From Termitidicoccus mucosus (GTDB lineage Bacteria > Verrucomicrobiota > Verrucomicrobiia > Opitutales > Opitutaceae), in NCBI RefSeq assembly GCF_038725785.1, contig NZ_CP109796.1, forward strand, positions 5,022,001 to 5,086,000: 64,000 nucleotides of DNA, written 5' to 3'. A program made the position numbers and the translations under genes. Below the pieces are notes generated by a model. The model did no database searches. It had not been told where the DNA came from and saw only the letters and a program-made list of their open reading frames with translations. Positions 1 to 64,000 of this stretch are shown one piece after another; the stretch's first letter is position 1; each line of letters begins with the position of its first letter.

Positions 1-106
1 CCGTCCGATTTACCGCGCGACCACCAACTACGGCCACTTCGGCAAGGACGGACTCCCGTGGGAGGCCACGAACAAGGCCGCCGCGCTCCGCAAGGCCGCG
101 AAGTAA
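1..106 (+). CDS. metK: S-adenosylmethionine synthetase, C-terminal end (partial)
   Basis: Only the last 34 codons are inside the window; the reading frame starts at base 2 and stops with TAA at 104-106. The tail contains [14 protein letters not shown] and LPWEATNKA, matching the conserved C-terminal end of bacterial MetK (PIYR-T-YGHFG, then a W-E--KA stretch). MetK makes S-adenosylmethionine from methionine and ATP in the cytoplasm. The gene sits just ahead of ahcY, which recycles the S-adenosylhomocysteine left after methyl transfer, so the two form a SAM-cycle pair. The gap to the preferred ahcY start is about 105 bases. The 5' part, including the catalytic core, is not visible. Confidence 0.85.
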
Positions 107-137
107 CCGGATTCATAACGGAGCGGCGCTCCCAATC

Positions 138-188
138 GTTCCGAGCGAAGCGACATGCCCGCTCAATCGAAAATCGAGCGAAGCGACA
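138..188 (+). repeat. Short motif CGAGCGAAGCGACA, two copies before ahcY
   Basis: CGAGCGAAGCGACA occurs at 142-155 and again at 175-188. The first copy is part of an 18-base block, GTTCCGAGCGAAGCGACA at 138-155, which reappears on the opposite strand at 33380-33397 in a non-coding gap. The upstream ATG at 155 of the ahcY frame lies at the end of the first copy, which argues that this ATG comes from a repeat and is not the native start. Function unknown. Confidence 0.6.
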
Positions 189-211
189 TCCTCATCGAAA
201 ACAACATCATC

Positions 212-1645
212 ATGCCCGTCGAAAACTCTTCCAAAAAACAAAACGCCGACTTCCTCGTCCGTGACATCGCCCTCGCCGACTGGGGCCGCAAGGAAATCTC
301 CGTCGCCGAGCACGAGATGCCCGGCCTCATGAGCGTGCGCAAGAAATACGCCGCGCAAAAGCCGCTCGCGGGCGTGCGCGTCACCGGCTCGCTGCACATG
401 ACCATCCAGACCGCCGTGCTCATCGAGACCCTCAGGGAACTCGGCGCCGACGTCCGTTGGGCCTCGTGCAACATTTTTTCCACGCAGGACCACGCCGCCG
501 CCGCCATCGCCAAGGGCGGCACGCCCGTCTTTGCCTGGAAAGGCGAGACGCTCGAGGAATACTGGGAGCTCACCTACCGCGCCATCTCCTTCCCCGGTGG
601 CCAAGGCCCGCAGCTCGTCGTCGATGACGGCGGCGACGTCACCCTCCTCCTCCACAAAGGCTGCGAGCTCGCCGAAGGTAGTGACTGGGTGAATACACCG
701 TCCGCCTCGCACGAGGAGCAGGTCATCAAGGACCTCCTCAAGCGCGTGCACCAGGAGGACCCGCTCCGCTGGACCGCGCTCGCCCGGGACTGGCGCGGCG
801 TTTCCGAGGAAACCACCACGGGCGTCCACCGCCTCTACCAGATGCTGGAGCAAAACAAACTCCGCGTCCCCGCCATCAACGTCAACGACTCCGTCACCAA
901 GTCCAAGTTCGACAACCTCTACGGCTGCCGCGAATCGCTCGCCGACGGCCTCAAGCGCGCCACCGACGTGATGATCGCCGGCAAGGTCGCCTGCGTCTGC
1001 GGCTACGGCGACGTCGGCAAAGGCTGCGCGCACTCGCTGCGCGGCTTCGGCGCGCGCGTCATCGTCACCGAGATCGACCCCATCAACGCCCTGCAGGCCG
1101 CGATGGAAGGTTTCGAGGTCAACACCGTCGAAAGCACGCTCGGCGCCGCCGACATCTACGTGACCACGACCGGCAACCGCGACATCATCACGCTCGAGCA
1201 CATGCAGCGGATGAAGGACCAGGCCATCGTCTGCAACATCGGCCACTTCGACAACGAGATCCAGGTCGACCGCCTCTACAAGCTCCCCGGCGTGAAGCGC
1301 ACCACGATCAAGCCGCAATACGACCTCTTCACCTTCCCCGACGGCCGCGGCATCTACCTGCTCGCCGAAGGCCGCCTGGTGAACCTCGGCTGCGCGACCG
1401 GCCACCCGTCGTTCGTGATGTCGAACAGCTTCACCAACCAAGTCCTCGCCCAGATCGACCTCTGGCGGAACAAGGACACCTACAAGGTGGGCGTTTACCG
1501 CCTGCCCAAGCACCTCGACGAGGAGGTGGCGCGGCTGCACTTGGAAAAAATCGGCGTGAAGCTCACCAAGCTCACCCCCGCGCAGGCCGCCTACATCGGC
1601 GTGCCGGTCGAGGGCCCCTACAAGCCCGAGCATTACCGGTATTGA
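212..1645 (+). CDS. ahcY: Adenosylhomocysteinase
   Basis: Cytoplasmic NAD-dependent hydrolysis of S-adenosylhomocysteine to adenosine and homocysteine, completing the SAM cycle begun by metK just upstream. The protein carries the SAHase N-terminal signature region ([28 protein letters not shown]), the NAD-binding glycine motif GYGDVGKG at about residues 264-271, and ends in the conserved KPEHYRY tail. Length from the ATG at 212 is 477 residues, normal for long bacterial SAHases. The frame is open back to an ATG at 155, adding 19 residues that do not resemble the family and overlap a dispersed short repeat, so 212 is preferred. Neither start has a convincing Shine-Dalgarno sequence. No SAH riboswitch was recognised in the short gap after metK. 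Confidence 0.95.
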
Positions 1646-1648
1646 GTC

Positions 1649-1719
1649 ATGGAACGCGGACGGCCCGTCCGCACAGACAGCGCGGCGGCATCGTTGCGGG
1701 CGGGCCGCCCGCGTTCCAT
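1649..1719. repeat. Paired-hairpin inverted repeat (family A)
   Basis: Two 24-base arms, 1649-1672 and 1696-1719, are inverted copies of each other with two differences. Each arm also folds on itself with a 7-bp stem and 3-base loop: GCGGACG/CGTCCGC in the left arm and GCGGGCG/CGCCCGC in the right. The two base differences between arms pair with each other inside each small hairpin, so the local stems stay perfect. The element fills the gap between the converging 3' ends of ahcY and the XRE gene, where it could also act as a transcription barrier. Architecture resembles REP/REPIN elements. Confidence 0.8.
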
Positions 1720-1726
1720 AATCGCG

Positions 1727-1960
1727 TCAAAGATCCTCCGGTAGCATCAGCTCGTCCCACGGGCAGCCGATGCCGCGGCGCAGGCGCATGGCGGTGGTGA
1801 TGAGGATATTGGTCTCGCCCGCTTCGATGCGCTGCACCGTGCGTAAATTCAGGTCCGCCCGCTCGGCCAGCATCTCTTGTGTGATGTCACGCGACACCCG
1901 GGCCCGCCGCAAATTGCGGCCAAACCCCCTAAGTTTCTTGCTGGTGTTTGGTGCATCCAC
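1727..1960 (-). CDS. XRE-family helix-turn-helix transcriptional regulator
   Basis: A 77-residue DNA-binding protein consisting almost only of a Cro/C1-type helix-turn-helix: FGRNLRRARVSRDITQEMLAERADLNLRTVQRIEAGETN at about residues 13-51, cut here for reading as LRRARVSRDITQEMLAERA then LRTVQRIEAGETN. The start is GTG. It is divergent from the outer-membrane barrel gene at 2050, and three TGCCGTAA octamers lie in the 90-base gap. That arrangement suggests it represses its own transcription and that of its neighbour. No effector domain is present, so regulation would be by protein level or a partner. Confidence 0.85.
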   Translation of the reverse strand: MDAPNTSKKLRGFGRNLRRARVSRDITQEMLAERADLNLRTVQRIEAGETNILITTAMRLRRGIGCPWDELMLPEDL

Positions 1961-1971
1961 TGCGGCGTATC

Positions 1972-2015
1972 ATGCCGTAAATAACTCTTGAGCGTTACGG
2001 CATAATCTGCCGTAA
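1972..2015. promoter_or_regulatory. Predicted operator: three TGCCGTAA octamers
   Basis: TGCCGTAA occurs at 1973-1980, inverted (TTACGGCA) at 1995-2002, and direct again at 2008-2015. The first two form an inverted repeat with 9-base arms (1972-1980 and 1995-2003). They sit between the GTG start of the XRE gene and the divergent barrel gene. An inverted pair plus a third half-site at a divergent promoter next to an HTH gene is the usual layout of an autoregulatory operator. That the XRE protein binds it is inference. Confidence 0.7.
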
Positions 2016-2049
2016 AATGAATGCGTGCCACAAACCCATGGCAAAAAAC

Positions 2050-2733
2050 ATGAACCACAAAAGAACATCGAAATACCTGTTCGCGGCCCTGCTGGCCGCC
2101 GGTCTCGCCTTCGCGTCAATCGCGCGGGCCCAAAACGGGCGCGAGACATCTCTCGCCGTTCCCAAGGCGAGGGGGGCCAACCTGTTCCTCTCCGTCGGCC
2201 CCACCTACATGAATGCAAAATCCGCCGAGGCGAACTCCGGCACGGATGACGTGGATCTCTATGGCGCCCTCGTCGGCTTCGGCTGGCGCATAGACCAATG
2301 GAACAAAATCCAAGTTGAGGTTGGCGTCCTCGCCGGCTCGGAATCATACACTTATTATTCTGGCGGATACTACGGTGGCGTGTCTTCGCTCAATCTCGAT
2401 TACGTTGTAGTGCCCGAGCTGTTCACCTACAGCGTCTGCATTCCGCTTGCCCCAAGCAGGCGATGCGAGCTTCGCATCTCGCCCTCCATCGGCGGGGCCT
2501 ATATCTTCACGGATTACAAATACGATTCGCCTTCCTATTGGATGACTGCGACCGATTCCGACATCGCCATTGCCGCCGGCATCGGCGTCGGCCTGACCAT
2601 CCACGTGAGCCAGCGGATGTTTCTCGACATTGGCTACCGTTACCTGCGCGTTGGAAAAACCGAATACAACTGGGGCAGCTTGGATGCCATCAACACACAC
2701 TCGCTGGCCTTCCTGGTCGGCTGGAAGTTCTGA
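2050..2733 (+). CDS. Outer-membrane beta-barrel protein
   Basis: About 227 residues from the ATG at 2050, beginning with a positively charged start and a hydrophobic signal peptide (YLFAALLAAGLAFASIARAQ). The mature part has alternating aromatic/glycine strands (FLSVGPTYM, ALVGFGWRI, SLNLDYVVVPELFTY, GYRYLRVG) and ends in a terminal phenylalanine (LVGWKF), the C-terminal signal for BAM-mediated insertion. The size fits an 8-10 strand OmpA/OmpW-like barrel, but no specific family was recognised. In-frame ATGs also exist at 2017 and 2038; 2050 is chosen because the signal peptide starts there and the 2017 ATG abuts the predicted operator. It probably answers to the divergent XRE regulator. Confidence 0.75.
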   Translation: MNHKRTSKYLFAALLAAGLAFASIARAQNGRETSLAVPKARGANLFLSVGPTYMNAKSAEANSGTDDVDLYGALVGFGWRIDQWNKIQVEVGVLAGSESYTYYSGGYYGGVSSLNLDYVVVPELFTYSVCIPLAPSRRCELRISPSIGGAYIFTDYKYDSPSYWMTATDSDIAIAAGIGVGLTIHVSQRMFLDIGYRYLRVGKTEYNWGSLDAINTHSLAFLVGWKF

Positions 2734-2822
2734 CATCGGTCCTTCATTTTCCGAGCCGGTTTCCGTATGGAGACCGGCCCGGGGCAAACTCATCCTTTGG
2801 ACCCTCACCGTAATCTCTCACG

Positions 2823-3416
2823 ATGAAATCAACCCTTAAAAAATTTTTCATTCCCACCCTGTTCGTTTCGATATCGTTGCTGTTCTCTGCCTGCGCGACG
2901 CATATCAAGATATCGAATACAATGAATCCGCCGCCGGGCGAGGCATTCTCAAATTTCACCGCTTTCGCGATGAAGCCGGTCACGCTGGCATCCCGCTATG
3001 CCAACAACGACACCAACGAGAAGGCGCTCGTGAAGATTCAGGAAAACCTGTCGTTGGTCATGGAGCCGACAATAACCAACTGGAATCACATCGGGGCGAC
3101 AAAAGGAGGGACGCAGCGCACGCTGGTCATCACCCCCGTGGTGTCCGAAATCAAGTTCATCGGCGGCGCGGCGCGCTTCTGGGTCGGTCCGGCGGCGGGC
3201 AGCTCGGCGGTTATCATGCGTGTGACCATCACGGAAAAAGAAACCGGCAAAACGATTGCCACCCCCGAGTTTTACTCATCCGCGGGCGCGTGGAGCGGGT
3301 CTTGGACAATCGGAGGCACCGACAATGCCATGCTTGGGAGAATCGCAACCAGGGTGACCGATTATCTTATCAAAAACTACGCATCGCCTGTCGGTGGCCC
3401 CACTGGCTCGCAATAG
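2823..3416 (+). CDS. Lipoprotein, DUF4410-like
   Basis: A 197-residue protein with a type II signal peptide: charged start, hydrophobic core, and lipobox LFSAC with the modified cysteine at residue 24. The mature part resembles the DUF4410 type: a conserved MKPV start, a long helix with KALVKIQENL, TLVITPVVSEIKF, a glycine/alanine-rich GGAARFWVGPAAGSS segment, and a helix ending in KNY. Proteins of this type are small periplasmic lipoproteins of unknown role. It lies 89 bases behind the barrel gene on the same strand and could share its transcript. The domain name is from recall of motif order, not from a search. Confidence 0.65.
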   Translation: MKSTLKKFFIPTLFVSISLLFSACATHIKISNTMNPPPGEAFSNFTAFAMKPVTLASRYANNDTNEKALVKIQENLSLVMEPTITNWNHIGATKGGTQRTLVITPVVSEIKFIGGAARFWVGPAAGSSAVIMRVTITEKETGKTIATPEFYSSAGAWSGSWTIGGTDNAMLGRIATRVTDYLIKNYASPVGGPTGSQ

Positions 3417-3461
3417 GATATTCCCAATGGAGGCTGATTCAAAGCGCATGTAGTGGATTGG

Positions 3462-3519
3462 CCTCGTGGCGCGTCAGCGCGGCGGGTGGGGCAGCACGAA
3501 GGTGTCCTTCGTGCGCACG
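3462..3519 (+). repeat. 58-bp direct repeat, copy 1 (downstream of creD)
   Basis: This segment matches 5084-5141 base for base except for two T/C changes, with no gaps. Its core is a perfect 9-bp hairpin with a 3-base loop, GCACGAAGG/CCTTCGTGC at 3494-3514. Copy 2 lies inside the 3' end of the flavin reductase-like gene, where it encodes VRTKDTFVLPRPPR and the stop codon. Copy 1 lies just past the creD stop and is non-coding. It may act as a terminator-like structure for creD. Confidence 0.85.
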
Positions 3520-3529
3520 CCCCCGCCCG

Positions 3530-4978
3530 TCATCGCAAGGGCGGCGGCCCGCCCGCCGGGGGGATCGTGTTTTCGCCCCGTCCCGCGTGATCGCCGCCGC
3601 CGGCAGGGGATGCTGTTTCCGATGTCGGCGCGGAGCGCAGGTTGCGCGTCGCATACATCACCACGCCCAGCATGACAAACAGCGCCGCGGTCCCGGCCAG
3701 CAGCGAGAAGTCCTCCATGCGCAGCACGAAATACAGATAGGCGTAAACCCCGCCGAGCAGCCCCGCCGTGGCGAGCGCGCGGCGCCCGCTTCGCAATATG
3801 CGCCGGCAGTAGAGCCCGATCATCGCCGTCGAGGCCGCGCCCGCCATCGCATACGCCGCGCCGAAGGCGAGAAATTCCGCCAATGCCAGCAGCGACAGGA
3901 AAAACAGGCACAATGCCGCGCCGGTCAGCAGGTAATTGAGCCCGTTCAGATGCAGGCCGCAGGTGGCCTCGAACAGAAAGAAAACCGTGAACACCAGCGC
4001 CACGAACAGCACGCCGTGCTTGATGGCGCGCTCGACGGTGCGGTAGGAATCGACCGCGGGCTGCATGCGCACGCCGAACGACGGCTCGGACAGCGAGCGG
4101 AAGGAGACCTCGCCCGCCCCCGACCATTGCTGGGGAAACGAGCGCCCGTAAAGCGACGCCTCCCACTCGGCCTCGAAACCGTCCGGCCCCACCTCGCGTT
4201 TCACCGGCAGCGCCGCGCCCATGAAGCTCGGGTCGGGCCAGGACGAGGCCAGCCGCATCGTGGTGCCGCGCCCGAGCGGGGCCGCCGTGAACGAGCCGCT
4301 GCCGTTGAGCGTGAGATCGAGCGAGAAGGCCGCCCCGGCGGCGGCCTCGCCGGGCAGGGCATGCACGCCGGCCTCGGCGCCGCCGAGCGCCGCGCCGGGC
4401 TGCATCGGCACGGAAGCTCCGCCCCAGTCGAGCGTGAGCGCCCCGCGGACGCCGCGCAGATCGGTGATGGCAAAACACACGCGGGCGCGCTCCCATTGCG
4501 GTTTGACGGACTTCAGCCCGGTGAAGGCGAAATCCGGCGGCGCGAAACTTCCCGACACCCGCAGCGCGGCCGAGTAAACGTGCGCGGCGTGGATGCCGCG
4601 TTTGCGCAGCGAAGGCGCAAGCTCGCCGGTGATGTCGAGCCGTTCCGGCAGAAAAAACGCCTCGGCGGCGACTTCCTGCACGCTTTTTTGCAGCACGCGC
4701 CGGTCGCCCGCGAACACCCATTCGTCCGTGGCGACCTGATGCGTGTAGGGCACGACGAGCACCGGCCCGATGATTTCCTGCGAGCGGCCCCACGGTTCGG
4801 TAATGGAATCCACGGCTTCGTGGTAGCGCATCTGCCGCTCATCGAGGGTGGAGCGCACCATGGAAAGCGGGATGAGCAGCAAAAGGGCGAAAAAGATCGC
4901 TCCGCAGACTTTGAACACGAACACGCGGCGGCGCAGCCAGTTGCGCGCAGCCGCGATGATGTCTTGGGATGGATTCAT
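3530..4978 (-). CDS. creD: Inner-membrane protein CreD
   Basis: 482 residues from the ATG at 4978. It shows the CreD plan: a short cytoplasmic start, one transmembrane helix (VFKVCGAIFFALLLLIPLSM), then ERQMRYHEAVDSITEPWG, a large periplasmic beta-rich region with the conserved GPVLVVPY motif, the SYRTVERAIKHGVLFVALVF entry helix, and a C-terminal bundle of five or six membrane helices. CreD is an envelope protein, in enterobacteria a member of the CreBC regulon, and affects beta-lactam response; its biochemical role is unclear. No creBC two-component genes are adjacent. An upstream in-frame ATG at 5011 adds 11 residues. The C-terminal tail is unusually Gly/Pro-rich. Confidence 0.9.
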   Translation of the reverse strand: MNPSQDIIAAARNWLRRRVFVFKVCGAIFFALLLLIPLSMVRSTLDERQMRYHEAVDSITEPWGRSQEIIGPVLVVPYTHQVATDEWVFAGDRRVLQKSVQEVAAEAFFLPERLDITGELAPSLRKRGIHAAHVYSAALRVSGSFAPPDFAFTGLKSVKPQWERARVCFAITDLRGVRGALTLDWGGASVPMQPGAALGGAEAGVHALPGEAAAGAAFSLDLTLNGSGSFTAAPLGRGTTMRLASSWPDPSFMGAALPVKREVGPDGFEAEWEASLYGRSFPQQWSGAGEVSFRSLSEPSFGVRMQPAVDSYRTVERAIKHGVLFVALVFTVFFLFEATCGLHLNGLNYLLTGAALCLFFLSLLALAEFLAFGAAYAMAGAASTAMIGLYCRRILRSGRRALATAGLLGGVYAYLYFVLRMEDFSLLAGTAALFVMLGVVMYATRNLRSAPTSETASPAGGGDHAGRGENTIPPAGGPPPLR

Positions 4979-5083
4979 GCCGGCGAGTCTGGCGAATCCG
5001 CGTGAAGCCATGATGAAGCCGCCATGAAATCCCGATGAATTCGGCGGCGCGCGGCTGCTTTCGCCGGTCTTTCAGGCCGCAAT

Positions 5084-5141
5084 CCTCGCGGCGCGTCAGC
5101 GCGGCGGGCGGGGCAGCACGAAGGTGTCCTTCGTGCGCACG
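5084..5141 (+). repeat. 58-bp direct repeat, copy 2 (3' end of flavin reductase gene)
   Basis: Second copy of the 58-bp repeat at 3462-3519, 1622 bases away, two substitutions. Here it spans the last 14 codons and stop of the flavin reductase-like gene on the minus strand and the bases just after it. The GCACGAAGG/CCTTCGTGC hairpin is therefore inside coding sequence. Confidence 0.85.
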
Positions 5142-5707
5142 AAAACCTCGCCGCCCATGCGTCCGACAAGGTCCAGCTTCGCCGCGTCGGGCCAGCCGTC
5201 CGCGCCGATGACGGCATCGTCCACATACAGGGACACGATCACGCCGATGACGATGTTGGCCGCCCCGGGACCCTCGCCGACCGGCACGATGGAGTGGCGT
5301 TTGCATTCGAACGCGACCGGCGCGGCGGCGACGCGCGGCGGGGCGACCTTGACGGAGGGCGTGGGCGCGATATCGAATTTTTCGAACTCGCTCTCGCCGT
5401 AGGGCAGCAGCGTGCCGGTGGCGTTCATCTGCGCGGCGAGCGCCTCAGGCACGAGGTTCACCACAAACTCGCCGGTCGCCTCCACGTTGCGCACGGTGTC
5501 CTTTTTCGAGCCGTCGCGGGTGTTGACCGCCACGAACAGGAGCGACGGCGGCACGGAGGTGACGCCTTGGAAGAAGCTGAATGGCGCGAGGTTGGTTTTT
5601 CCGTCGGCTGACACGGTGGACACCCATGCGATGGGACGCGGGGTGATGGTGCTGGTCATCCAGTGGTAGGCATCGCGGGACTTGAGGGAGGCGAGATCGA
5701 TGAGCAT
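5096..5707 (-). CDS. Flavin reductase-like, FMN-binding protein
   Basis: 203 residues from the ATG at 5707. The fold and motifs match the flavin reductase-like domain: DAYHWMTSTITPRPIAWVST near the N-terminus, then GKTNLAPFSFFQGVTSVPP, DTVRNVEATGEFVVNL, and ECKRHSIVPVGEG with VIGVIVSLYVDD. TPRPIAWVST with NLAPFSFF is typical of the subgroup of DIM6/NTAB-type FMN proteins that reduce flavin or act as oxidoreductases of unknown substrate. The frame is open for a further 91 codons upstream, but that stretch is basic and unlike the family, so it is excluded. The last 14 codons coincide with a 58-bp repeat also found after creD. Confidence 0.85.
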   Translation of the reverse strand: MLIDLASLKSRDAYHWMTSTITPRPIAWVSTVSADGKTNLAPFSFFQGVTSVPPSLLFVAVNTRDGSKKDTVRNVEATGEFVVNLVPEALAAQMNATGTLLPYGESEFEKFDIAPTPSVKVAPPRVAAAPVAFECKRHSIVPVGEGPGAANIVIGVIVSLYVDDAVIGADGWPDAAKLDLVGRMGGEVFVRTKDTFVLPRPPR

Positions 5708-5982
5708 ATCATGAAAACTCTGCGCCGCGCGCCGTGCCGGGGCAAGGTCGCAATGGCGCGAGGCGTCAACCGACCGCCCGGTCTTCCCTCCATTTGCGCA
5801 GGCGGGGGCGCGTGTCTTGCGGCGCGTATAAATTATTCCCAATCGCCGTGTTTTGCGGCCAGAAGATCGCCTCTTCCGTTTTTGGGATGGCGGGACTTGT
5901 CCAATAAAATTCGGATGGCATCGCCGCTCAGGTTGCTTCAGCCATGATTTTGCACATCCTTTTCCGCAACACGCATCCATTC

Positions 5983-8145
5983 ATGATTCGCCGCCTTTTC
6001 CTCCATTTTATCTGTTTGCCCGCCATCGCGCTGCTTGCGTTGGCCGCCGCGCCCGGCGCCCGCGCGCAAGTCCGGGCCTCGCTCGTGTCCGCCGATGCAT
6101 CCGTGCAGCCGGGGCGAGCCTTCACCGTCGCGCTCAAGCTCGAGCACCAGCCGCACTGGCACACGTATTGGATCAACGCCGGCACCGGCTACCCGACCTC
6201 GCTCGCCTGGGAACTGCCCGAGGGCTGGCAGGCGGGCGACATCCGCTGGCCCGTGCCCATTGTCATCAAGGATCACACCGGCACCGTGACCGGCAACGGC
6301 TACGAAGCCATCACGCTGCTGCCCGTCACGCTCACGCCGCCGAAAGACCTCAAGCCCGGCGAAACCGTCACCTTGCGCGCGAAAGCCGACTGGCTCATGT
6401 GCGCCGATGTCTGCGTGCCCGGCGACGCGACCGTCACGCTGACCTTGCCCGTGAGCACCGCCGCGCCCGCGCCGGATGCCGTCGTCACCGCCGCGCTCGC
6501 CGCCACGCCGATGCCGCGGGCGCCCGACGGCTGGCGCGTGTCCGCGACGCGCCACACCGGCGAAAAGACGGTCGCGCTCGCCTTCGCCGCCGAAAAAAAC
6601 AAAGCCGCCGCGCCCGCGCTCGCGACGCTCTCACCGCATTTTTTCAGCATCGACGCGCTCATCCAATACGACCAGCCCCAGACCGTGATGACGGGCGAGG
6701 CGGGCGCGGTCGTCACGTTCACCCTTCCCGTTTCCGATGCCTACGAGGGCGACGGCGCGCGGCTGGCCGGGGTGCTCGCGTATGACCGCGACGGCGCGCG
6801 GCATGGCTTCATCATCGACGTGCCTATCCAAAACGGAGCGGCGGCGTCCTCGCCGCCGAATCGGAGCGACGGCGGGGACGCCGCCGCCCCGGCGGACGCG
6901 TCCGCCAGTGCCTCCGCCGGATTCGTGGGCACGCTCTTCCTCGCGTTTCTCGGCGGGCTGGTGCTGAACCTCATGCCGTGCGTGTTTCCCGTGCTCGGGA
7001 TAAAAATCCTCGGTTTCGTCAACCAGGCCGGGGCCGACCGCCGCAAGGTCACGCTGCACGGCGTGGCGTTCACCGCCGGCGTGCTCGTCTCGTTCTGGCT
7101 GCTCGCGGGACTGCTGCTCGTGCTGCGCGCGGGCGGGCAGCAACTCGGCTGGGGTTTTCAACTCCAGTCGCCCTCGTTCGTGTTTTGCATGGCGGTGTTC
7201 ATGCTCGTGTTCGCGCTCAACATGAGCGGCCTTTTCGAAGTCGGCCTGTCCGCGACCGGCGTCGGCGGGCAGTTGCAATCGAAAAACGGCTACACCGGCT
7301 CGTTCTTCACCGGCGCGCTGGCCGTGCTCGTCGCCACGCCGTGCAGCGCGCCCTTCCTCGCGCCCGCGCTCGGCGCCGCGCTCGCGCTCAGCGCGGGCGA
7401 GTCCGTGCTCGTTTTCACCGCCATCGCCATCGGCCTCTCGGCGCCTTACCTGCTGCTCTCGATTTTCCCCGGGGCGGTGAAATTCCTGCCGCGTCCCGGC
7501 GCGTGGATGGAGACGTTCAAGCAGCTCATGTCCTTCCTGCTTTACGCGACGGTCGGGGCGCTGCTCTGGGTGCTCGCCGCGCAGACGGCGGACAGCGATT
7601 ACGCGCTGCTCTGGGTTTTGTTTGGCTTTGTCCTCGTCGCGATGGCGGCCTGGGTTTACGGACGCTTCGGGCAACCCTACGGAAGAAAGCCGGCGCGCCG
7701 TGCCGCCGGCCATGCGGCCGCGCTCGTGCTCCTTGCCGGGGGCGTGTGGCTCGGCTGGCCGAAATCTCCCGCCGACGAACCCGCCGCCGGTGCGGCGGGC
7801 GCACCGCAGGTCACGTGGGAAAAATGGACCCCCGACGCCGTCGCCGCCGCGCGGGCCGCGGGCAAGACCGTGTATGTCGATTTCACCGCGCGCTGGTGCG
7901 CCACCTGCCAGACGAACAAGCTGCTCGTTTTCAAATCCGAGGAGGTGCTGCGCCACTTCAACGACAACGGCATCGTCACGCTCAAGGCCGACTGGACGAC
8001 CCGCGATCCGCAAATCACCGCCGAACTCGCGAAGCACAACCGCGCCGCCGTGCCCTTCAACCTCGTTTACAAGCCCGGCCAGCCTGAGCCTCTCGCGCTT
8101 CCCGAAATCCTCACCCCGGGCATCGTGCTGGAGGCGGTGCGGTGA
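5983..8145 (+). CDS. dsbD: Thiol:disulfide interchange protein DsbD
   Basis: About 720 residues from the ATG at 5983, with signal peptide (FLHFICLPAIALLALAAAPG). Order: periplasmic N-terminal domain including the redox pair in MCADVCVPGD, an eight-helix transmembrane domain with the two membrane cysteines in LMPCVFPV (Cys333) and ATPCSAPF (Cys454), and a C-terminal thioredoxin-like domain with RWCATC (Cys639-Cys642). DsbD moves electrons from cytoplasmic thioredoxin across the inner membrane to periplasmic disulfide-isomerase and cytochrome c maturation proteins. All three cysteine pairs are visible, so the protein should be functional. An upstream in-frame ATG at 5944 adds 13 residues before the signal peptide. 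Confidence 0.93.
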   Translation: MIRRLFLHFICLPAIALLALAAAPGARAQVRASLVSADASVQPGRAFTVALKLEHQPHWHTYWINAGTGYPTSLAWELPEGWQAGDIRWPVPIVIKDHTGTVTGNGYEAITLLPVTLTPPKDLKPGETVTLRAKADWLMCADVCVPGDATVTLTLPVSTAAPAPDAVVTAALAATPMPRAPDGWRVSATRHTGEKTVALAFAAEKNKAAAPALATLSPHFFSIDALIQYDQPQTVMTGEAGAVVTFTLPVSDAYEGDGARLAGVLAYDRDGARHGFIIDVPIQNGAAASSPPNRSDGGDAAAPADASASASAGFVGTLFLAFLGGLVLNLMPCVFPVLGIKILGFVNQAGADRRKVTLHGVAFTAGVLVSFWLLAGLLLVLRAGGQQLGWGFQLQSPSFVFCMAVFMLVFALNMSGLFEVGLSATGVGGQLQSKNGYTGSFFTGALAVLVATPCSAPFLAPALGAALALSAGESVLVFTAIAIGLSAPYLLLSIFPGAVKFLPRPGAWMETFKQLMSFLLYATVGALLWVLAAQTADSDYALLWVLFGFVLVAMAAWVYGRFGQPYGRKPARRAAGHAAALVLLAGGVWLGWPKSPADEPAAGAAGAPQVTWEKWTPDAVAAARAAGKTVYVDFTARWCATCQTNKLLVFKSEEVLRHFNDNGIVTLKADWTTRDPQITAELAKHNRAAVPFNLVYKPGQPEPLALPEILTPGIVLEAVR

Positions 8146-8289
8146 CGGCGCGCTTCGCGCGCAAATCCCAAATCCCAATGGCCAAATCCCAAAAAAATTC
8201 CAAAGCCCGAAACTCCAAAAAAACAAAGACCGCGCCGGCGCGGTGGAGTGAGAAATCGGCCGCTCCCCAATGAAAATCACCCTTTGCTT

Positions 8290-8368
8290 GGAGGGCCGAG
8301 CTCCCGCGAGGCCGTCACGGTTATACGCGACGTTTTTCCGCGACGGCCTCGCGGGAGCTCGGCCCTCC
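8290..8368. repeat. 79-bp palindromic element (family B), copy 1
   Basis: Two perfect 26-base inverted arms, 8290-8315 and 8343-8368, separated by 27 bases. The same arms with an unrelated loop of the same 27-base length occur at 31624-31702. Located between the converging 3' ends of dsbD and rsuA. Conserved arms, free loop sequence and fixed loop length indicate a dispersed element and not a chance terminator. The rest of the 8146-8397 gap is A-rich spacer containing short AAATCCCA repeats around 8165-8195. Confidence 0.85.
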
Positions 8369-8397
8369 AGACGAGTAAATTTCATTCGGCATTGGTA

Positions 8398-9090
8398 TTA
8401 CCCAAACATTCCCAGAGGCAGTTCGCGCCACCGGGTGGGTTCCACGCCGGCGAGGTCGAGCGGGCCGAAATGCGTGCGATGCAGCGTCACGACCGCGCAG
8501 CCCTGGCTCGCGAACATGCGCCGCACCTGGTGGTAGCGCCCCTCGGTCAGCACGATGTCGGCGGTGGCGGGGCCGTGGATGCGCAATTCGGCGGGCGCAC
8601 AGGGCGCGGCTTCGCCCTGAAGGACGAGCGTGCCGGCGGCAAAAAGCGCGGCCAGCCCGGGAGGGATCGGTTTGTCGGTCGTCACCCGGTAGGTTTTGGG
8701 CACCTTGTGCCTCGGTGAAGTGAGGCGGTGGACGAGCGCGGTCTGGTCGGTGAGAAGCAGCAGGCCGCTGGTGTCCTTGTCGAGGCGTCCGATGCTGGTG
8801 ACTTGCGGATTGCGCGCGCGCCAGCGTTCGGGAAGCAGGCTGTAAACATTGGGGCCTTCGCGCGGATCGTGCGAGCAGACGAGCCCGGTCGGCTTGTGAA
8901 GCAGGAGCAGCAGCCCGTCGGGATGATCGAGCGGTTCGCCATCGACGAGCACATCGGCCGCCCGGACTTTCAAGGAGGGGTCGGCGGCCGGAGCGCCGCG
9001 GTGGGTGACGGCATGGGTTTTGAGAAACGCGCGGGCCTCCCGTCGTGAGCAATAGCCGAGGTTGGCAAGAAGCTGGTCGAGTCGGCGCAT
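8398..9090 (-). CDS. rsuA: 16S rRNA pseudouridine synthase RsuA type
   Basis: 230 residues. An N-terminal S4 RNA-binding domain (RRLDQLLANLGYCSRREA, about 2-50) is followed by the catalytic domain with GRLDKDTSGLLLLT, where Asp104 is the expected catalytic aspartate, then VPKTYRV and EGRYHQVRRMFA, all standard for the RsuA/RluE family. RsuA isomerises uridine 516 of 16S rRNA; RluE/RluB relatives act on 23S rRNA, and the exact target cannot be told from sequence alone. The length and S4 domain favour RsuA. It stands alone between two repeat elements. Confidence 0.88.
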   Translation of the reverse strand: MRRLDQLLANLGYCSRREARAFLKTHAVTHRGAPAADPSLKVRAADVLVDGEPLDHPDGLLLLLHKPTGLVCSHDPREGPNVYSLLPERWRARNPQVTSIGRLDKDTSGLLLLTDQTALVHRLTSPRHKVPKTYRVTTDKPIPPGLAALFAAGTLVLQGEAAPCAPAELRIHGPATADIVLTEGRYHQVRRMFASQGCAVVTLHRTHFGPLDLAGVEPTRWRELPLGMFG

Positions 9091-9168
9091 GACGGAAAAA
9101 GGAGTGTTCGCATCCTCATGCGCAAATCGAGGATAAACCCCAAAGGGAGATTTTATCCTCCCATGAAT

Positions 9169-9255
9169 CTTTCCTCTTTATTCTTTCTCTTTCCTCTTTC
9201 TCCCAAAACGCCTGGCGAGGAGAGAAAGAGGAAAGAGAAAGAATAAAGAGGAAAG
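9169..9255. repeat. Pyrimidine/purine long hairpin (family C), copy 1
   Basis: A 34-base all-pyrimidine-rich arm at 9169-9202 (CTTT/CTCTTT units) is perfectly complementary to the purine arm at 9222-9255, with a 19-base loop. Related elements lie at 24155-24247 and 32654-32738. It sits between the rsuA start and the oadG stop. The RNA hairpin would be very stable, and the polypurine-polypyrimidine tract could also adopt triplex-type DNA structure. Confidence 0.85.
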
Positions 9256-9351
9256 AGTGCCGGATTCCTGTTTGACGGATTGTCCCAAAACAGCCCCCAA
9301 AAGCCCCAAGGCCGGCCCGTGGGGGAGACTCGCGGCAAAGGGCGCTGCCTG

Positions 9352-9768
9352 TTACCTGAGATTGTGCGAGGTGTAAATCTGACGGCGGCCTTCGAGCGCC
9401 CACATTTGCATGAGGGCCTCCACGGAGGGCGCGGGAGTGCGGATTTCCGCGATTTTCGCCTTTGGGCCAAGCGTCACGAAAATCGACGCGGCAATCGCCG
9501 CCAGCACTTCGGGGGTCACGGCATCGGCTTCGGCTGGCGCCGGGGTGGCAGCGGCTTTCGTGGGAGCGGCGGCCTTCGCAGTGGCGGGAGCATCGGGATG
9601 CGTGGCGGCGAGCAGGCGTCCGACCAGCGCCACCAATCCGATAAAGACCGCCACGCCGGCCAGGATGGCAAAGAGGGCGAGTCCCTTGTTGTCGAAAAGC
9701 ACGGGGGGCTGGTTCTGGGCGGCGGCAGAGGCGGTCGCGAGGATAGGGAATGAGAGCAGAAGGTTCAT
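9352..9768 (-). CDS. oadG: Sodium-pump decarboxylase gamma subunit, OadG family
   Basis: 138 residues. One N-terminal transmembrane helix (LALFAILAGVAVFIGLVALVGRLL), a long Ala/Pro linker (about 55-85), then a short C-terminal region, TPEVLAAIAASIFVTLG ending with MWALEGRRQIYTSHNLR. The W--EGRR-I--SH ending is typical of OadG-like and MmdD-like subunits. These hold the membrane beta subunit to the biotin-dependent carboxyltransferase of Na+-translocating decarboxylases. It is the last gene of a minus-strand cluster starting at 11692 with oadB in the middle. No carboxyltransferase or biotin carrier gene is in the window. Confidence 0.8.
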   Translation of the reverse strand: MNLLLSFPILATASAAAQNQPPVLFDNKGLALFAILAGVAVFIGLVALVGRLLAATHPDAPATAKAAAPTKAAATPAPAEADAVTPEVLAAIAASIFVTLGPKAKIAEIRTPAPSVEALMQMWALEGRRQIYTSHNLR

Positions 9769-9847
9769 TTTGCTGTTTGGTTTTGGAAAATTGGCGAAAA
9801 GACGAACGATGGAAAGAGCGGACCCGGATGGTGAGTGAAGGGAGGAG

Positions 9848-10186
9848 CTACCTTTTTACGGCGGCGGCCGGCGCGGCGGATTCAGGGGTATTTTCCGCGG
9901 CGGCGTCCGCGGCGGCGGTGTTCGCCGCCCAGACGCGTTTGCGGACGCCGAGGGCGATGACGAGCAGGCCGAGTCCGGCGGCGGCGTGGCCGGTGGCGGC
10001 GGCAAAGCCGCGCGCGGGTTCCGCAAGGCCGGGCGCGATAAAGCGCGCGGCGAGCCCGCCGGCGAGCGCGAGCACCGTCCCGGCGACCCAGTGCGCGACG
10101 GGAAACGGCGCGCGCGCCACCGTTTTTCCCGGAGCCGGGCTGTCGGTGGCGGGCGCGTCGTGCGGCTGGTCGTTCGGAGACGTCAT
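9848..10186 (-). CDS. Small membrane protein between oadB and oadG
   Basis: 112 residues. Hydrophilic Pro/Ala-rich N-terminus (about 1-28), two predicted transmembrane helices (VAHWVAGTVLALAGGLAARFI and the GHAAAGLGLLVIALGVR region), and an Ala-rich charged tail. No known family was recognised and there is no biotin-attachment lysine motif. It is 42 bases after oadB and 79 bases before oadG on the same strand, so it is probably co-transcribed and may be an accessory subunit of the pump. Confidence 0.6.
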   Translation of the reverse strand: MTSPNDQPHDAPATDSPAPGKTVARAPFPVAHWVAGTVLALAGGLAARFIAPGLAEPARGFAAATGHAAAGLGLLVIALGVRKRVWAANTAAADAAAENTPESAAPAAAVKR

Positions 10187-10228
10187 GGGTTGCGAGGTGC
10201 CGCGTTTGGCGTTTGGCCGGCCGGCACC

Positions 10229-11539
10229 TCAGAGGGTGGGCTGGATCAGCGACACGTAGATGCCGGTAATGATCGCGGTGGTGATGACGCCGGAGATGTT
10301 GGCCCCGAGGGCCTCGGGCAGCACGATGGAGTGGGGGTTCGCCTTGGAGACTTCCTTTTGCGCGACCTTGGCCGTGCTCGGCACGCAACTGACGCCGGCG
10401 ATGCCGATCACGGGGTTGATTTTGCGCCCGCTGAAGAAGTAGGCGCAGTAGCCGCCGATGACGCCGCCCACGCCGGAGATGAGCAGCGAGAGCACGCCGA
10501 GGACGAGCAGCATGATGACCTTCGGGTCGAGGATGGTCGAGGCCTCGCACATGACGCCGAGAAGCACGCCGAGGAACATGGTCGCGCCATAGAGGAAGAC
10601 GTTCTCAATGAGTGTAGAGAAGAATTTCAGGCCGGACTCGCGGACGGCCACGCCGAGGAAGAGCGAGAAGAACAGCGGGGCCGCCGAGGGGAACAGCAGG
10701 CAGAGCACCGTGCAGGCCACGACGGCGAAGGCGAGTTTCTCGCCGGAGGTGATTTTCACCGCGGGGCGGGGAGGCAGCTTGATGGCGCGCAATTTTTCCG
10801 GGATGAGGGCGCGGATGAGGTAGGGATAGCCGCCATACACGAGCCCGAGGTAGAGGTAGGCGACGATGGTGATGGGGACGAAGAGCTTCGGGGCCATCTT
10901 GAGCGCGCCGAAGAGGACCATCGGGCCGTCCGCGCCGCCGACCAGTGCGATCGCGGCCGCCTCGCCGGGGAAAAACCCGAGGGCGATCGCGATCGGGAAA
11001 ACGACGATCGTGCCCAGCTCGCAAAAGAGCGCCATCACGATGCTGAGGAAGGGCCGCGCCAGCACGAAACCGATGTCGAGCAGCACCCCGATGCCCATGA
11101 ACACGAGGCAGGCGATGAGGTTGTTGCCGAAGGTGAAGTTGAAAATAGGCTGGAGAAAATCTATGCCGGTGAGCGCGACGATTTTGTCGGGCGTTTCCAC
11201 GAGGGGCGACATGAAGAGAGTGCCGTGCATTTTTCCGGCGGCGGCGGTGGCGACGGCCTGCGCTTGCGCGGCGGCGTCGGGGAGCGGCGCGCTGCCGCTG
11301 ACGATGATGCCCGCCGTGGTGGGGTCGAGGAAGAGCACGCCGGCGTTCACGGCGCACATGGCCAGTCCCATCGGAATCATGAGCAGCGGCTCAAGCGTGC
11401 CCTTTTTGCCGAGGTAAACGAGCAGCATGCCGAGGAAAATCAGCACGATGCGCATCCAGGCGACGGCGGGGTTGTTCGCGAAGGAATCGAAGAGCGTCGT
11501 CAGCCCTTGGAAGATATCGAGGATGTTCTGGAAAGTCAT
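10229..11539 (-). CDS. oadB: Sodium ion-translocating decarboxylase beta subunit
   Basis: 436-residue inner-membrane protein of the OadB/MmdB/GcdB family. Helices run throughout; the hallmark GGADGP at residues 201-206 contains the aspartate (Asp204) equivalent to the one needed for Na+ transport in the Klebsiella oxaloacetate decarboxylase beta subunit. Other conserved stretches are FTFGNNLIACLVFMGIGVLLD and PEKLRAIKLPP. The subunit decarboxylates carboxybiotin and pumps Na+ outward. Residues about 66-125 form a longer than usual Ala-rich loop between early helices. Neighbours are a 44-residue membrane protein 18 bases upstream and oadG downstream. Whether the substrate is oxaloacetate, methylmalonyl-CoA or glutaconyl-CoA cannot be decided without the alpha subunit. 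Confidence 0.92.
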   Translation of the reverse strand: MTFQNILDIFQGLTTLFDSFANNPAVAWMRIVLIFLGMLLVYLGKKGTLEPLLMIPMGLAMCAVNAGVLFLDPTTAGIIVSGSAPLPDAAAQAQAVATAAAGKMHGTLFMSPLVETPDKIVALTGIDFLQPIFNFTFGNNLIACLVFMGIGVLLDIGFVLARPFLSIVMALFCELGTIVVFPIAIALGFFPGEAAAIALVGGADGPMVLFGALKMAPKLFVPITIVAYLYLGLVYGGYPYLIRALIPEKLRAIKLPPRPAVKITSGEKLAFAVVACTVLCLLFPSAAPLFFSLFLGVAVRESGLKFFSTLIENVFLYGATMFLGVLLGVMCEASTILDPKVIMLLVLGVLSLLISGVGGVIGGYCAYFFSGRKINPVIGIAGVSCVPSTAKVAQKEVSKANPHSIVLPEALGANISGVITTAIITGIYVSLIQPTL

Positions 11540-11557
11540 GGCGGCGGGTCCTGTTGC

Positions 11558-11692
11558 TTAGTTGTCCTTGAGAAAGGCCCGGAGAACCCGGGAAAGTATG
11601 CTGATGAGCAGCGCGACCAGAATGCCGATGACCGTCGCCACGCCGTAAACGATGAGGGCCTTGACGATGGCGTCCATGAAGGTTGTTTCCAT
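11558..11692 (-). CDS. 44-residue single-helix membrane protein before oadB
   Basis: Starts at the ATG at 11692 and stops 18 bases before oadB, with an AGGA sequence about 10 bases before the oadB start. The peptide has a short acidic start, one long hydrophobic helix (IVKALIVYGVATVIGILVAL) and a basic end (LRAFLKDN). Small subunits of similar size occur in methylmalonyl-CoA decarboxylase-type pumps (MmdE), but no sequence match is claimed. The frame is open further upstream to 11968 but that part has no protein-like character. Its position as first gene of the pump cluster makes it a probable extra subunit. Confidence 0.65.
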   Translation of the reverse strand: METTFMDAIVKALIVYGVATVIGILVALLISILSRVLRAFLKDN

Positions 11693-12128
11693 GTTATTGT
11701 TGGTTTGTTGGTTAAAAAAGAAGCACGATGAATCTCGAATGGCTGGGAGCCGCCTTGCTTTCCTGGAGTCCGCCACGGGTGCGAAACAGGCCAGAATGAC
11801 AAAAAACAACTCCAAGCATACACCCTGCCACCAAGCGGGATGTCTTTGAAGGTCAATATATTCATCAATGCAGTAATGAGCGGCTGTTTTACTGCTTAGA
11901 GCCAAAACTAATGACAGTTTCCCGAAATGTCCACGGACACATGCGCAATTTCCAAGGAGCGGGGCCATCGCACTTCAGTGCCCATCCGGCAGCACGGGGC
12001 GGCGGATTCGCCGTCTGGTTTCCGGCCTTTTTTGCCGGCTGTTTACAGAAATAGCGTTGCCCGCTCTCCGGCCCGCCTATTTCGTCGGGCGCGCCGCTTA
12101 TGCAACCGGCGGCACAAAAACCATTACG
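11693..12128. other. Intergenic region with divergent promoters and a short dyad
   Basis: 436 bases between the pump cluster (minus) and the NTF2-like gene (plus). No coding sequence was supported. It holds an inverted repeat, GCAGTAA at 11870-11876 and TTACTGC at 11889-11895, 12 bases apart, which could be a regulator site for the pump cluster. The 11690-11900 part is clearly lower in GC than the surroundings, as expected for a promoter region. No riboswitch was recognised. Confidence 0.4.
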
Positions 12129-12515
12129 ATGACAAAAACGCCCGGCGATATTCTCAGGAGTTGGATTCATTGCATCAATGAAGGCGACCTCGATGGCGCG
12201 CTTTCCTTCTACAACGAAAAAGCGCTTTTGATACCGACATTTGCCAGCCGCCTGCTGGGACGGCCGGAAGGCATCCGCGACTATTTCGAGCGGCTTTGCG
12301 CCCGCGAGGACCTGAGCATTGCGCTTCACGAGAAAACCGTCGTGGCGCAGCCGGTCGCGGACTCGATTTATGCGCTGAGCGGCATCTATTGCTGGCGGTT
12401 TGCCATCGACGGCGAGATGCTGAATTTCGAGGCGCGCTTCAGCTTCGTTCTGGATCTTTCGCAAACGGCCCCGATCCTGCACCACCACTCCTCGCAAATC
12501 CCGCGCACGCTGTAG
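12129..12515 (+). CDS. NTF2-like (SnoaL/DUF4440-type) protein
   Basis: 128 residues from the ATG at 12129. It has the cone-shaped alpha+beta plan of NTF2-like proteins: helix TPGDILRSWIHCINEGDLDGALSFY, then NEKALLIPTFASRLLGRPEGIRDYFERL, and strands ending in GEMLNFEARFSFVLDL and a terminal LHHHSSQIPRTL. The LHHHSS ending is typical of the SgcJ/CaMKII-association-domain subgroup. Members bind small ligands or have ketosteroid isomerase-like activity; the substrate here is unknown. An in-frame start at 12057 would add 24 residues not resembling the family. Confidence 0.75.
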   Translation: MTKTPGDILRSWIHCINEGDLDGALSFYNEKALLIPTFASRLLGRPEGIRDYFERLCAREDLSIALHEKTVVAQPVADSIYALSGIYCWRFAIDGEMLNFEARFSFVLDLSQTAPILHHHSSQIPRTL

Positions 12516-12683
12516 CCCGGGAGCCGTCGCCGCGTGTCGCATGGGGCTGCCCGCGTGGCAGGATTAAAAAACCACTGATGTGGGATTGTTGCGCCCGGCA
12601 TGGGCGGGGCATTTTGTCCGGACTGCCCCCGGACCATGGCAGGTTCCGGCCCTGTGCCGGCTTCCGGCGGCAAAACCCATCGC

Positions 12684-13718
12684 ATGATCACGCCCCAACT
12701 TCTGGAAAGACATGCGGCCTTCTGGAAAGGCCGCGGCACGGCTCCCTTGATCGGGAGCATGGCGAAAAAGCATTGGAGCAAAAACCCCTATCCGGTCGGC
12801 GCGAAGGATCTTATCTGCGAACCGAGGATGATCCAGGCGCATGAACTGGAGCTTCGCAGACTGATCGGCGTCAAGGACGCCGAATCCGGCGGCCCGCCCG
12901 GCGACCTCATCAATCCCGTGGGCATCCGCTATCCCGAGGCGTGGATGGAGGCGTTTCTGGGGTGCCCGATCTTTGCGTCCGAGACCAGTTGCACCGCCAA
13001 GCCGTGCCACTCCGGTTGCGGCGAGACGCTGGCCGCGTTTGACCGCGAGGCGGTCTTTGGGTCGGCCTGGTTTGCCAAGGCAAAAGAAAGCGTGGCGACC
13101 GGGGACACGCTGGCGGGCGAGGCGCTGCCGACGCGCCAACTGCACTTGCGCGGAATCATCGACATGCTGACCGCGGTCATGGGCGAGACGAACTTGTGCA
13201 TGGAGGTTTATGACAACGCCGGGGAACTCGACCGCCTGGCGAAAACCTACGCGGAATTTTATATCGACGCGGCCAAACGGCTGCTGGCGCTGCGGAAGCG
13301 GTGGCGCGGCGGGTGTGTCTCGACCTGGCGGTTGTATTATCCGGGCGAATTGCTGGATTATCAAATCGACGCCTCCAGCCTCTTTTCGAAGGAGCAATAC
13401 GAGGAGCATTTTCTTCGCCATGACGAGCGGGTGATCGACCAGTTCGAGGCGTCGATCGTGCACTTGCACACCTGCGGGCTGCATCACCTCGAATCGGTTT
13501 TGAAAATCAGGAAGCTCTCCGCCATCGAGATCAACCTCGACCGGGAAAGCACGGCATGGGAACCGGAGCGCATCATCCGGGCCGCCAACAGAATCCAGGA
13601 GGCGGGCAAAAGCGTGATTCTGGTGGGACGTTTGAATCGCGGCGAGCTGGACGGCGTCATATCCAAAACCAATCATCGCGGGCTCGCGATTAATAATTGG
13701 TTCGCGGAAGAGTTATAG
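12684..13718 (+). CDS. Uroporphyrinogen decarboxylase-like (URO-D/methyltransferase) protein
   Basis: 344 residues from the ATG at 12684. It shows features of the URO-D superfamily TIM barrel: an ELELRRLIGV entry region, GDTLAGEALPTRQLHLRGIIDMLTAVMG (read as two halves), LAKTYAEFYIDAAKRLL, and a C-terminal HLHTCGLHHLESVLKIRKLSAIEINLDR segment in which HLHTCG holds a His and Cys at the position used for zinc or metal in corrinoid methyltransferase relatives. It lacks the family Arg-rich substrate loop of true HemE, so a methyltransferase or sugar-linked role is more likely than heme synthesis. It may follow the NTF2-like gene on the same transcript. Confidence 0.65.
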   Translation: MITPQLLERHAAFWKGRGTAPLIGSMAKKHWSKNPYPVGAKDLICEPRMIQAHELELRRLIGVKDAESGGPPGDLINPVGIRYPEAWMEAFLGCPIFASETSCTAKPCHSGCGETLAAFDREAVFGSAWFAKAKESVATGDTLAGEALPTRQLHLRGIIDMLTAVMGETNLCMEVYDNAGELDRLAKTYAEFYIDAAKRLLALRKRWRGGCVSTWRLYYPGELLDYQIDASSLFSKEQYEEHFLRHDERVIDQFEASIVHLHTCGLHHLESVLKIRKLSAIEINLDRESTAWEPERIIRAANRIQEAGKSVILVGRLNRGELDGVISKTNHRGLAINNWFAEEL

Positions 13719-13720
13719 GA

Positions 13721-13764
13721 AGATGCGCCTTGGGCGCATCTCTTGGAATATTGTATTTATTTTT
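13721..13764 (+). terminator. Terminator-like hairpin after URO-D-like gene
   Basis: AGATGCGCC at 13721-13729 pairs perfectly with GGCGCATCT at 13733-13741 around a 3-base loop. A T-rich stretch, TATTTATTTTTT, follows about 10 bases later. It begins 3 bases after the stop codon of the URO-D-like gene. Confidence 0.6.
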
Positions 13765-13871
13765 TGGAGCAACGGCCTCCGCGCGTGGCATTTTTAACCT
13801 GTCAACTGATTTTCCGAAATAACCTCCCGCCTTGCAGCGGCAGATGGGATATTATTCTGGAACCGGCATGA

Positions 13872-14873
13872 TCAAGCCTTGCGGCCCGGCAGGGTGAATC
13901 CCGCCACCTCGTGCGGGATATAGCTTGCCTCGAGCCGTTGGATTTCTTCCGCCGACAACTTCACTGTGATCGCCGCGATGGCGTCTTCAAGCTGCTGCAC
14001 CTTGGTGGCGCCGACGATGGGCGCGGTGACGACCGGCTGGTGCAGCATCCATGACAGCGCGATTTGCGCTTGCGGCAGCCCGCGCTGCTTCGCCAGCGCC
14101 GTAACGGCGTCGATGACCTTGCGATCGGCTGCCTCGGTATTGGCGTAGAGCGTTTTGTCGAACTGATCGGAGGAAAGGCGCTTGGTCGGCTCGGCATGAG
14201 AGGGGCGCGCCAGGCGTCCGCGCGCCAGCGGACTCCAGGGAATGACGCCGACACCTTCTTCCCTGCACAAGGGCAGCATCTCGCGCTCTTCCTCGCGGTA
14301 GAGAAGGTTGTAATGCGGCTGCATGGAAACGAAGCGCGACCAGCCCTTCTGCTTCGCGATTTCCAGCGCCTTGCAGAACTGCCATGCCGCCATGCTGGAT
14401 GCGCCGATATAGCGCGCCTTGCCGGCTTTCACCACGTCGTGCAGGGCTTCCAGTGTTTCCTCGATTTGCACGTTGGGGTCCCAGCGGTGGATCTGGTAGA
14501 GGTCGACATAATCCATGCCGAGGCGCCGCAGGCTGTTGTCGATTTCGGCGAGTATCGCCTTGCGCGAGAGACCCTTGCCATTCGGCTCGTCGCGCATCTT
14601 GCCATGCACCTTGGTGGCGATGACGACCTCGTCGCGTTTTGCGAAGTCACGGATGGCGCGCCCCACGATTTCCTCGCTCGCACCGAGCGAATACACATTC
14701 GCGGTGTCGAAAAAGGTGATGCCTTTTTCAAGCGCGGTTTTGATGAAAGGGCGGCTCTCGTCCTCCTTCAAAACCCATTCATGCGTGCCTCTGCCGGGAT
14801 CGCCATAGCTCATGCAGCCGAGGCAAATGCGCGAAACTTTGAGACCCGATTTTCCAAGTTGGATGTATTCCAT
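13872..14873 (-). CDS. Aldo/keto reductase
   Basis: 333 residues from the ATG at 14873; an AAAGGA Shine-Dalgarno-like sequence lies 7 bases upstream and decides the start over the TTG two codons earlier. NADPH-dependent carbonyl reductase fold with all four catalytic residues visible: Asp and Tyr in FFDTANVYSLG, Lys in VVIATKVHG, His in DLYQIHRWDP. The GLKVSRICLGCMSYGDP start and IPWSPLARGRLARP place it in the AKR11/YajO-like group that reduces small aldehydes. Monocistronic, transcribed away from the gene-poor 14.9-15.7 kb stretch. Confidence 0.92.
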   Translation of the reverse strand: MEYIQLGKSGLKVSRICLGCMSYGDPGRGTHEWVLKEDESRPFIKTALEKGITFFDTANVYSLGASEEIVGRAIRDFAKRDEVVIATKVHGKMRDEPNGKGLSRKAILAEIDNSLRRLGMDYVDLYQIHRWDPNVQIEETLEALHDVVKAGKARYIGASSMAAWQFCKALEIAKQKGWSRFVSMQPHYNLLYREEEREMLPLCREEGVGVIPWSPLARGRLARPSHAEPTKRLSSDQFDKTLYANTEAADRKVIDAVTALAKQRGLPQAQIALSWMLHQPVVTAPIVGATKVQQLEDAIAAITVKLSAEEIQRLEASYIPHEVAGFTLPGRKA

Positions 14874-15435
14874 GGTCAAATCCTTTTCAGAGAGGAGCGG
14901 ACCACCTTTTATCGTATCGCATGAGCGGTCAACGGGATTTTATCCGCCCGCGCCGCCACCATGCATTGCGCTGCTTCGATTACGCGCGGGATCGGGTAGG
15001 GGCGCAAAGATCGCCATGGTTACGCTGGCCTCGAAGAGGCCGGGCAATCAATGCCGGGGTGATCGAGGTTGAGGCGGCGTTTGTTCGCCGCCGGGCCGTA
15101 TTTTTACCGGTCCGTTGGGAAGGCTCTTTTGCGGACCGCATGAAATAATCTCCCCAGTAGTCTTTTCACGCTCCCATCGAGAAATCATCCACCTCATATG
15201 CGGATATTCCTCCGGAAAAATAATAATAATCATCATCTTCAAACGCGGCATTTGGCGCCATGGCCATGCTGTTCAGCAAATGCCCAATCGCCTTGCTCCT
15301 GCTTGTTATTTTCTTCCCTGGAATGATTCGTTATTTCCCTTGGAGATGCTTTTAGGAATTAGAGTATTTTCGGCTTATTTTGTCGCATCCTTAAATGACG
15401 CTCAAATCACCGTTCCCAGATAATGAAACCTGAAA

Positions 15436-15458
15436 AGTGCAACCCAATAGGTTGCACT
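15436..15458. repeat. Short hairpin AGTGCAACC/GGTTGCACT
   Basis: AGTGCAACC (15436-15444) and GGTTGCACT (15450-15458) form a perfect 9-bp stem with the loop CAATA. The core AACCCAATAGGTT resembles the AACCCATTGGGCT core of the hairpin at 23186-23222, suggesting one loose family. Not followed by a T-tract. Confidence 0.5.
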
Positions 15459-15508
15459 CCCTCCTGAAAGCGAAAAAATAAACCGGAAACACCCTGGATG
15501 AATCGGCC

Positions 15509-15636
15509 GTAGGGCTCGACCTTGCGTCGAGCCGCGGATGCATGGGCATCCACGCATGGCAAATCAACGATTCGGCGTCCGAGGAGATTTGCTGCCGGGT
15601 TCTGCGCTCGCGGCCTGACGCAAGGTCAGGCCCTAC
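15509..15636. repeat. Paired-hairpin inverted repeat (family D), copy 1
   Basis: Two 28-base arms, 15509-15536 and 15609-15636, are inverted copies flanking 72 bases. Each arm is itself an 8-bp hairpin: GGCTCGAC/GTCGAGCC in the left, GGCCTGAC/GTCAGGCC in the right. The arms differ at two adjacent bases on each side of the stem, and these differences are compensated within the arm. The same arms occur at 29215-29324, where both are of the GGCCTGAC type. Confidence 0.85.
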
Positions 15637-15670
15637 GGGCGGCCTGATTACAGGCGACAAATTAAAACGA

Positions 15671-15694
15671 AAAAATGCCCTGGTGGGCTTTTTT
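15671..15694. terminator. Bidirectional terminator at end of lipoprotein gene
   Basis: GCCC (15677-15680) and GGGC (15685-15688) around TGGT, preceded by AAAAAA and followed by TTTTTT, so a T-tract follows the hairpin on both strands. It overlaps the stop codon of the minus-strand lipoprotein gene at 15693. The stem is only four GC pairs, extended by A-T pairs. Confidence 0.6.
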
Positions 15695-16070
15695 AGAAAT
15701 CCATTGAATGTTTCCTGATCACCATATCAATATTTCTTATATCACGATTTATATGTTTGATTTCCTCTTGGGAAAACTCATCGAAAATCGAAAAATTCTC
15801 CAAAAAAACGCAATATTGACCTGGTTTCAGATAAATGGGTCTGTCCGCAATCTTTGTAATGACCGCGAAACCCTCATCCTGGACAATCTCGGGGCGGTAT
15901 TTATTATGGTCAAATATGACCGCCATGGTATCCTCGCTGGAAGATAATAATACAGTGTATGCCACCCCGCTGTTTATCAATGAGAACCCGCTCCGCGTCT
16001 CATGGGTGATCTTTTTCATACATGAACACGCCAGCAGGCACATGGCGATGAGCGGGAATAGTAATTTCAT
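15693..16070 (-). CDS. Small lipoprotein, unknown function
   Basis: 125 residues. A type II signal peptide is clear: MKLLFPLIAMCLLACSC, with Cys at 15 and 17 near the cleavage site. The rest (NSGVAYTVLLSSSEDTMAVIF, AVITKIADRPIYLKPGQYCVFLENF, FSQEEIKHINRDIRNIDMVIRK) suggests a small beta domain followed by a charged helix. No family was recognised. Codon and base composition are distinctly lower in GC than nearly every other gene in the window, consistent with recent acquisition along with the AT-rich stretch beside it. It stands 41 bases after the stop of the phospholipid-repair fusion on the same strand. Confidence 0.65.
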   Translation of the reverse strand: MKLLFPLIAMCLLACSCMKKITHETRSGFSLINSGVAYTVLLSSSEDTMAVIFDHNKYRPEIVQDEGFAVITKIADRPIYLKPGQYCVFLENFSIFDEFSQEEIKHINRDIRNIDMVIRKHSMDF

Positions 16071-16111
16071 GGAGTCAGGCGAGGGACATTTAAGCCCGGG
16101 GGATGCACGTG

Positions 16112-19100
16112 CTACGTTGTTTCCCTGTATTCTTTTTCCAGGGCCACGTAGTCGGGCTTGCCGGAGCCGAGGACGGGAATGGTTTTGCAGGGGATCAGCA
16201 ACCGCGGGACATAGAGCTCGGCGATGCCTTTTTCTTTGGCCTTGGCGAGAATGTCGGCGCGCTGCGGGGAAGGGTGGTCGGTGACTAGGATGACTTCCTC
16301 GCCTTTTTGCGGGTGCGGGCGGCTCAGGGCGGCATGGAGGTTTTTCGGCCAGGTGGCGGAGGCGAGTTCCTCGACCGCGGTCAGAGAGACCATCTCGCCG
16401 GCGAGCTTGGCGAAGCGTTTGGCGCGGCCGACGATGGTCACGTAACCGTCCGCGTCCACGTCAACGATGTCGCCGGTGTCATACCAGCTGTCGGGCGGGG
16501 CTTGTATCCGGCCGGGATTTTCAACGAGGAGGTAGCCGAGCATGATGTTGGGGCCGCGCACCCAGAGGCGTCCGCCGCGGTCGATGCCGGGGACGGGTTC
16601 GAGCCGCCATTCGATGCCGGGGAGAAAGGGGCCGACGGTGCCGGGGCGGTTGTGCATGGGGGTGTTGATGCAGAGGCCGGGGGCGGTCTCGGTCGCGCCG
16701 TAGGCTTCGAAGACACGCACGCCGAACTGGTCGGAGTAGTGCTGGCGGAGCTCGGCCTTCAGTTTCTCGGCGCCGCTGAACATGTAGCGCACGGAGAAAA
16801 AATCGTAGGGATGCGCGCGGCGGGCATAGCCGGCGAGAAAGGTGCCGGTGCCGAAGACGATGGTGGAGTTGGTCTGGTAGATGAGCTCGGGAATGATGCC
16901 GTAGTGCAGCGGCGTGGGATACATGAAGGTGGGCGCGCCGTGGAGGAGCGGGAGGATGACGCCGCCGGTGAGGCCGAAGGCGTGGAAGACGGGCAGGCAG
17001 GAGAAAAAACGGTCGTTGCTGGTGACGTCCACCGAGGCGACGAGTTGCTGGCGGTTGGCGTGGAGGTTGCGGTGGGAGAGGACGACGCCTTTCGGGGCGC
17101 CGGAAGAGCCGGAAGTGAAAAGGATCACGGCGGGCGTGTCGGCGAGGGGGGAGGCGGGCCGGGCGATTTTTTCAAAATGGGTGACGAGGCGCGAGCGCGC
17201 GGCGGCCAGCGTGGTCGCGGCGGCGTGGGTGGCGGACTGGAGTTTGGTGGAGGGCGTGGTGGCTTGGGCGGTTGCGACGCTGGCGGCGGATTGGGTGGCA
17301 CGGGCGACCCGCCCGTGTTCGTTTGGCGGAGGCATGGGCGGGACACCCATGCCACTCAATCCCACGGGCGGGACGCCCGTGCCACTTTCAGAGGCGCGGA
17401 CATTTTTGTCCGCGATGCCGAGGGCGGCGATGGTTTTTTTCTGGCGGCGGGCGGCGATCCAGCGGGCGTTGCGCAGGTAGAAGGGGAGGCGCAGGTAATC
17501 GGCGAAGGTCTTTTTCGCGGCGTCCTCCAGGTAGCGGACTTCCACGCCTTCGGCGCGCATGGCTTCGAGGAGGGGGTCGAGTTTGGCGATTTCGACAAAC
17601 TTGCGCGCGGTCCAGGCCACGCGGAGGCGCGAAACACGGCAGGCGGCGGCGATGCTGGCGGGGCCGGCGGAGTAGTTGAGCATGGCGCAGACGCGGCCCA
17701 TGGATTGCACGCCGAAGAAGGCGCACACGGCGGCGGAGCTGTTGGCGATGAGCAGGCCGACGGGGTCGCCGGGCCGCGTGCCGGCGCAGAGCTTGGGGCC
17801 GAGAAAAAGGCTGGCGGCGAGGAGGCGGCGGTAGGTGACGGGCTTGAATTGCGGATCGTCGAGGATGGGCGTGCCGTGGCCGTGGCGGATGGCGGCATCG
17901 ACGAGGCCTTGGAAAAGGGTGACGTTGTTGTCGGCGGTGGCGACGTTGATCTGGGCGAGGATGTCGTAGAGGTCGCGCGCCATGTGCTGGCGTCCGTCGC
18001 GCCCGAAGACGCCGGGCGGCGGATGGAATTTGCGCGGGGGCAGGATGGTGAGGGTGATCTTCGGCGACCAGCGGCGGCGGACTTTGCCCTTGAGCCGCGA
18101 GAAAACGGTGTGCACGGCGCCGTCGATTTGCACGGGGATGAGGTCGGCGTTGGCCTTGTCGGCGATGAGGCCGGGGCCTTCGTAAACCTTCATGATGCCG
18201 CCGGTGACGGTGAGGCGGCCCTCCGGGAAGATCACGATGGGCGTGCCGGTGCGCGCGAGCGTGGTGAGGGCCTTGATCGCCATGGGCTTGGTGGGGTCGA
18301 TGGCGTAAACGTTGACGGCCCAGAAAAAGGGCTTGAGCCACCATTTGGCGGCGAAGTCGGTATTGATGGCGAAGGTGGGGCGCTCGGGTAGAAACGCGGT
18401 GAGCAGCGCGGCGTCGAGGAATGAGGTGTGGTTGGCGATGATGACGCGGCGCTTGCCGGCGCGCTTGAAATTCTCCACGCCGCGCACCTCGACTTTATAC
18501 AGCACTTTCAGCGCCCAGCGCAGAAACGTGTGCACGACCGCCTCGGGCACGAGCGCGATGATGTAGAGCGCGATGCCGGCATTGGCGATGGCGAGCAGCA
18601 GGATCAACATCCACGCGGACAGGCCGAGGGCGAAGAGCGCGCCGCAGATGAGCGCGACGGCGGCCATGAAGAGCGCGTTGATGACGTTGTTCGCTGCGAT
18701 GATGCGCGAGCGGTGCGCGGGCGGCGACCAGATCTGCATGAGCGCATAGAGCGGCACGCTGAAAATGCCGCCGCAGACGGCGATGCCGAGCAGGTCGAGG
18801 CAGAGGCGCGCGCCGGTGAACGAGAAAAACGAAAACGCTTCCGTCACGTAACGGTCGCCGAGGCCGGCGGTGAGCAGCGACGCGTCGATCATGAACAGCG
18901 AGATCGCCAGGCCCGCGAGCGGGACAAATTTCGCGGTGGCCTCGCCGCGCAGGATTTTGTTGCAAAGCATCGAGCCGACGCCGATGCCGACGGCGAAGAT
19001 CACGAGCAGCGCGGTGACCGTGTGGTTGCCGGAGTGAAGCTGCGATTCGACGTAGGCGGGCGTGAGCGTGAGCCAGAAAATGCCGATGAGCCAGAACCAC

Positions 19101-19828
19101 GAGATGCCGAGGATGGCGCGAAAGATGCGGCGGCGGCGCGCGGTGAAACGGATGAGGTCGGCGGTGGCGGTGGCGATGTTGGGGTTGATTTTCAGGTCGG
19201 GCGACTCCGACGGCGCGGCGGGCACGCCGAGACTCGCCGCCCAGCCGGTGACGGCGCAGACGAGCAGCACGGCGCACACCCAATACGTGCCGCCGGGCGC
19301 CTCGATGAGCAGCCCGCCGAGCAGCGTGCCGCCGAGGATGGCGACGTAGGTGACGGCCTCGAAGATGGCATTGCCCGCCACGAGTTCGCCCTCGCGGAGA
19401 TGTTGCGGGAGGAGCGAGTATTTGAGCGGGCCGAAGAAGGCGGATTGCGTGCCGAGCAGGAAGATCGTCACGAAGAGCATCCAGGGATTGTCGAGCAGGA
19501 GGGCGGCGGAGCCGAAGATGAGGATGATGATTTCCCAGACTTTCGTGAGGCGCACGATGCGCGATTTCTCGAACTTGTCGGCGAGCTGCCCGGCAAAGGC
19601 GGAGAAGACAAAAAACGGCAGCGCGAAGAGCGCGGCGATGATTTGCGTGATGACGCTGGCGTTCCAGCCGTGGGTTTTCGCGAAGTGGAATGTGGCGAGG
19701 ATGACGAAGGCGTTTTTGAAGACGTTGTCGTTAAACGCACCCGTAAGCTGCACGAGAAAGAGCGGCAGGAAGCGGCGGGTTTTAAAAAGATGCAGGGCGC
19801 GGCCGGAACCGGGATGGGTGTCGGACAT
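16112..19828 (-). CDS. aas: LplT-PlsC-Aas fusion: lysophospholipid transporter / acyltransferase / acyl-ACP ligase
   Basis: 1238 residues in three parts. Residues about 15-425: 12-helix MFS transporter of the LplT type (FKTRRFLPLFLVQLTGAFNDNVFKNAFV). About 430-640: PlsC acyltransferase with NHTSFLDA (H-x4-D) and FPEGRLT. About 660-1238: AMP-binding acyl ligase with FTSGSSGAPKGVVLSH, YGATETAPG and YDTGDIV. In E. coli lplT and aas are separate genes whose products import lysophosphatidylethanolamine and re-acylate it at the inner membrane; fusion of all three occurs in several phyla. Just before the AMP-binding P-loop, residues about 813-845 are encoded by a repeat insertion (GTGVPPVG, GMGVPPMP) at 17295-17385. 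Confidence 0.92.
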   Translation of the reverse strand: MSDTHPGSGRALHLFKTRRFLPLFLVQLTGAFNDNVFKNAFVILATFHFAKTHGWNASVITQIIAALFALPFFVFSAFAGQLADKFEKSRIVRLTKVWEIIILIFGSAALLLDNPWMLFVTIFLLGTQSAFFGPLKYSLLPQHLREGELVAGNAIFEAVTYVAILGGTLLGGLLIEAPGGTYWVCAVLLVCAVTGWAASLGVPAAPSESPDLKINPNIATATADLIRFTARRRRIFRAILGISWFWLIGIFWLTLTPAYVESQLHSGNHTVTALLVIFAVGIGVGSMLCNKILRGEATAKFVPLAGLAISLFMIDASLLTAGLGDRYVTEAFSFFSFTGARLCLDLLGIAVCGGIFSVPLYALMQIWSPPAHRSRIIAANNVINALFMAAVALICGALFALGLSAWMLILLLAIANAGIALYIIALVPEAVVHTFLRWALKVLYKVEVRGVENFKRAGKRRVIIANHTSFLDAALLTAFLPERPTFAINTDFAAKWWLKPFFWAVNVYAIDPTKPMAIKALTTLARTGTPIVIFPEGRLTVTGGIMKVYEGPGLIADKANADLIPVQIDGAVHTVFSRLKGKVRRRWSPKITLTILPPRKFHPPPGVFGRDGRQHMARDLYDILAQINVATADNNVTLFQGLVDAAIRHGHGTPILDDPQFKPVTYRRLLAASLFLGPKLCAGTRPGDPVGLLIANSSAAVCAFFGVQSMGRVCAMLNYSAGPASIAAACRVSRLRVAWTARKFVEIAKLDPLLEAMRAEGVEVRYLEDAAKKTFADYLRLPFYLRNARWIAARRQKKTIAALGIADKNVRASESGTGVPPVGLSGMGVPPMPPPNEHGRVARATQSAASVATAQATTPSTKLQSATHAAATTLAAARSRLVTHFEKIARPASPLADTPAVILFTSGSSGAPKGVVLSHRNLHANRQQLVASVDVTSNDRFFSCLPVFHAFGLTGGVILPLLHGAPTFMYPTPLHYGIIPELIYQTNSTIVFGTGTFLAGYARRAHPYDFFSVRYMFSGAEKLKAELRQHYSDQFGVRVFEAYGATETAPGLCINTPMHNRPGTVGPFLPGIEWRLEPVPGIDRGGRLWVRGPNIMLGYLLVENPGRIQAPPDSWYDTGDIVDVDADGYVTIVGRAKRFAKLAGEMVSLTAVEELASATWPKNLHAALSRPHPQKGEEVILVTDHPSPQRADILAKAKEKGIAELYVPRLLIPCKTIPVLGSGKPDYVALEKEYRETT
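17295..17385. repeat. In-frame GTGVPPV-type repeat cluster inside aas
   Basis: Three hairpin units lie inside the aas coding sequence: CACGGGCG/CGCCCGTG at 17299-17317, a CATGGG/CCCATG unit at 17333-17350, and CACGGGCG/CGCCCGTG at 17363-17381. On the coding (minus) strand they read as TGVPPVG, MGVPPMP and, for the inverted unit, HGRVARATQ, in an Ala-rich linker. The reading frame stays open. Such GTGVPPV/MGVPPM peptides recur in Verrucomicrobia proteins as translated repeats. Confidence 0.8.
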
Positions 19829-19945
19829 GGGAAGAGAGGGGCGTTATTTAAATGGATGTTTGGGATTTTTTAGTGAGTCCTTTTTGCAGCTATTGAAAAG
19901 AACGACGAACCGGAAAATGCGGGAGTTTGGGGCGGCGGCGGTTGT

Positions 19946-20728
19946 TCAGCGGAACTCGTTCCATTCGGGCGCGGTGTAGTGCTCGACGAGCCCGTCCAGT
20001 TCGTGCTCGGCGAAATCGGGCCAGGGAGTCTCGGCGGCCTCCGCGCCGAGCGCGCGGGCGAGCGCATCGGTGAAAGCGGCGTGAAAGGCCTCCCAGTCGA
20101 GACCGGCGTCGAGCGCGTCGCGGGCGATCGAGCCTTGGAAAAGGAGGCCTTCCCTGGATCGTTTTTGCGCGGCGCCGGCGACTTTCGCGGCGTTGTCGGC
20201 GCGCACGACGTCGTGGAGCTCGGGCTGCGCGAAACACACGCCGGGGCCGCGGAGCGGGGATGCGATGCCGGTATCCGTATCTTCAATACCGCTGGCGGGT
20301 CCGTCGCCGGATTTTTTGAGCACGACGGGCTGGCCGAGAGCGAGCAGCACTTCCGCGATGCAGGCGTGGACGACGCGATAGGATTCGGGCGCGGGCGCCT
20401 CGCTGAGCGCATGCTCGCGCGGGATAACGAGCGCGTAGGTCCAGTCGGCGCGGTGGTCCACCACGCCGCCGCCGGTGGGGCGGCGGCAGAGCTCGACGGT
20501 TTCGTCCGGCGGGAGCTGGGCGCGCACAAAGTCGATTTTCTGGCTGTAGCCGAACGTGAACGCCGGGCGGTGCCAGCCGTAATGGCGGAAACGGGCGCGG
20601 GCCGGGTCCGGGTAGCGCTTGAGCAGCAAAAAATCGACGGCCATGTTTTCCGCCGCGCCCGCGTGGCGGGCCGGCAGGAGATCGAGTTGCACGGGGCCGG
20701 GGCCGGTGTCGCGCGCGGCGATTTTCAT
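19946..20728 (-). CDS. Lipoate-protein ligase-like (BPL/LplA/LipB domain) protein
   Basis: 260 residues of the biotin/lipoate ligase fold. The conserved lipoate-binding motif is clear: ELCRRPTGGGVVDHRADW at about 82-99 (RR-TGGG-V-H). Other family features are ENMAVDFLLL near the N-terminus and RFRHYGWHRPAFTFGYSQ. A long middle region (GIEDTDTGIASPLRGPGVCFAQPELHDVV, read in pieces) separates this from EGLLFQGSIARDAL. It probably transfers lipoyl or octanoyl groups to E2/GcvH-type proteins; the LipM/LplA/LipB subtype is not resolved. Neighbours give no further hint. Confidence 0.85.
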   Translation of the reverse strand: MKIAARDTGPGPVQLDLLPARHAGAAENMAVDFLLLKRYPDPARARFRHYGWHRPAFTFGYSQKIDFVRAQLPPDETVELCRRPTGGGVVDHRADWTYALVIPREHALSEAPAPESYRVVHACIAEVLLALGQPVVLKKSGDGPASGIEDTDTGIASPLRGPGVCFAQPELHDVVRADNAAKVAGAAQKRSREGLLFQGSIARDALDAGLDWEAFHAAFTDALARALGAEAAETPWPDFAEHELDGLVEHYTAPEWNEFR

Positions 20729-20877
20729 GACGCGAGACGCCTGGCCATGCCCCCGGCCAGTGTTCCGCCGGCAACAGTGTCAGATGTTTTTTCCTTGGTC
20801 TTTCCCATCAGTCATCCCGGTCTGCCAGAAAGAGCGGGAAAAAGAAAGATTTCCGGCAGGACGGCATCATTTTGGCG

Positions 20878-22326
20878 TCACGCCGGCACTCCGGCGGAGA
20901 CGGGGAGCGGAGGCTCCACCAGCGCGAGCAGCGAATCGATGACGTCGGCGGCGCTGTAGTGTTCCACGCCGTCCTTCAGAAAACGCACGACGTCGGCCAG
21001 CGCGTCGCCGGCGGTGGCGAGCATGTCCTCGACGAGATTGTTTTTCCGGCTCTGGGCGAGCCCGCTGGTGGCGAGCAGACCGTTGCACAGGCACATGCGG
21101 TTTTCGGTGTCGGCGAGGGCGCCGCCTTTGGCAATGTAGTCCGCCACCGGTTCGCTGGCGCAACGGAACCCGACCGCGCCGTCGGGTTTGCGGTAGGCCG
21201 AGCGCAGGTAGCCGAGGTCGCAAATGCGGGTGCGCGCCTCGTATCTCTTTTTTTCCGAGACGGTGCCTTCGACTTGCACGATTTTGAACGGAAATCCGGT
21301 GGGCGAGGCGAGCGGATCGGTGAAGACACGCGCGCTGCCGGCGCGCACGGCGGTGATGAGCTTGCGGCGGAGCCCGGCCTCCATGCCCGACTCCTCGCAG
21401 CAGGCGAAGGCCGTGCCGACCTGGATGCCCGCGGCGCCGGCGGCCTTCGCGGAGGCGAGCCCCGCGGCGCTGGCCCGCCCGCCGGCGAGCCAGAACGGCA
21501 GGCCGAGCGCGGCGATTTTATCGAGCTCGGCCTCGTCACGCGGGCCGTAAACGGGCTGGCCGGTGGCGTCGAGTTGCATGACGCCGCGGGGCGGGGCGTT
21601 GTGACCTCCGGCGATGGATGACTCGACAATAAAGCCGTCCACCTTGCCGCTGCATTTTCTCGCGAGCGAGAGGGCGAGCGTGGCGGAGCTGATGATGGCG
21701 AGAAAATGCGGGCGCTTGAGGCGCGGCGCGGGTTTGCCCAAAAACGCCTCGGGGTCGAAGCCGATTTCCATTTCGCCGCCGCCCTCGACATCGACTTTCA
21801 TCGTGGCGGGCAGGCCCTCGGACAGCTTGTCGAGCACGCCCGGGACGTGGCGCGGAATGCCCGCGCCCATGAGCACGTAGTCGACGCCCGCGAGCATCGC
21901 GCCATAAAGCGTGGCGAGCTGGGGGAGCTTGATTTTGTCGAGCAGGTTGATGCCGACGGGGGCGCCGGAGCCGCCCTTGGCGAGCGTGACTTCACCGAAC
22001 GCGGCGACGGCGGTCAACTCGGTGAGACTGCGCGCGGGTGTCGCGCTGAAAAACGGCACCGGCTTGTAGGGCGCGCCCTCGGGGCGGCCTTCGGGCGAAA
22101 ACCAGCGGTCGAGCACGCGACGGGCCATTTCCGGAATCGGAAACTTGCGGTAGGCGTCGCGGAGGAAGCCGCCGCGGTCGCCGTCTTGAAGGATGCGCGC
22201 ATGGACGGTGTCGATGCTGGTGCCGGAGACGACGCCGAGTTGACCCTTGGCCGAGACGGACCTTGCGAGCCGCCAGTTCGAGATGGCCACGCCCATGCCG
22301 CCTTGGATGATTTGAGGGAGATCCAT
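20878..22326 (-). CDS. Nitronate monooxygenase / PfaD-like FMN-dependent TIM-barrel enzyme
   Basis: 482 residues from the ATG at 22326. The start MDLPQIIQGGMGVAISNWRLA is the N-terminal FMN-binding signature of the nitronate monooxygenase (2-nitropropane dioxygenase) family. Others are LMGAGIPRHVPGVLDKL, VESSIAGGHNAPPRG with the conserved GGH, LGLPFWLAGGRASAAGL and GAAGIQVGTAFACCEESGM. At about 480 residues it is longer than typical Ncd2 enzymes (about 330) and carries a cysteine-containing C-terminal part (ENRMCLCNGLLAT), a layout seen in PfaD/FabK-like relatives. Substrate unknown. The frame is open 38 codons upstream but that part is basic and excluded. Confidence 0.82.
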   Translation of the reverse strand: MDLPQIIQGGMGVAISNWRLARSVSAKGQLGVVSGTSIDTVHARILQDGDRGGFLRDAYRKFPIPEMARRVLDRWFSPEGRPEGAPYKPVPFFSATPARSLTELTAVAAFGEVTLAKGGSGAPVGINLLDKIKLPQLATLYGAMLAGVDYVLMGAGIPRHVPGVLDKLSEGLPATMKVDVEGGGEMEIGFDPEAFLGKPAPRLKRPHFLAIISSATLALSLARKCSGKVDGFIVESSIAGGHNAPPRGVMQLDATGQPVYGPRDEAELDKIAALGLPFWLAGGRASAAGLASAKAAGAAGIQVGTAFACCEESGMEAGLRRKLITAVRAGSARVFTDPLASPTGFPFKIVQVEGTVSEKKRYEARTRICDLGYLRSAYRKPDGAVGFRCASEPVADYIAKGGALADTENRMCLCNGLLATSGLAQSRKNNLVEDMLATAGDALADVVRFLKDGVEHYSAADVIDSLLALVEPPLPVSAGVPA

Positions 22327-22452
22327 GTATGTCCTGTAAAAGAAGAGAAGAGTGAGCGTGTGAGAGGGACGGCGAGAAGCGCACTTGTCAAAGACCAAAG
22401 AAGATTCCGGCTTTGACCCGGGCGGGCGGCGCCGGGACAACCGGGAGGAATC

Positions 22453-23090
22453 TTATGGGGCGAGGCGCTCGATCACCCATTCGCCGGAGGCGTCGCGCCG
22501 GTAGCGCAGGCGGTCGTGCAGGCGGTTGCGGCGGCCCTGCCAGAACTCGACCGTCCCCGGCGTCACGCGCCAGCCGCTCCAATGCGGCGGCACGGGCACG
22601 GCCTGGCCGGCGTATTTTTGCTCGACGGCCTTGAACGCCTCCTCCAACGCGGACCGGCCGGTGACGACGGTGCTTTGCGGGGAGGCCCATGAGCTTATCT
22701 GGCTGGCGTGCGGGCGGGAGTGAAAATACGCGCCGGCTTCCTCCTCCGGGATGGGCGCGGCGGTGCCTTCGGCGATGACCTGCCGCTCCATCACGTGCCA
22801 AGGGAACAGCAGGGAGGCGAGCGGGTTGTCGGCGAGTTCGCGGCCTTTGCGACTTTCGCGGTTGGTGAAAAAACGAAACCGCGCGCATCGAGGCGCTTGA
22901 GCAGCACCATGCGCGAGGAGGGGCGTCCGTCGCGCGTGGCGAGCGAGCAGACCATGGCGTTGGGCTCGGGGAGTTTTGCCGCGGCGGCCTCCTGAAACCA
23001 TTTTTCGAACTGGCGGAACGGGTCGCGGGCAAGGCTTTTTTCAGACAGCCCGGCGAGGGAGTAGTCCTTGCGAAGGTCGGAGAAATCCAT
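22453..23090 (-). pseudogene. pdxH: Pyridoxamine 5'-phosphate oxidase, split by a one-base frameshift
   Basis: The gene starts at the ATG at 23090 and reads correctly through MVCSLATRDGRPSSRMVLLKRLDARGFVF (in parts), then the frame changes. The rest, FTNRESRKGRELADNPLASL, then ERQVIAEG, YFHSRPHASQISSWASPQS and a normal C-terminus FWQGRRNRLHDRLRYRRD...ERLAP, is in the next frame and ends at 22453. The break falls at a run of six A on the plus strand (22868-22873); seven would restore GFVFFTNRESRKG. Total length corrected is about 212 residues, normal for PdxH. Apart from this run every conserved motif is intact, so sequencing error, very recent mutation or slippage are all possible. PdxH makes pyridoxal 5'-phosphate, the cofactor form of vitamin B6. 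Confidence 0.88.
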
Positions 23091-23185
23091 GATGGGCGCC
23101 AGCCTAGCCTGCGGCGGCGCGCGGGCGAGGCCGGAGTTTGGGAGCGGCGGCCAGTCCGCATTACTTATGGGAAAATCGCACGCTC

Positions 23186-23222
23186 CGGCAATTTGTAACC
23201 CATTGGGCTACAGATTGCCGGG
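23186..23222. repeat. Imperfect hairpin between pdxH and kduD
   Basis: Arms 23186-23202 and 23206-23222 pair over 17 positions with two mismatches: CCGGCAAT/ATTGCCGG, TGTA/TACA and CCC/GGG with loop ATT. No T-tract. Located upstream of pdxH and downstream of kduD, both on the minus strand. Its core resembles the hairpin at 15436-15458. Confidence 0.55.
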
Positions 23223-23327
23223 ACGCGGTTGGGTGGGGGCAGGCGCTGGAGAGCCCTGTAAAAAAAGCGCGCCGGGATGCGGCGCGCTTTGCGAGTGGAT
23301 TTGAGGAATGATTTTCCGCGCCTTCGC

Positions 23328-24098
23328 TCAGCGGGCGAGCCAGCCGCCATCGACGGCGAGGGTATGGCCGTTGATGTAGTCGGAGGCGGGCGAGGCGAGG
23401 AAGACCACGGTGGTCATGAGGTCGTCCGGCGTGCCCCAGCGTCCGGCGGGGATGCGGTCGAGGATGGCCTGGTTGCGGGCCGGGTTCTCGCGGATGGGAC
23501 GGGTGTTCTCCGTGGCGATGTAGCCGGGCGCGATGGCGTTGGTGCAGATGCGGTGCGGCGCGAGCTCGTTGGCCATGAGCATGGTGAGGCTCTTGATGCC
23601 GCCCTTCGACGCGGCGTAGCCGGGCACGAGGATGCCGCCTTGGAAGGAGAGCATTGAGGCGATGTTGATGATCTTGCCGCCGCGGCCTTGCGCGATCATC
23701 TGCTTCGCCACGGCCTGGCTGAGGAAGAAGGGCGTGGAGAGGTTGATGGCGATGACGTCGTTCCAGTTTTTCGCGCTGTGCTCGGTGAAGGGCTCGCGGC
23801 GGATGATGCCGGCGTTGTTGACCAGGATGTCCACGCCGCCGAGTTGCTTGACCACCTCGGCGATGATGCCGGGCGCGGTCTCCGCGCCCTTGGAGAGGTC
23901 GGCGGTGATGCTGACGGTCTTGCGGCCGAGGGCGGCGATCTTCGCGGCGGTTTCGTCCATGGGGATGACGTCAACGAGCGCGACGTCCGCGCCGGCTTCA
24001 GCGAGCGCGAGGGCGTAGCCTTGGCCGATGCCGCGGCCGGCTCCGGTGACGATGGCGACCTTGCCGTCGAGTTTGAATTGATCGAGTAATTTGCTCAT
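23328..24098 (-). CDS. kduD: 2-dehydro-3-deoxy-D-gluconate 5-dehydrogenase
   Basis: 256 residues from the ATG at 24098; the 20 extra codons upstream lie partly in a repeat and are excluded. A short-chain dehydrogenase with TGAGRGIG (NAD binding), NNAGIIRREPF and the catalytic YAASKGG. FKLDGKVAIVTGAGRGIGQGYALALAEAGADV and the end YINGHTLAVDGGWLAR match KduD closely. It reduces 2,5-diketo-3-deoxygluconate to 2-keto-3-deoxygluconate with NADH in the cytoplasm, the step after KduI in the unsaturated uronate pathway from pectin. kduI lies directly upstream, separated by a family C hairpin, and two DUF4861 genes precede it. Confidence 0.93.
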   Translation of the reverse strand: MSKLLDQFKLDGKVAIVTGAGRGIGQGYALALAEAGADVALVDVIPMDETAAKIAALGRKTVSITADLSKGAETAPGIIAEVVKQLGGVDILVNNAGIIRREPFTEHSAKNWNDVIAINLSTPFFLSQAVAKQMIAQGRGGKIINIASMLSFQGGILVPGYAASKGGIKSLTMLMANELAPHRICTNAIAPGYIATENTRPIRENPARNQAILDRIPAGRWGTPDDLMTTVVFLASPASDYINGHTLAVDGGWLAR

Positions 24099-24154
24099 GT
24101 GGTTTTTTTGTGCGGGTTGGTGGATTGGGAGGGAGAATGGGTCGATGTATTTGG

Positions 24155-24247
24155 CCATCTTTCTCTTTCCTTTTCATCTTTATTCTTTCTTCCCTGATTT
24201 GCCGTGCGCACGGGGAGAAAGATTAAGAGGAAAGAAGAAAGGGAAGG
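24155..24247. repeat. Pyrimidine/purine long hairpin (family C), copy 2
   Basis: Pyrimidine arm 24155-24194 and purine arm 24213-24247 are complementary over most of their length with several mismatches, around a GC-rich loop containing GCCGTGCGCACGG. Located between the kduI stop and kduD start, in the middle of a probable operon, so it may reduce expression of kduD relative to kduI or mark a processing site. Confidence 0.7.
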
Positions 24248-24255
24248 AGGCGGAG

Positions 24256-25080
24256 TCAGCGCAGGTCCTTGGTGGCCACGGGGTCCATGTCTTCGTATTG
24301 CTGGTTGTCGCCGCCCATGGCCCAGACGAAGCGGTAGGCGGCGGTGCCGACGCCGGTGTGGATGGACCAGGAGGGGGAGAGGGCGACTTCGCGGTCGCGG
24401 ACGGTGAGGTGGCGGGTGCGGTCGGGCTCGCCCATGAGATGGACGACCATCTGGTCCTGCGGAATGTCGAAGTAGAGATAAATTTCGGTGCGGCGGTTGT
24501 GCACGTGCGAGGGCATGGTGTTCCAGACGCTGCCGGTTTCGAGCGTGGTGCAGCCCATGACGAGCTGGCAGCTCTTAATGCCGCCTTCCTTTTGGTGGAT
24601 GTAGCGGCGGATGACGCGGCGGTTGGCGTTGGCGGGGTCGCCGATGGGGGGCGTCTTGATGTCCTCGCCGCGGAGCACCGCCGTGGGATATTTGGCGTGG
24701 GCGGGGGTGCTGATGCAGTAGAACTGGGTGTCGCCGGAGAAGGAGACGTCTTTTTCCCCGAGGCCGATGTAGAGGCAGTCGAGGTGGCCGAGCTCGTATT
24801 TGGCGGAGCCGACGGTGACGGTGCCGGTCTTGGCAGTGAGGTTGAGGATGCCGATTTCGCGGCGTTCGAGGAAGTAGGAGGAACCGATCGGCTTGTAGTT
24901 GCCGAGTTTGATGGGGGAGCCGGCGGGCTGCACGCCGACGACGATCATGCGGTCGAGGTCGGTGTAGTGGGCGACGATCTGGCCGGGCTGAAAGAGGTTT
25001 TGAAGCAGATAGGTCTCGCGGAGTTTTTCCGTGGACATGACATTGGTGCAGTCGGGACTGGCGGAATAATGGACTTTCAT
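24256..25080 (-). CDS. kduI: 5-keto-4-deoxyuronate isomerase
   Basis: 274 residues from the ATG at 25080, close to the usual 278 of KduI. It starts MKVHYSASPDCTNVMSTEKLRE, and contains the metal-binding cupin motif MPSHVHNRRTEIYLYF (H-x-H with Glu six residues on) and a second conserved segment around MGEPDRTRHL. The enzyme converts 5-keto-4-deoxyuronate, formed spontaneously from unsaturated galacturonate, to 2,5-diketo-3-deoxygluconate in the cytoplasm. kduD follows; two DUF4861 genes lie upstream on the same strand, so the four genes probably form one transcription unit for products of pectin lyases and unsaturated uronyl hydrolases. Confidence 0.94.
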   Translation of the reverse strand: MKVHYSASPDCTNVMSTEKLRETYLLQNLFQPGQIVAHYTDLDRMIVVGVQPAGSPIKLGNYKPIGSSYFLERREIGILNLTAKTGTVTVGSAKYELGHLDCLYIGLGEKDVSFSGDTQFYCISTPAHAKYPTAVLRGEDIKTPPIGDPANANRRVIRRYIHQKEGGIKSCQLVMGCTTLETGSVWNTMPSHVHNRRTEIYLYFDIPQDQMVVHLMGEPDRTRHLTVRDREVALSPSWSIHTGVGTAAYRFVWAMGGDNQQYEDMDPVATKDLR

Positions 25081-25214
25081 GGGTGCGTGGTTGGTTGTTT
25101 GTCGGGTTTTATTTGTTGTGGATCGGATGAAAAGGGAAGCGTCGAAAAACTGACACAATGGCGCGGCAGGTTGAGTCTTTTTTGCGAATTGTGCGATTGG
25201 GCGAACTGTTTGCG

Positions 25215-26477
25215 CTATTCGGCGGGTGAAAACGTTACAGCGAGCGGGTGGCCGAGGCGGAGGGCAAAGTCGGCGAGGTAGGCTTCCCACGCGGCCGGCG
25301 CCGGGAAGCGGCCGGTGTCGTCCTTGCTCCAGCAGGCGCCGATGTAGTAGCGCACGGGTTTGCCGGGAGCGGCCTGGACGAGGATGTAGTTGTTGCCTTT
25401 GTCCTCGGCCAGCCCGGCGGTCGCGCCGGCGGGGAGCAGGGCGGCGGTGCCGATGCTGCCCTCGCCGAGGCTGGCGCCGGGGGCGGTGTTCTTTTTCGGC
25501 GGGCGGTTATAGGTGATCCAGTTGGCTATCCAGCCGGTTTTTGCGTCGGAGGCGAAGGTGTGGGTGGCGTTGCGCTGGGGCTTGGAGAGGCCGACGGCGA
25601 CGGTGAGCGCGTCGCGGTCCGCGAAGGTGAAGGTGCTGTCGACCTGGTGCAGGTTGCGTCCGGCGTCGATGGTGAAGCGTTTGGTCTCGGTGACTTTCAC
25701 GCCGGCGGCGTCCCAGGCTTTGTATTCAAGCTCGAACACCGTGCGGATGGGGCCATTGGCGAGGACGCGCCAGGTGGCGTAGTTGTGCGAGGTGTGGATG
25801 AGGGCGCCGTCCCAGATGCCGGTGCCGCCGTCGCCGCGGTCGGTGCCGACGTCATACATGTCGATGCCCTCGCCGCTGTTCACGTGGTAGGCGTCGTGGC
25901 CCTTGAGATACCAGCGGTTGATGACCGGGTAGCGGACGGATTTTATCCAGACGTCGATGCCGCTGCTGATCATGCGCGATTTCCCGGCGGCCGCCGTGTC
26001 GAGCGCCGGACCATACATGCGGTGGGCGATGACGTCGTTTTCAAAGGCGAAATCGTCGAGGCGTTCGGGAACGTAGCGCGCAAAGGTTTTGGGTTCGAAA
26101 GGCGGCACGGGCTTGGCGGTGCGCTCGATGGTGAAAACGGCGGTTTTCTCGCCGGGCGCAAAATCATGCTGCCACACGAGATCGTCGCCGAGCACGGGGC
26201 GCGCCTCGGGGGTAAAATTGGTGACTTGCGCGGGGATGATGCTGCCTTTGGCGTCGCGGACGGCGACGCAGTCGAGCAGCACGCCGGGGATGCGCGCGCG
26301 GACTTCCTTGAAGGGGATGACGATGGTCTCGGCCGGGCGCGCGGTGGCGAGGTCATTGGTCACGGTGACGGTGAACTTGTCCTGCGCGCCGGCATTCGTG
26401 CCGGCGAATCCGAGGATGGCGAGCATGAGGACGGCGGCGGCGGGGAGGCGCGGATGGGGAGTGGCGTGTCTGGTCAT
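25215..26477 (-). CDS. DUF4861 secreted protein, paralog 1
   Basis: 420 residues with a signal peptide (LPAAAVLMLAILGFAGTNAGAQ). A beta-rich N-terminal region (FTVTVTNDLATARPAETIVI) leads into the DUF4861 core: FARYVPERLDDFAFENDV, SGIDVWIKSVRYPVINRWY, GEGIDMYDVGTDRGDGG and HTSHNYATWRVLANGPIRTVFELEY (read in pieces). The clustered His, Asp and Glu of the GEG-D-Y-VG-RG segment are shared by all three DUF4861 proteins in this window and are the best active-site candidates. I know of no established biochemical activity for the domain. Position directly before kduI and fusion to GH105 in the 45.7-49.6 kb gene both point to processing of unsaturated uronides in the periplasm. Confidence 0.82.
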   Translation of the reverse strand: MTRHATPHPRLPAAAVLMLAILGFAGTNAGAQDKFTVTVTNDLATARPAETIVIPFKEVRARIPGVLLDCVAVRDAKGSIIPAQVTNFTPEARPVLGDDLVWQHDFAPGEKTAVFTIERTAKPVPPFEPKTFARYVPERLDDFAFENDVIAHRMYGPALDTAAAGKSRMISSGIDVWIKSVRYPVINRWYLKGHDAYHVNSGEGIDMYDVGTDRGDGGTGIWDGALIHTSHNYATWRVLANGPIRTVFELEYKAWDAAGVKVTETKRFTIDAGRNLHQVDSTFTFADRDALTVAVGLSKPQRNATHTFASDAKTGWIANWITYNRPPKKNTAPGASLGEGSIGTAALLPAGATAGLAEDKGNNYILVQAAPGKPVRYYIGACWSKDDTGRFPAPAAWEAYLADFALRLGHPLAVTFSPAE

Positions 26478-26567
26478 GATGGATTGGTGGCAGGTTGGTC
26501 GATGAGGGAGGGCGGACGTGCGCGCCGCCGGTGTTTTTCAGTGTGGTTGTCGGGAGCGGCGGAAAAC

Positions 26568-27827
26568 TTATTTTCCACTCGCAAATGCGACTCGCACGGG
26601 GTTGCGCAGGCGGGCGGCGATGGAGGCAAGATACTTTTCCCAGTCGGCGCGGGTCTTGAAATCGCCGCTCAAGTCCCAGCCGCCGCCGATGTAGTAGCGC
26701 AGCGGCTTGCCAGTCTTCACCTTCACGAGGATGAGCAGGTCGGCGGCGGTTTCGGCGAAGCCGGCGAATTTCGCGGAGGGATCGAGCACAATGCCGGTGC
26801 CGAGGCTGCCGTCGGCGGGGTCCTTGAACTCCTCCCAGAGGCTGAGCCATGCGCCGGTTTCGTTTTTCGTCGGCACGGCGACGGTGGTCTTGGAGGGGTG
26901 CTTGCTCAGCCCGATGGCGACGGTGATTTCGCCGTCGGGGGATTTGCGCGGCGGTTGAAAGGTGAATGTGCTCTCGACCTTGTCCACATTGAGGCCCGGA
27001 TCGACGGTGAAGCGCTTGGTCTCGGACACCATGAAGCCGTTCGTGATGCCGAAGGCGGGCGCGGCGTCCCACGGCTCGTAACCGAGCTCGAACACGGCGC
27101 GCAGCGGGCCGCCCGCGAGGACTTTCCAGATGCTCCAGTTGCGCGAGGTGTGCAGCGCGGCGCCATCCCACACGCCGGTGCCGCCGAGGCCGCGATAGGT
27201 GCCGACGTCATACATGTCGAGCCCCTCTCCGGTGTCGGTGTGGAGGCCGTCGTGTCCTTTGTGATACCAACCATCGACGACGAAATGATGGACTTTCTTG
27301 CACCAGAAATCGATGCCGCTGCTCGTCATCTGGTCCGGCCCGGCCGACGGCAGTTCGAGCCCGGGGCCGTAGATGCGATGCGCCATGCGGTCGTTTTCCC
27401 ACGCGAAGTCGTCGTAACGCTCGGGCACGTAGCGCGCCATGACCTTCGCCGGCACGGGCGGAGCGGGCACGGGCGACGCCTCGATGGTGAAGGTCGCGCT
27501 CTTCTCGCCGGCGGCGAAATCGTGCTGGAAGACCAGTTCCTGATAGACCGGAGGGCCGCGATGCACGTGGTGAAACGCCGTTGCCTGCGACGGCACGACC
27601 GCGCCGCCCGCGTCGCGCACGATGACCTGGTCGAACAACAACCCGGGCAGGCGGCGGCTGACCTCCGCAAACGGGATTACGATGGTCTCGGCTGGCCGCG
27701 CTTCGGCGAGGTCGTGCGAGACGGTGATGGTGAATTTTTCGGCTCCATAAAGGGCCGGCGCGACTGTCGCGAACACGAGTGCGAATCCGAGGGCAAAAAA
27801 CGGGACCGGGAGTGTGATTCTTTTCAT
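26568..27827 (-). CDS. DUF4861 secreted protein, paralog 2
   Basis: 419 residues from the ATG at 27827, with signal peptide (PVPFFALGFALVFATVAPALYG). Same plan as its neighbour: FTITVSHDLAEARPAETIVIPF, ARYVPERYDDFAWENDRMAHR, SSGIDFWCKKVHHFVVDGWY, GEGLDMYDVGTYRGLGGTG and TSRNWSIWKVLAGGPLRAVF. The N-terminal signature ARPAETIVIPF is identical in both paralogs, showing a tandem duplication, while the rest has diverged enough to suggest different substrates. It is the first gene of the probable DUF4861-DUF4861-kduI-kduD unit. Gap to paralog 1 is 90 bases. Confidence 0.82.
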   Translation of the reverse strand: MKRITLPVPFFALGFALVFATVAPALYGAEKFTITVSHDLAEARPAETIVIPFAEVSRRLPGLLFDQVIVRDAGGAVVPSQATAFHHVHRGPPVYQELVFQHDFAAGEKSATFTIEASPVPAPPVPAKVMARYVPERYDDFAWENDRMAHRIYGPGLELPSAGPDQMTSSGIDFWCKKVHHFVVDGWYHKGHDGLHTDTGEGLDMYDVGTYRGLGGTGVWDGAALHTSRNWSIWKVLAGGPLRAVFELGYEPWDAAPAFGITNGFMVSETKRFTVDPGLNVDKVESTFTFQPPRKSPDGEITVAIGLSKHPSKTTVAVPTKNETGAWLSLWEEFKDPADGSLGTGIVLDPSAKFAGFAETAADLLILVKVKTGKPLRYYIGGGWDLSGDFKTRADWEKYLASIAARLRNPVRVAFASGK

Positions 27828-27969
27828 GGGCGTGGGAGCAAAAGGACTAGGGCAATCTACAGGCAAATACGGAAATGCGGGGAAACCAAGCGAAAAACCG
27901 GCGGCGGCGCAATCGCCCGGAAATCGGAACGTAAAGTCGCGCCCCGGCCGCGGCGTCCGGCGCGTCCCG

Positions 27970-29184
27970 TCACATGCGGAACAGCACGCTCTCGCGGTTG
28001 AACATCCGCACCGCCAGGGCCAGAGCGGCGGCGGCATAAAGGCAGGTCGAGCCGAAGATCAACGCGATCATCCCGGCGGGAAACTGGCCCGCGACCATCT
28101 CCTTGCTCACCAGAGCGACGTTGAGGATCGGCACGAACGCGAGTTTTGCAGTGAGCTCCACGCCCGGCAGCACCGCGCCCACCGCCGGCAGGATCACGAT
28201 GAAGATCAACGGCGACGCATAACTCTGCGCCTCCTTGTGGCTGCGCGCGAACAGCGAGACCGTCAGCAAGCCCGCGGCGAACAGCACCGCCAGCGGCAGC
28301 ACCAGCGCGCACACGCCGAGCACGCCCGGCCAGCTCACCGCCGGCAGCCCGCCCGCCGCGCCCAGCGCCTTGCCCGTGAGCAACGCGCTGCCCGCCTGCG
28401 CGGTCGCCAGCATCGAGCCGAGCGAGCAGGCCACCGTGGCGAGCGACGCCGTGAGCACCATGAGAAACTTCCCCAGCACCAGCTCCGTGCGCCCGACCGG
28501 GCTGCACAGGATCGTCTCCATCGTGCCGCGCTCCTTCTCGCCCGCCGTCAAGTCGATCGCCGGATACATCGCGCCCGTGAAGCACAATAATATCAACAAA
28601 TACGGCACCAGCCCGCCGTAGAGATTGCCGCCCACCTTCGCGGGAGGCGCGACGTTTTCGCGCTTCACCTCAAACGGGCGCAAAAACGTCTCCTCCAGCC
28701 CGCGCGCCGCCAGACGCTCGCGCACCAGCCGGTTTCTATAACCGCTGAAAAAACGCTCCAGTTCGCCCGCCGCGAAATCCTCCGACCTGAACTCGCCCCG
28801 GAACAGGCATATCGTCACCTCCGCCGGCCTCCCCGCCGCCAGCGCCGCGTCGAAATCATCCGGGATCTCCACCGCCGCGCGCAGTGTCTTGGCTGCGATC
28901 CGCGCTTTGTAATCCGGCGCGAACGGCACCAGCCGCAAGCGTTCGTTGCCCTCCAGCGCGGCGCGCACGGCCGGCGAGTCTTTCGCCCCCACGACCATCA
29001 CCGACGGCGCCTCGTCGTGCGCCTTGCTGACCACTTTCACCGACACCACGCCGATGCCGAGCATCAACACCGGCATCACCACGGTCGGCACGACGAACAT
29101 CGAGATCAGCGAGCGCCGGTCGCGCAGCGTGTCCGTCAGTTCCTTGCGAAACACCGTGAAAATATTCCGCCAGCGCAGGCTCAT
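27970..29184 (-). CDS. natB: ABC-2 type transporter permease, NatB-like
   Basis: 404 residues. N-terminal anchor helix after FRKELTDTLRDRRSLISMF (DRRS is a hallmark of the NatB group), a large extracytoplasmic region (about 45-185), then five or six membrane helices with the conserved EKERGTMETILCSPVGRTEL. Together with the ATPase encoded upstream it forms an export complex; the Bacillus homologue extrudes Na+. The substrate here is not shown by sequence. The natA-natB gap of 157 bases is occupied by a family D repeat element. Confidence 0.85.
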   Translation of the reverse strand: MSLRWRNIFTVFRKELTDTLRDRRSLISMFVVPTVVMPVLMLGIGVVSVKVVSKAHDEAPSVMVVGAKDSPAVRAALEGNERLRLVPFAPDYKARIAAKTLRAAVEIPDDFDAALAAGRPAEVTICLFRGEFRSEDFAAGELERFFSGYRNRLVRERLAARGLEETFLRPFEVKRENVAPPAKVGGNLYGGLVPYLLILLCFTGAMYPAIDLTAGEKERGTMETILCSPVGRTELVLGKFLMVLTASLATVACSLGSMLATAQAGSALLTGKALGAAGGLPAVSWPGVLGVCALVLPLAVLFAAGLLTVSLFARSHKEAQSYASPLIFIVILPAVGAVLPGVELTAKLAFVPILNVALVSKEMVAGQFPAGMIALIFGSTCLYAAAALALAVRMFNRESVLFRM

Positions 29185-29214
29185 GCGGATGCCTCCTTCC
29201 GCCGGGATCGCCCC

Positions 29215-29324
29215 GTAGGGCCTGACCTTGCGTCAGGCCGCGACTGCAAAACAACGCCCCGAATGCCCGGGGGATTTTTCCAGCCGTTATCACGCGCGCG
29301 GCCTGACGCAAGGTCAGGCCCTAC
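29215..29324. repeat. Paired-hairpin inverted repeat (family D), copy 2, inside natAB
   Basis: Two perfect 28-base inverted arms, 29215-29242 and 29297-29324, with 54 bases between. Each arm contains the 8-bp hairpin GGCCTGAC/GTCAGGCC. The element lies between natA and natB on a presumably shared transcript. Loop length differs from the copy at 15509-15636 (72 bases) and loop sequence is unrelated. Confidence 0.87.
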
Positions 29325-29341
29325 AAATGCAACAATCGCGT

Positions 29342-30109
29342 TCATCCGCATCCCTCCTCGCTTGAAAATCCGCCCGCGCGCGCCTCCACCACGCGCACGA
29401 AAATCTCCTCCATGTCCTGCCCGCCGTGGCGCTCGCGCAACTCGGCCAGCGAACCTTCCGCCAGCAGGCGCCCGCCGTGCACGATGCCGATGCGGTCGCA
29501 GAGTTTTTCCACCTCGCTCATCACGTGCGTCGAATAAACGACGGCCTTCCCGCGCGCGCGGCACTCGCGGATGAAGCGCAGGATGGTGCGTGCCGCCATC
29601 ACGTCGAGCCCGATGGTTGGCTCGTCGAAAATCATCACCGGCGGCTCGTGGATCAACGTCCGCGCGATCGACACCTTTTGCTTCATGCCCGTGGAAAACT
29701 TCTCCACGCGGCGGTCGATGAACTCCGCCATGTCGAGCTCGGTCACGAGGCGCTCCGTGCGCGCGGCGATCTCCGCGTCGCCGAGGCCGTTGAGCCGTCC
29801 GAAATACCGGATCGTCTCGCGCGCCGTGAGCCGCCCGTAGAGGGCGGTGCTCGTCGCCAGGAAACCCATGTGCGCGCGCACCTTGTCCGGCTCCGCTGCG
29901 ACATCGAAGCCCGCCACGCGCGCCGTTCCCGCCGACGGCCTGAGCAGCGTGGCCAGCATGCGCAGCGCGGTGGTCTTGCCCGCGCCATTCGCGCCGAGCA
30001 GCCCGTAGATGCGGCCCGGCTCCACGCGAAAACTCAGCGCGTCCACGGCGCGAAACTCCCCGCGTTTCCGGTCGCGAAAAACCTTGGTCAGGCCGGCGGC
30101 CTCGATCAT
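29342..30109 (-). CDS. natA: ABC transporter ATP-binding protein, NatA-like
   Basis: 255 residues from the ATG at 30109. Walker [10 protein letters not shown] at 39-47, signature [15 protein letters not shown], Walker [15 protein letters not shown] and the H-loop YSTHVMSE are all intact. The start [23 protein letters not shown] is typical for NatA-type exporters, in which natB encodes the membrane partner; natB follows directly. The open frame continues 25 codons upstream without family likeness, so the internal ATG is used. Cytoplasmic face of the inner membrane. Confidence 0.9.
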
Positions 30110-30206
30110 TGGCGCGTCTGTTTGCAAGACCGGCAGGTAAACGCCCCGCCCGCGGCTTTTCAACCCAAACCCGTCCTGTTCCAAGCGGCGAAGCCCGTGC
30201 CGGCGA

Positions 30207-30338
30207 GCGTAGCGCAGGCATCCTGCCTGCCGTCAAAACAGAAGGCGCGAAGCGCCGCTGACTTTTTCTTGCTCCTGAAAAAATGCCGCGCTACGCGCGA
30301 TAAATCAACGACGGCAGGCAAGGATGCCTGCGCTACGC
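30207..30338. repeat. Paired-hairpin inverted repeat (family E)
   Basis: Left arm 30207-30233 and right arm 30311-30338 are inverted copies except for one extra A in the right arm. Each arm has its own 7-bp hairpin, GCAGGCA/TGCCTGC, with a 3- or 4-base loop; the extra A lies in that loop. Located between natA and the divergently read porin-like gene. Same design as families A and D with a different sequence. Confidence 0.82.
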
Positions 30339-30523
30339 GCTATCGCATCCCCCTGACCGCAACCTCCGTTGAGCTGACTTCACTTTGAGCCATGCCGCCG
30401 GGTATTTTCGGCCCCATACATTTGCTCGACATGGGGTATTCGGTTTGCAAATACTCTGCCATTCATGTCGGAGGTCCCATGACTACCACGTGTCCGCCGA
30501 CGGATAACCACCTAAGCAAACCC

Positions 30524-31558
30524 ATGAAACACACCAAACGAAAACTCGCAGGGCTCGCCCTTGCGTCCTCGCTCATCCTCGCGACCGCGGCCAGCGCCAA
30601 GATCGCCGTGGGTGATTATGTTGACCTCTCCGGCTACGTCGGCGCCTCCGCGCGTTACCAGAAAACTGATCGCGACCAAGGTGTTGCCGACGACGACTCC
30701 GCCAAGCTCGACCTTGATGCCGTCAAGCTCTCTGCCGACATCAAATACAACGCCCTCTCAGCGAAGGTTTCCGCTTTCATGCCTGGTTCGACGCTCGACG
30801 AGTTCAATAGCGACGACATCTTCATCACCGAGGCGTATCTTTCCTACGATTTCGGCAACGGCTATACCGTCTCCGGCGGGCGTTTCCTGAGCTGGATCGG
30901 CTACGAGGCCTTTGACCTCGACCAGCAATGGTCGCTGGAGTCCGGCCTCGGCGACATGAGCTACCTCGTGCCGAACTTCCACAACGGCGTCCGCGTGCAA
31001 TACACCTCCGGCAAAATCACGCTCGGCGCCGCCTTGCTGGACTCGGTTTATAATGGTGAAGACGCCTACACCGGCGACGCGGACGTGCGCAACGGCTTGG
31101 GCGGCGAGTTCATGATTCGCTATCAGGACGAGGCTTTCAGTTTCGGCACCACCCTGGCGGTGGAAAAGAACACCGATGCTGACTACAGTCGCTACACCGC
31201 CGATCTCTGGGCGCAGTATTATCTCGCGAACACCAAGACCACCTTCGGTGCCGAGTTCATCTATGGACGGTGGTCTTTCAAGAACACGCCCTCGGACACC
31301 GTTGATTATGCGGTCATGGTGTCGGCCCGCCAGCCCATCATGGAGCGCCTTTCCGTTGCCGGCAGCGTCGCTTTTGGCAAAGGGGAATCCGCAGGCATGA
31401 CTGACATGCGCTATCAAAAAGTGGCGGTCGCACCGACCTATGTCCTGAGCGAAAACCTCGAAGCTAGGGCCGAGGTGAGCTGGACGAATTACGACCGCGC
31501 CTACACCAGCGCGAAAGACCGCTACTTCGCCGGCGTGCAGATGGTGTTCAAATTCTGA
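30524..31558 (+). CDS. Outer-membrane porin-like beta-barrel protein
   Basis: 344 residues from the ATG at 30524. Signal peptide MKHTKRKLAGLALASSLILA then TAASAKIAVGDYVDLSGYVG. The mature chain is made of alternating strands (YTVSGGRFLSWIGYEAF, NGVRVQYTSGKITLGAALL, FSFGTTLAVEKN, LWAQYYLANTKTTFGAEFIY, LEARAEVSWTNYDRA) and ends FAGVQMVFKF with the C-terminal Phe used for BAM recognition. About 14-16 strands fit a general or carbohydrate porin. A clear rho-independent terminator follows at 31592. An in-frame ATG at 30392 would precede an unlikely 44-residue extension. Confidence 0.8.
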   Translation: MKHTKRKLAGLALASSLILATAASAKIAVGDYVDLSGYVGASARYQKTDRDQGVADDDSAKLDLDAVKLSADIKYNALSAKVSAFMPGSTLDEFNSDDIFITEAYLSYDFGNGYTVSGGRFLSWIGYEAFDLDQQWSLESGLGDMSYLVPNFHNGVRVQYTSGKITLGAALLDSVYNGEDAYTGDADVRNGLGGEFMIRYQDEAFSFGTTLAVEKNTDADYSRYTADLWAQYYLANTKTTFGAEFIYGRWSFKNTPSDTVDYAVMVSARQPIMERLSVAGSVAFGKGESAGMTDMRYQKVAVAPTYVLSENLEARAEVSWTNYDRAYTSAKDRYFAGVQMVFKF

Positions 31559-31591
31559 CCCTTTTGGCCGCAACATCCCTTGTCTTTCAAA

Positions 31592-31616
31592 CCCCGCCCA
31601 CCCGGCGGGGTTTTTT
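31592..31616 (+). terminator. Rho-independent terminator of the porin-like gene
   Basis: CCCCGCC at 31592-31598 and GGCGGGG at 31604-31610 form a 7-bp GC stem with loop CACCC, followed directly by TTTTTT at 31611-31616. It begins 33 bases after the stop codon. The clearest intrinsic terminator in the window. Confidence 0.92.
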
Positions 31617-31623
31617 ATTTGGT

Positions 31624-31702
31624 GGAGGGCCGAGCTCCCGCGAGGCCGTTGCCGAAAACCGGTGCATTTAACCGCGACGGCCTCGCGGGAGCTCGGCCCT
31701 CC
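31624..31702. repeat. 79-bp palindromic element (family B), copy 2
   Basis: Perfect 26-base inverted arms at 31624-31649 and 31677-31702, identical in sequence to those at 8290-8368, with a 27-base loop of different sequence. It begins 8 bases after the porin-like gene terminator and precedes kdsA. Confidence 0.87.
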
Positions 31703-31836
31703 AAAATAGGTTTTTATTTGGAAATGGGTATAAGTTTGGCGTTTAAGCTGAGGCGCGCCCGGCCTCTTCTTCAACTTCAACTTAAAACTTAAACTGGCGG
31801 CGCAGCCGCCTTGAGGCATGCTGGCGCGAAACCGTC

Positions 31837-32643
31837 ATGATCTTCGATCCTTCCAAACTGCTCCTCATCGCGGGTCCGTGCTCGCTCGAAAATGAAACCA
31901 TCAGCCGCACGGTCGCCGCCGAACTGGCGCGCATCCGCGACTCGCAGCCGGATTTGCGCATCGTCTTCAAGGGATCGTTCGACAAGGCCAACCGCACCTC
32001 GCTCGCCGGGCCGCGCGGTCCCGGCATCGACGAAGGCTTGCGGCTGCTCGCGATGGTGAGGCGCGAATACGGCTTCCCCGTGCTGACCGACATCCACGAG
32101 GCCGCGCAGGTGCGGCCGGTGGCGGCGGTGTGCGACGTGTTGCAGATTCCCGCGTTTCTCTGCCGGCAGACGGACTTGCTGATGGCGGCGGCCGCGACGG
32201 GACGCATCGTCAATGTGAAGAAAGGCCAGTTTTTGTCCCCGCAGGAAATGGCGCACGTCGTCGGCAAGCTGCGCGGCAGCGGCGCGGCGGAATCCGAGGT
32301 ATGGCAGACGGAGCGCGGCACGACCTTCGGCTACCAGAACCTGGTCGTGGACATGCGCTCGTTCGCGATCATGAAGACGAACGGATTCCCCGCCATCTTC
32401 GACGCCACGCACAGCGTGCAGCTCCCCGGCGCCGCCGGCGGCAGGAGCGGCGGGCAGCGCGAGTTTGTGCCGCCGCTGGCCTGCGCCGCGCTCGCGGCCG
32501 GGGCGGATGGGTTGTTCATCGAAACGCATCCCAGGCCCGACGAGGCGATCAGCGACGGGCCGAACATGGTGCCGTTGGAAAAACTTTCCGCGTTGCTGGA
32601 AAAATGCGTGCGGGTCTGGAAGGCCGTCCGGCGCGGGGAATAA
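31837..32643 (+). CDS. kdsA: 3-deoxy-8-phosphooctulonate synthase
   Basis: 268 residues. Condenses phosphoenolpyruvate with arabinose 5-phosphate to KDO-8-phosphate for lipopolysaccharide core synthesis in the cytoplasm, indicating an LPS-bearing outer membrane. All KdsA motifs are present: [64 protein letters not shown]. Cys15 in AGPCS sits where metal-dependent KdsA enzymes (Aquifex type) carry their metal-binding Cys, whereas the E. coli type has Asn, so this one is probably metal-dependent. No other KDO genes are next to it. Confidence 0.95.
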
Positions 32644-32653
32644 CGTCCCTATT

Positions 32654-32738
32654 CCGCTCTTTCTCTTTCCTCTTTCTCTTTATTCTTTCTCTTCGATCAC
32701 CTCCCGCGGCCGGGAGAAAGAATAAAGAGAAAGAGCGG
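32654..32738. repeat. Pyrimidine/purine long hairpin (family C), copy 3
   Basis: Purine arm 32714-32738 (25 bases) is fully complementary to the pyrimidine arm 32654-32691 once a 13-base duplicated CTCTTT-type unit in the latter is looped out. Loop of 22 bases. It lies in the narrow gap between the converging ends of kdsA and the thioesterase gene. Confidence 0.8.
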
Positions 32739-32752
32739 GAAAGCCGGGGTTG

Positions 32753-33154
32753 TCATCCAAACAATTCCCTCATCCGTTCCGTGAATATCGGCGGCGGGCG
32801 CACGGGGCGGCCTTGTTTGTCTATAAAAGCGTGCTGGGTGTGCGCCGTGACGAGAAGCTCGTCGCCGTTATACACTTCGTATTCGAGACGAATGCGCAGG
32901 CCGGGTTTTTCGCGCAGCGTGGTCACGACGGTCACCGTGTCGTCATAAAGCGCGGGACGGTGATATTTGATTGCGACCTCGATGACGGGCAGACGATAGC
33001 CTTCGGCCTCAAGCTGGCGGTAAACGATGCCCTGCTCCTTGAGCAACGTGGTGCGCCCGATCTCAAACCAAGGCAGGTAGCTGCCGTGGTAAACGATGCC
33101 CATCATGTCGGTCTCGGCGTAGCGGACGGCGATCTGCGTGCGGGATTGGATCAT
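32753..33154 (-). CDS. Acyl-CoA thioesterase, YbgC/FadM type
   Basis: 133-residue single hot-dog domain. RYAETDMMGIVYHGSYLPWF at 11-30 holds the catalytic Asp16 of the 4-hydroxybenzoyl-CoA thioesterase family (Y-E-D--G--YH-Y--WFE), followed by IGRTTLLKEQG and YHRPALYDDTVTV. Members act on short- or medium-chain acyl-CoA; YbgC is linked to the Tol-Pal system, but no tol genes are nearby. Length is normal. Confidence 0.88.
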   Translation of the reverse strand: MIQSRTQIAVRYAETDMMGIVYHGSYLPWFEIGRTTLLKEQGIVYRQLEAEGYRLPVIEVAIKYHRPALYDDTVTVVTTLREKPGLRIRLEYEVYNGDELLVTAHTQHAFIDKQGRPVRPPPIFTERMRELFG

Positions 33155-33544
33155 GGTGAATGCCTTGAAAATGCCCGCGTCCGGGTTGGATTGACGATGC
33201 TAAAAACAGGATGGCGGCTTCCCGGGGTTGATCCAAGATGCGGCCTGTCCTTCCGGCTTTCGCTCGCTTCGTTGACTTCTGTTCAATTTTTAGAGGTGCA
33301 CCATGAAAAATTCTATTTCCGTGAAATTCGATGAATTGATATTTTTCATGAGAGATCCCTTTTGCCGCCTTGTCAGGCCTGTCGCTTCGCTCGGAACTTT
33401 GCGCCTTTGCTGTAAAAACATCCATTCAAAATGGCGGGGAACCCTTTTAATACGGAAGCGAAGGGGGAACGGGCTCGTTTCTTTTCCGTATTTCCGCGCT
33501 TCCGTGATTTATTTATCGGTTTGTAATGAGATGAGGCGCGGGCG
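33155..33544. other. Non-coding gap with a dispersed 18-base motif and a dyad
   Basis: No gene is supported in these 390 bases. They include TGTCGCTTCGCTCGGAAC at 33380-33397 (inverse copy of the block at 138-155) and an inverted repeat ACGGAAGCG (33452-33460) / CGCTTCCGT (33497-33505). Base composition from 33290 to 33545 is AT-richer than the genes around. Confidence 0.5.
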
Positions 33545-33916
33545 TTATTTTTGCAGCAGCACCGCCGTCCACTCCTCCGGCTTGAAGCCGACCATCCCGA
33601 TTTCGCCGCCCTTTGCGCGTCCGAGTACGAAGGGGCGTTTCACGAGATTGCCGTTCGTCGAGAGCAGCTTGAGCGCCTCGGCCTCGCTCATCGCGGGCAG
33701 TTTGTCCTTCAGCCCGAGTGCGCGGTAATCCTGGCCGGAGGTGTTGAAAAGCCTGCGGAGCTGCCCGCCCTGGTGGGCGAGCATGGCGCGCAGCTCCGCC
33801 GGGGCGGGCGGCGTTTCGCGGATGGGTTTTTCCGCAAACGCGATGTTGTGTGCGCGCAGCCATTTCACCGCATCGCGGCAGGTGCTGCATTTGGCATAGG
33901 TGTAAATCGTGAGCAT
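33545..33916 (-). CDS. ArsC/Spx-family thioredoxin-fold protein
   Basis: 123 residues from the ATG at 33916. MLTIYTYAKCSTCRDAVKWL holds a C-x-x-C pair (Cys10, Cys13); then the ArsC-family KPIRETPPAPAELRAML, LFNTSGQDYRALGLKDKL and LLSTNGNLVKRPFVLG. The order matches YffB/Spx/ArsC-like proteins of about 115-130 residues. True arsenate reductases of this fold have one Cys with a following Arg triad; the CSTC form points to the Spx/MgsR/YffB group, so a thiol-redox or regulatory role is more likely than arsenate reduction. Eleven extra in-frame codons upstream are excluded. Confidence 0.82.
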   Translation of the reverse strand: MLTIYTYAKCSTCRDAVKWLRAHNIAFAEKPIRETPPAPAELRAMLAHQGGQLRRLFNTSGQDYRALGLKDKLPAMSEAEALKLLSTNGNLVKRPFVLGRAKGGEIGMVGFKPEEWTAVLLQK

Positions 33917-33969
33917 ATGACGAGGAGACAACTCAAAGTAAGGCCACACCGCCAGCGCCTTTCTTTTTT

Positions 33970-35256
33970 TCAGAACACCCAGTTCAACGTCGCGCTGACA
34001 ACGTAGGCGTCGGCGTGGGTCGTCACGGGGACGACGCCCTCGGCGGGGCGCGCGGCGATGTCACGGTCTTTGATCAGCACGTAGCCGTAGGCGAGGTCGA
34101 GGGTGGCGCGATCGCTCAATTTAAAACCGCCGCCGAAGGAGACCACTTGGCGGTCGTTGGATGGCACCATGAAGTCGGCGTGGGCGGGATCCACGGGATC
34201 CTTGTCAATGACATACCCGACGCGCAGGGCAAAGGTGTCCGTCCATTGGTATTCGGCGCCGAGGGAGTAGCGCCAGACATCGCTCCAGTTCTTCGGGCTG
34301 CTCGTGGCGATTTTCCCGCCCATGCCGGTGGGCGCATAGATGTCAATGTCCAGTTTGTCGTAGGACGACCATTCAGTGAGGAGGGCTTGGAAGCCGATTT
34401 CGAGACGGTCAATCGGGCGGTAGTTGACGCCGAATGCCCAGGACGCGGGCAGGTCGATGGCACCGGTGGCATGGACGGCTCCGAGACCGGCGGCGGTGAA
34501 GGGGGTGGCGGTCGCGTGGGCCTTGTCGAAGTCGAGTTGGAGGTGGGTGCGGTAGTGGAGGCCGACGCCGAGTTGATTGTTGAGTTTGTATTGAAGGGCG
34601 ACGTTGTAACCAAAGGCGGTGGTGTCACCGTAGAGGCGGAGTTTCCCAAGCGCATTGGCTCCGGTGAGATCGCGGCGGATGTCAACGTCGGCGTAAATGG
34701 CCTGAAGGCCGATGGCGATGGAGAGCGCGTGGCCGTTTTTCTCAAAAACTTTCCAAGCGACGCTGGGGTTCACTTCGAAGGTGACGATTTCGGTATAGTA
34801 ATTGTTGACGCGTCCGGGCCAGGTCGGGTCGAAGTCGCTTTTCAAGCCGAAGGGCGAGAAGAGGGCGATGCCTGCGGAGAACCGGTCGTTGATTTGCCGG
34901 GTAACATAGACATGCGGCATCGGCGCGACGTAATTGTTCATATTGGTGCGCTGGGCATCAAGATGCGCGCCTCCCAGTTGGGCTGGATAGTCGTATTCAT
35001 GCACGTCCAGCGAAACGTTGGGGACGATGGCGGCGACGCCAGCGACGATCCGGGTGCCCTTCAACGAGGTGATGGCGGCGGGGTTGGAATAGAGGGCGGA
35101 GGCGTCGTCGTTGAGGCCGGTGACGGCATTGCCCATGGCAAAGCCGCGCGAGTTGGTTTCATAAATCGCGAAGCCCGCTCCGTGGGCAATTTGGGCCCCG
35201 GCTGCAAGAGCAAGGGCGGTTGAGGCCAGCGTGATCAGTTTTGTGGAGGTTTTCAT
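33970..35256 (-). CDS. fadL: Outer-membrane transport protein, FadL/OmpP1/TodX family
   Basis: 428 residues with signal peptide (TKLITLASTALALAAGAQIAHG). The mature N-terminus, AGFAIYETNSRGFAMGNAVT followed by DDASALYSNPAAIT, is the diagnostic FadL hatch region (G-A-G-A----D-A---NPA). A 14-strand barrel follows and the chain ends in LNWVF with terminal Phe. FadL-type channels admit long-chain fatty acids or aromatic hydrophobic compounds. Divergent from ychF. Confidence 0.9.
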   Translation of the reverse strand: MKTSTKLITLASTALALAAGAQIAHGAGFAIYETNSRGFAMGNAVTGLNDDASALYSNPAAITSLKGTRIVAGVAAIVPNVSLDVHEYDYPAQLGGAHLDAQRTNMNNYVAPMPHVYVTRQINDRFSAGIALFSPFGLKSDFDPTWPGRVNNYYTEIVTFEVNPSVAWKVFEKNGHALSIAIGLQAIYADVDIRRDLTGANALGKLRLYGDTTAFGYNVALQYKLNNQLGVGLHYRTHLQLDFDKAHATATPFTAAGLGAVHATGAIDLPASWAFGVNYRPIDRLEIGFQALLTEWSSYDKLDIDIYAPTGMGGKIATSSPKNWSDVWRYSLGAEYQWTDTFALRVGYVIDKDPVDPAHADFMVPSNDRQVVSFGGGFKLSDRATLDLAYGYVLIKDRDIAARPAEGVVPVTTHADAYVVSATLNWVF

Positions 35257-35512
35257 CTGCGGGAAAAGGCAAAAGCCACGCCGCGCCCGTGCACGGGGCC
35301 GTCACATTACAGGCCCGTCGGGGAAAGAGGGTGTTGCAGCGGAGGTTCAAGCGTTGGGGCACAAGGAATGCGACACACTCGCCGATCGGTTTCCTCCGTC
35401 AACACTGGATTGCGGTGTGCAAAAGCGCGGCTTTATGCAAAACTTGGGCCGCGTCCGCTGGGCCAACTCCGCCCTTGACCCCGTCCCGTCCCGCGGGCGA
35501 ACGTCTCAGCTT

Positions 35513-36619
35513 ATGCTCAAAGCTGGCATCGTCGGCCTGCCCAACGTAGGCAAATCCACTCTCTTCAACGCACTCACCCGCTCCCGCAAGGCGGAGGCGG
35601 CCAACTATCCTTTCTGCACCATCGATCCCAATGTCGGCGTCGTCACCGTGCCGGACGACCGCCTTTACGTCCTTCAGAAAATCGCGAAAACCCAGGTCGT
35701 CATTCCCGCCGCCATCGAGTTTGTGGACATCGCCGGCCTCGTCGCCGGAGCCAGCAAGGGCGAGGGGCTGGGCAACCAGTTTCTTGCCAATATCCGCGAA
35801 GTGGACGCCATCGTGCAGGTTGTGCGCTGCTTCGAGGATCCCGATGTCGTCCACACCATGGGCGGCGTCGATCCCGTGCGCGACATCGAGGTCATCACCA
35901 CCGAACTCGTGCTCGCCGACCTCGAATCCGTGACCAAGCGCATGGAAAAAACGCAAAAAAAAGCCAAGTCCGGCGACAAGGAGGCCATCGTCGAAATGGC
36001 CCTGCTCGAACGTCTCTCGCCCCACCTCAACGAAGGCAAAACGGCCAACGTGCTTCCCGGCGCGACCGAGGACGACACGGCCATGATGAAACTCTTCCAG
36101 CTCCTCACCGCCAAGCCGGTCCTCTTCGCCTGCAATGTCGCCGAGTCCGACCTCGCCACCGCCGAGGAGAATCCCTTTGTGCAAAAAGTCGCCGAATACG
36201 TGCGCACCCACCACGACGCCGCCTACGTGCCCATCTCGGCCAAAATCGAGGCCGAGCTCATCGAATTGCCCGCCGACGAGGCGAAGGCGTTTTTGAAAGA
36301 CCTCGGCGTGGATGATTCCGGCGTCTCCGCGCTCATCCGCGCCAGCTATGCACTCCTCGGCCTGCAAACCTACTTCACCGCCGGCGAAAAGGAAGTGCGT
36401 GCCTGGACCATCAAGAAAGGCTGGAAGGCCCCGCAGGCCGCTGGCGTGATCCACACCGATTTCGAGAAAGGGTTCATCAAGGCGGAAGTGGTGAGCTACG
36501 AAGACTTGTCCCGCCTGGGCGGCACCGCGGCGGCGAGAGAGGCCGGCAAATACCGGCTGGAGGGCAAGGATTACGTCTTTCAGGACGGCGACGTGGCGCT
36601 TTTCCGTTTTAACAATTGA
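35513..36619 (+). CDS. ychF: Redox-regulated ATPase YchF
   Basis: 368 residues from the ATG at 35513, the usual YchF length. MLKAGIVGLPNVGKST contains the P-loop at 8-16; KAEAANYPFCTIDPNVG and DIAGLVAGASKGEGLGNQFL follow. The G4 position reads NVAE and not NKxD, the Obg-subfamily change that makes YchF prefer ATP. The C-terminal TGS domain ends GKDYVFQDGDVALFRFNN. The frame is open upstream to 35231 but that stretch is unrelated. It binds ribosomes and is a general stress factor. A tRNA gene follows 114 bases downstream. Confidence 0.95.
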   Translation: MLKAGIVGLPNVGKSTLFNALTRSRKAEAANYPFCTIDPNVGVVTVPDDRLYVLQKIAKTQVVIPAAIEFVDIAGLVAGASKGEGLGNQFLANIREVDAIVQVVRCFEDPDVVHTMGGVDPVRDIEVITTELVLADLESVTKRMEKTQKKAKSGDKEAIVEMALLERLSPHLNEGKTANVLPGATEDDTAMMKLFQLLTAKPVLFACNVAESDLATAEENPFVQKVAEYVRTHHDAAYVPISAKIEAELIELPADEAKAFLKDLGVDDSGVSALIRASYALLGLQTYFTAGEKEVRAWTIKKGWKAPQAAGVIHTDFEKGFIKAEVVSYEDLSRLGGTAAAREAGKYRLEGKDYVFQDGDVALFRFNN

Positions 36620-36733
36620 GGATTGTGGGAAAGGTTGATGCGTTGGCAGATGGCCGGGGCAAACGTCTTCACCCGCAAAATTTGATTGGAAATCGCGTCC
36701 AAAACCTGCACGTTACGCCTCTTTCCTGATCAA

Positions 36734-36808
<75 letters not shown>

Positions 36809-37086
36809 ATTTGGGGCACTGCTTCGTTCCAGAAGTGGTGCCTTTCGTTTTTCATCCGACGGAGCGCCTGTTTTAATGAAGATCGGATCATATCAGAAAG
36901 TGAACGGGACCATGGGCTGTTTTTTCTGAAACGGCAGGGAGCTTCGGGTGCCTCGCGCATTTTCGCTCATGGTCTTGAAACCTGCCATGCCCGCACCGGC
37001 GGTGTTGCCAGCGGCGAACCCGTCTTTTTGTTCTGTTCCCCGGCGCGGGAACGGATGCGGAATACCGCGTCTGCCGTCGCGCCCAT

Positions 37087-38301
37087 TCAGCCGAAAAGCC
37101 ACCAACCGGCCAGTGCGGAGAGGAGGACGACGCACCATGGCGGCACACGCCAGACCTCCAGCAAGGCAAACGCCGCCAGCGCCGCCGCCGCTTCGCGGAG
37201 ACCGCCCGCCGCGCTTGTCCACACCGGATGGTAAAGCGCGGCCAGCAGCATGCCCACGACGGCGGCGTTGGCGCCGCGCATCGCCGCCTGCATCCACCCC
37301 TTGTCGCGCAACACATGCCAGAACGGCAGCGCGCCGCCGATGAGCAGCCACCCGGGCAGAAAAACCGCCAGCAGACACCACAGCCCATTCACCCAGCCGC
37401 GCGTCCCGCCGTCCATCACGGTGCCCAGATACGCGGCAAAGGTGAACAACGGCCCCGGCAGGGCCTGGGCCGCGCCGTAGCCGGCCAGAAACATATCATC
37501 CGAAACCAGTCCCGCCGGCACCACCTCGGCATGCAACAGCGGCAGCACGACATGGCCGCCGCCGAACACAAGCGCGCCCGCGCGATAAAACCCCTCGAAC
37601 ACCCGCGCCCCGCTTCCCACCGTCCCGCCGCCGGCCAGCGGCGGAAGCAGGAGCAGGGCAAACAGCACCAGCGCGCCGATGGCGCATATGTATCCATATT
37701 TCGGATATATAATGGCTCCGTTGCCTTCGCCGGGTGTTCGCGTGCCTTTCGGTTCGCGGCAAAAAATCCATCCCGCCGCCATGCCGGCGGCGATCACCGC
37801 GATCTGCGCCCACGCGCCCGGCACGACCAGCACCGCCACGGCCGCGAGCAGCGCGAGCGCGACCCGCGTCCGGTCGGGGCAGAGTTTTTTCCCCATGTTC
37901 CACACCGCTTGGGCGACCACGGCCACCGCCGCCAGTTTCAGGCCGTGCAGCCAGCCCGCGCCGCGCAGGTCGCCGGCCCGGGCGATGCCATAGCCAAACA
38001 AAATCATCAGCAAAGCCGAAGGCAGCGTGAAACAAAACGACGCCAGCAGCGCACCCGGCAGGCCGCCTCGCATCATGCCAAGGGCGTACACGAGCTGGCT
38101 GCTCGCGGGACCGGGCAAAAACTGGCAGAGCGCCACGAGGTCGCCGTAAGCACCGTCGTCGAGCCAGCGTCGTTTACGGACAAATTCCTCATGCAGGTAA
38201 GCCAAATGCGCGACCGGCCCGCCGAAGGAGATACAGCCGAGCTTGAGAAACACGGTGACGATTTCGACCAGCGCGCGGGCGTTGCGGGACGGATGGTTCA
38301 T
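37087..38301 (-). CDS. chrA: Chromate transporter, ChrA (CHR) family
   Basis: 404 residues from the ATG at 38301. Two homologous membrane halves as in long CHR proteins. Half 1 has FLKLGCISFGGPVAHLAYLHEEFV, with CQFLPGPASSQLVYALGMM; half 2 repeats this as FYRAGALVFGGGHVVLPLLH and AAQALPGPLFTFAAYLG. FGGP/FGGG and LPGP are the family signature. These proteins export chromate using the proton gradient; sulfate-like anions are possible. A hydrophilic loop of about 25 residues around REPKGTRTPGEG joins the halves. Fifty-three in-frame codons upstream are excluded. Confidence 0.9.
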   Translation of the reverse strand: MNHPSRNARALVEIVTVFLKLGCISFGGPVAHLAYLHEEFVRKRRWLDDGAYGDLVALCQFLPGPASSQLVYALGMMRGGLPGALLASFCFTLPSALLMILFGYGIARAGDLRGAGWLHGLKLAAVAVVAQAVWNMGKKLCPDRTRVALALLAAVAVLVVPGAWAQIAVIAAGMAAGWIFCREPKGTRTPGEGNGAIIYPKYGYICAIGALVLFALLLLPPLAGGGTVGSGARVFEGFYRAGALVFGGGHVVLPLLHAEVVPAGLVSDDMFLAGYGAAQALPGPLFTFAAYLGTVMDGGTRGWVNGLWCLLAVFLPGWLLIGGALPFWHVLRDKGWMQAAMRGANAAVVGMLLAALYHPVWTSAAGGLREAAAALAAFALLEVWRVPPWCVVLLSALAGWWLFG

Positions 38302-38769
38302 TGCCGGTGATGGTGCCGCAAAACCGAGAGATGTTCGGCCCGGACGTCGAGAAAACAGTGCGGAAATAAAAGCGCAGGGTGATCTGCGGCACGGGGCCAT
38401 TCGCCGGAGCATATGGCGGGAGGAGCAAAAGAATCTGCCGCGGAGAGGCCAGAAAGGCATAAATCATCCAGAGGCAGAGGCCCGGTTTCACGCCTGCACC
38501 CGCACGGAATGATTTTTCTGTTTCGTTGATCCCATTTATTCCATCCCCAAAACGAAGTCGCGCCTTTGTGTTTATCATTCGTCCCGGGTCTTCTTTTTTA
38601 TGGAGCATTTTAAATAATATCGTGACTGGATTATTTGGTCCCAAATCAACCAGGCTTTGCCGGTGATATAATGCCTCGGGCTCTCTGATGTGGCGGCGGG
38701 AATCCCGAGACGCGAAGGTGCAGAGACCGGGAAGCGGAATCTGAAACAGGGGGCTTGACTTTTAAATTG
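38302..38769. other. Divergent intergenic region before the carbohydrate operon
   Basis: About 470 bases between chrA (minus) and the GH78-like operon (plus). No gene or RNA was recognised. A -35-like TTGACT at 38755-38760 lies 17 bases before TGTAAC (38778-38783), which overlaps the LacI-type palindrome, so promoter and operator probably coincide at the right end. Confidence 0.5.
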
Positions 38770-38783
38770 GTTACTCGTGTAAC
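38770..38783. promoter_or_regulatory. Predicted LacI-type operator before the GH78-like gene
   Basis: GTTACTCGTGTAAC, a 14-base near-perfect palindrome with the central CG typical of LacI-family sites, 22 bases before the ATG at 38806. The same site in reverse (GTTACACGAGTAAC) lies upstream of the lacI gene at 50912-50925, and the fully symmetric form (TTACACGTGTAA) at 51047-51058. It overlaps the likely -10 element, as expected for repression. Confidence 0.8.
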
Positions 38784-38805
38784 TCATGCCCGCAAACCTT
38801 AATTC

Positions 38806-41199
38806 ATGCCAATTTCCCAAGTCGCCCCAACGTCACTTCTGTGCTTCCGCCTGCCGTCCGTGGTTGATTCGAGCGCGCTGCCGCCGGCCAAATGGATCTG
38901 GAGCCAGGGGGGCGCATCTGCCGGCCAGCCGCAGTTTTGCCGGTTCACCACCGCTTTTGAATGGGAGGGCGGCCCGGTTGAGTTTTACGTCACCGCCGAC
39001 CAGCGCTTTGTCTTGTCCATCAATGGCGGGATTGTGGCCCGGGGCCCGGACGCCGGCGCGCCGGAGCGATACTACTACTCGGGATACCGCGTCGATTTGC
39101 CGCCCGGACGGCATGAGTGGAGCGCACTGGTCTGGTGGCTTGGCGACCTCGCCCCGTATGCCCATGTATCGCAGCGCCCGGCCTTCCTGCTGGCGGCGGA
39201 AGGGGCAGCGCACCCGCTGCTGACGACCGGAATCGCAAGCTGGATAGCGAGTCACTGCGCGGAGTTCATTCCAGTTATCGAGCGAAAGCTGCCGGGGGCT
39301 CATTTTATCGGTCCCAGCTATTTGATAGACGGAGCCTTGGCGGGAGAGGGAGAGGCCAGCGCCGCAGTTCCGGTTGCGGATGCCCGGCCTGAGGGCGTGA
39401 ACGGGCGCCTGCCTGTGCAATGGGTTTTGCAGCCGAGCGAACTGCCCGAGCAAATTCACTCCGAGTGGAGCCATTGGAAGGCGCGCGCTGAAGGCGGCGA
39501 GTGGATGGCGGATAATGGAAAGATGCGGAAAGAGTGGATTCTCGGTGGGGAAAGAAGTCTGGCAATGGAACTGGCGGAGGGAAACGAAGTGGTCATCGAG
39601 GCACATCGCGAATGGACCGCGTTGCTTGATGCAGAAACGATAATCACTGCCTATCCCGGCATCGAGACAAGCGGGGGGCGGGGCGCGCGCATCGATTTGT
39701 CATGGGCGGAATCGCTGGGCGAGGCCGCCGAACTCAAGGAGAACAATTTCCTGGTTGAAAAGGGGCATCGCGACGAAATCGCGGGCAAGTTCTTCTATGG
39801 CTTCGGCGACACGTTTGCCCCGGCGGGGAGCGGGGGCGTCGAATTTCTGCAAGTGCCTTGGTGGCGCGCCGGCCGGTATTTATTGGTTCGCGTGCGCACG
39901 GCGGATCATCCCCTGGTTATCCGCCGCCTGGCCTGCGAACAGACCGGTTATCCGGTGCGGTCGCGTTCCCGTTTCGAATGCCCGGATGACACGCTTGGCA
40001 AGGTGCTGAGCCTTTGCGACCGAGGCATCCGGGCAAGCTGCCATGAAATGTATTCGGACTGTCCCGCATTCGAGCAACTGATGTATGCGGGGGATGCCCG
40101 GGTGGAGGCGCTGGTGCATCGTTGCCTGGAGACGGATGACCGGCTGGCGCGGAAAGCAATCCAGGTGTTTAATGATTCGCGCCACAAGGGCGGGGGATGG
40201 ACGTGGTCGAGATATCCCGCCCGGGTCGGACAAGTGCTGCCGGTATTTTCGTTGATATGGGTATTGATGGTGGACGATTTTCTCCACTGGCGCGATGACG
40301 CCGCGTTTATAAAAAGCCAGCTCACGGGCGTGCGCGCCACGTTGGATATTTTCGAGGATTTTCTGGACGGCGACGGCTGGCTGCGCGGGCTGCCGGGCTG
40401 GCACTTTGTCGATTGGTGCCCGCATTGGCAGAACGGTGTGCCTCCCTCGGATGCCTCCGGCCGCCGGGCTCTGGTGAATTTGTTTTATGTTCTGGCATTG
40501 CAGGCGGGCGCCCGCATCGAGGATGCGGTCGGGGCGCCGGCCAGGGCCGGGTATCTGAGAACGCTGGCGGACAAGGCTGGCGCCGCGGTGCGCATGGGAT
40601 GCAGCGCTGATGACGGGTTGTTTCGCGATGCGCCCGGGGTTGACTCATTGAGCGAGCATACCCAGGCGCTGGCCGCCTTGGCATTGCTGAAAAACAGGCA
40701 GGAAAAGCGGGCGCTGTTGGAGACAACCCGCCGCGTTGCGGCGGAGACCCATAAAATCGCGCCGGCTTCTTATTATTTCATGCATTATCTATTCGAGGCC
40801 TGCCACGAAGCGGCCTCGGACTGGCTGCATGACCGGCTTTCTCCCTGGCGCGATTTGCTGGCCAGGGGATTGCGCACGCCGATCGAAGCGGCGGAGCCGT
40901 GCCGGTCCGACTGCCACGGTTGGGCGTCGCACCCCTTGTTTCATGCCTACGCGACGATTGCGGGAATCCGTCCGGGCTCGGCTGGATTCTCCAGTGTGAT
41001 TGTCGAGCCGCTACCCGGCCGGTTGCCAGGCCTCGAAGCGGACTTCCCATGGCGGGCCGCCTCGATTTCGTTGAAGTTGGGCTTCGCCGGGGGAAGCGTG
41101 CGGGGCGAGGTCTCCTTGCCCAACGGTCTGTCCGGCGAATTCAGATGGGCCGGGATGTCTTATCCCATCCGCCCGGGTTTGAATGTCATCAAATATTGA
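38806..41199 (+). CDS. GH78-like alpha-L-rhamnosidase
   Basis: 797 residues, no signal peptide, so probably cytoplasmic. N-terminal beta-sandwich regions with AKWIWSQGG (the KWIW start seen in GH78 proteins) and a sugar-binding-like domain, then the alpha/alpha6 barrel from about 390 with the family hallmark MYSDCPAFEQLMYAGDARVEAL, in which Glu423 sits at the position of the proposed general acid in D-C-P--E---GD. The C-terminal beta domain ends PIRPGLNVIKY. GH78 enzymes release L-rhamnose from rhamnogalacturonan-derived oligosaccharides or glycosides. First gene of a five-gene operon; the LacI-type operator overlaps its promoter. The next gene starts 10 bases later. Confidence 0.82.
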   Translation: MPISQVAPTSLLCFRLPSVVDSSALPPAKWIWSQGGASAGQPQFCRFTTAFEWEGGPVEFYVTADQRFVLSINGGIVARGPDAGAPERYYYSGYRVDLPPGRHEWSALVWWLGDLAPYAHVSQRPAFLLAAEGAAHPLLTTGIASWIASHCAEFIPVIERKLPGAHFIGPSYLIDGALAGEGEASAAVPVADARPEGVNGRLPVQWVLQPSELPEQIHSEWSHWKARAEGGEWMADNGKMRKEWILGGERSLAMELAEGNEVVIEAHREWTALLDAETIITAYPGIETSGGRGARIDLSWAESLGEAAELKENNFLVEKGHRDEIAGKFFYGFGDTFAPAGSGGVEFLQVPWWRAGRYLLVRVRTADHPLVIRRLACEQTGYPVRSRSRFECPDDTLGKVLSLCDRGIRASCHEMYSDCPAFEQLMYAGDARVEALVHRCLETDDRLARKAIQVFNDSRHKGGGWTWSRYPARVGQVLPVFSLIWVLMVDDFLHWRDDAAFIKSQLTGVRATLDIFEDFLDGDGWLRGLPGWHFVDWCPHWQNGVPPSDASGRRALVNLFYVLALQAGARIEDAVGAPARAGYLRTLADKAGAAVRMGCSADDGLFRDAPGVDSLSEHTQALAALALLKNRQEKRALLETTRRVAAETHKIAPASYYFMHYLFEACHEAASDWLHDRLSPWRDLLARGLRTPIEAAEPCRSDCHGWASHPLFHAYATIAGIRPGSAGFSSVIVEPLPGRLPGLEADFPWRAASISLKLGFAGGSVRGEVSLPNGLSGEFRWAGMSYPIRPGLNVIKY

Positions 41200-41209
41200 T
41201 TCAACGGCA

Positions 41210-42121
41210 ATGAAGGCGACCGGATTCATTTTATCATCAGTCATATCTTTATGGTTTGCCGCGTCCTTGCGCGCGGCAGTCGTCACCAATGATATAACGA
41301 TTCCCGGAGGAAGCCCCTCGGCGCGCATGGATGTTTACCAACCCGAGCCGGAGCGCTGGCCGGGGCTCCGTCCGGTGGTGCTGATGATTCATGGCGGCGG
41401 GTGGGCGATCGGAGACAAGGCGGACAAGCGCGAGCAAATCACAGGCAATGCCTTCGCCGAAAAAGGTCTGGTTGTGGTTTCCCTGAATTACGATTTGTTC
41501 CGTTACAGGGATGGTCCGTGGAAGGGAGGGAAGATACATGAAGCCTGGCCGCGGAACCTGCAGGACGTGGCGGCCGCGCTGTGCTGGCTCAAATCAGTCG
41601 AGGCAAGGTCTTATGGGATCGACTCCGGGCGGGTGGCGCTGCTGGGTTATTCCGCCGGGGCGCATCTTGCATTGATGGGCGCGTATGCCCTGGATGGCAA
41701 TGACGCGGAATTGCGCGGCAACCGTCCGGTTGCCGATCTCCCGGCGGTGCGCGCGGTGATCTCTGTTTATGGCACGCACGATCTCCGGCTTTTCGGCGCG
41801 AATATATTCAAGCGCGGGGATGCCGGCGACGAGGAGCTGCTTGCCCGGGCCTCTCCCGTCACGTATCTGAGAAAGGGATTGCCGCCGACACTCGTCATGC
41901 ATGGCGACAAGGATGTCACCATTTCACCGGAAATCGCCCGGGCTTTTGCATCCAGGCTCGGCGAGGCGGGCGTCAAATACGAACTGGTCATGGCACCCGG
42001 ACGCAAACACGGGTTCGCCTTGGGGGCGAAAGAGGAGCGGGAATGCACCGGGTTCGCCCTGAAATTTCTTGATGACAATGGCATTTTGCCACCGGCTCAA
42101 CCTCTGCATGGGGATAAATAA
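41210..42121 (+). CDS. Secreted alpha/beta-hydrolase esterase
   Basis: 303 residues from the ATG at 41210. Signal peptide (ATGFILSSVISLWFAASLRA). Oxyanion motif IHGGGWAIGD, nucleophile Ser in LGYSAGAHLALMGAY, acid Asp in MHGDKDVTI, and His in GRKHGFAL make a complete catalytic triad of the BD-FAE/acetyl esterase type. It probably removes acetyl or feruloyl groups from pectic oligosaccharides in the periplasm. It starts 10 bases after the GH78-like gene and ends 1 base before the symporter start, so translational coupling is likely. Confidence 0.85.
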   Translation: MKATGFILSSVISLWFAASLRAAVVTNDITIPGGSPSARMDVYQPEPERWPGLRPVVLMIHGGGWAIGDKADKREQITGNAFAEKGLVVVSLNYDLFRYRDGPWKGGKIHEAWPRNLQDVAAALCWLKSVEARSYGIDSGRVALLGYSAGAHLALMGAYALDGNDAELRGNRPVADLPAVRAVISVYGTHDLRLFGANIFKRGDAGDEELLARASPVTYLRKGLPPTLVMHGDKDVTISPEIARAFASRLGEAGVKYELVMAPGRKHGFALGAKEERECTGFALKFLDDNGILPPAQPLHGDK

Positions 42122-42122
42122 A

Positions 42123-43802
42123 ATGACCGCATTAAAACTTGATCCAAGCTTCTGGTGGCTGATGGCCGGATACGGCGCGCTGCTGATTGGCGTGAGCCTG
42201 TATTTCACGCGAATGATAAAAAACTCCGGCGATTTCTACGGATCAAGCGGAAGGACGTCATTTTGGTTCAGCGGGCTTTCATTTTTCATGACGGCGTTCT
42301 CGGCGTCGGTTTTTGTCGCCAATGCCTCCATCGCCTATCGTCACGGCTCGTTGAACGCCCTGCTGATCGTGGCGCAGTTGCCCGTGTTTTTCGCCGGATA
42401 TTATGTGTTCAGCGCGCGATGGCGGCGCACCGGCTGCGCCACGGTGGTCGAGTTTATTGAAAAGCGCTTCGGCCCCGGAACGGCGAAATTTTTCATGTGG
42501 GTGGGGCTGCCGGTGCGCATGCTCGAAAGCGCCAACCGGTTCTATGTCACGGCGGTGTTGTTCGAGGTGATGCTGGGCATCAGTTTGTTTGCCGGGGCGA
42601 GCGTCACGGCGGTCGTCACCCTGCTTTCCACGGTGGGCGGAGGGTTTCTGGCTGTGGTCGTCACAGACGCGGTGCAGGCGATTTTGCTCACGCTCATCGT
42701 GGCGGTCGTGGCCGCGCTCTCATGGAACGCGGTGGGCGGCTGGGAGCATTTTTCGGCCAATGTGCCGTCTGATTACTGGTCGCTCGCCACCGACGCCGGC
42801 GGCTTTGGCGTGCCGATGATCACGGTGTGGGCGATTGTCGCGCTGTTCGCGTGGAACGGCAACTGGTCGCTGGTGCAGCGTTTTGTGTCCGTGCCGCGCG
42901 AACGCGACGCGCGCCGGGTGTCGGTGATCAGCGGGGTGTCCTATTATTTGCTGTTTCCGCTGATCGCCGTTCCCGCGATGGCGGCTGTCGTCATGATGCC
43001 CGGCCTGGACACTCCGCAGAAGGCGGAATATGCCTACATCCTGGTCGCCCAGAAAGTATTGCCCTCGGGTTTGATGGCGATGCTGTGCTTCGGCTTGCTC
43101 GGCGCGACCATCACGGCGGTCAACGCCGACCTCAATGTGATGGCGCAGGTCGTCGTCAACGACATGCTGAAAAAGCAACTCGCCTCATCGACCGAGCGAC
43201 GGCGTTTGTTCCTCGGCCGGGCGATCATGGTGGTGGTGAGCGCGGTCTGCCTCGCACTGGCGATGCGCATCCGTGATTTTGGAGGCGCGTTCCAGTTCCT
43301 CATCATGGTGCTCGGCATGACCACGCTGCCGACTTTCATGCCCTTGCTGTTCGGGTTGCTCTGGCCGCATGGGACGGGAAGGTCGGCGATCTGGGCGTTC
43401 GCCGCCGGGATTCTCACTGCGCTGATTCTGAAATTCGGGCTGGGGGCTTCGCTCGCCTCGGTGATTTTCTGCAACGGGACGGCCACGGCGGTCGTGTATT
43501 TTGCCTCCGGCTTCCTGCTGCGCCGCTCCGATGCCGAGGAGGAAACTGCCCCTGTGCTGTTTCAGCGGATGCAAAAGCCCCCGCCGCCGGACAGTGCGGA
43601 CGCCCCCACGGGCAGCGATGCGCAAGGAAGGGCGGTGGCGCGCGTGGCCGCGATCACGCTGATATTCTGCGGCGTGCTGGCGGCCATCGCCGAAATGCTG
43701 ACCGGCGCCGACTCCCCGGGCCGCGGCATAGCCTCGCTCGTCGCCGGAGTGTTATTTGTCATTGGAGGCATTATTTTCCGTATAAACCGAAAAATACCTT
43801 GA
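42123..43802 (+). CDS. Sodium:solute symporter (SSS family)
   Basis: 559 residues, about 14 membrane helices. SSS features: GSSGRTSFWFSGLSFFMTAFSAS after the second helix, RRTGCATVVEFIEKRFG, TVGGGFLAVVVTDAVQAILL (the sodium-site helix region), and WNGNWSLVQRFVSVPRERDA, the conserved loop of this family. Na+-driven uptake; the operon suggests an unsaturated or plain uronate, rhamnose, or a small oligosaccharide as substrate. It starts 1 base after the esterase stop and ends 4 bases before the next gene. An ATG at 42108 is also in frame. Confidence 0.92.
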   Translation: MTALKLDPSFWWLMAGYGALLIGVSLYFTRMIKNSGDFYGSSGRTSFWFSGLSFFMTAFSASVFVANASIAYRHGSLNALLIVAQLPVFFAGYYVFSARWRRTGCATVVEFIEKRFGPGTAKFFMWVGLPVRMLESANRFYVTAVLFEVMLGISLFAGASVTAVVTLLSTVGGGFLAVVVTDAVQAILLTLIVAVVAALSWNAVGGWEHFSANVPSDYWSLATDAGGFGVPMITVWAIVALFAWNGNWSLVQRFVSVPRERDARRVSVISGVSYYLLFPLIAVPAMAAVVMMPGLDTPQKAEYAYILVAQKVLPSGLMAMLCFGLLGATITAVNADLNVMAQVVVNDMLKKQLASSTERRRLFLGRAIMVVVSAVCLALAMRIRDFGGAFQFLIMVLGMTTLPTFMPLLFGLLWPHGTGRSAIWAFAAGILTALILKFGLGASLASVIFCNGTATAVVYFASGFLLRRSDAEEETAPVLFQRMQKPPPPDSADAPTGSDAQGRAVARVAAITLIFCGVLAAIAEMLTGADSPGRGIASLVAGVLFVIGGIIFRINRKIP

Positions 43803-43806
43803 AGCC

Positions 43807-45651
43807 ATGAAGCCCATACCGTCATTTGCAGCCATTCTTGCGCTGATCGTTTATCCGCTTTCGGGCGCGCCTCAAACGGATGGCCATTTGCCCGCCGTGG
43901 GGGTGGATACCGCGGGGACATTTTTCCTGCGCAACAAAGCCTACGCCGGAGAGGGCTGGCGCTTTCCCGCGTGGCGCGACGCCATCGCCGAACTCGGCGC
44001 AGAGTTTTTGATGGACCATTATTTCGAAGTGGCGACCGGCGGGACGCTTCGCGAGAACGAGGCCGCCACGCGCGCCCGCATAAAGGCGCTCGGCGATTAT
44101 CTGGGCAAAAGCGGGCTGGACTATGTTTTTAACCTCGAAACCGCCAACTGGACGCCGCGCAAGGAATACATTCCCGGCCAAAACATGTTCGAGCCGCATC
44201 CCGGCGCGCATTATTATCAGGTGCCGGAGCCGGTGCTGGAGGAAATGGCAAAAATGCCCGGCATGAGGGCCGTGTGTTTTGACGAAATCGAGCACGTGCA
44301 AATCAGTTCCGGCCTGAAGAGCCGGCCCAGCGAATACCCGGCGTTGGCGGACACGCGGCGCATGACGCTGCCGGAGGCCAACGCCGCGCTGGTGGCGCGC
44401 TTGATACAAATCAGGGAATACTATAAAAAACACGGTGTCACGCCGGTGGCCGAAAACGTCTGGCCGGTGATGCAGCATCTGTTCGCGCGCGCGGGCTGGA
44501 CGGTCTCGCCGAAGATCATGAAGGAAAGCTGGACGCCGGTGCCGGTGGCGATGGCGCTCGGCGCGGGGATCGAATATGAAAACGCCGGCGCCGACGTGTG
44601 GATGAACCCCGACCTGTGGTTTTGCGGCCACTATCCCGGCCACAGCGTGGACGAGACGCGCAGCGCGCTCGTTTTTTCGCACTGGCTGGGAGTTTCGCGC
44701 ATCTATCTCGAAAACATGGATTATGTGAACGCGCGCGGCGGCGCCCATCAGCCGGACGCGGCGAAAAACTTTGATTATACAAAGATCGTCCAGGGCAGGC
44801 ATCATCCCGATGCCGCCGGCTCGCCGGCCTCGCTGGTGCAGTTCGCCAACGACCGCGAGTTCTCGCTCACGGCCTATGGGCGCGTGTTCCGCGACTACGC
44901 GCGCGACTACAAGCCGTCAAACCCCGTGCCCTACACTTGGCGCGACGCCCGCTGCCGCGTGGCCATCGTGCGCTTCGAGGATTCGTGCTGGGGCCAGCGC
45001 GACAGCACGTTTGGCGACACGCTGCTCGGTTCGGAAATCGAAAAGTCCACGCCGGAGACCGAGGCGTGGTTCGGCATCTGGCACCGCCTCAGCCACGGCG
45101 TGATTCCGAAAAAGGGCCTGTCGTTTCATATAAAAGCCGCCAAATACAACGAGGCCCCGCGTTTTTTTGTCCCCGCGCCGCCCACCCTGGTGTTTGACCA
45201 TCGCATCGGTGACGAGCATCCCGACTTTGATTTCAGGGGGGCCAAAATGATTTTCCTGACGGGCATCGGCTTGAGCAAGGCAACGGTCGGGCTCGTGCAA
45301 CGTCGCGTGAAAGAGGGCGCGGTTGCGGTCACCCTGCATCATTTGGCGCCTGATGAGCTAAAAAGGCAGTTCGCGGCATCGGGGCAGGAGGAGCTGGAGG
45401 TTGCCGACGGGGCCGGACGCTGGATTGTGTGCCGGGATTTTCTGGGAGCGAAAGTGCGGGCGGCGCTGGCGCCGTTGCTTGGCCCGTCCGACGAATTGCA
45501 ATATCAATTTGGAGAGCACCGGCTGATTATTAAAAATATAGACAATGACCGGATTGAGGTCTGGCTGGATGGCCAGCGCCGCCATACCCCGCCCGCCATG
45601 CCGTCCAAGCGCGCAAAATGGGACGGCCAGAATCTTGTCCTCAAAGAATGA
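43807..45651 (+). CDS. Secreted protein of unknown class, possible glycoside hydrolase
   Basis: 614 residues with a signal peptide (IPSFAAILALIVYPLSGA). The chain looks like a TIM barrel followed by a Rossmann/beta tail: WRFPAWRDAIAELGAEFLMDHYF, GLDYVFNLETANW, AVCFDEIEHVQ, VTPVAENVWPVM, GAGIEYENAGADVW and HWLGVSRIYLENMDYV. FDEIEH and the YLEN segment place acidic residues at barrel strand ends, as in retaining glycosidases. No family was recognised with confidence. It is the fourth gene of the operon, flanked by the symporter and the giant GH105 fusion, which supports a role in the same sugar pathway. Confidence 0.6.
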   Translation: MKPIPSFAAILALIVYPLSGAPQTDGHLPAVGVDTAGTFFLRNKAYAGEGWRFPAWRDAIAELGAEFLMDHYFEVATGGTLRENEAATRARIKALGDYLGKSGLDYVFNLETANWTPRKEYIPGQNMFEPHPGAHYYQVPEPVLEEMAKMPGMRAVCFDEIEHVQISSGLKSRPSEYPALADTRRMTLPEANAALVARLIQIREYYKKHGVTPVAENVWPVMQHLFARAGWTVSPKIMKESWTPVPVAMALGAGIEYENAGADVWMNPDLWFCGHYPGHSVDETRSALVFSHWLGVSRIYLENMDYVNARGGAHQPDAAKNFDYTKIVQGRHHPDAAGSPASLVQFANDREFSLTAYGRVFRDYARDYKPSNPVPYTWRDARCRVAIVRFEDSCWGQRDSTFGDTLLGSEIEKSTPETEAWFGIWHRLSHGVIPKKGLSFHIKAAKYNEAPRFFVPAPPTLVFDHRIGDEHPDFDFRGAKMIFLTGIGLSKATVGLVQRRVKEGAVAVTLHHLAPDELKRQFAASGQEELEVADGAGRWIVCRDFLGAKVRAALAPLLGPSDELQYQFGEHRLIIKNIDNDRIEVWLDGQRRHTPPAMPSKRAKWDGQNLVLKE

Positions 45652-45680
45652 GAAAACCGGGCAAACAAAATCTACAGGCC

Positions 45681-48600
45681 ATGAAACAAAACAAAACATT
45701 CCCCCTGGCGGCCCTGCTGGCCGCATTTCTGCTGGTCGTCGGTTTCTCCGCCGGCACGGTTTTGGCTGGGGCGCCCGCGGAGCGCGTCTTGCGCAATCAA
45801 TGGAGCGATGCCACTCTTAAAGAAAATCCGACGGCTCCTCTTCTGGCTCAGTTTCTCGAACGGGCGCGGACTCTGGACGCGCCGTCTCCGTCCGGCATGG
45901 ATGAGAAGGATTATCTTCGTCTCATCGCCGGGAATGTTGATTTTTTCACGAAGCTCCAGGATGAGAACGGGGCGATCATCGATCCCTATCGCAAGCAGGA
46001 GTTTCAATACTCAACGCCTTGTTATGCCTTTGCGGCCGCGATGTTGGTCGAGCACGCCGGACGCGCCGATTTGCTCGCGCCCGCATTGCGCGCGATGGAC
46101 TGGGCGGTTTTGTCGCTGGCCCGCAACAAGGCGGCCAATAATCATCAGGACTTTTATCCCTTTTTTCTCGCCCATGCCCTCCCGATTCTGGCCCGGCATG
46201 CGACCGCCGAACAGGCCGCCCGCTGGAAAGAGCAGCTCGCATCCATCGATCCGTGGACATTGTATCGCGGCCAGCCGGGATTGAGTAACTGGAACGTGAA
46301 GGCACTCTCCGGAGAGGCCATGCTCAAGCTGGCGGGCGTTCGTGATGACACCTCTTATATTGACCACAGCCTGGCTGCGCAAGGCCGTCATTTCCAGTCG
46401 CCATGGGGTTTGTATATAGATTGGAATCCGTCGAAAAAAATCGAGGGTGTCACCTGTTACGATCTATTTCCTCGCACTTTTCTCGCGGTGGCGCTGGAGG
46501 CCGGCTGGCGCGGGGTGTGCGCCGACCAGGCGACAGCCATGATCGACCGCGGCGCGATCACCAGTCTCTTTCTCGAATCGCCGGCGGGGGAAATGCCCAG
46601 TGGCGGGCGCAGCGCCCATCACCAGTGGAACGAGGCGCTGGAAGTGGCGACCTTCGAGCTTTATGCGGCCAAGGCCGAGCGCGGAGGGGACAGGTTTCTT
46701 GCCGGGGTTTATAAACGCGCCGCGCATCTGGCCTTCGCCTCCATGAGGCGCTGGCAGCGCCCCAGCGGAGAGCTTTGGATTATAAAAAACCGCTTCGAAC
46801 CTGAAACACAGCACGCCTTTGAGGCGTATTCCGGACACTCGCAATACAATCTGATGCCGATGGCACTGCTGGGGATCGCCTGGCAGCAAGCGCAAAAAAC
46901 AGCCGGCATCCCCGAACAAATCACCCCCGCCGAACTGGGCGGTTTCATCGTCAATTTGCGTCCCGAGTTTCCTCAAATTATTGCCAACTCCGGAGGCACG
47001 TATTTGCAAATCAACACGGCGCCAGACCCTCATTACGACGTGCTCGGGCTCAACCGCGTCCACTACGTGAATTTCAATCCGCAGCTCGGACCGAGCGACA
47101 GCGTGAATCGCAAAAGCGACCGGCCCCGGTATCCCGCCGGCCCGCGCAAGGCCATTGCCATCGGCCTTTCGTGGAAAGCCGACGCCGGGGATAAATGGGA
47201 CGCGCTCGCTAACTATCATCGCGATCACGTCAAGAAGGTCGAGGTCGAGGAGCAGGCCGCCACGCCCGGTGAGGTGCGTTTCAAAATCATATATGAAGGC
47301 GACTTCGGCGGGGTCAAGCGGGTGGTGGAAAGTTATAAAATCACCCCCGATACTATTGAAATCAGCGGCGCGGTTGACGGCTACAACGGTCCGCTGCGTT
47401 ATGTGTGGCCCGTGCTGGCCGATGATGGCGCGCGACAGCCTGCCATCCGCCTCGAAAAGCAAGCCGTCTCGGTCTCGCTCGATGGTGACACGCAAGTATT
47501 CGCGGCCCCCGGCGGGTCGGTGCGTGTCGGCGAGACGCGATACCCCTTCCACAATGGCTGGGCGCGCGAAGCGTCCGCCGATTTCGCGCCGGGACAGACA
47601 CCGCGTCTCGTGGTGCGTCCCGAACGCTCCTCCCGCACCGCCACGGCGGCAGGAGGCGCGATTTCCACCGCAGTCAAGCCCGCCGCTCCCCCGCCTCTCG
47701 CGCGGACTTTCGCGCGTTATGTGCCGGAGCGCAAAGGTGATTTCGCGTGGGAGAACGACATGGTGGCGTTTCGCGCCTATGGCCCTCCTTTGAAAAATGG
47801 CGCCGAGGACAGCGGCATCGACTGCTGGTTCAAACGTGTCAATTATCCTGTCATCGACAAATGGTATGGCGAGGCCAGACGGGGCAAAACCTACCATAAG
47901 GACCATGGCGAAGGCTATGATCCCTATCACGTCGGTTCGTCGCGCGGCTGCGGCGGACTCGCCCTCTGGCACGAAGGACGCATGGTGCTTTCCGATGTAT
48001 ATGATCGTTGGGAGATGGTTTCGAGCGAGCCGGACAAGACCGTGTTCAAACTTTATTATAGTTACGACCTTGACGGGCGAAAGATCGACGAGGCCAAAAC
48101 CATCACAATTCAAGCCGGCAGCCAGCTTTTCCGTGTGGACGCGGATTTCAGCGAGGCGGGAAAACCTTTGCGAGGCCAGGAAATTGCCATCGGCGTGACC
48201 ACGCATGACGGCAAGGCGAGCGCCACGCTTGATCCCGCCGCGGGCTGGATGGGTTGCTGGGAGACGATTGACGGCGCGAGCGTCGGCACCGGCGTTGTCA
48301 TTGCACCGTCGCGGATCATTCGCATGTTTGAAATCAGCGAGGCTAGGCGCGATTCCGGCCACGCCATTGCATTGGCTGAAACCGATGACTCCGGGCGGGT
48401 TTCATATCACGCGGGCTTTGCATGGACGCGCGCCGGGCGCATCCCCGATGCCGCCGCATGGAATCGCTATCTGGCCGGTTATTCCGCCAGTGACACCGCC
48501 ACCGCGCCCGGCGGAAAGACTGCCGCCGTTGCCGGATTGGGATCACAGAGCATCCGGCAACTTCTCGAAAAAGTCACCGCGTTCCAGATGCGCGACTACG

Positions 48601-49634
48601 ATGGGAAAATACGCGCCAATTGGAAAAGCGGCACGTTTTTCATGGGCATCACCGCACTTTATGAGATGACAAAGGATCCCCGCTATCTGAACCAGGCAAT
48701 CGCCTGGGCCGAGTCCGCCAAATGGAAAGTCTCCAGCCATAATCTGCACGCTGACGGCATTTGCAGCGCGCAAACCTTCCTCGAACTCTATTCCCTTGAC
48801 CGGCGGCCGGAGCGCATTGCCGATATCAGGACCAAGCTGGAGGATTATTTTGGCCGCGCGGAAATACTCCGCGAAGAGCTCGTGAATCCACGCTGGAAAG
48901 ATGCCCGCCGCGCTTTCACCGGGCGTAATCTCTGGTGGTGGTGCGATGCCCTTTACATGGCGCCCCCCATTCTCGCGCGGATGTCCGAGATCAGCGGTGA
49001 ACCGCGCTACCGGGAGCTTATGCACGTTTTATATTGGGATACGGTCGAGTTTCTCCGCGACAAGGAGGAGGGATTGTTTTTCCGCGATGAATCCCAATTT
49101 CCCGCGCGGAGAAAAACGCCGTCCGGTGGCAAGCTCTTTTGGGCGCGGGGCAACGGCTGGGTGCTGGCCGGGCTTGTCCGCATCCTGGAGTATATTCCGG
49201 AAAACGATCCGGCGCGTCCGCGTTATATAAAATTATTCCAGGGGCTGGCCGCGCGCGTGGCGGCCTGCCAGCAACCCGCCGGACACTGGTGTCCCGCGCT
49301 GACGGAACCGGCATGGTTTCCCGTGCCCGAGACGAGCAGCACGGCCTTGTTTTGCTATGCATTCGCCGCCGGCGTGAACCGGGGCTGGCTGGATCGGGCG
49401 GTCTTCCAACCCGCTGCCGAAAAAGCATGGGAGAGCCTTGTGTCGCATGTCGCCGACGACGGACACCTCGGCTACGCGCAACTCGTGGCGATGGCTCCCG
49501 GGCCGGTGAATGCGGAGGATTTCGCGGACTACGCCCACGGCGCCTTTCTTCTTGCCGGATGCGAAATCCATCGCTTGCGGGCCGAAGAGAAAGCGCCTGC
49601 CACAGGCCGGGCGCGTCCCTATGGGCAAAAGTAA
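45681..49634 (+). CDS. Giant secreted enzyme: lyase-like toroid + DUF4861 + GH105 unsaturated uronyl hydrolase
   Basis: 1317 residues from the ATG at 45681, with signal peptide (FPLAALLAAFLLVVGFSAGTVLA). Residues about 60-430: helical toroid-like domain (YSTPCYAFAAAML, YIDWNPSKKIEGVTCYDLFPR, HHQWNEALEVATFELY, SGHSQYNLMPMALLG); about 430-640: beta-sandwich; both recall lyase or DUF2264-like architectures. About 670-935: DUF4861 core with FARYVPERKGDFAWEND, SGIDCWFKRVNYPVIDKWY and GEGYDPYHVGSSRGCGG. About 950-1305: GH105, with NLWWWCDALYMAPP where Asp1089 is the expected catalytic acid, and WARGNGWVLAGL. Single chain joins three functions usually encoded apart. Last gene of its operon. Confidence 0.82.
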   Translation: MKQNKTFPLAALLAAFLLVVGFSAGTVLAGAPAERVLRNQWSDATLKENPTAPLLAQFLERARTLDAPSPSGMDEKDYLRLIAGNVDFFTKLQDENGAIIDPYRKQEFQYSTPCYAFAAAMLVEHAGRADLLAPALRAMDWAVLSLARNKAANNHQDFYPFFLAHALPILARHATAEQAARWKEQLASIDPWTLYRGQPGLSNWNVKALSGEAMLKLAGVRDDTSYIDHSLAAQGRHFQSPWGLYIDWNPSKKIEGVTCYDLFPRTFLAVALEAGWRGVCADQATAMIDRGAITSLFLESPAGEMPSGGRSAHHQWNEALEVATFELYAAKAERGGDRFLAGVYKRAAHLAFASMRRWQRPSGELWIIKNRFEPETQHAFEAYSGHSQYNLMPMALLGIAWQQAQKTAGIPEQITPAELGGFIVNLRPEFPQIIANSGGTYLQINTAPDPHYDVLGLNRVHYVNFNPQLGPSDSVNRKSDRPRYPAGPRKAIAIGLSWKADAGDKWDALANYHRDHVKKVEVEEQAATPGEVRFKIIYEGDFGGVKRVVESYKITPDTIEISGAVDGYNGPLRYVWPVLADDGARQPAIRLEKQAVSVSLDGDTQVFAAPGGSVRVGETRYPFHNGWAREASADFAPGQTPRLVVRPERSSRTATAAGGAISTAVKPAAPPPLARTFARYVPERKGDFAWENDMVAFRAYGPPLKNGAEDSGIDCWFKRVNYPVIDKWYGEARRGKTYHKDHGEGYDPYHVGSSRGCGGLALWHEGRMVLSDVYDRWEMVSSEPDKTVFKLYYSYDLDGRKIDEAKTITIQAGSQLFRVDADFSEAGKPLRGQEIAIGVTTHDGKASATLDPAAGWMGCWETIDGASVGTGVVIAPSRIIRMFEISEARRDSGHAIALAETDDSGRVSYHAGFAWTRAGRIPDAAAWNRYLAGYSASDTATAPGGKTAAVAGLGSQSIRQLLEKVTAFQMRDYDGKIRANWKSGTFFMGITALYEMTKDPRYLNQAIAWAESAKWKVSSHNLHADGICSAQTFLELYSLDRRPERIADIRTKLEDYFGRAEILREELVNPRWKDARRAFTGRNLWWWCDALYMAPPILARMSEISGEPRYRELMHVLYWDTVEFLRDKEEGLFFRDESQFPARRKTPSGGKLFWARGNGWVLAGLVRILEYIPENDPARPRYIKLFQGLAARVAACQQPAGHWCPALTEPAWFPVPETSSTALFCYAFAAGVNRGWLDRAVFQPAAEKAWESLVSHVADDGHLGYAQLVAMAPGPVNAEDFADYAHGAFLLAGCEIHRLRAEEKAPATGRARPYGQK

Positions 49635-49646
49635 GAATATATAGCT

Positions 49647-49675
49647 GAGCCGCGGCTCGGCGAGGACGCCTCGCC
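49647..49675. repeat. Hairpin pair between converging operon ends
   Basis: GAGCCGCGGCTC palindrome at 49647-49658 is followed by a 7-bp, 3-base-loop hairpin GGCGAGG/CCTCGCC at 49659-49675. The second unit has the same stem and loop size as the arm hairpins of families A and E but stands alone. Located between the GH105-fusion stop and the lacI stop. Confidence 0.5.
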
Positions 49676-49744
49676 CTGTCATTTTGGCCAAGGTGGAGAG
49701 AAAATACTATAATATCGCCCGCATGCTGCGGGACGCATCGAATA

Positions 49745-50812
49745 TCAGGCAACTGACGCAGCCGGGCCGGACGAGCCTCTGGCAATCAGGCGCGGCAGGA
49801 GGGAAGAGGTTTTGGGCGAGGGTTGATTTTCCAACCGGGCGATCAGTTCGACCGCCGCCTGCCTTCCCAATGCTTCCGATTGTATTTCCACCGAGGTAAG
49901 CCGGGGCTGCGTGAATTCGCAGAATGCAAGATTAACATATCCTGTGACGGAAACATCCTCGGGCACGCGCAGACCGGTGGACTGAATGGTATGCAGGACA
50001 CTCAACGCCACCGGGTCGGTGTCGCATACGATGGCCGTGGGCCGTTGTTTGTGCCGCAGCAGGGCAAGGGTTTCCTTTCGGACGATGTCGGGATCAAAGT
50101 AGGTCGATTTGCGCCGCGATGCCGGGATTTTAATCCCGTGGGTATTCAAGGCGGCCTCGAAACCTTCCAGACGCATGACGGAGGACGAATATACGGAATC
50201 ATTCAGCAGCAGGGCGATCCGGCTGTGGCCGAGTCCCACGAGGTGATTGATCACCTCTTTCGCGCCGGTCATATGATCGGCGGCGACAACAAAATCGCCC
50301 AGATCGGAGAAGCCGTCACCCACCTGGGCGAGGATGAGGCCTGTCTGATGAGAGAGTTTGTCAAGCTCGGCAAGCAACGGACGGGGAAGATTCAGGCAGA
50401 TGGCTCCGCCAATCAATCGCCCGGAGCACACATCGATCAAGGCCTTCGCCGCAGCCTTGTCCGCGGTGACAGGCATGTATTTCACCTGATAGCCCAGCTC
50501 GACGGCGGCAAGGGCTATGCCGTGGACCACGAGGATATTGGATTCAAAACGCAGCGGGGGCGTAAACACGGCAAGCGTGCGGGTGCGCCCGGTTTTGATG
50601 GCTCTCGCGGCGTCATTCGGGCGATAGCCAAGTTCACGCGCCGTCTGCTCAATGCGCGCGACTGTTTCGGGCTGGAGCCCCTTGGCCTTGGGGACACGGT
50701 TCAGCACATAGGAAACCGCCGCGCGGGAGACGCCGCATGCCGCTGCGATTTCCGCCATGGTGACCGGCGTGCGTGCCGTGCGAATGCTCTGGGTTTTGGC
50801 GGATGTTTTCAT
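49745..50812 (-). CDS. LacI-family transcriptional repressor
   Basis: 355 residues. N-terminal LacI helix-turn-helix at about 17-62 (VTMAEIAAACGVSRAAVSYV, then RIEQTARELGYRPNDAARAIKTGRTRT with the hinge), then the periplasmic-binding-protein-like effector domain (HLVGLGHSRIALLLND, AIVCDTDPVALSVLHTI, VPEDVSVTGYVN, PRLTSVEIQSEALGRQAA). It lies between two plus-strand carbohydrate operons. Matching palindromes occur before the GH78-like gene, about 100 bases before its own start, and before the 51.1 kb gene, so it very likely represses both operons and itself. The inducer is probably a rhamnose- or uronate-containing sugar; this is inference. Confidence 0.92.
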   Translation of the reverse strand: MKTSAKTQSIRTARTPVTMAEIAAACGVSRAAVSYVLNRVPKAKGLQPETVARIEQTARELGYRPNDAARAIKTGRTRTLAVFTPPLRFESNILVVHGIALAAVELGYQVKYMPVTADKAAAKALIDVCSGRLIGGAICLNLPRPLLAELDKLSHQTGLILAQVGDGFSDLGDFVVAADHMTGAKEVINHLVGLGHSRIALLLNDSVYSSSVMRLEGFEAALNTHGIKIPASRRKSTYFDPDIVRKETLALLRHKQRPTAIVCDTDPVALSVLHTIQSTGLRVPEDVSVTGYVNLAFCEFTQPRLTSVEIQSEALGRQAAVELIARLENQPSPKTSSLLPRLIARGSSGPAASVA

Positions 50813-50911
50813 GCAGGTTCATTCCAGCAAACGAATTCGGTGCCGGGGCGTCAATCGCGGGCCTCGATTCGGAGGAAATAATGAAAATCGGTTGACATGG
50901 ATTGGCGACAT

Positions 50912-50925
50912 GTTACACGAGTAAC
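50912..50925. promoter_or_regulatory. Predicted LacI-type operator upstream of lacI
   Basis: GTTACACGAGTAAC, exact reverse complement of the site at 38770-38783 (GTTACTCGTGTAAC). It lies 100 bases before the lacI start codon and 15 bases after a TTGACA hexamer on the plus strand (50892-50897), so it may serve lacI, the downstream operon, or both with the site at 51046. Confidence 0.8.
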
Positions 50926-51045
50926 TAAAAATCGATTCCTCAGAATTACCGACACCCCGCGCCCTTCTCCAAAAAAAATTTTCGTTCCCGAATTTCATCC
51001 GGCATCCAGCCATGCCTCCCGGCGGCAGCAGGATGTTTTTAGAAA

Positions 51046-51059
51046 TTTACACGTGTAAC
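51046..51059. promoter_or_regulatory. Predicted LacI-type operator before the second carbohydrate operon
   Basis: TTACACGTGTAA at 51047-51058 is a perfect palindrome, the symmetric form of the two other sites, 43 bases before the ATG at 51102. Centre-to-centre distance to the site at 50912 is 134 bases, which would allow looping between two bound repressor dimers. Confidence 0.8.
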
Positions 51060-51101
51060 CAATTTCGCTCAATTTATCCCTCTGCAGCCATCCTCCCCGC
51101 C

Positions 51102-54100
51102 ATGATTACCCGCAAAAACTCCATCCGCATTGTGCTGGCGGCAGCCGGCCTGTTGTTCGTCGCGCCCGGCGCGCGCTCCGCTCCGCTCAATGTCGCCGTG
51201 ACTCCGACGCAGGAGGGCGTCACGCCCGCCGTGCTCGGTTACAATGCGAGCCACTTCCTGCCCGGCACCAACGCCCCCGACTGGTGGCGCTACACCGGGG
51301 CGAAGGCCGCGCGCGTGCTGCGCGGGCCGTCCCTGACGGATGTCGTGCATCCCTACGTGGACCTGGCCACCGCCAAGGCCGGCGTGGACACGGACACTTT
51401 TGAGAAGTTCATGCAGCGCCGCGCTGCGTTGCGCGCCAACGCCGAGAACCCGGACCAGCCGCTCGACAACAGCTTCATCGACTGGCCGTGGTTCATGACC
51501 CGGTTTGAGAGCACTCTCCAAGCCGTCAGCGGGCAGAGGTTTTATACAACGCCGCTGTTCACCGAACTTCGCCGGCAGGGCGTGGATATTCTCGTCCAGA
51601 TGACGGCCGGCGGGAGCGGGTTCGAGATCGCAAACGACGACGACTGGGCCGCCAAATGGCTGGTCTGGCGGTATTATTACACCCATGCATTTTTGATGAG
51701 CCGCGACTTCGACGTTGTCCGGTATAGCATGTATAATGAGCCCAATATCGGCGACACCCCCACCTACGAGCAGTGGCACCGGCTCCTTCTGATTGCCTCC
51801 GACGCCATCCAAGGCGCGATTGCCGACGTCAACACCCGCTACGGAAAAAATCTCAAGCCCGAGATTTTCGCGCCCCACTGCACCAGCCCTTACGATTGGG
51901 AGCCGAACTTCCCCTCGCCCAACTCCCCCGTCTCCCCCAAGGTCTGGGCCGTGAACGCGGTGAACGACCGGCACAAGCGTTTCGACGGCACCATCGATCC
52001 CAACTGGCGCAATTTCCATTTTTTCAACCATCAGCGCTATGGTCTGGACCCGGAGGTCAACTATGCGCAACTCATCGCCGGCATACGCGATCTCATCACG
52101 CCGCTTACGGACGGAGAGACACCCTATGGCATCGGGCTGACCGAATTCAACACCACCGATATCGCGACTTCCCGCAGGAACACCGAGACGGCCGACCAGC
52201 CGAAGCACTACTCCTCGTTCGGCGGCACCCTCGTCGCGCTCACCCGCGCGGACGCGAGGCAGCTCTATCTTTTTCTCTTTGGCCAGACCATCCAGGTCGA
52301 TGACACCGTCACCAATCCCGTGTATCCCGTGCGGAAAAACGGCACGCACTATGTGAGCGACGCCGCTGGCGGCTATAACTACGGCGGCGCCACGCAGGTC
52401 GCCGAGGTTTACCGTCTCTTCCTCAAGGCCGCCCAAGGCGCGCTCCCGCGCTTCGTCTGCACTGGCGACCCGCTGCCCGCCGACCTCCACCTGCTCGTCA
52501 CCCGCGACGACTCGGCGGGCATGGTCCATGTCTTCGCCTCCAACCGGGCCGCCGAGGAACATTCGCTCAATCTCGACCTTTCCGCGTTCGGCCTGCCCGA
52601 GGGCAACCTCTTCATTATCGAGGAAGTCAGCGATCGCAGCAACGGCGGCGTGGTTGCCCGCGCGACGGTGACCGCAGGCGGCATCGGTGAACTCACGCTG
52701 CGCCCGCAATCGGTCGCGCTCGTTTCCATTTCCACGCGCCCCCAGGCGCCCATGCCCGGAGGCACGACCACGCTCGTCGTCCCCGCCATCGCCGACACGC
52801 AGCTCGCCGACGGCGCCGCGAAGAACACGCCCGGCGGCGGCGGTGCGGTCGTGGTGGCGCGCAGCGACGGGCTGACCGCCGACGGGCGTCGCGTTGCGCT
52901 GCTGAAATTCCGCGTGCCCGCCATCGCCCCGGCCGACATGCAGGTCGTGCTGCTCGACCTTTTCGCCGCCGCCACCGGCGGTACCGCCCGCATCCAGGCA
53001 CATGTTTACGGCCTCGACGACGACAACTGGGATGAAGCCACCGTGACGTGGGCCTCGCTCACCTCCGCGCTGAAGCAGGGCGTGCCTGCCGGCAACAAAA
53101 TCGCCAACAACGTCGTCATCAATCAGGAGGGCGGCCCGGCCTCCATCCTCGGCCAGTTGGTCGCGACCACGGACACACTGGCCGAGACGCTGGTAAACGT
53201 GACCGACTTTGTGCGCCGTCAGGACGACGGTTATGCCTCATTTCTCATCGTGCAGGATCACCGCATGGAGTGGACCCTCGACCCCGACATCGCGCCGGTG
53301 TTTCCCAATCAGCCCAATCACATTCCCGGCGACACGCAGCTGGGCGGCATCCGCATCGTCACCCGCGAGGGCGCGACCGGCGGGATACACGGGCCTCGCC
53401 TGCTTGTCGCCGCATCCTCCGCGCCCACGGGACCCGCGCTCATCGGGCAACCCGTCGGCGCCGCGGTGGACGAGGGCGCGCCAGCGACGCTTTCCGTCAC
53501 CACACTGGAAATCGGCGCGGATGTCACCTACCAATGGCGGAAGGACGGCGTGCCCATTCCCGGCGAGACCGGCCCCACACTCATGCTGCCGGGCGCCCTG
53601 ACCGACGCCGGCTTCTACGACGTCGTCGTGTCCAACCAGACGGGCAGCACCACCAGCGATGAAGTCATCGTGGTCGTCCGCCCCGCCGCGGCTGGCAGTC
53701 TCTTCGGCGAAGTCGCCGCCGTCGCGGTTGACCGCGACAACAACCTCTACGTGGCCGACGCCGCGCAACACATCATCCAAGTCATCACGCCTGACAACTA
53801 TGCCCGCGTGTTTGCCGGCGTGTCGGGCTCGTCCGGCAAGCTGGACGGCGTGGGCGCCGCCGCGCTTTTTAATGCGCCCGGCGCGTTGGCCGTGCGTGGC
53901 GGCAACCTTTACGTGGCCGACACTGGCAACTCCACCATCCGCGCCATCTCGCCCGATGCGCGTGTCATCACGCTGGCCGGTCTGGCCGGCTCGGGCACCC
54001 ATGCCGACGGCAGGGGGACCGGCGCGCGCTTCGATCATCCCGGCGGCATCGTCGCCGCCGCCACCGGCTCCGGCACGGACATCGTGCTTTACGTGGCCGA

Positions 54101-54863
54101 CACGGGCAACCACGTCATTCGCAAAATCGCCCCCGGCCTTCCGAGCGGCTCCGATCCCGTGGGCGCGGCAGGCCCATTGGTCACAACCTTGGCCGGAGGC
54201 CCCAGACAGGAGGGCGCGCTCGACGGCACCGGTACGAATGCGCGTTTCCGCTCGCCCGTCGGCATCGCCGCCACCGGCACCGGCGCCGACACCGTGCTCT
54301 ACGTGGCCGACACCGGCAACCACGCCATTCGCAAAATCATCGCCGCGACCGGCGAAGTCACCACGCTGGCCGGCGCTCTGGGACAGGAAGGCAGCGCGGA
54401 CGCCACCGGCACCGCCGCTCGCTTCCGCTCGCCGCGCGGTCTGCTGGTGGACGGCACCGGGGAGATTTACGTGGCCGACACGGGCAACTCCACCATCCGC
54501 CTCATCGCCGGCGGCACGGTGACGACCGTCGCCGGCCTGCCGGGCACGGACACCGTGCCCGGCCTCGCAGGACTCAAGGACGGCCAAGGCGAAAGTGCGT
54601 GGTTCGACCATCCTGCCGCGCTGGCGCTGGGCGAAAATGGCAAGCTCTACGTGGCCGACACCGGCAACCGCGCCCTCCGCGTGGTCGATGAGCATGACAA
54701 CGTGACCACGCTCCCCGTCCGCGACGGTTCCGTTCCGTCCCCGGTTCCGCCGGGTGAGGGCGGCGGCTCCACCAGCGCCGGCGGCGGTGGCGGCGCGCCC
54801 TCCGCGTGGTTCGCCGCCGCGCTGGCGATGCTCCTTTGCCTCGGGAAACGCAGGAAATTTTAA
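51102..54863 (+). CDS. Secreted clan-A glycosidase-like protein with DNRLRE, Ig-like, NHL repeats and C-terminal sorting signal
   Basis: 1253 residues from the ATG at 51102; signal peptide IRIVLAAAGLLFVAPGARS. About 30-540: TIM-barrel glycosidase-like domain, with VVRYSMYNEPN (Glu213, the N-E-P acid/base motif of clan GH-A) and GIGLTEFNTTD (Glu348, candidate nucleophile). About 552-772: DNRLRE/CBM96-like domain (IADTQLADGAAKN, ALLKFRVPA, DDDNWDEATVTW). About 776-862: Ig-like (ADVTYQWRKDGVPIPGETGP). About 865-1200: six NHL-type blades (NLYVADTGNSTIR and relatives). The end, GGGGGAPSAW, hydrophobic helix, KRRKF, looks like a GlyGly-CTERM/exosortase-type signal. It probably acts at the cell surface on a plant polysaccharide. 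First gene after the LacI operator. Confidence 0.8.
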   Translation: MITRKNSIRIVLAAAGLLFVAPGARSAPLNVAVTPTQEGVTPAVLGYNASHFLPGTNAPDWWRYTGAKAARVLRGPSLTDVVHPYVDLATAKAGVDTDTFEKFMQRRAALRANAENPDQPLDNSFIDWPWFMTRFESTLQAVSGQRFYTTPLFTELRRQGVDILVQMTAGGSGFEIANDDDWAAKWLVWRYYYTHAFLMSRDFDVVRYSMYNEPNIGDTPTYEQWHRLLLIASDAIQGAIADVNTRYGKNLKPEIFAPHCTSPYDWEPNFPSPNSPVSPKVWAVNAVNDRHKRFDGTIDPNWRNFHFFNHQRYGLDPEVNYAQLIAGIRDLITPLTDGETPYGIGLTEFNTTDIATSRRNTETADQPKHYSSFGGTLVALTRADARQLYLFLFGQTIQVDDTVTNPVYPVRKNGTHYVSDAAGGYNYGGATQVAEVYRLFLKAAQGALPRFVCTGDPLPADLHLLVTRDDSAGMVHVFASNRAAEEHSLNLDLSAFGLPEGNLFIIEEVSDRSNGGVVARATVTAGGIGELTLRPQSVALVSISTRPQAPMPGGTTTLVVPAIADTQLADGAAKNTPGGGGAVVVARSDGLTADGRRVALLKFRVPAIAPADMQVVLLDLFAAATGGTARIQAHVYGLDDDNWDEATVTWASLTSALKQGVPAGNKIANNVVINQEGGPASILGQLVATTDTLAETLVNVTDFVRRQDDGYASFLIVQDHRMEWTLDPDIAPVFPNQPNHIPGDTQLGGIRIVTREGATGGIHGPRLLVAASSAPTGPALIGQPVGAAVDEGAPATLSVTTLEIGADVTYQWRKDGVPIPGETGPTLMLPGALTDAGFYDVVVSNQTGSTTSDEVIVVVRPAAAGSLFGEVAAVAVDRDNNLYVADAAQHIIQVITPDNYARVFAGVSGSSGKLDGVGAAALFNAPGALAVRGGNLYVADTGNSTIRAISPDARVITLAGLAGSGTHADGRGTGARFDHPGGIVAAATGSGTDIVLYVADTGNHVIRKIAPGLPSGSDPVGAAGPLVTTLAGGPRQEGALDGTGTNARFRSPVGIAATGTGADTVLYVADTGNHAIRKIIAATGEVTTLAGALGQEGSADATGTAARFRSPRGLLVDGTGEIYVADTGNSTIRLIAGGTVTTVAGLPGTDTVPGLAGLKDGQGESAWFDHPAALALGENGKLYVADTGNRALRVVDEHDNVTTLPVRDGSVPSPVPPGEGGGSTSAGGGGGAPSAWFAAALAMLLCLGKRRKF

Positions 54864-54920
54864 GCGCTGATCCCGGCAAAAATAAAAAACATCCCATCCA
54901 TTTATATAAATCCAGCCATC

Positions 54921-55643
54921 ATGAAAAAAACATCCACCACTCTCGTTCTGCTCGGCGCGCTTGTCGGGTTTATGCTCCCGGCGTCCGGCGCCGCCGCCGA
55001 TGGCGGATTGGGCAATCCGTCGTGGAAGCCGGCCTCGTCCCGGAACGGGAAGGTGCTTCGTTCCGCCACGCAGGTCCGGTTTGAAATGTCCTCCCCTGCG
55101 AATTTCAGCTGCGCCAGCCTCGTCGCTCCGCTGCAAAAAGTCGTCGAGTCCACAGTGCCGCAAAAAGGGGAGGGCGCCCCGCCGTTGGAAGTGATCCTCA
55201 CCGGCCTCGAATGGCCGCCGCCCGCCGCCGGCAAACCTGTGGTGTTCTTTGCCTCCTTGGGCGCAGCCGCGCAAAACATCAACCTGACCCCGCGCAACGC
55301 CACGCGGTGCGTCTATGTGCAAATCACCACCGGCACCGCCAAGACAGACGTCGCGGTGGGACGGCGCAAGGACAAGGCCCGCAAACAGGATTCCCATGCC
55401 GTGCAAGCCCCGCCCTCCGCGCTCACCTGGCGGTTCGACGCGAGCGGCTGGGAGCTTGAGACTGTTTCGGGCGCGGATGGCAGCTGCGAAAAATTCAAGG
55501 GGCAATGGCCCGCCGGCGAGGAGCCCTCGTTTCGGGATGACGACAAAATCAGCTTTGGCGTGCAAAACCCCGGTGACATGACCGGCGCCGTCCCCTACGC
55601 GGTCACGGTTGGCAGCGTCCGCATCAAGCGGACCGCAAAATAA
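54921..55643 (+). CDS. Small secreted protein, unknown function
   Basis: 240 residues with a clear signal peptide (TSTTLVLLGALVGFMLPASGAAA). The mature chain is beta-rich: VRFEMSSPANFSCASLVAPL, VVFFASLGAAAQNINLTP, RCVYVQITTGTAKTDVAVG, LTWRFDASGWELETV and ISFGVQNPGDM. It is 57 bases after the NHL-repeat glycosidase and 33 before the TonB receptor, so co-transcription is likely. No domain was recognised; the compact beta composition would suit a carbohydrate-binding or adaptor role, but that is a guess from context. Confidence 0.65.
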   Translation: MKKTSTTLVLLGALVGFMLPASGAAADGGLGNPSWKPASSRNGKVLRSATQVRFEMSSPANFSCASLVAPLQKVVESTVPQKGEGAPPLEVILTGLEWPPPAAGKPVVFFASLGAAAQNINLTPRNATRCVYVQITTGTAKTDVAVGRRKDKARKQDSHAVQAPPSALTWRFDASGWELETVSGADGSCEKFKGQWPAGEEPSFRDDDKISFGVQNPGDMTGAVPYAVTVGSVRIKRTAK

Positions 55644-55676
55644 AAACAGCCGTTAAACTTTAATTAAGCCGTCACC

Positions 55677-58463
55677 ATGAAAAAACAGCCCCGCAATCCA
55701 AATCCGACCGTCCCCCCGAACCGCCGGGGAGCGGTGAAAATTCCCGTGCCGTCCGCGCTGGCCCTGCTGCTGGCGGCGCTCCCGCCGCTGGCGGGGCAGG
55801 AGACGCCCGCCCCTCAGTCCCCTTCGCCCTCCGACGACGAAATCGTCACCCTCTCCGTTTTCGAGGTCACCGACAGCCGCGACGTCGGCTACCACGCCTC
55901 CACCACCCTCGCCGGCACCGGCACCGGCGAGGACCTCAAGAACATCCCCATGTCCGTTGACGTGCTCACGAAGGAATTTCTGGAGGACATCGGCGCCACC
56001 GACATCTATGAGGCCTCCCGCTATGCCCTCGGCGGCGAATTCAGTCCCAACGACGGCGACGCCACCAGCGGCCCCGACCTGCGCAGCTTCAGCTTCCGCG
56101 GCTTCCGCACCGCCTGGCAGACGCGCGACTTTTTCATCTGGCAACTGCCCGCCGACGGCTACAGCTACGAGCGCCTCGACTTCATGCGCGGGCCGAACGC
56201 CGTCCTCGCTGGCGACGCCGAGCCGGGCGGCGTGATGAACATAAACACCAAGCGCGCGCATTGGAAAAACCGCACCACCCTCGGCGCGCGCGTCGGCTCG
56301 TGGGGCCGCTACCGCGGCACGCTCGACTGGAACCGCGCCGTCACCAAAAACTGGGCCATCCGCCTGAACGCGGTCTATGACGAAAAGGAAAGCTGGAAGG
56401 ACTGGGTGGGCGACACCCGCAAGAGCGCCCTCCTCTCGACCACCTTCAAGCTAAGCCGCATGACGCAGCTCCGCTTCTCCGGCGAATACGGAAAACTCGA
56501 CTCCCACCCCGGCTTCTCGCTCCCCCGCGAGCAATACTCCGTCTGGGAGGCCGCCGGCTCGCCCGCGCACACCCGCTATTCCGCCGGCGGCTCCGCCTAC
56601 GGCACCAACCGCATGGGCACAAACGCCGCCACTCCCGGCTATTGGTATATCTATGACAACGCGGCCAAACAGTTGCGCGACTGGAACGGCATGGGCCAGA
56701 CCAACCTCCCCTCCGGCAACAACTCCAAGCCGCTCATCGACGAATCCATCTACCCGCGCGACCTGCAACTCACCGGCCCCGATACCTATAACAATCGCGA
56801 ATACTGGACCGTCACCGCCTGGTTCGAGCACCGTTTTACCCACGACCTCACCTTCGAGCTGGCCTATAATTACCAAACCTACACCCGAAACGGCTTGCTC
56901 CCCAACGGTATCAACTACCTCCACCGCGATCCAAACCCGCTCCTCCCCGACAACATCACCCCGAACCCCCACTTCGGCGACACCTACGCGGACTACCGCT
57001 GGCAGAAAAGCTGGACAAAATTCGCCGGCCACAGCTACCGCGCCGCGCTCGTTTATGATTGGGACCGGCTCTCGTGGACAAAACAACGCTTTCACCTCGG
57101 CATCGGCGCCCGCTCCGAATCCTCCGACCGCTGGACTTCCGCCGAAATCTGGGACAACCCCGCCGCCCTCGCCAACCATACCATCACCAGCAAATACCTC
57201 TACCGCCGCATTTATGTTTCCGACGCGCGCGCCCCCGGCGCCCTCCGCTTCGACGGACTGATTGACGACCCCGACGGCACCGGCGTCGTCTCCTACTTCG
57301 CCCCGACCGTGAATATGGACGCGACGAAAACCTTCATGTCCTACGGCCAGCTCTCCGCCTCCGGCGAATACTTCGGCGGCATCATCCGCTCCACCCTCGG
57401 CGTCCGCCGCGATTATGCGAAAAACAAAACCCACGAGGCGCTGCTCGACGAGGTCACGCGCATCTACGCCTACGACCCCGCCTCCCCGGAGCGCACGACC
57501 CTCGATGTCAACAATACCTCCGTCATGGCCGGCATCATATACAACTGGTGGAAACCGCTCTCGTTCACCTTTAATTATTCGCAATCCTACCGCCCAGCCA
57601 GCCAGCCCGTGTTTCTTATTGACGGCAACAACCCGCCGCCCCGCCTCGGCACCGGCAAGGAGGTCGGCATCCGCTACAGTGCGCTCAACGACCGCCTCTC
57701 CATCTCCGCCTGCCTCTACGACATCACCCAGGAAAACAATGTCATCTCGTTCACCTCCTTTAATATAAATCCGCTCACCCAAATCAACGCCATCTGGAAC
57801 GACACCGTCATCAACACGCTGCATCCGGGCTGGATAAACAACGACCTTCCGGGCGAGGACAACGACCGCCGCGAGATGGAAAGCGTCCGCGGGCGCGGCT
57901 TCGAGGCCGCCGTCCACCTCAACCTCACCCGTGGGTGGGCGTTCCGCGCCAGCTACGGGCTGGCGGACAACGAGACCTCCGAGACCGCCGTGCTCACGCG
58001 CGCTTATATAGAAAGAAACATGCCGCAATGGGAGGCGATGGCCGCGTCCGACCCCGCGATCGCGAACTCCATTGGCGATCGCATTGACAACCTGAAGGAA
58101 TTCCTAAAGGGCCAGGTTCCCGGCTCGAAATCGCTCCGCGTCAGCCGCCATACCGCCAACATGTTCACGCGCTACGCCTTCAGGCACGGCCGGCTGAAGG
58201 GCCTCTCGCTCGGCGGTGGCCTCAATTACAGAAGCGGTGTGATTTTATATTACGACGGCGACAAAAACCCCGTCCGCGGCACCGGCGGCACCTTGGTGAA
58301 CCTGATGGCCGGCTACGCCTTCAAGGCCGGCCGCACCCAGTGGAACCTCACCCTGAATATAAACAACGCCCTCAACCACATCACCATCCGCCAGCTCTCC
58401 GCCGCCTCCGCCTCCTACGCCGACCCTCGGAGCTGGTCCCTGAACACCAGCGTGACTTTTTAA
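55677..58463 (+). CDS. TonB-dependent outer-membrane receptor
   Basis: 928 residues. After a basic N-terminus and signal-like helix (ALALLLAALPPLAG) comes VTLSVFEVTDSRDVGYHAST, a segment typical of Opitutaceae receptors, then the plug domain (DLKNIPMSVDVLTKEFLEDI, LRSFSFRGFRTAWQTRDFF, YERLDFMRGPNAVLAGDAEPGG, GGVMNINTKR). A 22-strand barrel follows, with the terminal strand SWSLNTSVTF ending in Phe. Plug motifs P-SV-V-T and R-GPN-VL are those of siderophore-type receptors also used for glycan uptake. Position behind the surface glycosidase suggests import of its oligosaccharide products. No SusD-like partner is present. Confidence 0.92.
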   Translation: MKKQPRNPNPTVPPNRRGAVKIPVPSALALLLAALPPLAGQETPAPQSPSPSDDEIVTLSVFEVTDSRDVGYHASTTLAGTGTGEDLKNIPMSVDVLTKEFLEDIGATDIYEASRYALGGEFSPNDGDATSGPDLRSFSFRGFRTAWQTRDFFIWQLPADGYSYERLDFMRGPNAVLAGDAEPGGVMNINTKRAHWKNRTTLGARVGSWGRYRGTLDWNRAVTKNWAIRLNAVYDEKESWKDWVGDTRKSALLSTTFKLSRMTQLRFSGEYGKLDSHPGFSLPREQYSVWEAAGSPAHTRYSAGGSAYGTNRMGTNAATPGYWYIYDNAAKQLRDWNGMGQTNLPSGNNSKPLIDESIYPRDLQLTGPDTYNNREYWTVTAWFEHRFTHDLTFELAYNYQTYTRNGLLPNGINYLHRDPNPLLPDNITPNPHFGDTYADYRWQKSWTKFAGHSYRAALVYDWDRLSWTKQRFHLGIGARSESSDRWTSAEIWDNPAALANHTITSKYLYRRIYVSDARAPGALRFDGLIDDPDGTGVVSYFAPTVNMDATKTFMSYGQLSASGEYFGGIIRSTLGVRRDYAKNKTHEALLDEVTRIYAYDPASPERTTLDVNNTSVMAGIIYNWWKPLSFTFNYSQSYRPASQPVFLIDGNNPPPRLGTGKEVGIRYSALNDRLSISACLYDITQENNVISFTSFNINPLTQINAIWNDTVINTLHPGWINNDLPGEDNDRREMESVRGRGFEAAVHLNLTRGWAFRASYGLADNETSETAVLTRAYIERNMPQWEAMAASDPAIANSIGDRIDNLKEFLKGQVPGSKSLRVSRHTANMFTRYAFRHGRLKGLSLGGGLNYRSGVILYYDGDKNPVRGTGGTLVNLMAGYAFKAGRTQWNLTLNINNALNHITIRQLSAASASYADPRSWSLNTSVTF

Positions 58464-58499
58464 TATAAAACCCCGTCACCGCACCTCCTCCCTCCCGCC

Positions 58500-61400
58500 A
58501 TGAAAACAGTCATCACACAAATCCTCCGCCGTGCCGCCCTGCCGGGCATCTTGCTCGCGCTGGCAAACCACTCCCTTCCGCTGCGCGCCCAGGAAATCAT
58601 CTTCGGGACCGGCAGCACGAACCCCGCCACCGGCGCCCTCGTCGCCGGCGGCACCGTGCGGCTCACCGGGGATGACGCCACGCTGCAACTCGACAACGGA
58701 CGGACCCTCACCGTGAGCGACTATGTGAGTATCGGCGGCGCGTTCACCGCCTTGGGGGGCAAGGACCTCACCTTCCGGCCTTTTGACGACCTGCCCGGAC
58801 AGTGGGCGCGGTTGGACATGACGGGCGGCGCCCGCATTTTTTCGACCGCCCTGCCGGCGACCGGCACCCAGACGCTGCACCTTGACCGCGTCATTCTCTC
58901 CAGCGGGTCGGGATCGGGCGGAGGAGCACTGAATGCGACGGGGGCCAATGCGAACAACGCCCTGATTATCGAAGGCGATGTCGTCTTTTTGAACAATGTT
59001 TCCGGCGGGGTGTCCGGGGCGGTGAATGCAAACCCCGCCATGCTGGTTTTCACCGGCACGACGATCTTTCAGGGAAACTCAGCAGGCCGTCCCGCCAACA
59101 GCTCCGACCACGGCGGAGCGCTATATTATTATCCCAACACCTATTCCGGCACCCTGCTGTTCCAAAACGACGTGCTTTTCTTGAGCAACACCATGAACGG
59201 CGCCCAGGGAGGCGCGCTGTCAGTGCGCTACAGTGCCAGTTCGCCGACGACCACGGCGAAATTCATGCGCAACACGACTTTTATAAACAATACCGCATAC
59301 ACCAACGGCGGCGGCGCGGCTTTTTATGACATCCGCGTGCCGGTTGAGTTTGCCGGCGACGTCACCGTTGCAGGAAATCAGGCCAAAAACGGCCATAGCG
59401 GCGGAATGGCCGCCCCCGTGGGCACGATTTTGTTTTCCGGGACGCATAACCCCGGCGCGACGACCGTGCTCTTTTCCAGCAACACTGCCGCCACGAATGC
59501 CGGGGGCCTCACCGCGGTCGTGGTGGATTTCACCGGGGGACTGTTAAAGTTCACGGACAACACGGCGGTCTCGGGGAATGCGGGCGGGATAAACAACACG
59601 GGGACGCTGCGGATAACCGGGAGTTATGCTTTTTCCAACAACCAGGCGGGCGCGGCGGGCGGCGCGGTATACTCCAACGCCTCGGGCGCCAACATCACTT
59701 TGAACGGCTCGGGCAGCTTTGCCGGCAACATCGCCGGCGCCACGGGCGGTGCGATTCACCTGAACGGTGCCGACACTTTTCTGGATATCCGGGACGGGGC
59801 GCTCTTCACCAACAACGCGGCGGGCGGCGACGGCGGCGCCATCTATGCGAAAACCGGGGCGAAGCTGTCCCTGACGGCGGCCACCGGCGACATTGTCTTC
59901 CGCGACAACAAGGCCGGTGCGGCCCTCGCCGGGACAGCCGGCGGCTTCGTGGCGTCGGGCGGGACGGCCAGCGCGATTTATTTTGAAAACACCGGCTCCC
60001 TCGACATCCACGCCGACGAGGGGCGGAGTGTGGTGTTTGACGATCCCCTCACTGGATCGGCGACCGCCGCGGTGACACTCCGCAAAACCGGCGACGGCAT
60101 CCTCTCTTTCGGCACCCACGCTTCCGACGTCACCTTGGACACCACGGTCGAGGCCGGCGTGATGCGACTGACGGGTGGCGCGGTTTACGGAAAAAGCGGC
60201 ACCGGTTCCTTCACCCTCAACGCGGGCCGCCTGGAGGGAAATGGGAAAATCCAGACCAAGGATGCGACCTTGGCCAACGGCGTCGGCCTCACGGTGCTCG
60301 ACGGCGGCGCGCTGGTGATCGAGGCAGCCGGCGGCGGCATGGTGAGCGCGGGCGCCGGGCTCAAGCTCGCGGGAACCGGCACACTGTCGCTCGTCGGCGC
60401 GTCACAGTTGAACGCGGGCGAAATCACCGTGGGCGCTCTCGCCGGCCCCGCCGCGGGGACGCTCACGCTCACCAACACGCTCGCACTGGATGCAGGTGCG
60501 GTGCTGCGCTACGATTTATACACGGGCAACCAGTCCGACCGGGTGGACGCGGCAGGCGTCAGCCTGCTGGGCACCGGCACGATCAGGCTGGGGACAGTGG
60601 CGACGGGCTCGTTCACCGTGATGACCTGGACGGATGCGGGGCTGTCTGCGGGCGATCTCGCCTCGCTGGCTGTGCGCGACGCCAACGGCGGGGAGCTTAA
60701 CGCGCGCAACACCGCCAGTTTGCTCCTCTCCGGGAACAGCCTCGTGCTGAACAATGTCACGTCCAGTCTCGACATGGAATGGACGGGCGCGACGGGCACC
60801 CTGACGTGGCAGTCGTCGCCGGCCGAGTCCGCGAACTGGACGGACAGCGCCGCGACGAACCCGGAACTGTATTTCCGCAACGGTGACAGCGCGCGCTTCG
60901 GCGCCACCGCCACCGGCAGCGTTACGGTGGCGCCCGCGGGCGTGACGGCCTCCGGCATCGAGGTCGCCGTCACCGCCGGCACGCTGACCTTTGCGGGCGG
61001 CACGATCACCACCGATGCCGCCAGCGCCGAGGCGGGCGCGACGCTCACCGGCACCACCGGCAAGCTGGTCAAGACCGGCGCCGGCACGCTGGTGTTTTCC
61101 AACACGGCCAATTTGTTCAAAGCCGGCATCGAGCTGGGCGGCGGCGTGCTCGTCTTCAACAAGGCGAACCAGCTCGCCACGGGGGCGGGCGCGGGGATCT
61201 TGTTCACGGACGGCGCCACCCTGCGCGCCAGCGCGGACATCACGGGATTCGCCACGGGCATCACCATCGCCGACGGCAAGACCGCGGCGTTCGACACGCA
61301 GAACCACGCCGTCGGCTATTCGGGCGTGCTGGCGCTGGCACCGGCGGCGACGAGCGGAACCTTCGTCAAGACCGGCAGCGGCGCACTGACGCTCTCGGGC

Positions 61401-64000
61401 AACAACACCGCCTACACCGGCGCGCTCCGCGTCAACGCGGGCAGCCTGCTGCTCGCGCCCGGCGCGCAACTGGGCGGCGCGGTCACGGTGGCGAATGGCG
61501 CGGTGTTCGGCGGCGCGGGAACGGCGACCGGTGGCGTGTCGCTGCTGGGAGGCTCGGTCTTGCAGGTCGGCGGCACGCTGGAAATCGGCGGCGCGTTGAC
61601 CGTCGCGAACGCGGAGCTGGTGTTTAACGGCACCAACACCCGGCTTGATGCGGGCTCGGTGGCGGCCAGCGGCTCAAACACTATCGACCTGCAAGGCTTT
61701 AACCCGGGCACCTACACGCTGGGCAACATCGGCGGGCTGATGGCCTCCGCCACCGTGGCGATTACGATCGACGGCAATCCGCTGATAGAGGGCTCCCGGT
61801 CGTCCGCCAATGCGTTTGAAGACGCCGGCACGCTCAAAGTGAATTACAGCGCGGGCGCGTCGCTGCGGGTGACGTGGACCGGCACCGGCGCGAGCAACAC
61901 GGTGTGGGACACCGCCAACAACAACTGGTCGAGCACCGGCGACACCAAGTTTGCCGCTGGCGACACGGTGGTGTTTACCGGGAGCGGCGCCAATCTGGCG
62001 CTCAACCTCGTGGGCACCACGGTGACGGTCTCCGACTTGGAGGTCGGCGGCTCCGCCGCGCTCCGGTTCACCGGCGTCGGCATCGTGGCCGACAAAGACT
62101 CCGTGCGGGAGCCGGGCGTGTCCGAAATAACCGATGCCAAAGGGCAGCTCAGGAAAAGCGGTGCGGGGCTGCTCACGCTGGACAACGCGGCGAACCAGTT
62201 CAAGGGCGGCATCGTGATGTCGGGCGGCACGCTGGCGTTCAGCCGGGCCGACCAAATCGGCACCACGGGCACGACCATCGCGTTTGCCGCCAGCGCGGCG
62301 CTTGCGTCCGGCGGCTCCGTCGCCATGACGCTGGACAACACCATCACCATCGACGCCGGCGCGGTCGCGACCGTGGCCGTGGACGCGCCGTCTCTGACGC
62401 TGGCGGGCGCGCTCGGCGGCAGCGGCACTCTCGCAAAGACGGGCGCGGGCATGCTGGTCTATTCCGGCACCGCGGCGCTGGGCCATGCGGCCACGCGAAT
62501 TGACGACGGGCTGGTCAAACTCGCGGGGATTCCCGGTGCCGCGAGTGCCGGAGTCGTCCACCTCTTCGACCTCAACGGAGGCTGGCTCGATTTGTCCGAC
62601 TCTCCCGCCTTCGACACATCGGGCTCCACCGCGAACGACTGGGCGCAGCTCACCATCACCGGCGAGGCCGGCCGCGTGATCGGCGGCAACGACAAAATCG
62701 TTCTGGGCAATGGTGCCATCGGCTTCGGCATCGGCCACGCCACCGACGTGGACAAACAGGGCCTGTTCGTGGAGGTCGCCGCCGGCGCGGGCGTGGCAGT
62801 TATGACGGGCAGCAATTATTACGCGGGCTACACGAGGATTCTCAGCGGCACTCTGCGTGTCATGGACGACGCGCAACTGGGCCTGGCGGCTTTGAATCGC
62901 GAAATTATTTTTGCGGGCGCGGGTGGCGCGGCTCTGGAAATCGCGTCGGCGGCCTTCTCGTCCAGCCGCGCGATCGACCTGCGCGCCGACGGAGTGATCG
63001 GTGTTTCCGATGCCGCCGGGATTGCGACTTGGGCGGGCGTGATTTCGGGCAGCCATTCGCTGACAAAAACCGGCGACGGCACGCTGGTGCTCGCCGGCTC
63101 CAATGATTACACCGGCGGCACCGTGATCGCCGGCGGCACGCTGGCGGGCAGCACGACCAGCCTGCAAGGGCGCATCACCAACAACGCTTCGCTGGTCTTC
63201 GACCAGCAGGCCGTGTCCAGCGAATATTCCGGCACGGTCACGGGCGGCGGCAAGGTGTTCAAAAGCGGCCCGGGCGGGCTGGTGCTCGCCGGGCGCATCG
63301 AGGCTGGAGAATTCAATATAGACGGCGGCGCGGTGACCATCGGCGGCGGAAACCCGATTGCCACCACCACCGCCTTCAACATCGGCTCCGCCGGTTCGCT
63401 GCGCGGCACCGGCACCATCGGCGGCGGCGCCACCCGGTTCCTCAACCGGGGCGCGCTTTACGTGGGGAAGGCCGCCGGCCAGGCCGGCCCCGGCACACTG
63501 ACGCTCCATGGCGATTACTTCGGGGAAAACGACGCCAGCCTGACCCTCGCCGTGACTTGGGAGCAGGGCACTGTCATCGACGCGGACAAACTGGTGATCA
63601 GCGGAAGTGCATCGGGCCGCACGACCATCAAGCTGGCCGGCACCGGGGCCATCGGCCAGACTGCCGCCGCCAGCGCCGATGAGCTGGTGGTTGCGCAGGG
63701 CGGCTCCTCGGAGGATGCCTTTGAGCTGGACCAGCCCTACATGAGCGGGATTTACGAGATGAGCCTGCGCAACAACGGCGGCACATGGTCGCTGGTTGCC
63801 AATGAAATCGCCCCGGATGTGCCGGCGGTCTTGGGGGTGGACGCCTCCGCGCTTTTCATCGGAAAAGCCTCGATGGAGTCCCTCGGCAAACGATTCACGG
63901 CCACGCGCTCGCTCAATGTCCCGCACCGGTTTGAATTGTGGCTGAACGGGCTCTATCGCGAGGACAACATCTCGGACACCGCCTATGAGGGGACGGAATC
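58500..64000 (+). CDS. Giant autotransporter with Pmp-like and PATR repeats (3' end beyond window)
   Basis: The frame opens at the ATG at 58500, 36 bases after the TonB gene, and stays open for about 1833 codons to the window edge. Signal peptide ALPGILLALANHSLPLRAQ. Residues about 140-480 hold about eleven Pmp-type units with FxxN and GGA(I/L/V) motifs (FLSNTMNGAQGGALSV, FSNNQAGAAGGAVYS, FAGNIAGATGGAIHL, FTNNAAGGDGGAIYA). About 850-1700 are autotransporter-associated beta-strand repeats (LVKTGAGTLVFSN, FVKTGSGALTLSGNN, LTKTGDGTLVLAGSNDYTGG). The last part (LNVPHRFELWLNGLYRED) begins what should be the C-terminal translocator barrel. Predicted beta-helix passenger on the cell surface. Confidence 0.88.
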   Translation, partial: MKTVITQILRRAALPGILLALANHSLPLRAQEIIFGTGSTNPATGALVAGGTVRLTGDDATLQLDNGRTLTVSDYVSIGGAFTALGGKDLTFRPFDDLPGQWARLDMTGGARIFSTALPATGTQTLHLDRVILSSGSGSGGGALNATGANANNALIIEGDVVFLNNVSGGVSGAVNANPAMLVFTGTTIFQGNSAGRPANSSDHGGALYYYPNTYSGTLLFQNDVLFLSNTMNGAQGGALSVRYSASSPTTTAKFMRNTTFINNTAYTNGGGAAFYDIRVPVEFAGDVTVAGNQAKNGHSGGMAAPVGTILFSGTHNPGATTVLFSSNTAATNAGGLTAVVVDFTGGLLKFTDNTAVSGNAGGINNTGTLRITGSYAFSNNQAGAAGGAVYSNASGANITLNGSGSFAGNIAGATGGAIHLNGADTFLDIRDGALFTNNAAGGDGGAIYAKTGAKLSLTAATGDIVFRDNKAGAALAGTAGGFVASGGTASAIYFENTGSLDIHADEGRSVVFDDPLTGSATAAVTLRKTGDGILSFGTHASDVTLDTTVEAGVMRLTGGAVYGKSGTGSFTLNAGRLEGNGKIQTKDATLANGVGLTVLDGGALVIEAAGGGMVSAGAGLKLAGTGTLSLVGASQLNAGEITVGALAGPAAGTLTLTNTLALDAGAVLRYDLYTGNQSDRVDAAGVSLLGTGTIRLGTVATGSFTVMTWTDAGLSAGDLASLAVRDANGGELNARNTASLLLSGNSLVLNNVTSSLDMEWTGATGTLTWQSSPAESANWTDSAATNPELYFRNGDSARFGATATGSVTVAPAGVTASGIEVAVTAGTLTFAGGTITTDAASAEAGATLTGTTGKLVKTGAGTLVFSNTANLFKAGIELGGGVLVFNKANQLATGAGAGILFTDGATLRASADITGFATGITIADGKTAAFDTQNHAVGYSGVLALAPAATSGTFVKTGSGALTLSGNNTAYTGALRVNAGSLLLAPGAQLGGAVTVANGAVFGGAGTATGGVSLLGGSVLQVGGTLEIGGALTVANAELVFNGTNTRLDAGSVAASGSNTIDLQGFNPGTYTLGNIGGLMASATVAITIDGNPLIEGSRSSANAFEDAGTLKVNYSAGASLRVTWTGTGASNTVWDTANNNWSSTGDTKFAAGDTVVFTGSGANLALNLVGTTVTVSDLEVGGSAALRFTGVGIVADKDSVREPGVSEITDAKGQLRKSGAGLLTLDNAANQFKGGIVMSGGTLAFSRADQIGTTGTTIAFAASAALASGGSVAMTLDNTITIDAGAVATVAVDAPSLTLAGALGGSGTLAKTGAGMLVYSGTAALGHAATRIDDGLVKLAGIPGAASAGVVHLFDLNGGWLDLSDSPAFDTSGSTANDWAQLTITGEAGRVIGGNDKIVLGNGAIGFGIGHATDVDKQGLFVEVAAGAGVAVMTGSNYYAGYTRILSGTLRVMDDAQLGLAALNREIIFAGAGGAALEIASAAFSSSRAIDLRADGVIGVSDAAGIATWAGVISGSHSLTKTGDGTLVLAGSNDYTGGTVIAGGTLAGSTTSLQGRITNNASLVFDQQAVSSEYSGTVTGGGKVFKSGPGGLVLAGRIEAGEFNIDGGAVTIGGGNPIATTTAFNIGSAGSLRGTGTIGGGATRFLNRGALYVGKAAGQAGPGTLTLHGDYFGENDASLTLAVTWEQGTVIDADKLVISGSASGRTTIKLAGTGAIGQTAAASADELVVAQGGSSEDAFELDQPYMSGIYEMSLRNNGGTWSLVANEIAPDVPAVLGVDASALFIGKASMESLGKRFTATRSLNVPHRFELWLNGLYREDNISDTAYEGTE

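Follow-up and report, generated by a model that had tools for sequence, protein, structure and literature searches.

The protein encoded at 45681-49634 of the window, the 64,000-nucleotide stretch of Termitidicoccus mucosus DNA analysed here, is probably an exported multifunctional enzyme, a reading that we hold with modest confidence. Judged by its sequence, it would strip non-reducing-end uronic acid from rhamnose-containing uronate glycans of plant origin by means of an eliminase in its N-terminal part (N-part) and a GH105 domain, with a DUF4861 domain performing a third job.

Layout of the three-part protein

The reading frame is open from 45618 (1338 aa); counted from the ATG at 45681, the product is 1317 aa long. 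A single 1317-residue chain with an N-terminal toroid and sandwich followed by DUF4861 and then GH105, as described in the initial annotation, was borne out by the ORF, Pfam and AlphaFold2. With its signal-peptide-like N-terminus, the protein appears to be exported. Its parts and the neighbouring genes are as follows.

45681-49634, + strand: three-part protein, 1317 residues
45681-45770, + strand: signal-peptide-like N-terminus, residues 1-30 (hydrophobic stretch, simple hydropathy scoring)
45771-46937, + strand: N-part (alpha/alpha) toroid, residues 31-419 (model, Foldseek/VIA, profile comparison with controls)
46938-47630, + strand: N-part beta-sandwich, residues 420-650 (model and conservation)
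47700-48485, + strand: DUF4861 domain core, residues 674-935 (Pfam PF16153, E 9.6e-57)
48582-49577, + strand: GH105 (Pfam GH88) domain, residues 968-1299 (Pfam PF07470, E 4.1e-75)
43807-45651, + strand: 614-aa protein directly upstream of the three-part gene (no Pfam match at E<=10)
42069-43802, + strand: sodium:solute symporter (PF00474, E 5.4e-27; true start probably downstream of the ORF start)
41183-42121, + strand: esterase of BD-FAE/alpha-beta hydrolase type (PF20434, E 2.4e-35)
38806-41199, + strand: alpha-L-rhamnosidase-like enzyme encoded further upstream (PF17389, E 6.3e-20)
26568-28037, - strand: second separate DUF4861 gene (Pfam E 4e-71; ORF start probably too early)
25215-26477, - strand: separate DUF4861 gene (full-length profile match, Pfam E 6.6e-78; signal-like start)
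24256-25290, - strand: KduI/IolB-family gene beside both DUF4861 genes (PF04962, E 2.8e-24; true start probably later)
23328-24158, - strand: short-chain dehydrogenase beside kduI (PF13561, E 7.6e-56)

An Opitutaceae MAG locus (L005) showed the identical domain order with an N-part 88% identical to that of the window, so the fusion is no assembly accident. The two further DUF4861 genes claimed to lie next to kduI were found by Pfam at 25215-28037, beside the KduI-family gene, and the short-chain dehydrogenase may be kduD-like considering its position.

The GH105 domain scored 253.4 bits against PF07470 (curated cut-off 26.6), and its fold matched 5noa (Z 41.6, rmsd 2.6 over 326) and 4ce7 (Z 38.7, rmsd 3.1 over 331). 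Asp D1089 (48945-48947), within WWWCDALYMAPP / WWWCD, is kept in both structures, and we take it to be the catalytic acid of the domain, in agreement with the entry title YteR/D143N. A complete GH105 domain with its catalytic Asp had been claimed, and the Pfam match and D1089 uphold this. Hydrolysis of unsaturated uronides is established for the family and would be the activity of this domain as well.

Fold and relatives of the N-part

At E<=10, neither Pfam nor the PDB yielded a match to residues 1-660, apart from a Pfam match of one sub-fragment to FRB_dom (E 0.25), and the NCBIfam and Pfam matches of the whole chain were confined to the other domains. The Pfam lyase models and the Pfam DUF2264 model also gave no match to the N-part at E<=10, and none of the 17 aligned members matched the latter at E<=1. 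The 17-sequence profile found four PDB matches (E 0.42-1.7; ribosomal L23, SGNH hydrolase), none of them significant, and matches of two single relatives to Pfam at 0.048 and 0.096 were unrelated; both sets were discarded.

The AlphaFold2 model of the N-part, built on 17 related sequences, consists of an (alpha/alpha) toroid (model residues 1-389) followed by a beta-sandwich (390-619) with high confidence (mean pLDDT 90.7, pTM 0.93). In Foldseek, the full length matched alginate lyase 3a0o with E 3.7e-11 over 717 alignment columns, and further two-domain matches were GAGases 8khv/8khw, BtPL33HA, chondroitin AC lyases, PL17 and heparinase II. The N-part thus has the two-domain fold of toroid/sandwich polysaccharide lyases, as initially claimed, and structure prediction did find a lyase-type fold where its lack was to count against the claim. 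Considering these matches, the N-part could be a true poly- or oligosaccharide lyase, whose beta-elimination would expel a sugar, after which GH105 would remove the new unsaturated end; we regard this as a serious possibility but not the probable one. R459 and H461, kept in 44/45 and 29/45 aligned sequences, sit in the sandwich, and the catalytic machinery of BcPL35 is located in the toroid-sandwich groove (PMC12269599). However, according to the same source another domain lies close to the active site in GH154 BT_3677 too, so the sandwich does not discriminate. Identity to the toroid-plus-sandwich lyases is 9-12%, and no lyase profile matched among those compared. A bare lyase assignment from the fold was set aside, since toroids are common to epimerases, GH88/105 and GH154.

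In VIA, the GH154 toroids 8oi4 (Z 21.0, rmsd 4.3 over 332) and 9o4u (Z 20.9, rmsd 4.3 over 334) aligned with the N-part, while other toroids reached 24.7. Among the matches listed, the one that covered both N-part domains was 6hzn, human dermatan sulfate epimerase (Z 19.4, rmsd 5.0, 500 aligned), a uronate epimerase that abstracts H5. It is the ground for reading the N-part as a uronate C5-epimerase, abstracting H5 without elimination, but we consider this very improbable because the profile similarity is to dehydratases and the N-part is fused to GH105, an enzyme that requires an unsaturated end.

This profile similarity came from hhalign, where the N-part matched the short form of DUF2264 with a probability of 95.1 (E 3.5e-8), compared with 1.5 for GH105, 1.8 for heparinase II/III and 22.6 for AGE epimerases (a control profile of 18 sequences). 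The reversed profile gave 1.1 and 100 column shuffles at most 4.9. When the 28 remote members were used alone, the probability was 91.9, and all 29 DUF2264 sequences taken together gave 90.8, with 324 aligned columns that extend across the toroid. Across comparisons, short DUF2264 stayed at 85-95 and heparinase II/III at 0.4-1.8, which argues against the lyase among the profiles compared, PL8, PL33 and PL35 lying outside them. DUF2264/GH154 is, by sequence profile, the sole family compared whose resemblance to the N-part is clearly above the controls. Against a dehydratase stand the lack of a match to the Pfam DUF2264 model, the weak matches of the long DUF2264 form, with its two domains, when compared alone (16.7, 16.8 and 3.0), and the results over both N-part domains, where Foldseek favours lyases and VIA lists 6hzn. 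Searches for lyase and DUF2264 likeness, as suggested in the initial annotation for residues 60-640, found nothing with Pfam models (E<=10) and short DUF2264 in profile-profile comparison.

We equate DUF2264 with the GH154 family because a DUF2264 protein of the same genome matches 8oi4 at 7e-179 and 9o4u at 2e-121, the latter entitled 'Beta-D-glucuronic acid dehydratase'. Two re-tested GH154 members are described as dehydrating a saturated terminal uronate with no chain cutting, and GH154 beta-D-glucuronate dehydratases as priming chain ends for GH88 (PMC12269599). Among the active-site residues of BcGDH named there, N177, W178, R285 and Y354 align in register with N203, W204, R310 and Y383 of the N-part (numbering matched by counting), whereas E74, R78, N176, F181, Y229 and Y289, six of the ten, show no clear conservation; opposite Y289 the N-part has H314, present in 23/45 sequences. 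N203, Y260, D261, R310, S311, E318, Y383 and Y389 of the toroid are identical in all 45 aligned sequences. We propose that the N-part is a distant dehydratase-like uronate eliminase. Of the initially suggested active lyase, the lyase-type fold stands, while the clear sequence likeness is to DUF2264/GH154 dehydratases. Since these act on terminal uronates, 'make double bond, then cleave' seems to fit better than the earlier 'cut, process and release' in one molecule, with the lyase as the lesser possibility.

Gene arrangements and the role of DUF4861

Fusion, flank and linkage genes were called with purpose-built profiles and mechanical ORFs. True DUF2264-GH105 single ORFs were found in six proteins from two genomes, five in one of the host's family (G144) and one in another (G094), and the N-part and GH105 share one ORF at L005, L008, L214 and L215, from several lineages. 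The triad occurs all fused (window, L005), as DUF2264 followed after about 28 nt by GH105-DUF4861 (own genome, L075), and as DUF4861-KduI-DctP-DctQ-DctM-[GH105-DUF2264] (L072). Obligate coupling of the N-part to GH105 was rejected, since 4 of the 14 genomes searched had no GH88/105 match, both Actinomadura included, and 23 of 29 non-window N-part loci had no GH105 ORF within flanks of ~1.5 kb. N-part genes in genomes without GH88/105 would suit the lyase, as would the PL8, heparinase-like and BNR_4 genes of Phycisphaerales locus L007. In that locus, which holds 200 N, the DUF4861 piece sits in a short reading frame of its own (135 codons), apart from the PL8 gene.

The DUF4861 domain scored 193.1 bits against PF16153 (curated cut-off 22.3) over profile positions 112-371 of 380. 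The full DUF4861 core initially described is accordingly a conserved core that lacks the first ~111 positions; 20 of 46 DUF4861 rows likewise begin at 104-122. NCBIfam NF058564 (BT3233 family polysaccharide utilization protein) shares the domain, matching with 261.5 bits, below the equivalog cut-off of 320, and its name assigns no activity. The DUF4861 profile gave at most 0.2 against aldose epimerases, PF06045, heparinase, AGE, long DUF2264 and GH105, 4.2 against the N-part, and nothing in the PDB at E<=10. No relative of established function was detected among the families compared, and no mention of DUF4861 was found in the literature library searched. In the model of DUF4861 with GH105, DUF4861 is all-beta; both fold searches were dominated by GH105, DUF4861 having been searched only in this pair, so the absence of a family from the matches says little about DUF4861.

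The initial annotation tied DUF4861 to the unsaturated-uronate substrate through guilt by association, and lack of co-occurrence with GH105/GH88 or kduI was to speak against it. In the host's order, 39 of the 41 DUF4861 ORFs examined either shared a chain with GH88/105 or lay no more than 1.5 kb from it or 1.3 kb from kduI, which supports the view that DUF4861 belongs with unsaturated-uronate chemistry. Moreover, the repeated company of eliminase, DUF4861 and GH105, in three different arrangements, makes a separate, exported role for DUF4861 probable, and this linkage suggests a narrow step in uronate breakdown. We tentatively suggest a new exported enzyme class taking a third step between GH105 and KduI, such as ring-opening of the released 4-deoxy-5-keto uronate as a periplasmic counterpart of KdgF, so that one chain might perform dehydration, hydrolysis and ring-opening on one terminal sugar.

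Two other roles seem rather unlikely. DUF4861 could be a second double-bond maker, a lyase or dehydratase for another uronate or linkage, so that two alternative eliminases feed one GH105. DUF4861-GH105 fusions mirror those of DUF2264 with GH105, the super-sandwich of PL4 lyases is used for catalysis, and the all-beta domain with its toroid has as Foldseek neighbours phosphorylases and a fucosidase that combine a sandwich with a toroid. However, DUF4861 has no profile similarity to PL4-type PF06045 (0.2), it often adjoins kduI without GH105 nearby, and all three arrangements retain both it and the DUF2264-type part. The same Foldseek neighbours, together with DUF4861-GH105 fusions in both orders, would also fit a non-catalytic helper, namely a sandwich that binds sugar or has a structural role and shapes the GH105 subsites, which we find equally doubtful. 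DUF4861 is frequently a separate gene with a signal-like start, its charged residues E691, R698, D714, K718, H739 and D747 are invariant in 32 aligned sequences, and the model packs it against GH105 with little confidence (pTM 0.57), all of which speak against a helper.

Proposed mechanism and known systems

In the favoured mechanism, the N-part would abstract H5 of the terminal uronate and expel the leaving group at C4, which is most likely water, to give a 4,5-unsaturated chain end. GH105 would then hydrate this end with D1089 as the acid, a step established for the family, and the 5-keto-4-deoxyuronate released would be imported and passed to KduI. DUF4861, considering its linkage, may act separately, as an exported part, on the same intermediate; before uptake it would most likely open the ring, or handle the anomers, of the unsaturated or 4-deoxy-5-keto uronate, whether released or still bound.

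BcGDH/BT_3677 (GH154, DUF2264, PF10022) resemble the N-part in their toroid, above-control profile similarity and four residues in register, and GH154 dehydratases likewise pair with GH88/GH105 in genomes (PMC12269599). They are separate enzymes, whereas the N-part is fused, lies below Pfam detection and does not clearly keep several active-site residues. The ulvan oligosaccharide dehydratase P29_PDnc (PL37) and P33_GH105 follow the same proposed logic, the terminal uronate being dehydrated before GH105 acts (PMC8511951), but as two separate proteins; P29_PDnc is reported to be sequence-unrelated to GH154 (PMC12269599). 5noa, 4ce7 (ulvan) and YteR share the GH105 family, fold (Z 36.7-41.6) and Asp motif of the window's domain, but their chains hold GH105 alone, whereas the window protein carries two more parts.

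That GH154 enzymes are dehydratases and not hydrolases was proposed in 2025 from tests of two enzymes (PMC12269599); the recurrent fusions of GH154, and of a distant relative, to GH105 provide independent genomic support for it. Such eliminase-GH105 fusions offer ready-made single-protein assays, and DUF4861, being so closely linked with GH105 or kduI in the host's order, gains a narrow, testable role in uronate breakdown.

The fusion protein and the fold of its N-terminal part

The protein is encoded by a single forward-strand ORF, which is presented here with its neighbors.

Features of the fusion protein and its locus
43807-45651, 614-aa protein directly upstream of the fusion ORF, with no Pfam match at E ≤ 10
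45618-49634, forward strand, fusion ORF (ATG at 45681, 1317 aa)
Residues about 31-650 of the fusion protein, N-terminal part (N-part)
Residues 674-935, DUF4861 domain (Pfam)
Residues 968-1299, GH88/105 domain (Pfam)
49745-50812, LacI-type regulator
51012-54863, large NHL/CBM96 protein beyond the regulator
55677-58463, TonB-receptor plug protein, also past the regulator

For residues 1-660, searches of Pfam and of PDB sequences gave no match at E ≤ 10. The three parts likewise form a single 1324-aa ORF in the MAG 'Opitutaceae bacterium isolate Ct408_bin80' (L005). When genome contigs were scanned with a pattern, N-part relatives were encoded by 17 of 26 stretches; the N-part of the Opitutaceae relative, L005, is 88% identical to that of the window, and the rest (Sumerlaeota, Phycisphaerae, Pontiellaceae, Actinomadura, Armatimonadota/Abditibacteria and others) are 35-47% identical. 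In a sample by phylum, the N-part matched at E ≤ 1e-20 in 42 of 387 genomes. Invariant motifs in the 17-sequence alignment include NW, YD-F-R, GGRSAHHQWNE and YS. Several N-part proteins (L006, L007, L008, L010-L013) carry about 200 additional N-terminal residues, which in L008 match the galactose-binding AGA-YXIM_GBD model.

AlphaFold2 confidently predicted a toroid plus β-sandwich for the N-part (pLDDT 90.7). Foldseek placed toroid/sandwich lyases at the top with full-length matches (alginate lyase 3a0o, GAGases, BtPL33HA, chondroitin AC lyases, PL17 and heparinase II), and the GH154 entries 8oi4 and 9o4u lay below them, matching through their toroid. VIA-align matches were mostly restricted to the toroid, with Z scores of up to 24.7 for cellobiose epimerases, 21.0 for 8oi4, 20.9 for 9o4u, 20-21 for unsaturated glucuronyl hydrolases and 19-20 for GH105 entries; one of the listed matches, to dermatan sulfate epimerase 6hzn (Z 19.4), covered both domains. 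Judged from the predicted model, the identity of the N-part is undecided by fold alone.

Proposed relationship of the N-part to GH154 dehydratases

Unlike the fold, sequence profiles discriminate among possible relatives of the N-part. DUF2264 is the GH154 family, as shown by the DUF2264 protein of the own genome, whose E values are 7e-179 against 8oi4 and 2e-121 against 9o4u. PMC12269599 reports β-D-glucuronate dehydratase activity for BcGDH and BT_3677, priming of terminal GlcA by BcGDH for BcGH88, and no detectable chondrosine activity when ten active-site residues of BcGDH were singly mutated to alanine.

Compared with a short DUF2264 profile built from 16 sequences, the N-part reached a probability of 85 when represented by 17 sequences; with 45 sequences the probability rose to 95 (E 3.5e-8). 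The 28 remote members alone gave 91.9. Control profiles of GH105, heparinase II/III and AGE epimerases scored 0.1-22.6 against the N-part; in the short-profile comparison, the reversed control scored 1.1 and none of 100 column shuffles exceeded 4.9. The combined DUF2264 alignment gave 90.8 over 324 columns across the toroid. Counting against kinship with DUF2264, the long two-domain form alone scored only 3-17 and the Pfam DUF2264 model did not match the N-part. Four of these ten BcGDH active-site residues align with the N-part (N177 with N203, W178 with W204, R285 with R310 and Y354 with Y383), and N203, R310 and Y383 are identical in 45/45 sequences and W204 in 39/45. Y289 aligns with H314, present in 23/45, and the remaining five are not clearly conserved. 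Given the profile scores and the partial active-site match, we read the N-part as a putative distant dehydratase-like uronate eliminase, which would lie outside DUF2264 as its model defines that family.

A broad ulvan lyase was reported (PMC6168547) from the F. agariphila PUL also studied in PMC8511951. It is taken to be the same protein as the dehydratase of PMC8511951, and lyase versus dehydratase thus seems to have been disputed earlier. Pairs of a dehydratase with GH88 or GH105 are already known as separate proteins (PMC12269599, PMC8511951). The PMC literature searched yielded no mention of DUF4861 or PF16153, nor of BT_3233/BT3233 and DUF2264; of two BACCELL locus tags, one is mentioned, in PMC8377490. 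GH154 and GH105 are named together in 12 listed papers, PMC12269599 among them. Within the reach of these searches, neither the fusion nor the linkage of DUF4861 has been reported.

Fusions with GH105 and a proposed role of DUF4861

Single ORFs that join true DUF2264 to GH105 number five in G144, which is from the host's family (two at L209, one each at L210, L211 and L212; 788-835 aa); G094 has one with the two parts in the opposite order (L072, 1021 aa). G144 (2.4 Mb) has other DUF2264 genes besides, and its dehydratase-hydrolase fusions are unusually expanded. The N-part and GH105 occur in one ORF with DUF4861 in between in the window and L005, and without DUF4861 in L008 (Sumerlaeota). GH105 precedes the N-part in fused ORFs L214 and L215, the latter cut by the contig start; L219 is a fusion with an interrupted frame, and GH105 ORFs adjoin or overlap N-part ORFs in L016, L213, L216, L217 and L218. 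Among the 17 pattern-scan loci, GH105 was fused in two and flanking in three more (L007, L009, L016). Beyond the locus of the window, it was fused or adjacent in 6/29 loci and absent within short flanks in 23/29, and 4 of 14 N-part genomes searched (L010, L012, L019, L020) had no GH88/105 match; therefore, the N-part is not always accompanied by GH105. L010 and L012 are from Actinomadura, and the four ORFs scanned near L010 comprise one DNA ligase and three without any match.

The putative eliminase, DUF4861 and GH105 were found together in three arrangements.

Arrangements of the three parts
Window and L005: all fused
Own genome, L075: DUF2264, about 28 nt, GH105-DUF4861; flanked by a BNR gene and GH78/GH106 rhamnosidases
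L072: DUF4861, KduI, DctP, DctQ, DctM, GH105-DUF2264; one strand, tightly spaced

That all three parts are kept across the arrangements argues that DUF4861 does a job which neither the eliminase nor GH105 does. The predicted DUF4861 domain is all-β with about 17 strands, save one short helix, and had no relatives among the profiles tested. Cellobiose/maltose phosphorylases and 1,2-α-L-fucosidase have a super-sandwich build, and their appearance after GH105 entries in a fold search with the joint DUF4861 and GH105 model hints that DUF4861 may be a super-sandwich. KdgF performs ring-opening or anomer handling of released uronate, and our preferred guess is that DUF4861 would act in a KdgF-like manner.

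Occurrence and probable location of DUF4861, and the likely substrate

DUF4861 matched at 46 loci in 43 of 223 genomes of the host's order, and in 42 of the 43 the score exceeded the cut-off. Among the matches listed, GH88/105 was present in at least 40 of these 43 genomes versus at least 41 of the 180 others (Fisher 5e-18, relatedness not corrected). Flanks were examined at 41 loci, leaving out those of G145, G197, G184, G180 and a fragment in G188. DUF4861 was fused to GH88/105, in either order, in 20/41 and lay within 1.5 kb in nine more, and kduI was within 1.3 kb in 26/41; only L093 and L094 (contigs of 3.4 and 4.4 kb) had neither. For the loci left out, a GH88/105 match lay 94 nt away in G145 and G197 and 1.9 kb away in G184, and none was on the contig in G180 and G188 among the matches listed. 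Fusions were confirmed with Pfam in L056, L057, L062, L065, L066, L071, L091, L004/L075 and the window, and the others were called with profiles built in this analysis. A separate DUF4861 gene is next to kduI in L059, L064, L074, L087 and the window; in L055, a short-chain dehydrogenase gene lies between the two.

Signal-like hydrophobic starts (score ≥ 2) were found in 13 of 17 DUF4861-bearing ORFs inspected versus 0 of 4 KduI ORFs, and the starts of the four exceptions appear over-extended or cut. Because of this difference, DUF4861 probably acts outside the cytoplasm.

Other domain combinations were also seen. GH88/105-GH28 (pectin/rhamnogalacturonan hydrolase) fusions lie near DUF4861 at L061:3502-6093 and L063:8773-11607, L071:116-3430 is a single 1105-aa DUF4861-GH105-BNR_4 ORF, and L007 11886-14273 is a separate BNR_4-GH105 fusion. 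In Phycisphaerales, a C-terminal piece of DUF4861 (L124:8581-8985, equal to L007:1-396) stands upstream of a PL8-type ORF in a locus that includes 200 N.

Rhamnosidase genes were encountered repeatedly: the window has a GH78-like one, L075 has GH78 and GH106, and L007 has GH78 alongside genes of the BNR_4, PL8 and heparinase-like types. Among solved structures, 5noa and 4ce7, an ulvan enzyme, are the nearest relatives of the GH105 domain. We infer that the substrate is likely a glycan containing rhamnose and uronate, for which rhamnogalacturonan and Rha-GlcA-capped arabinogalactan are examples.
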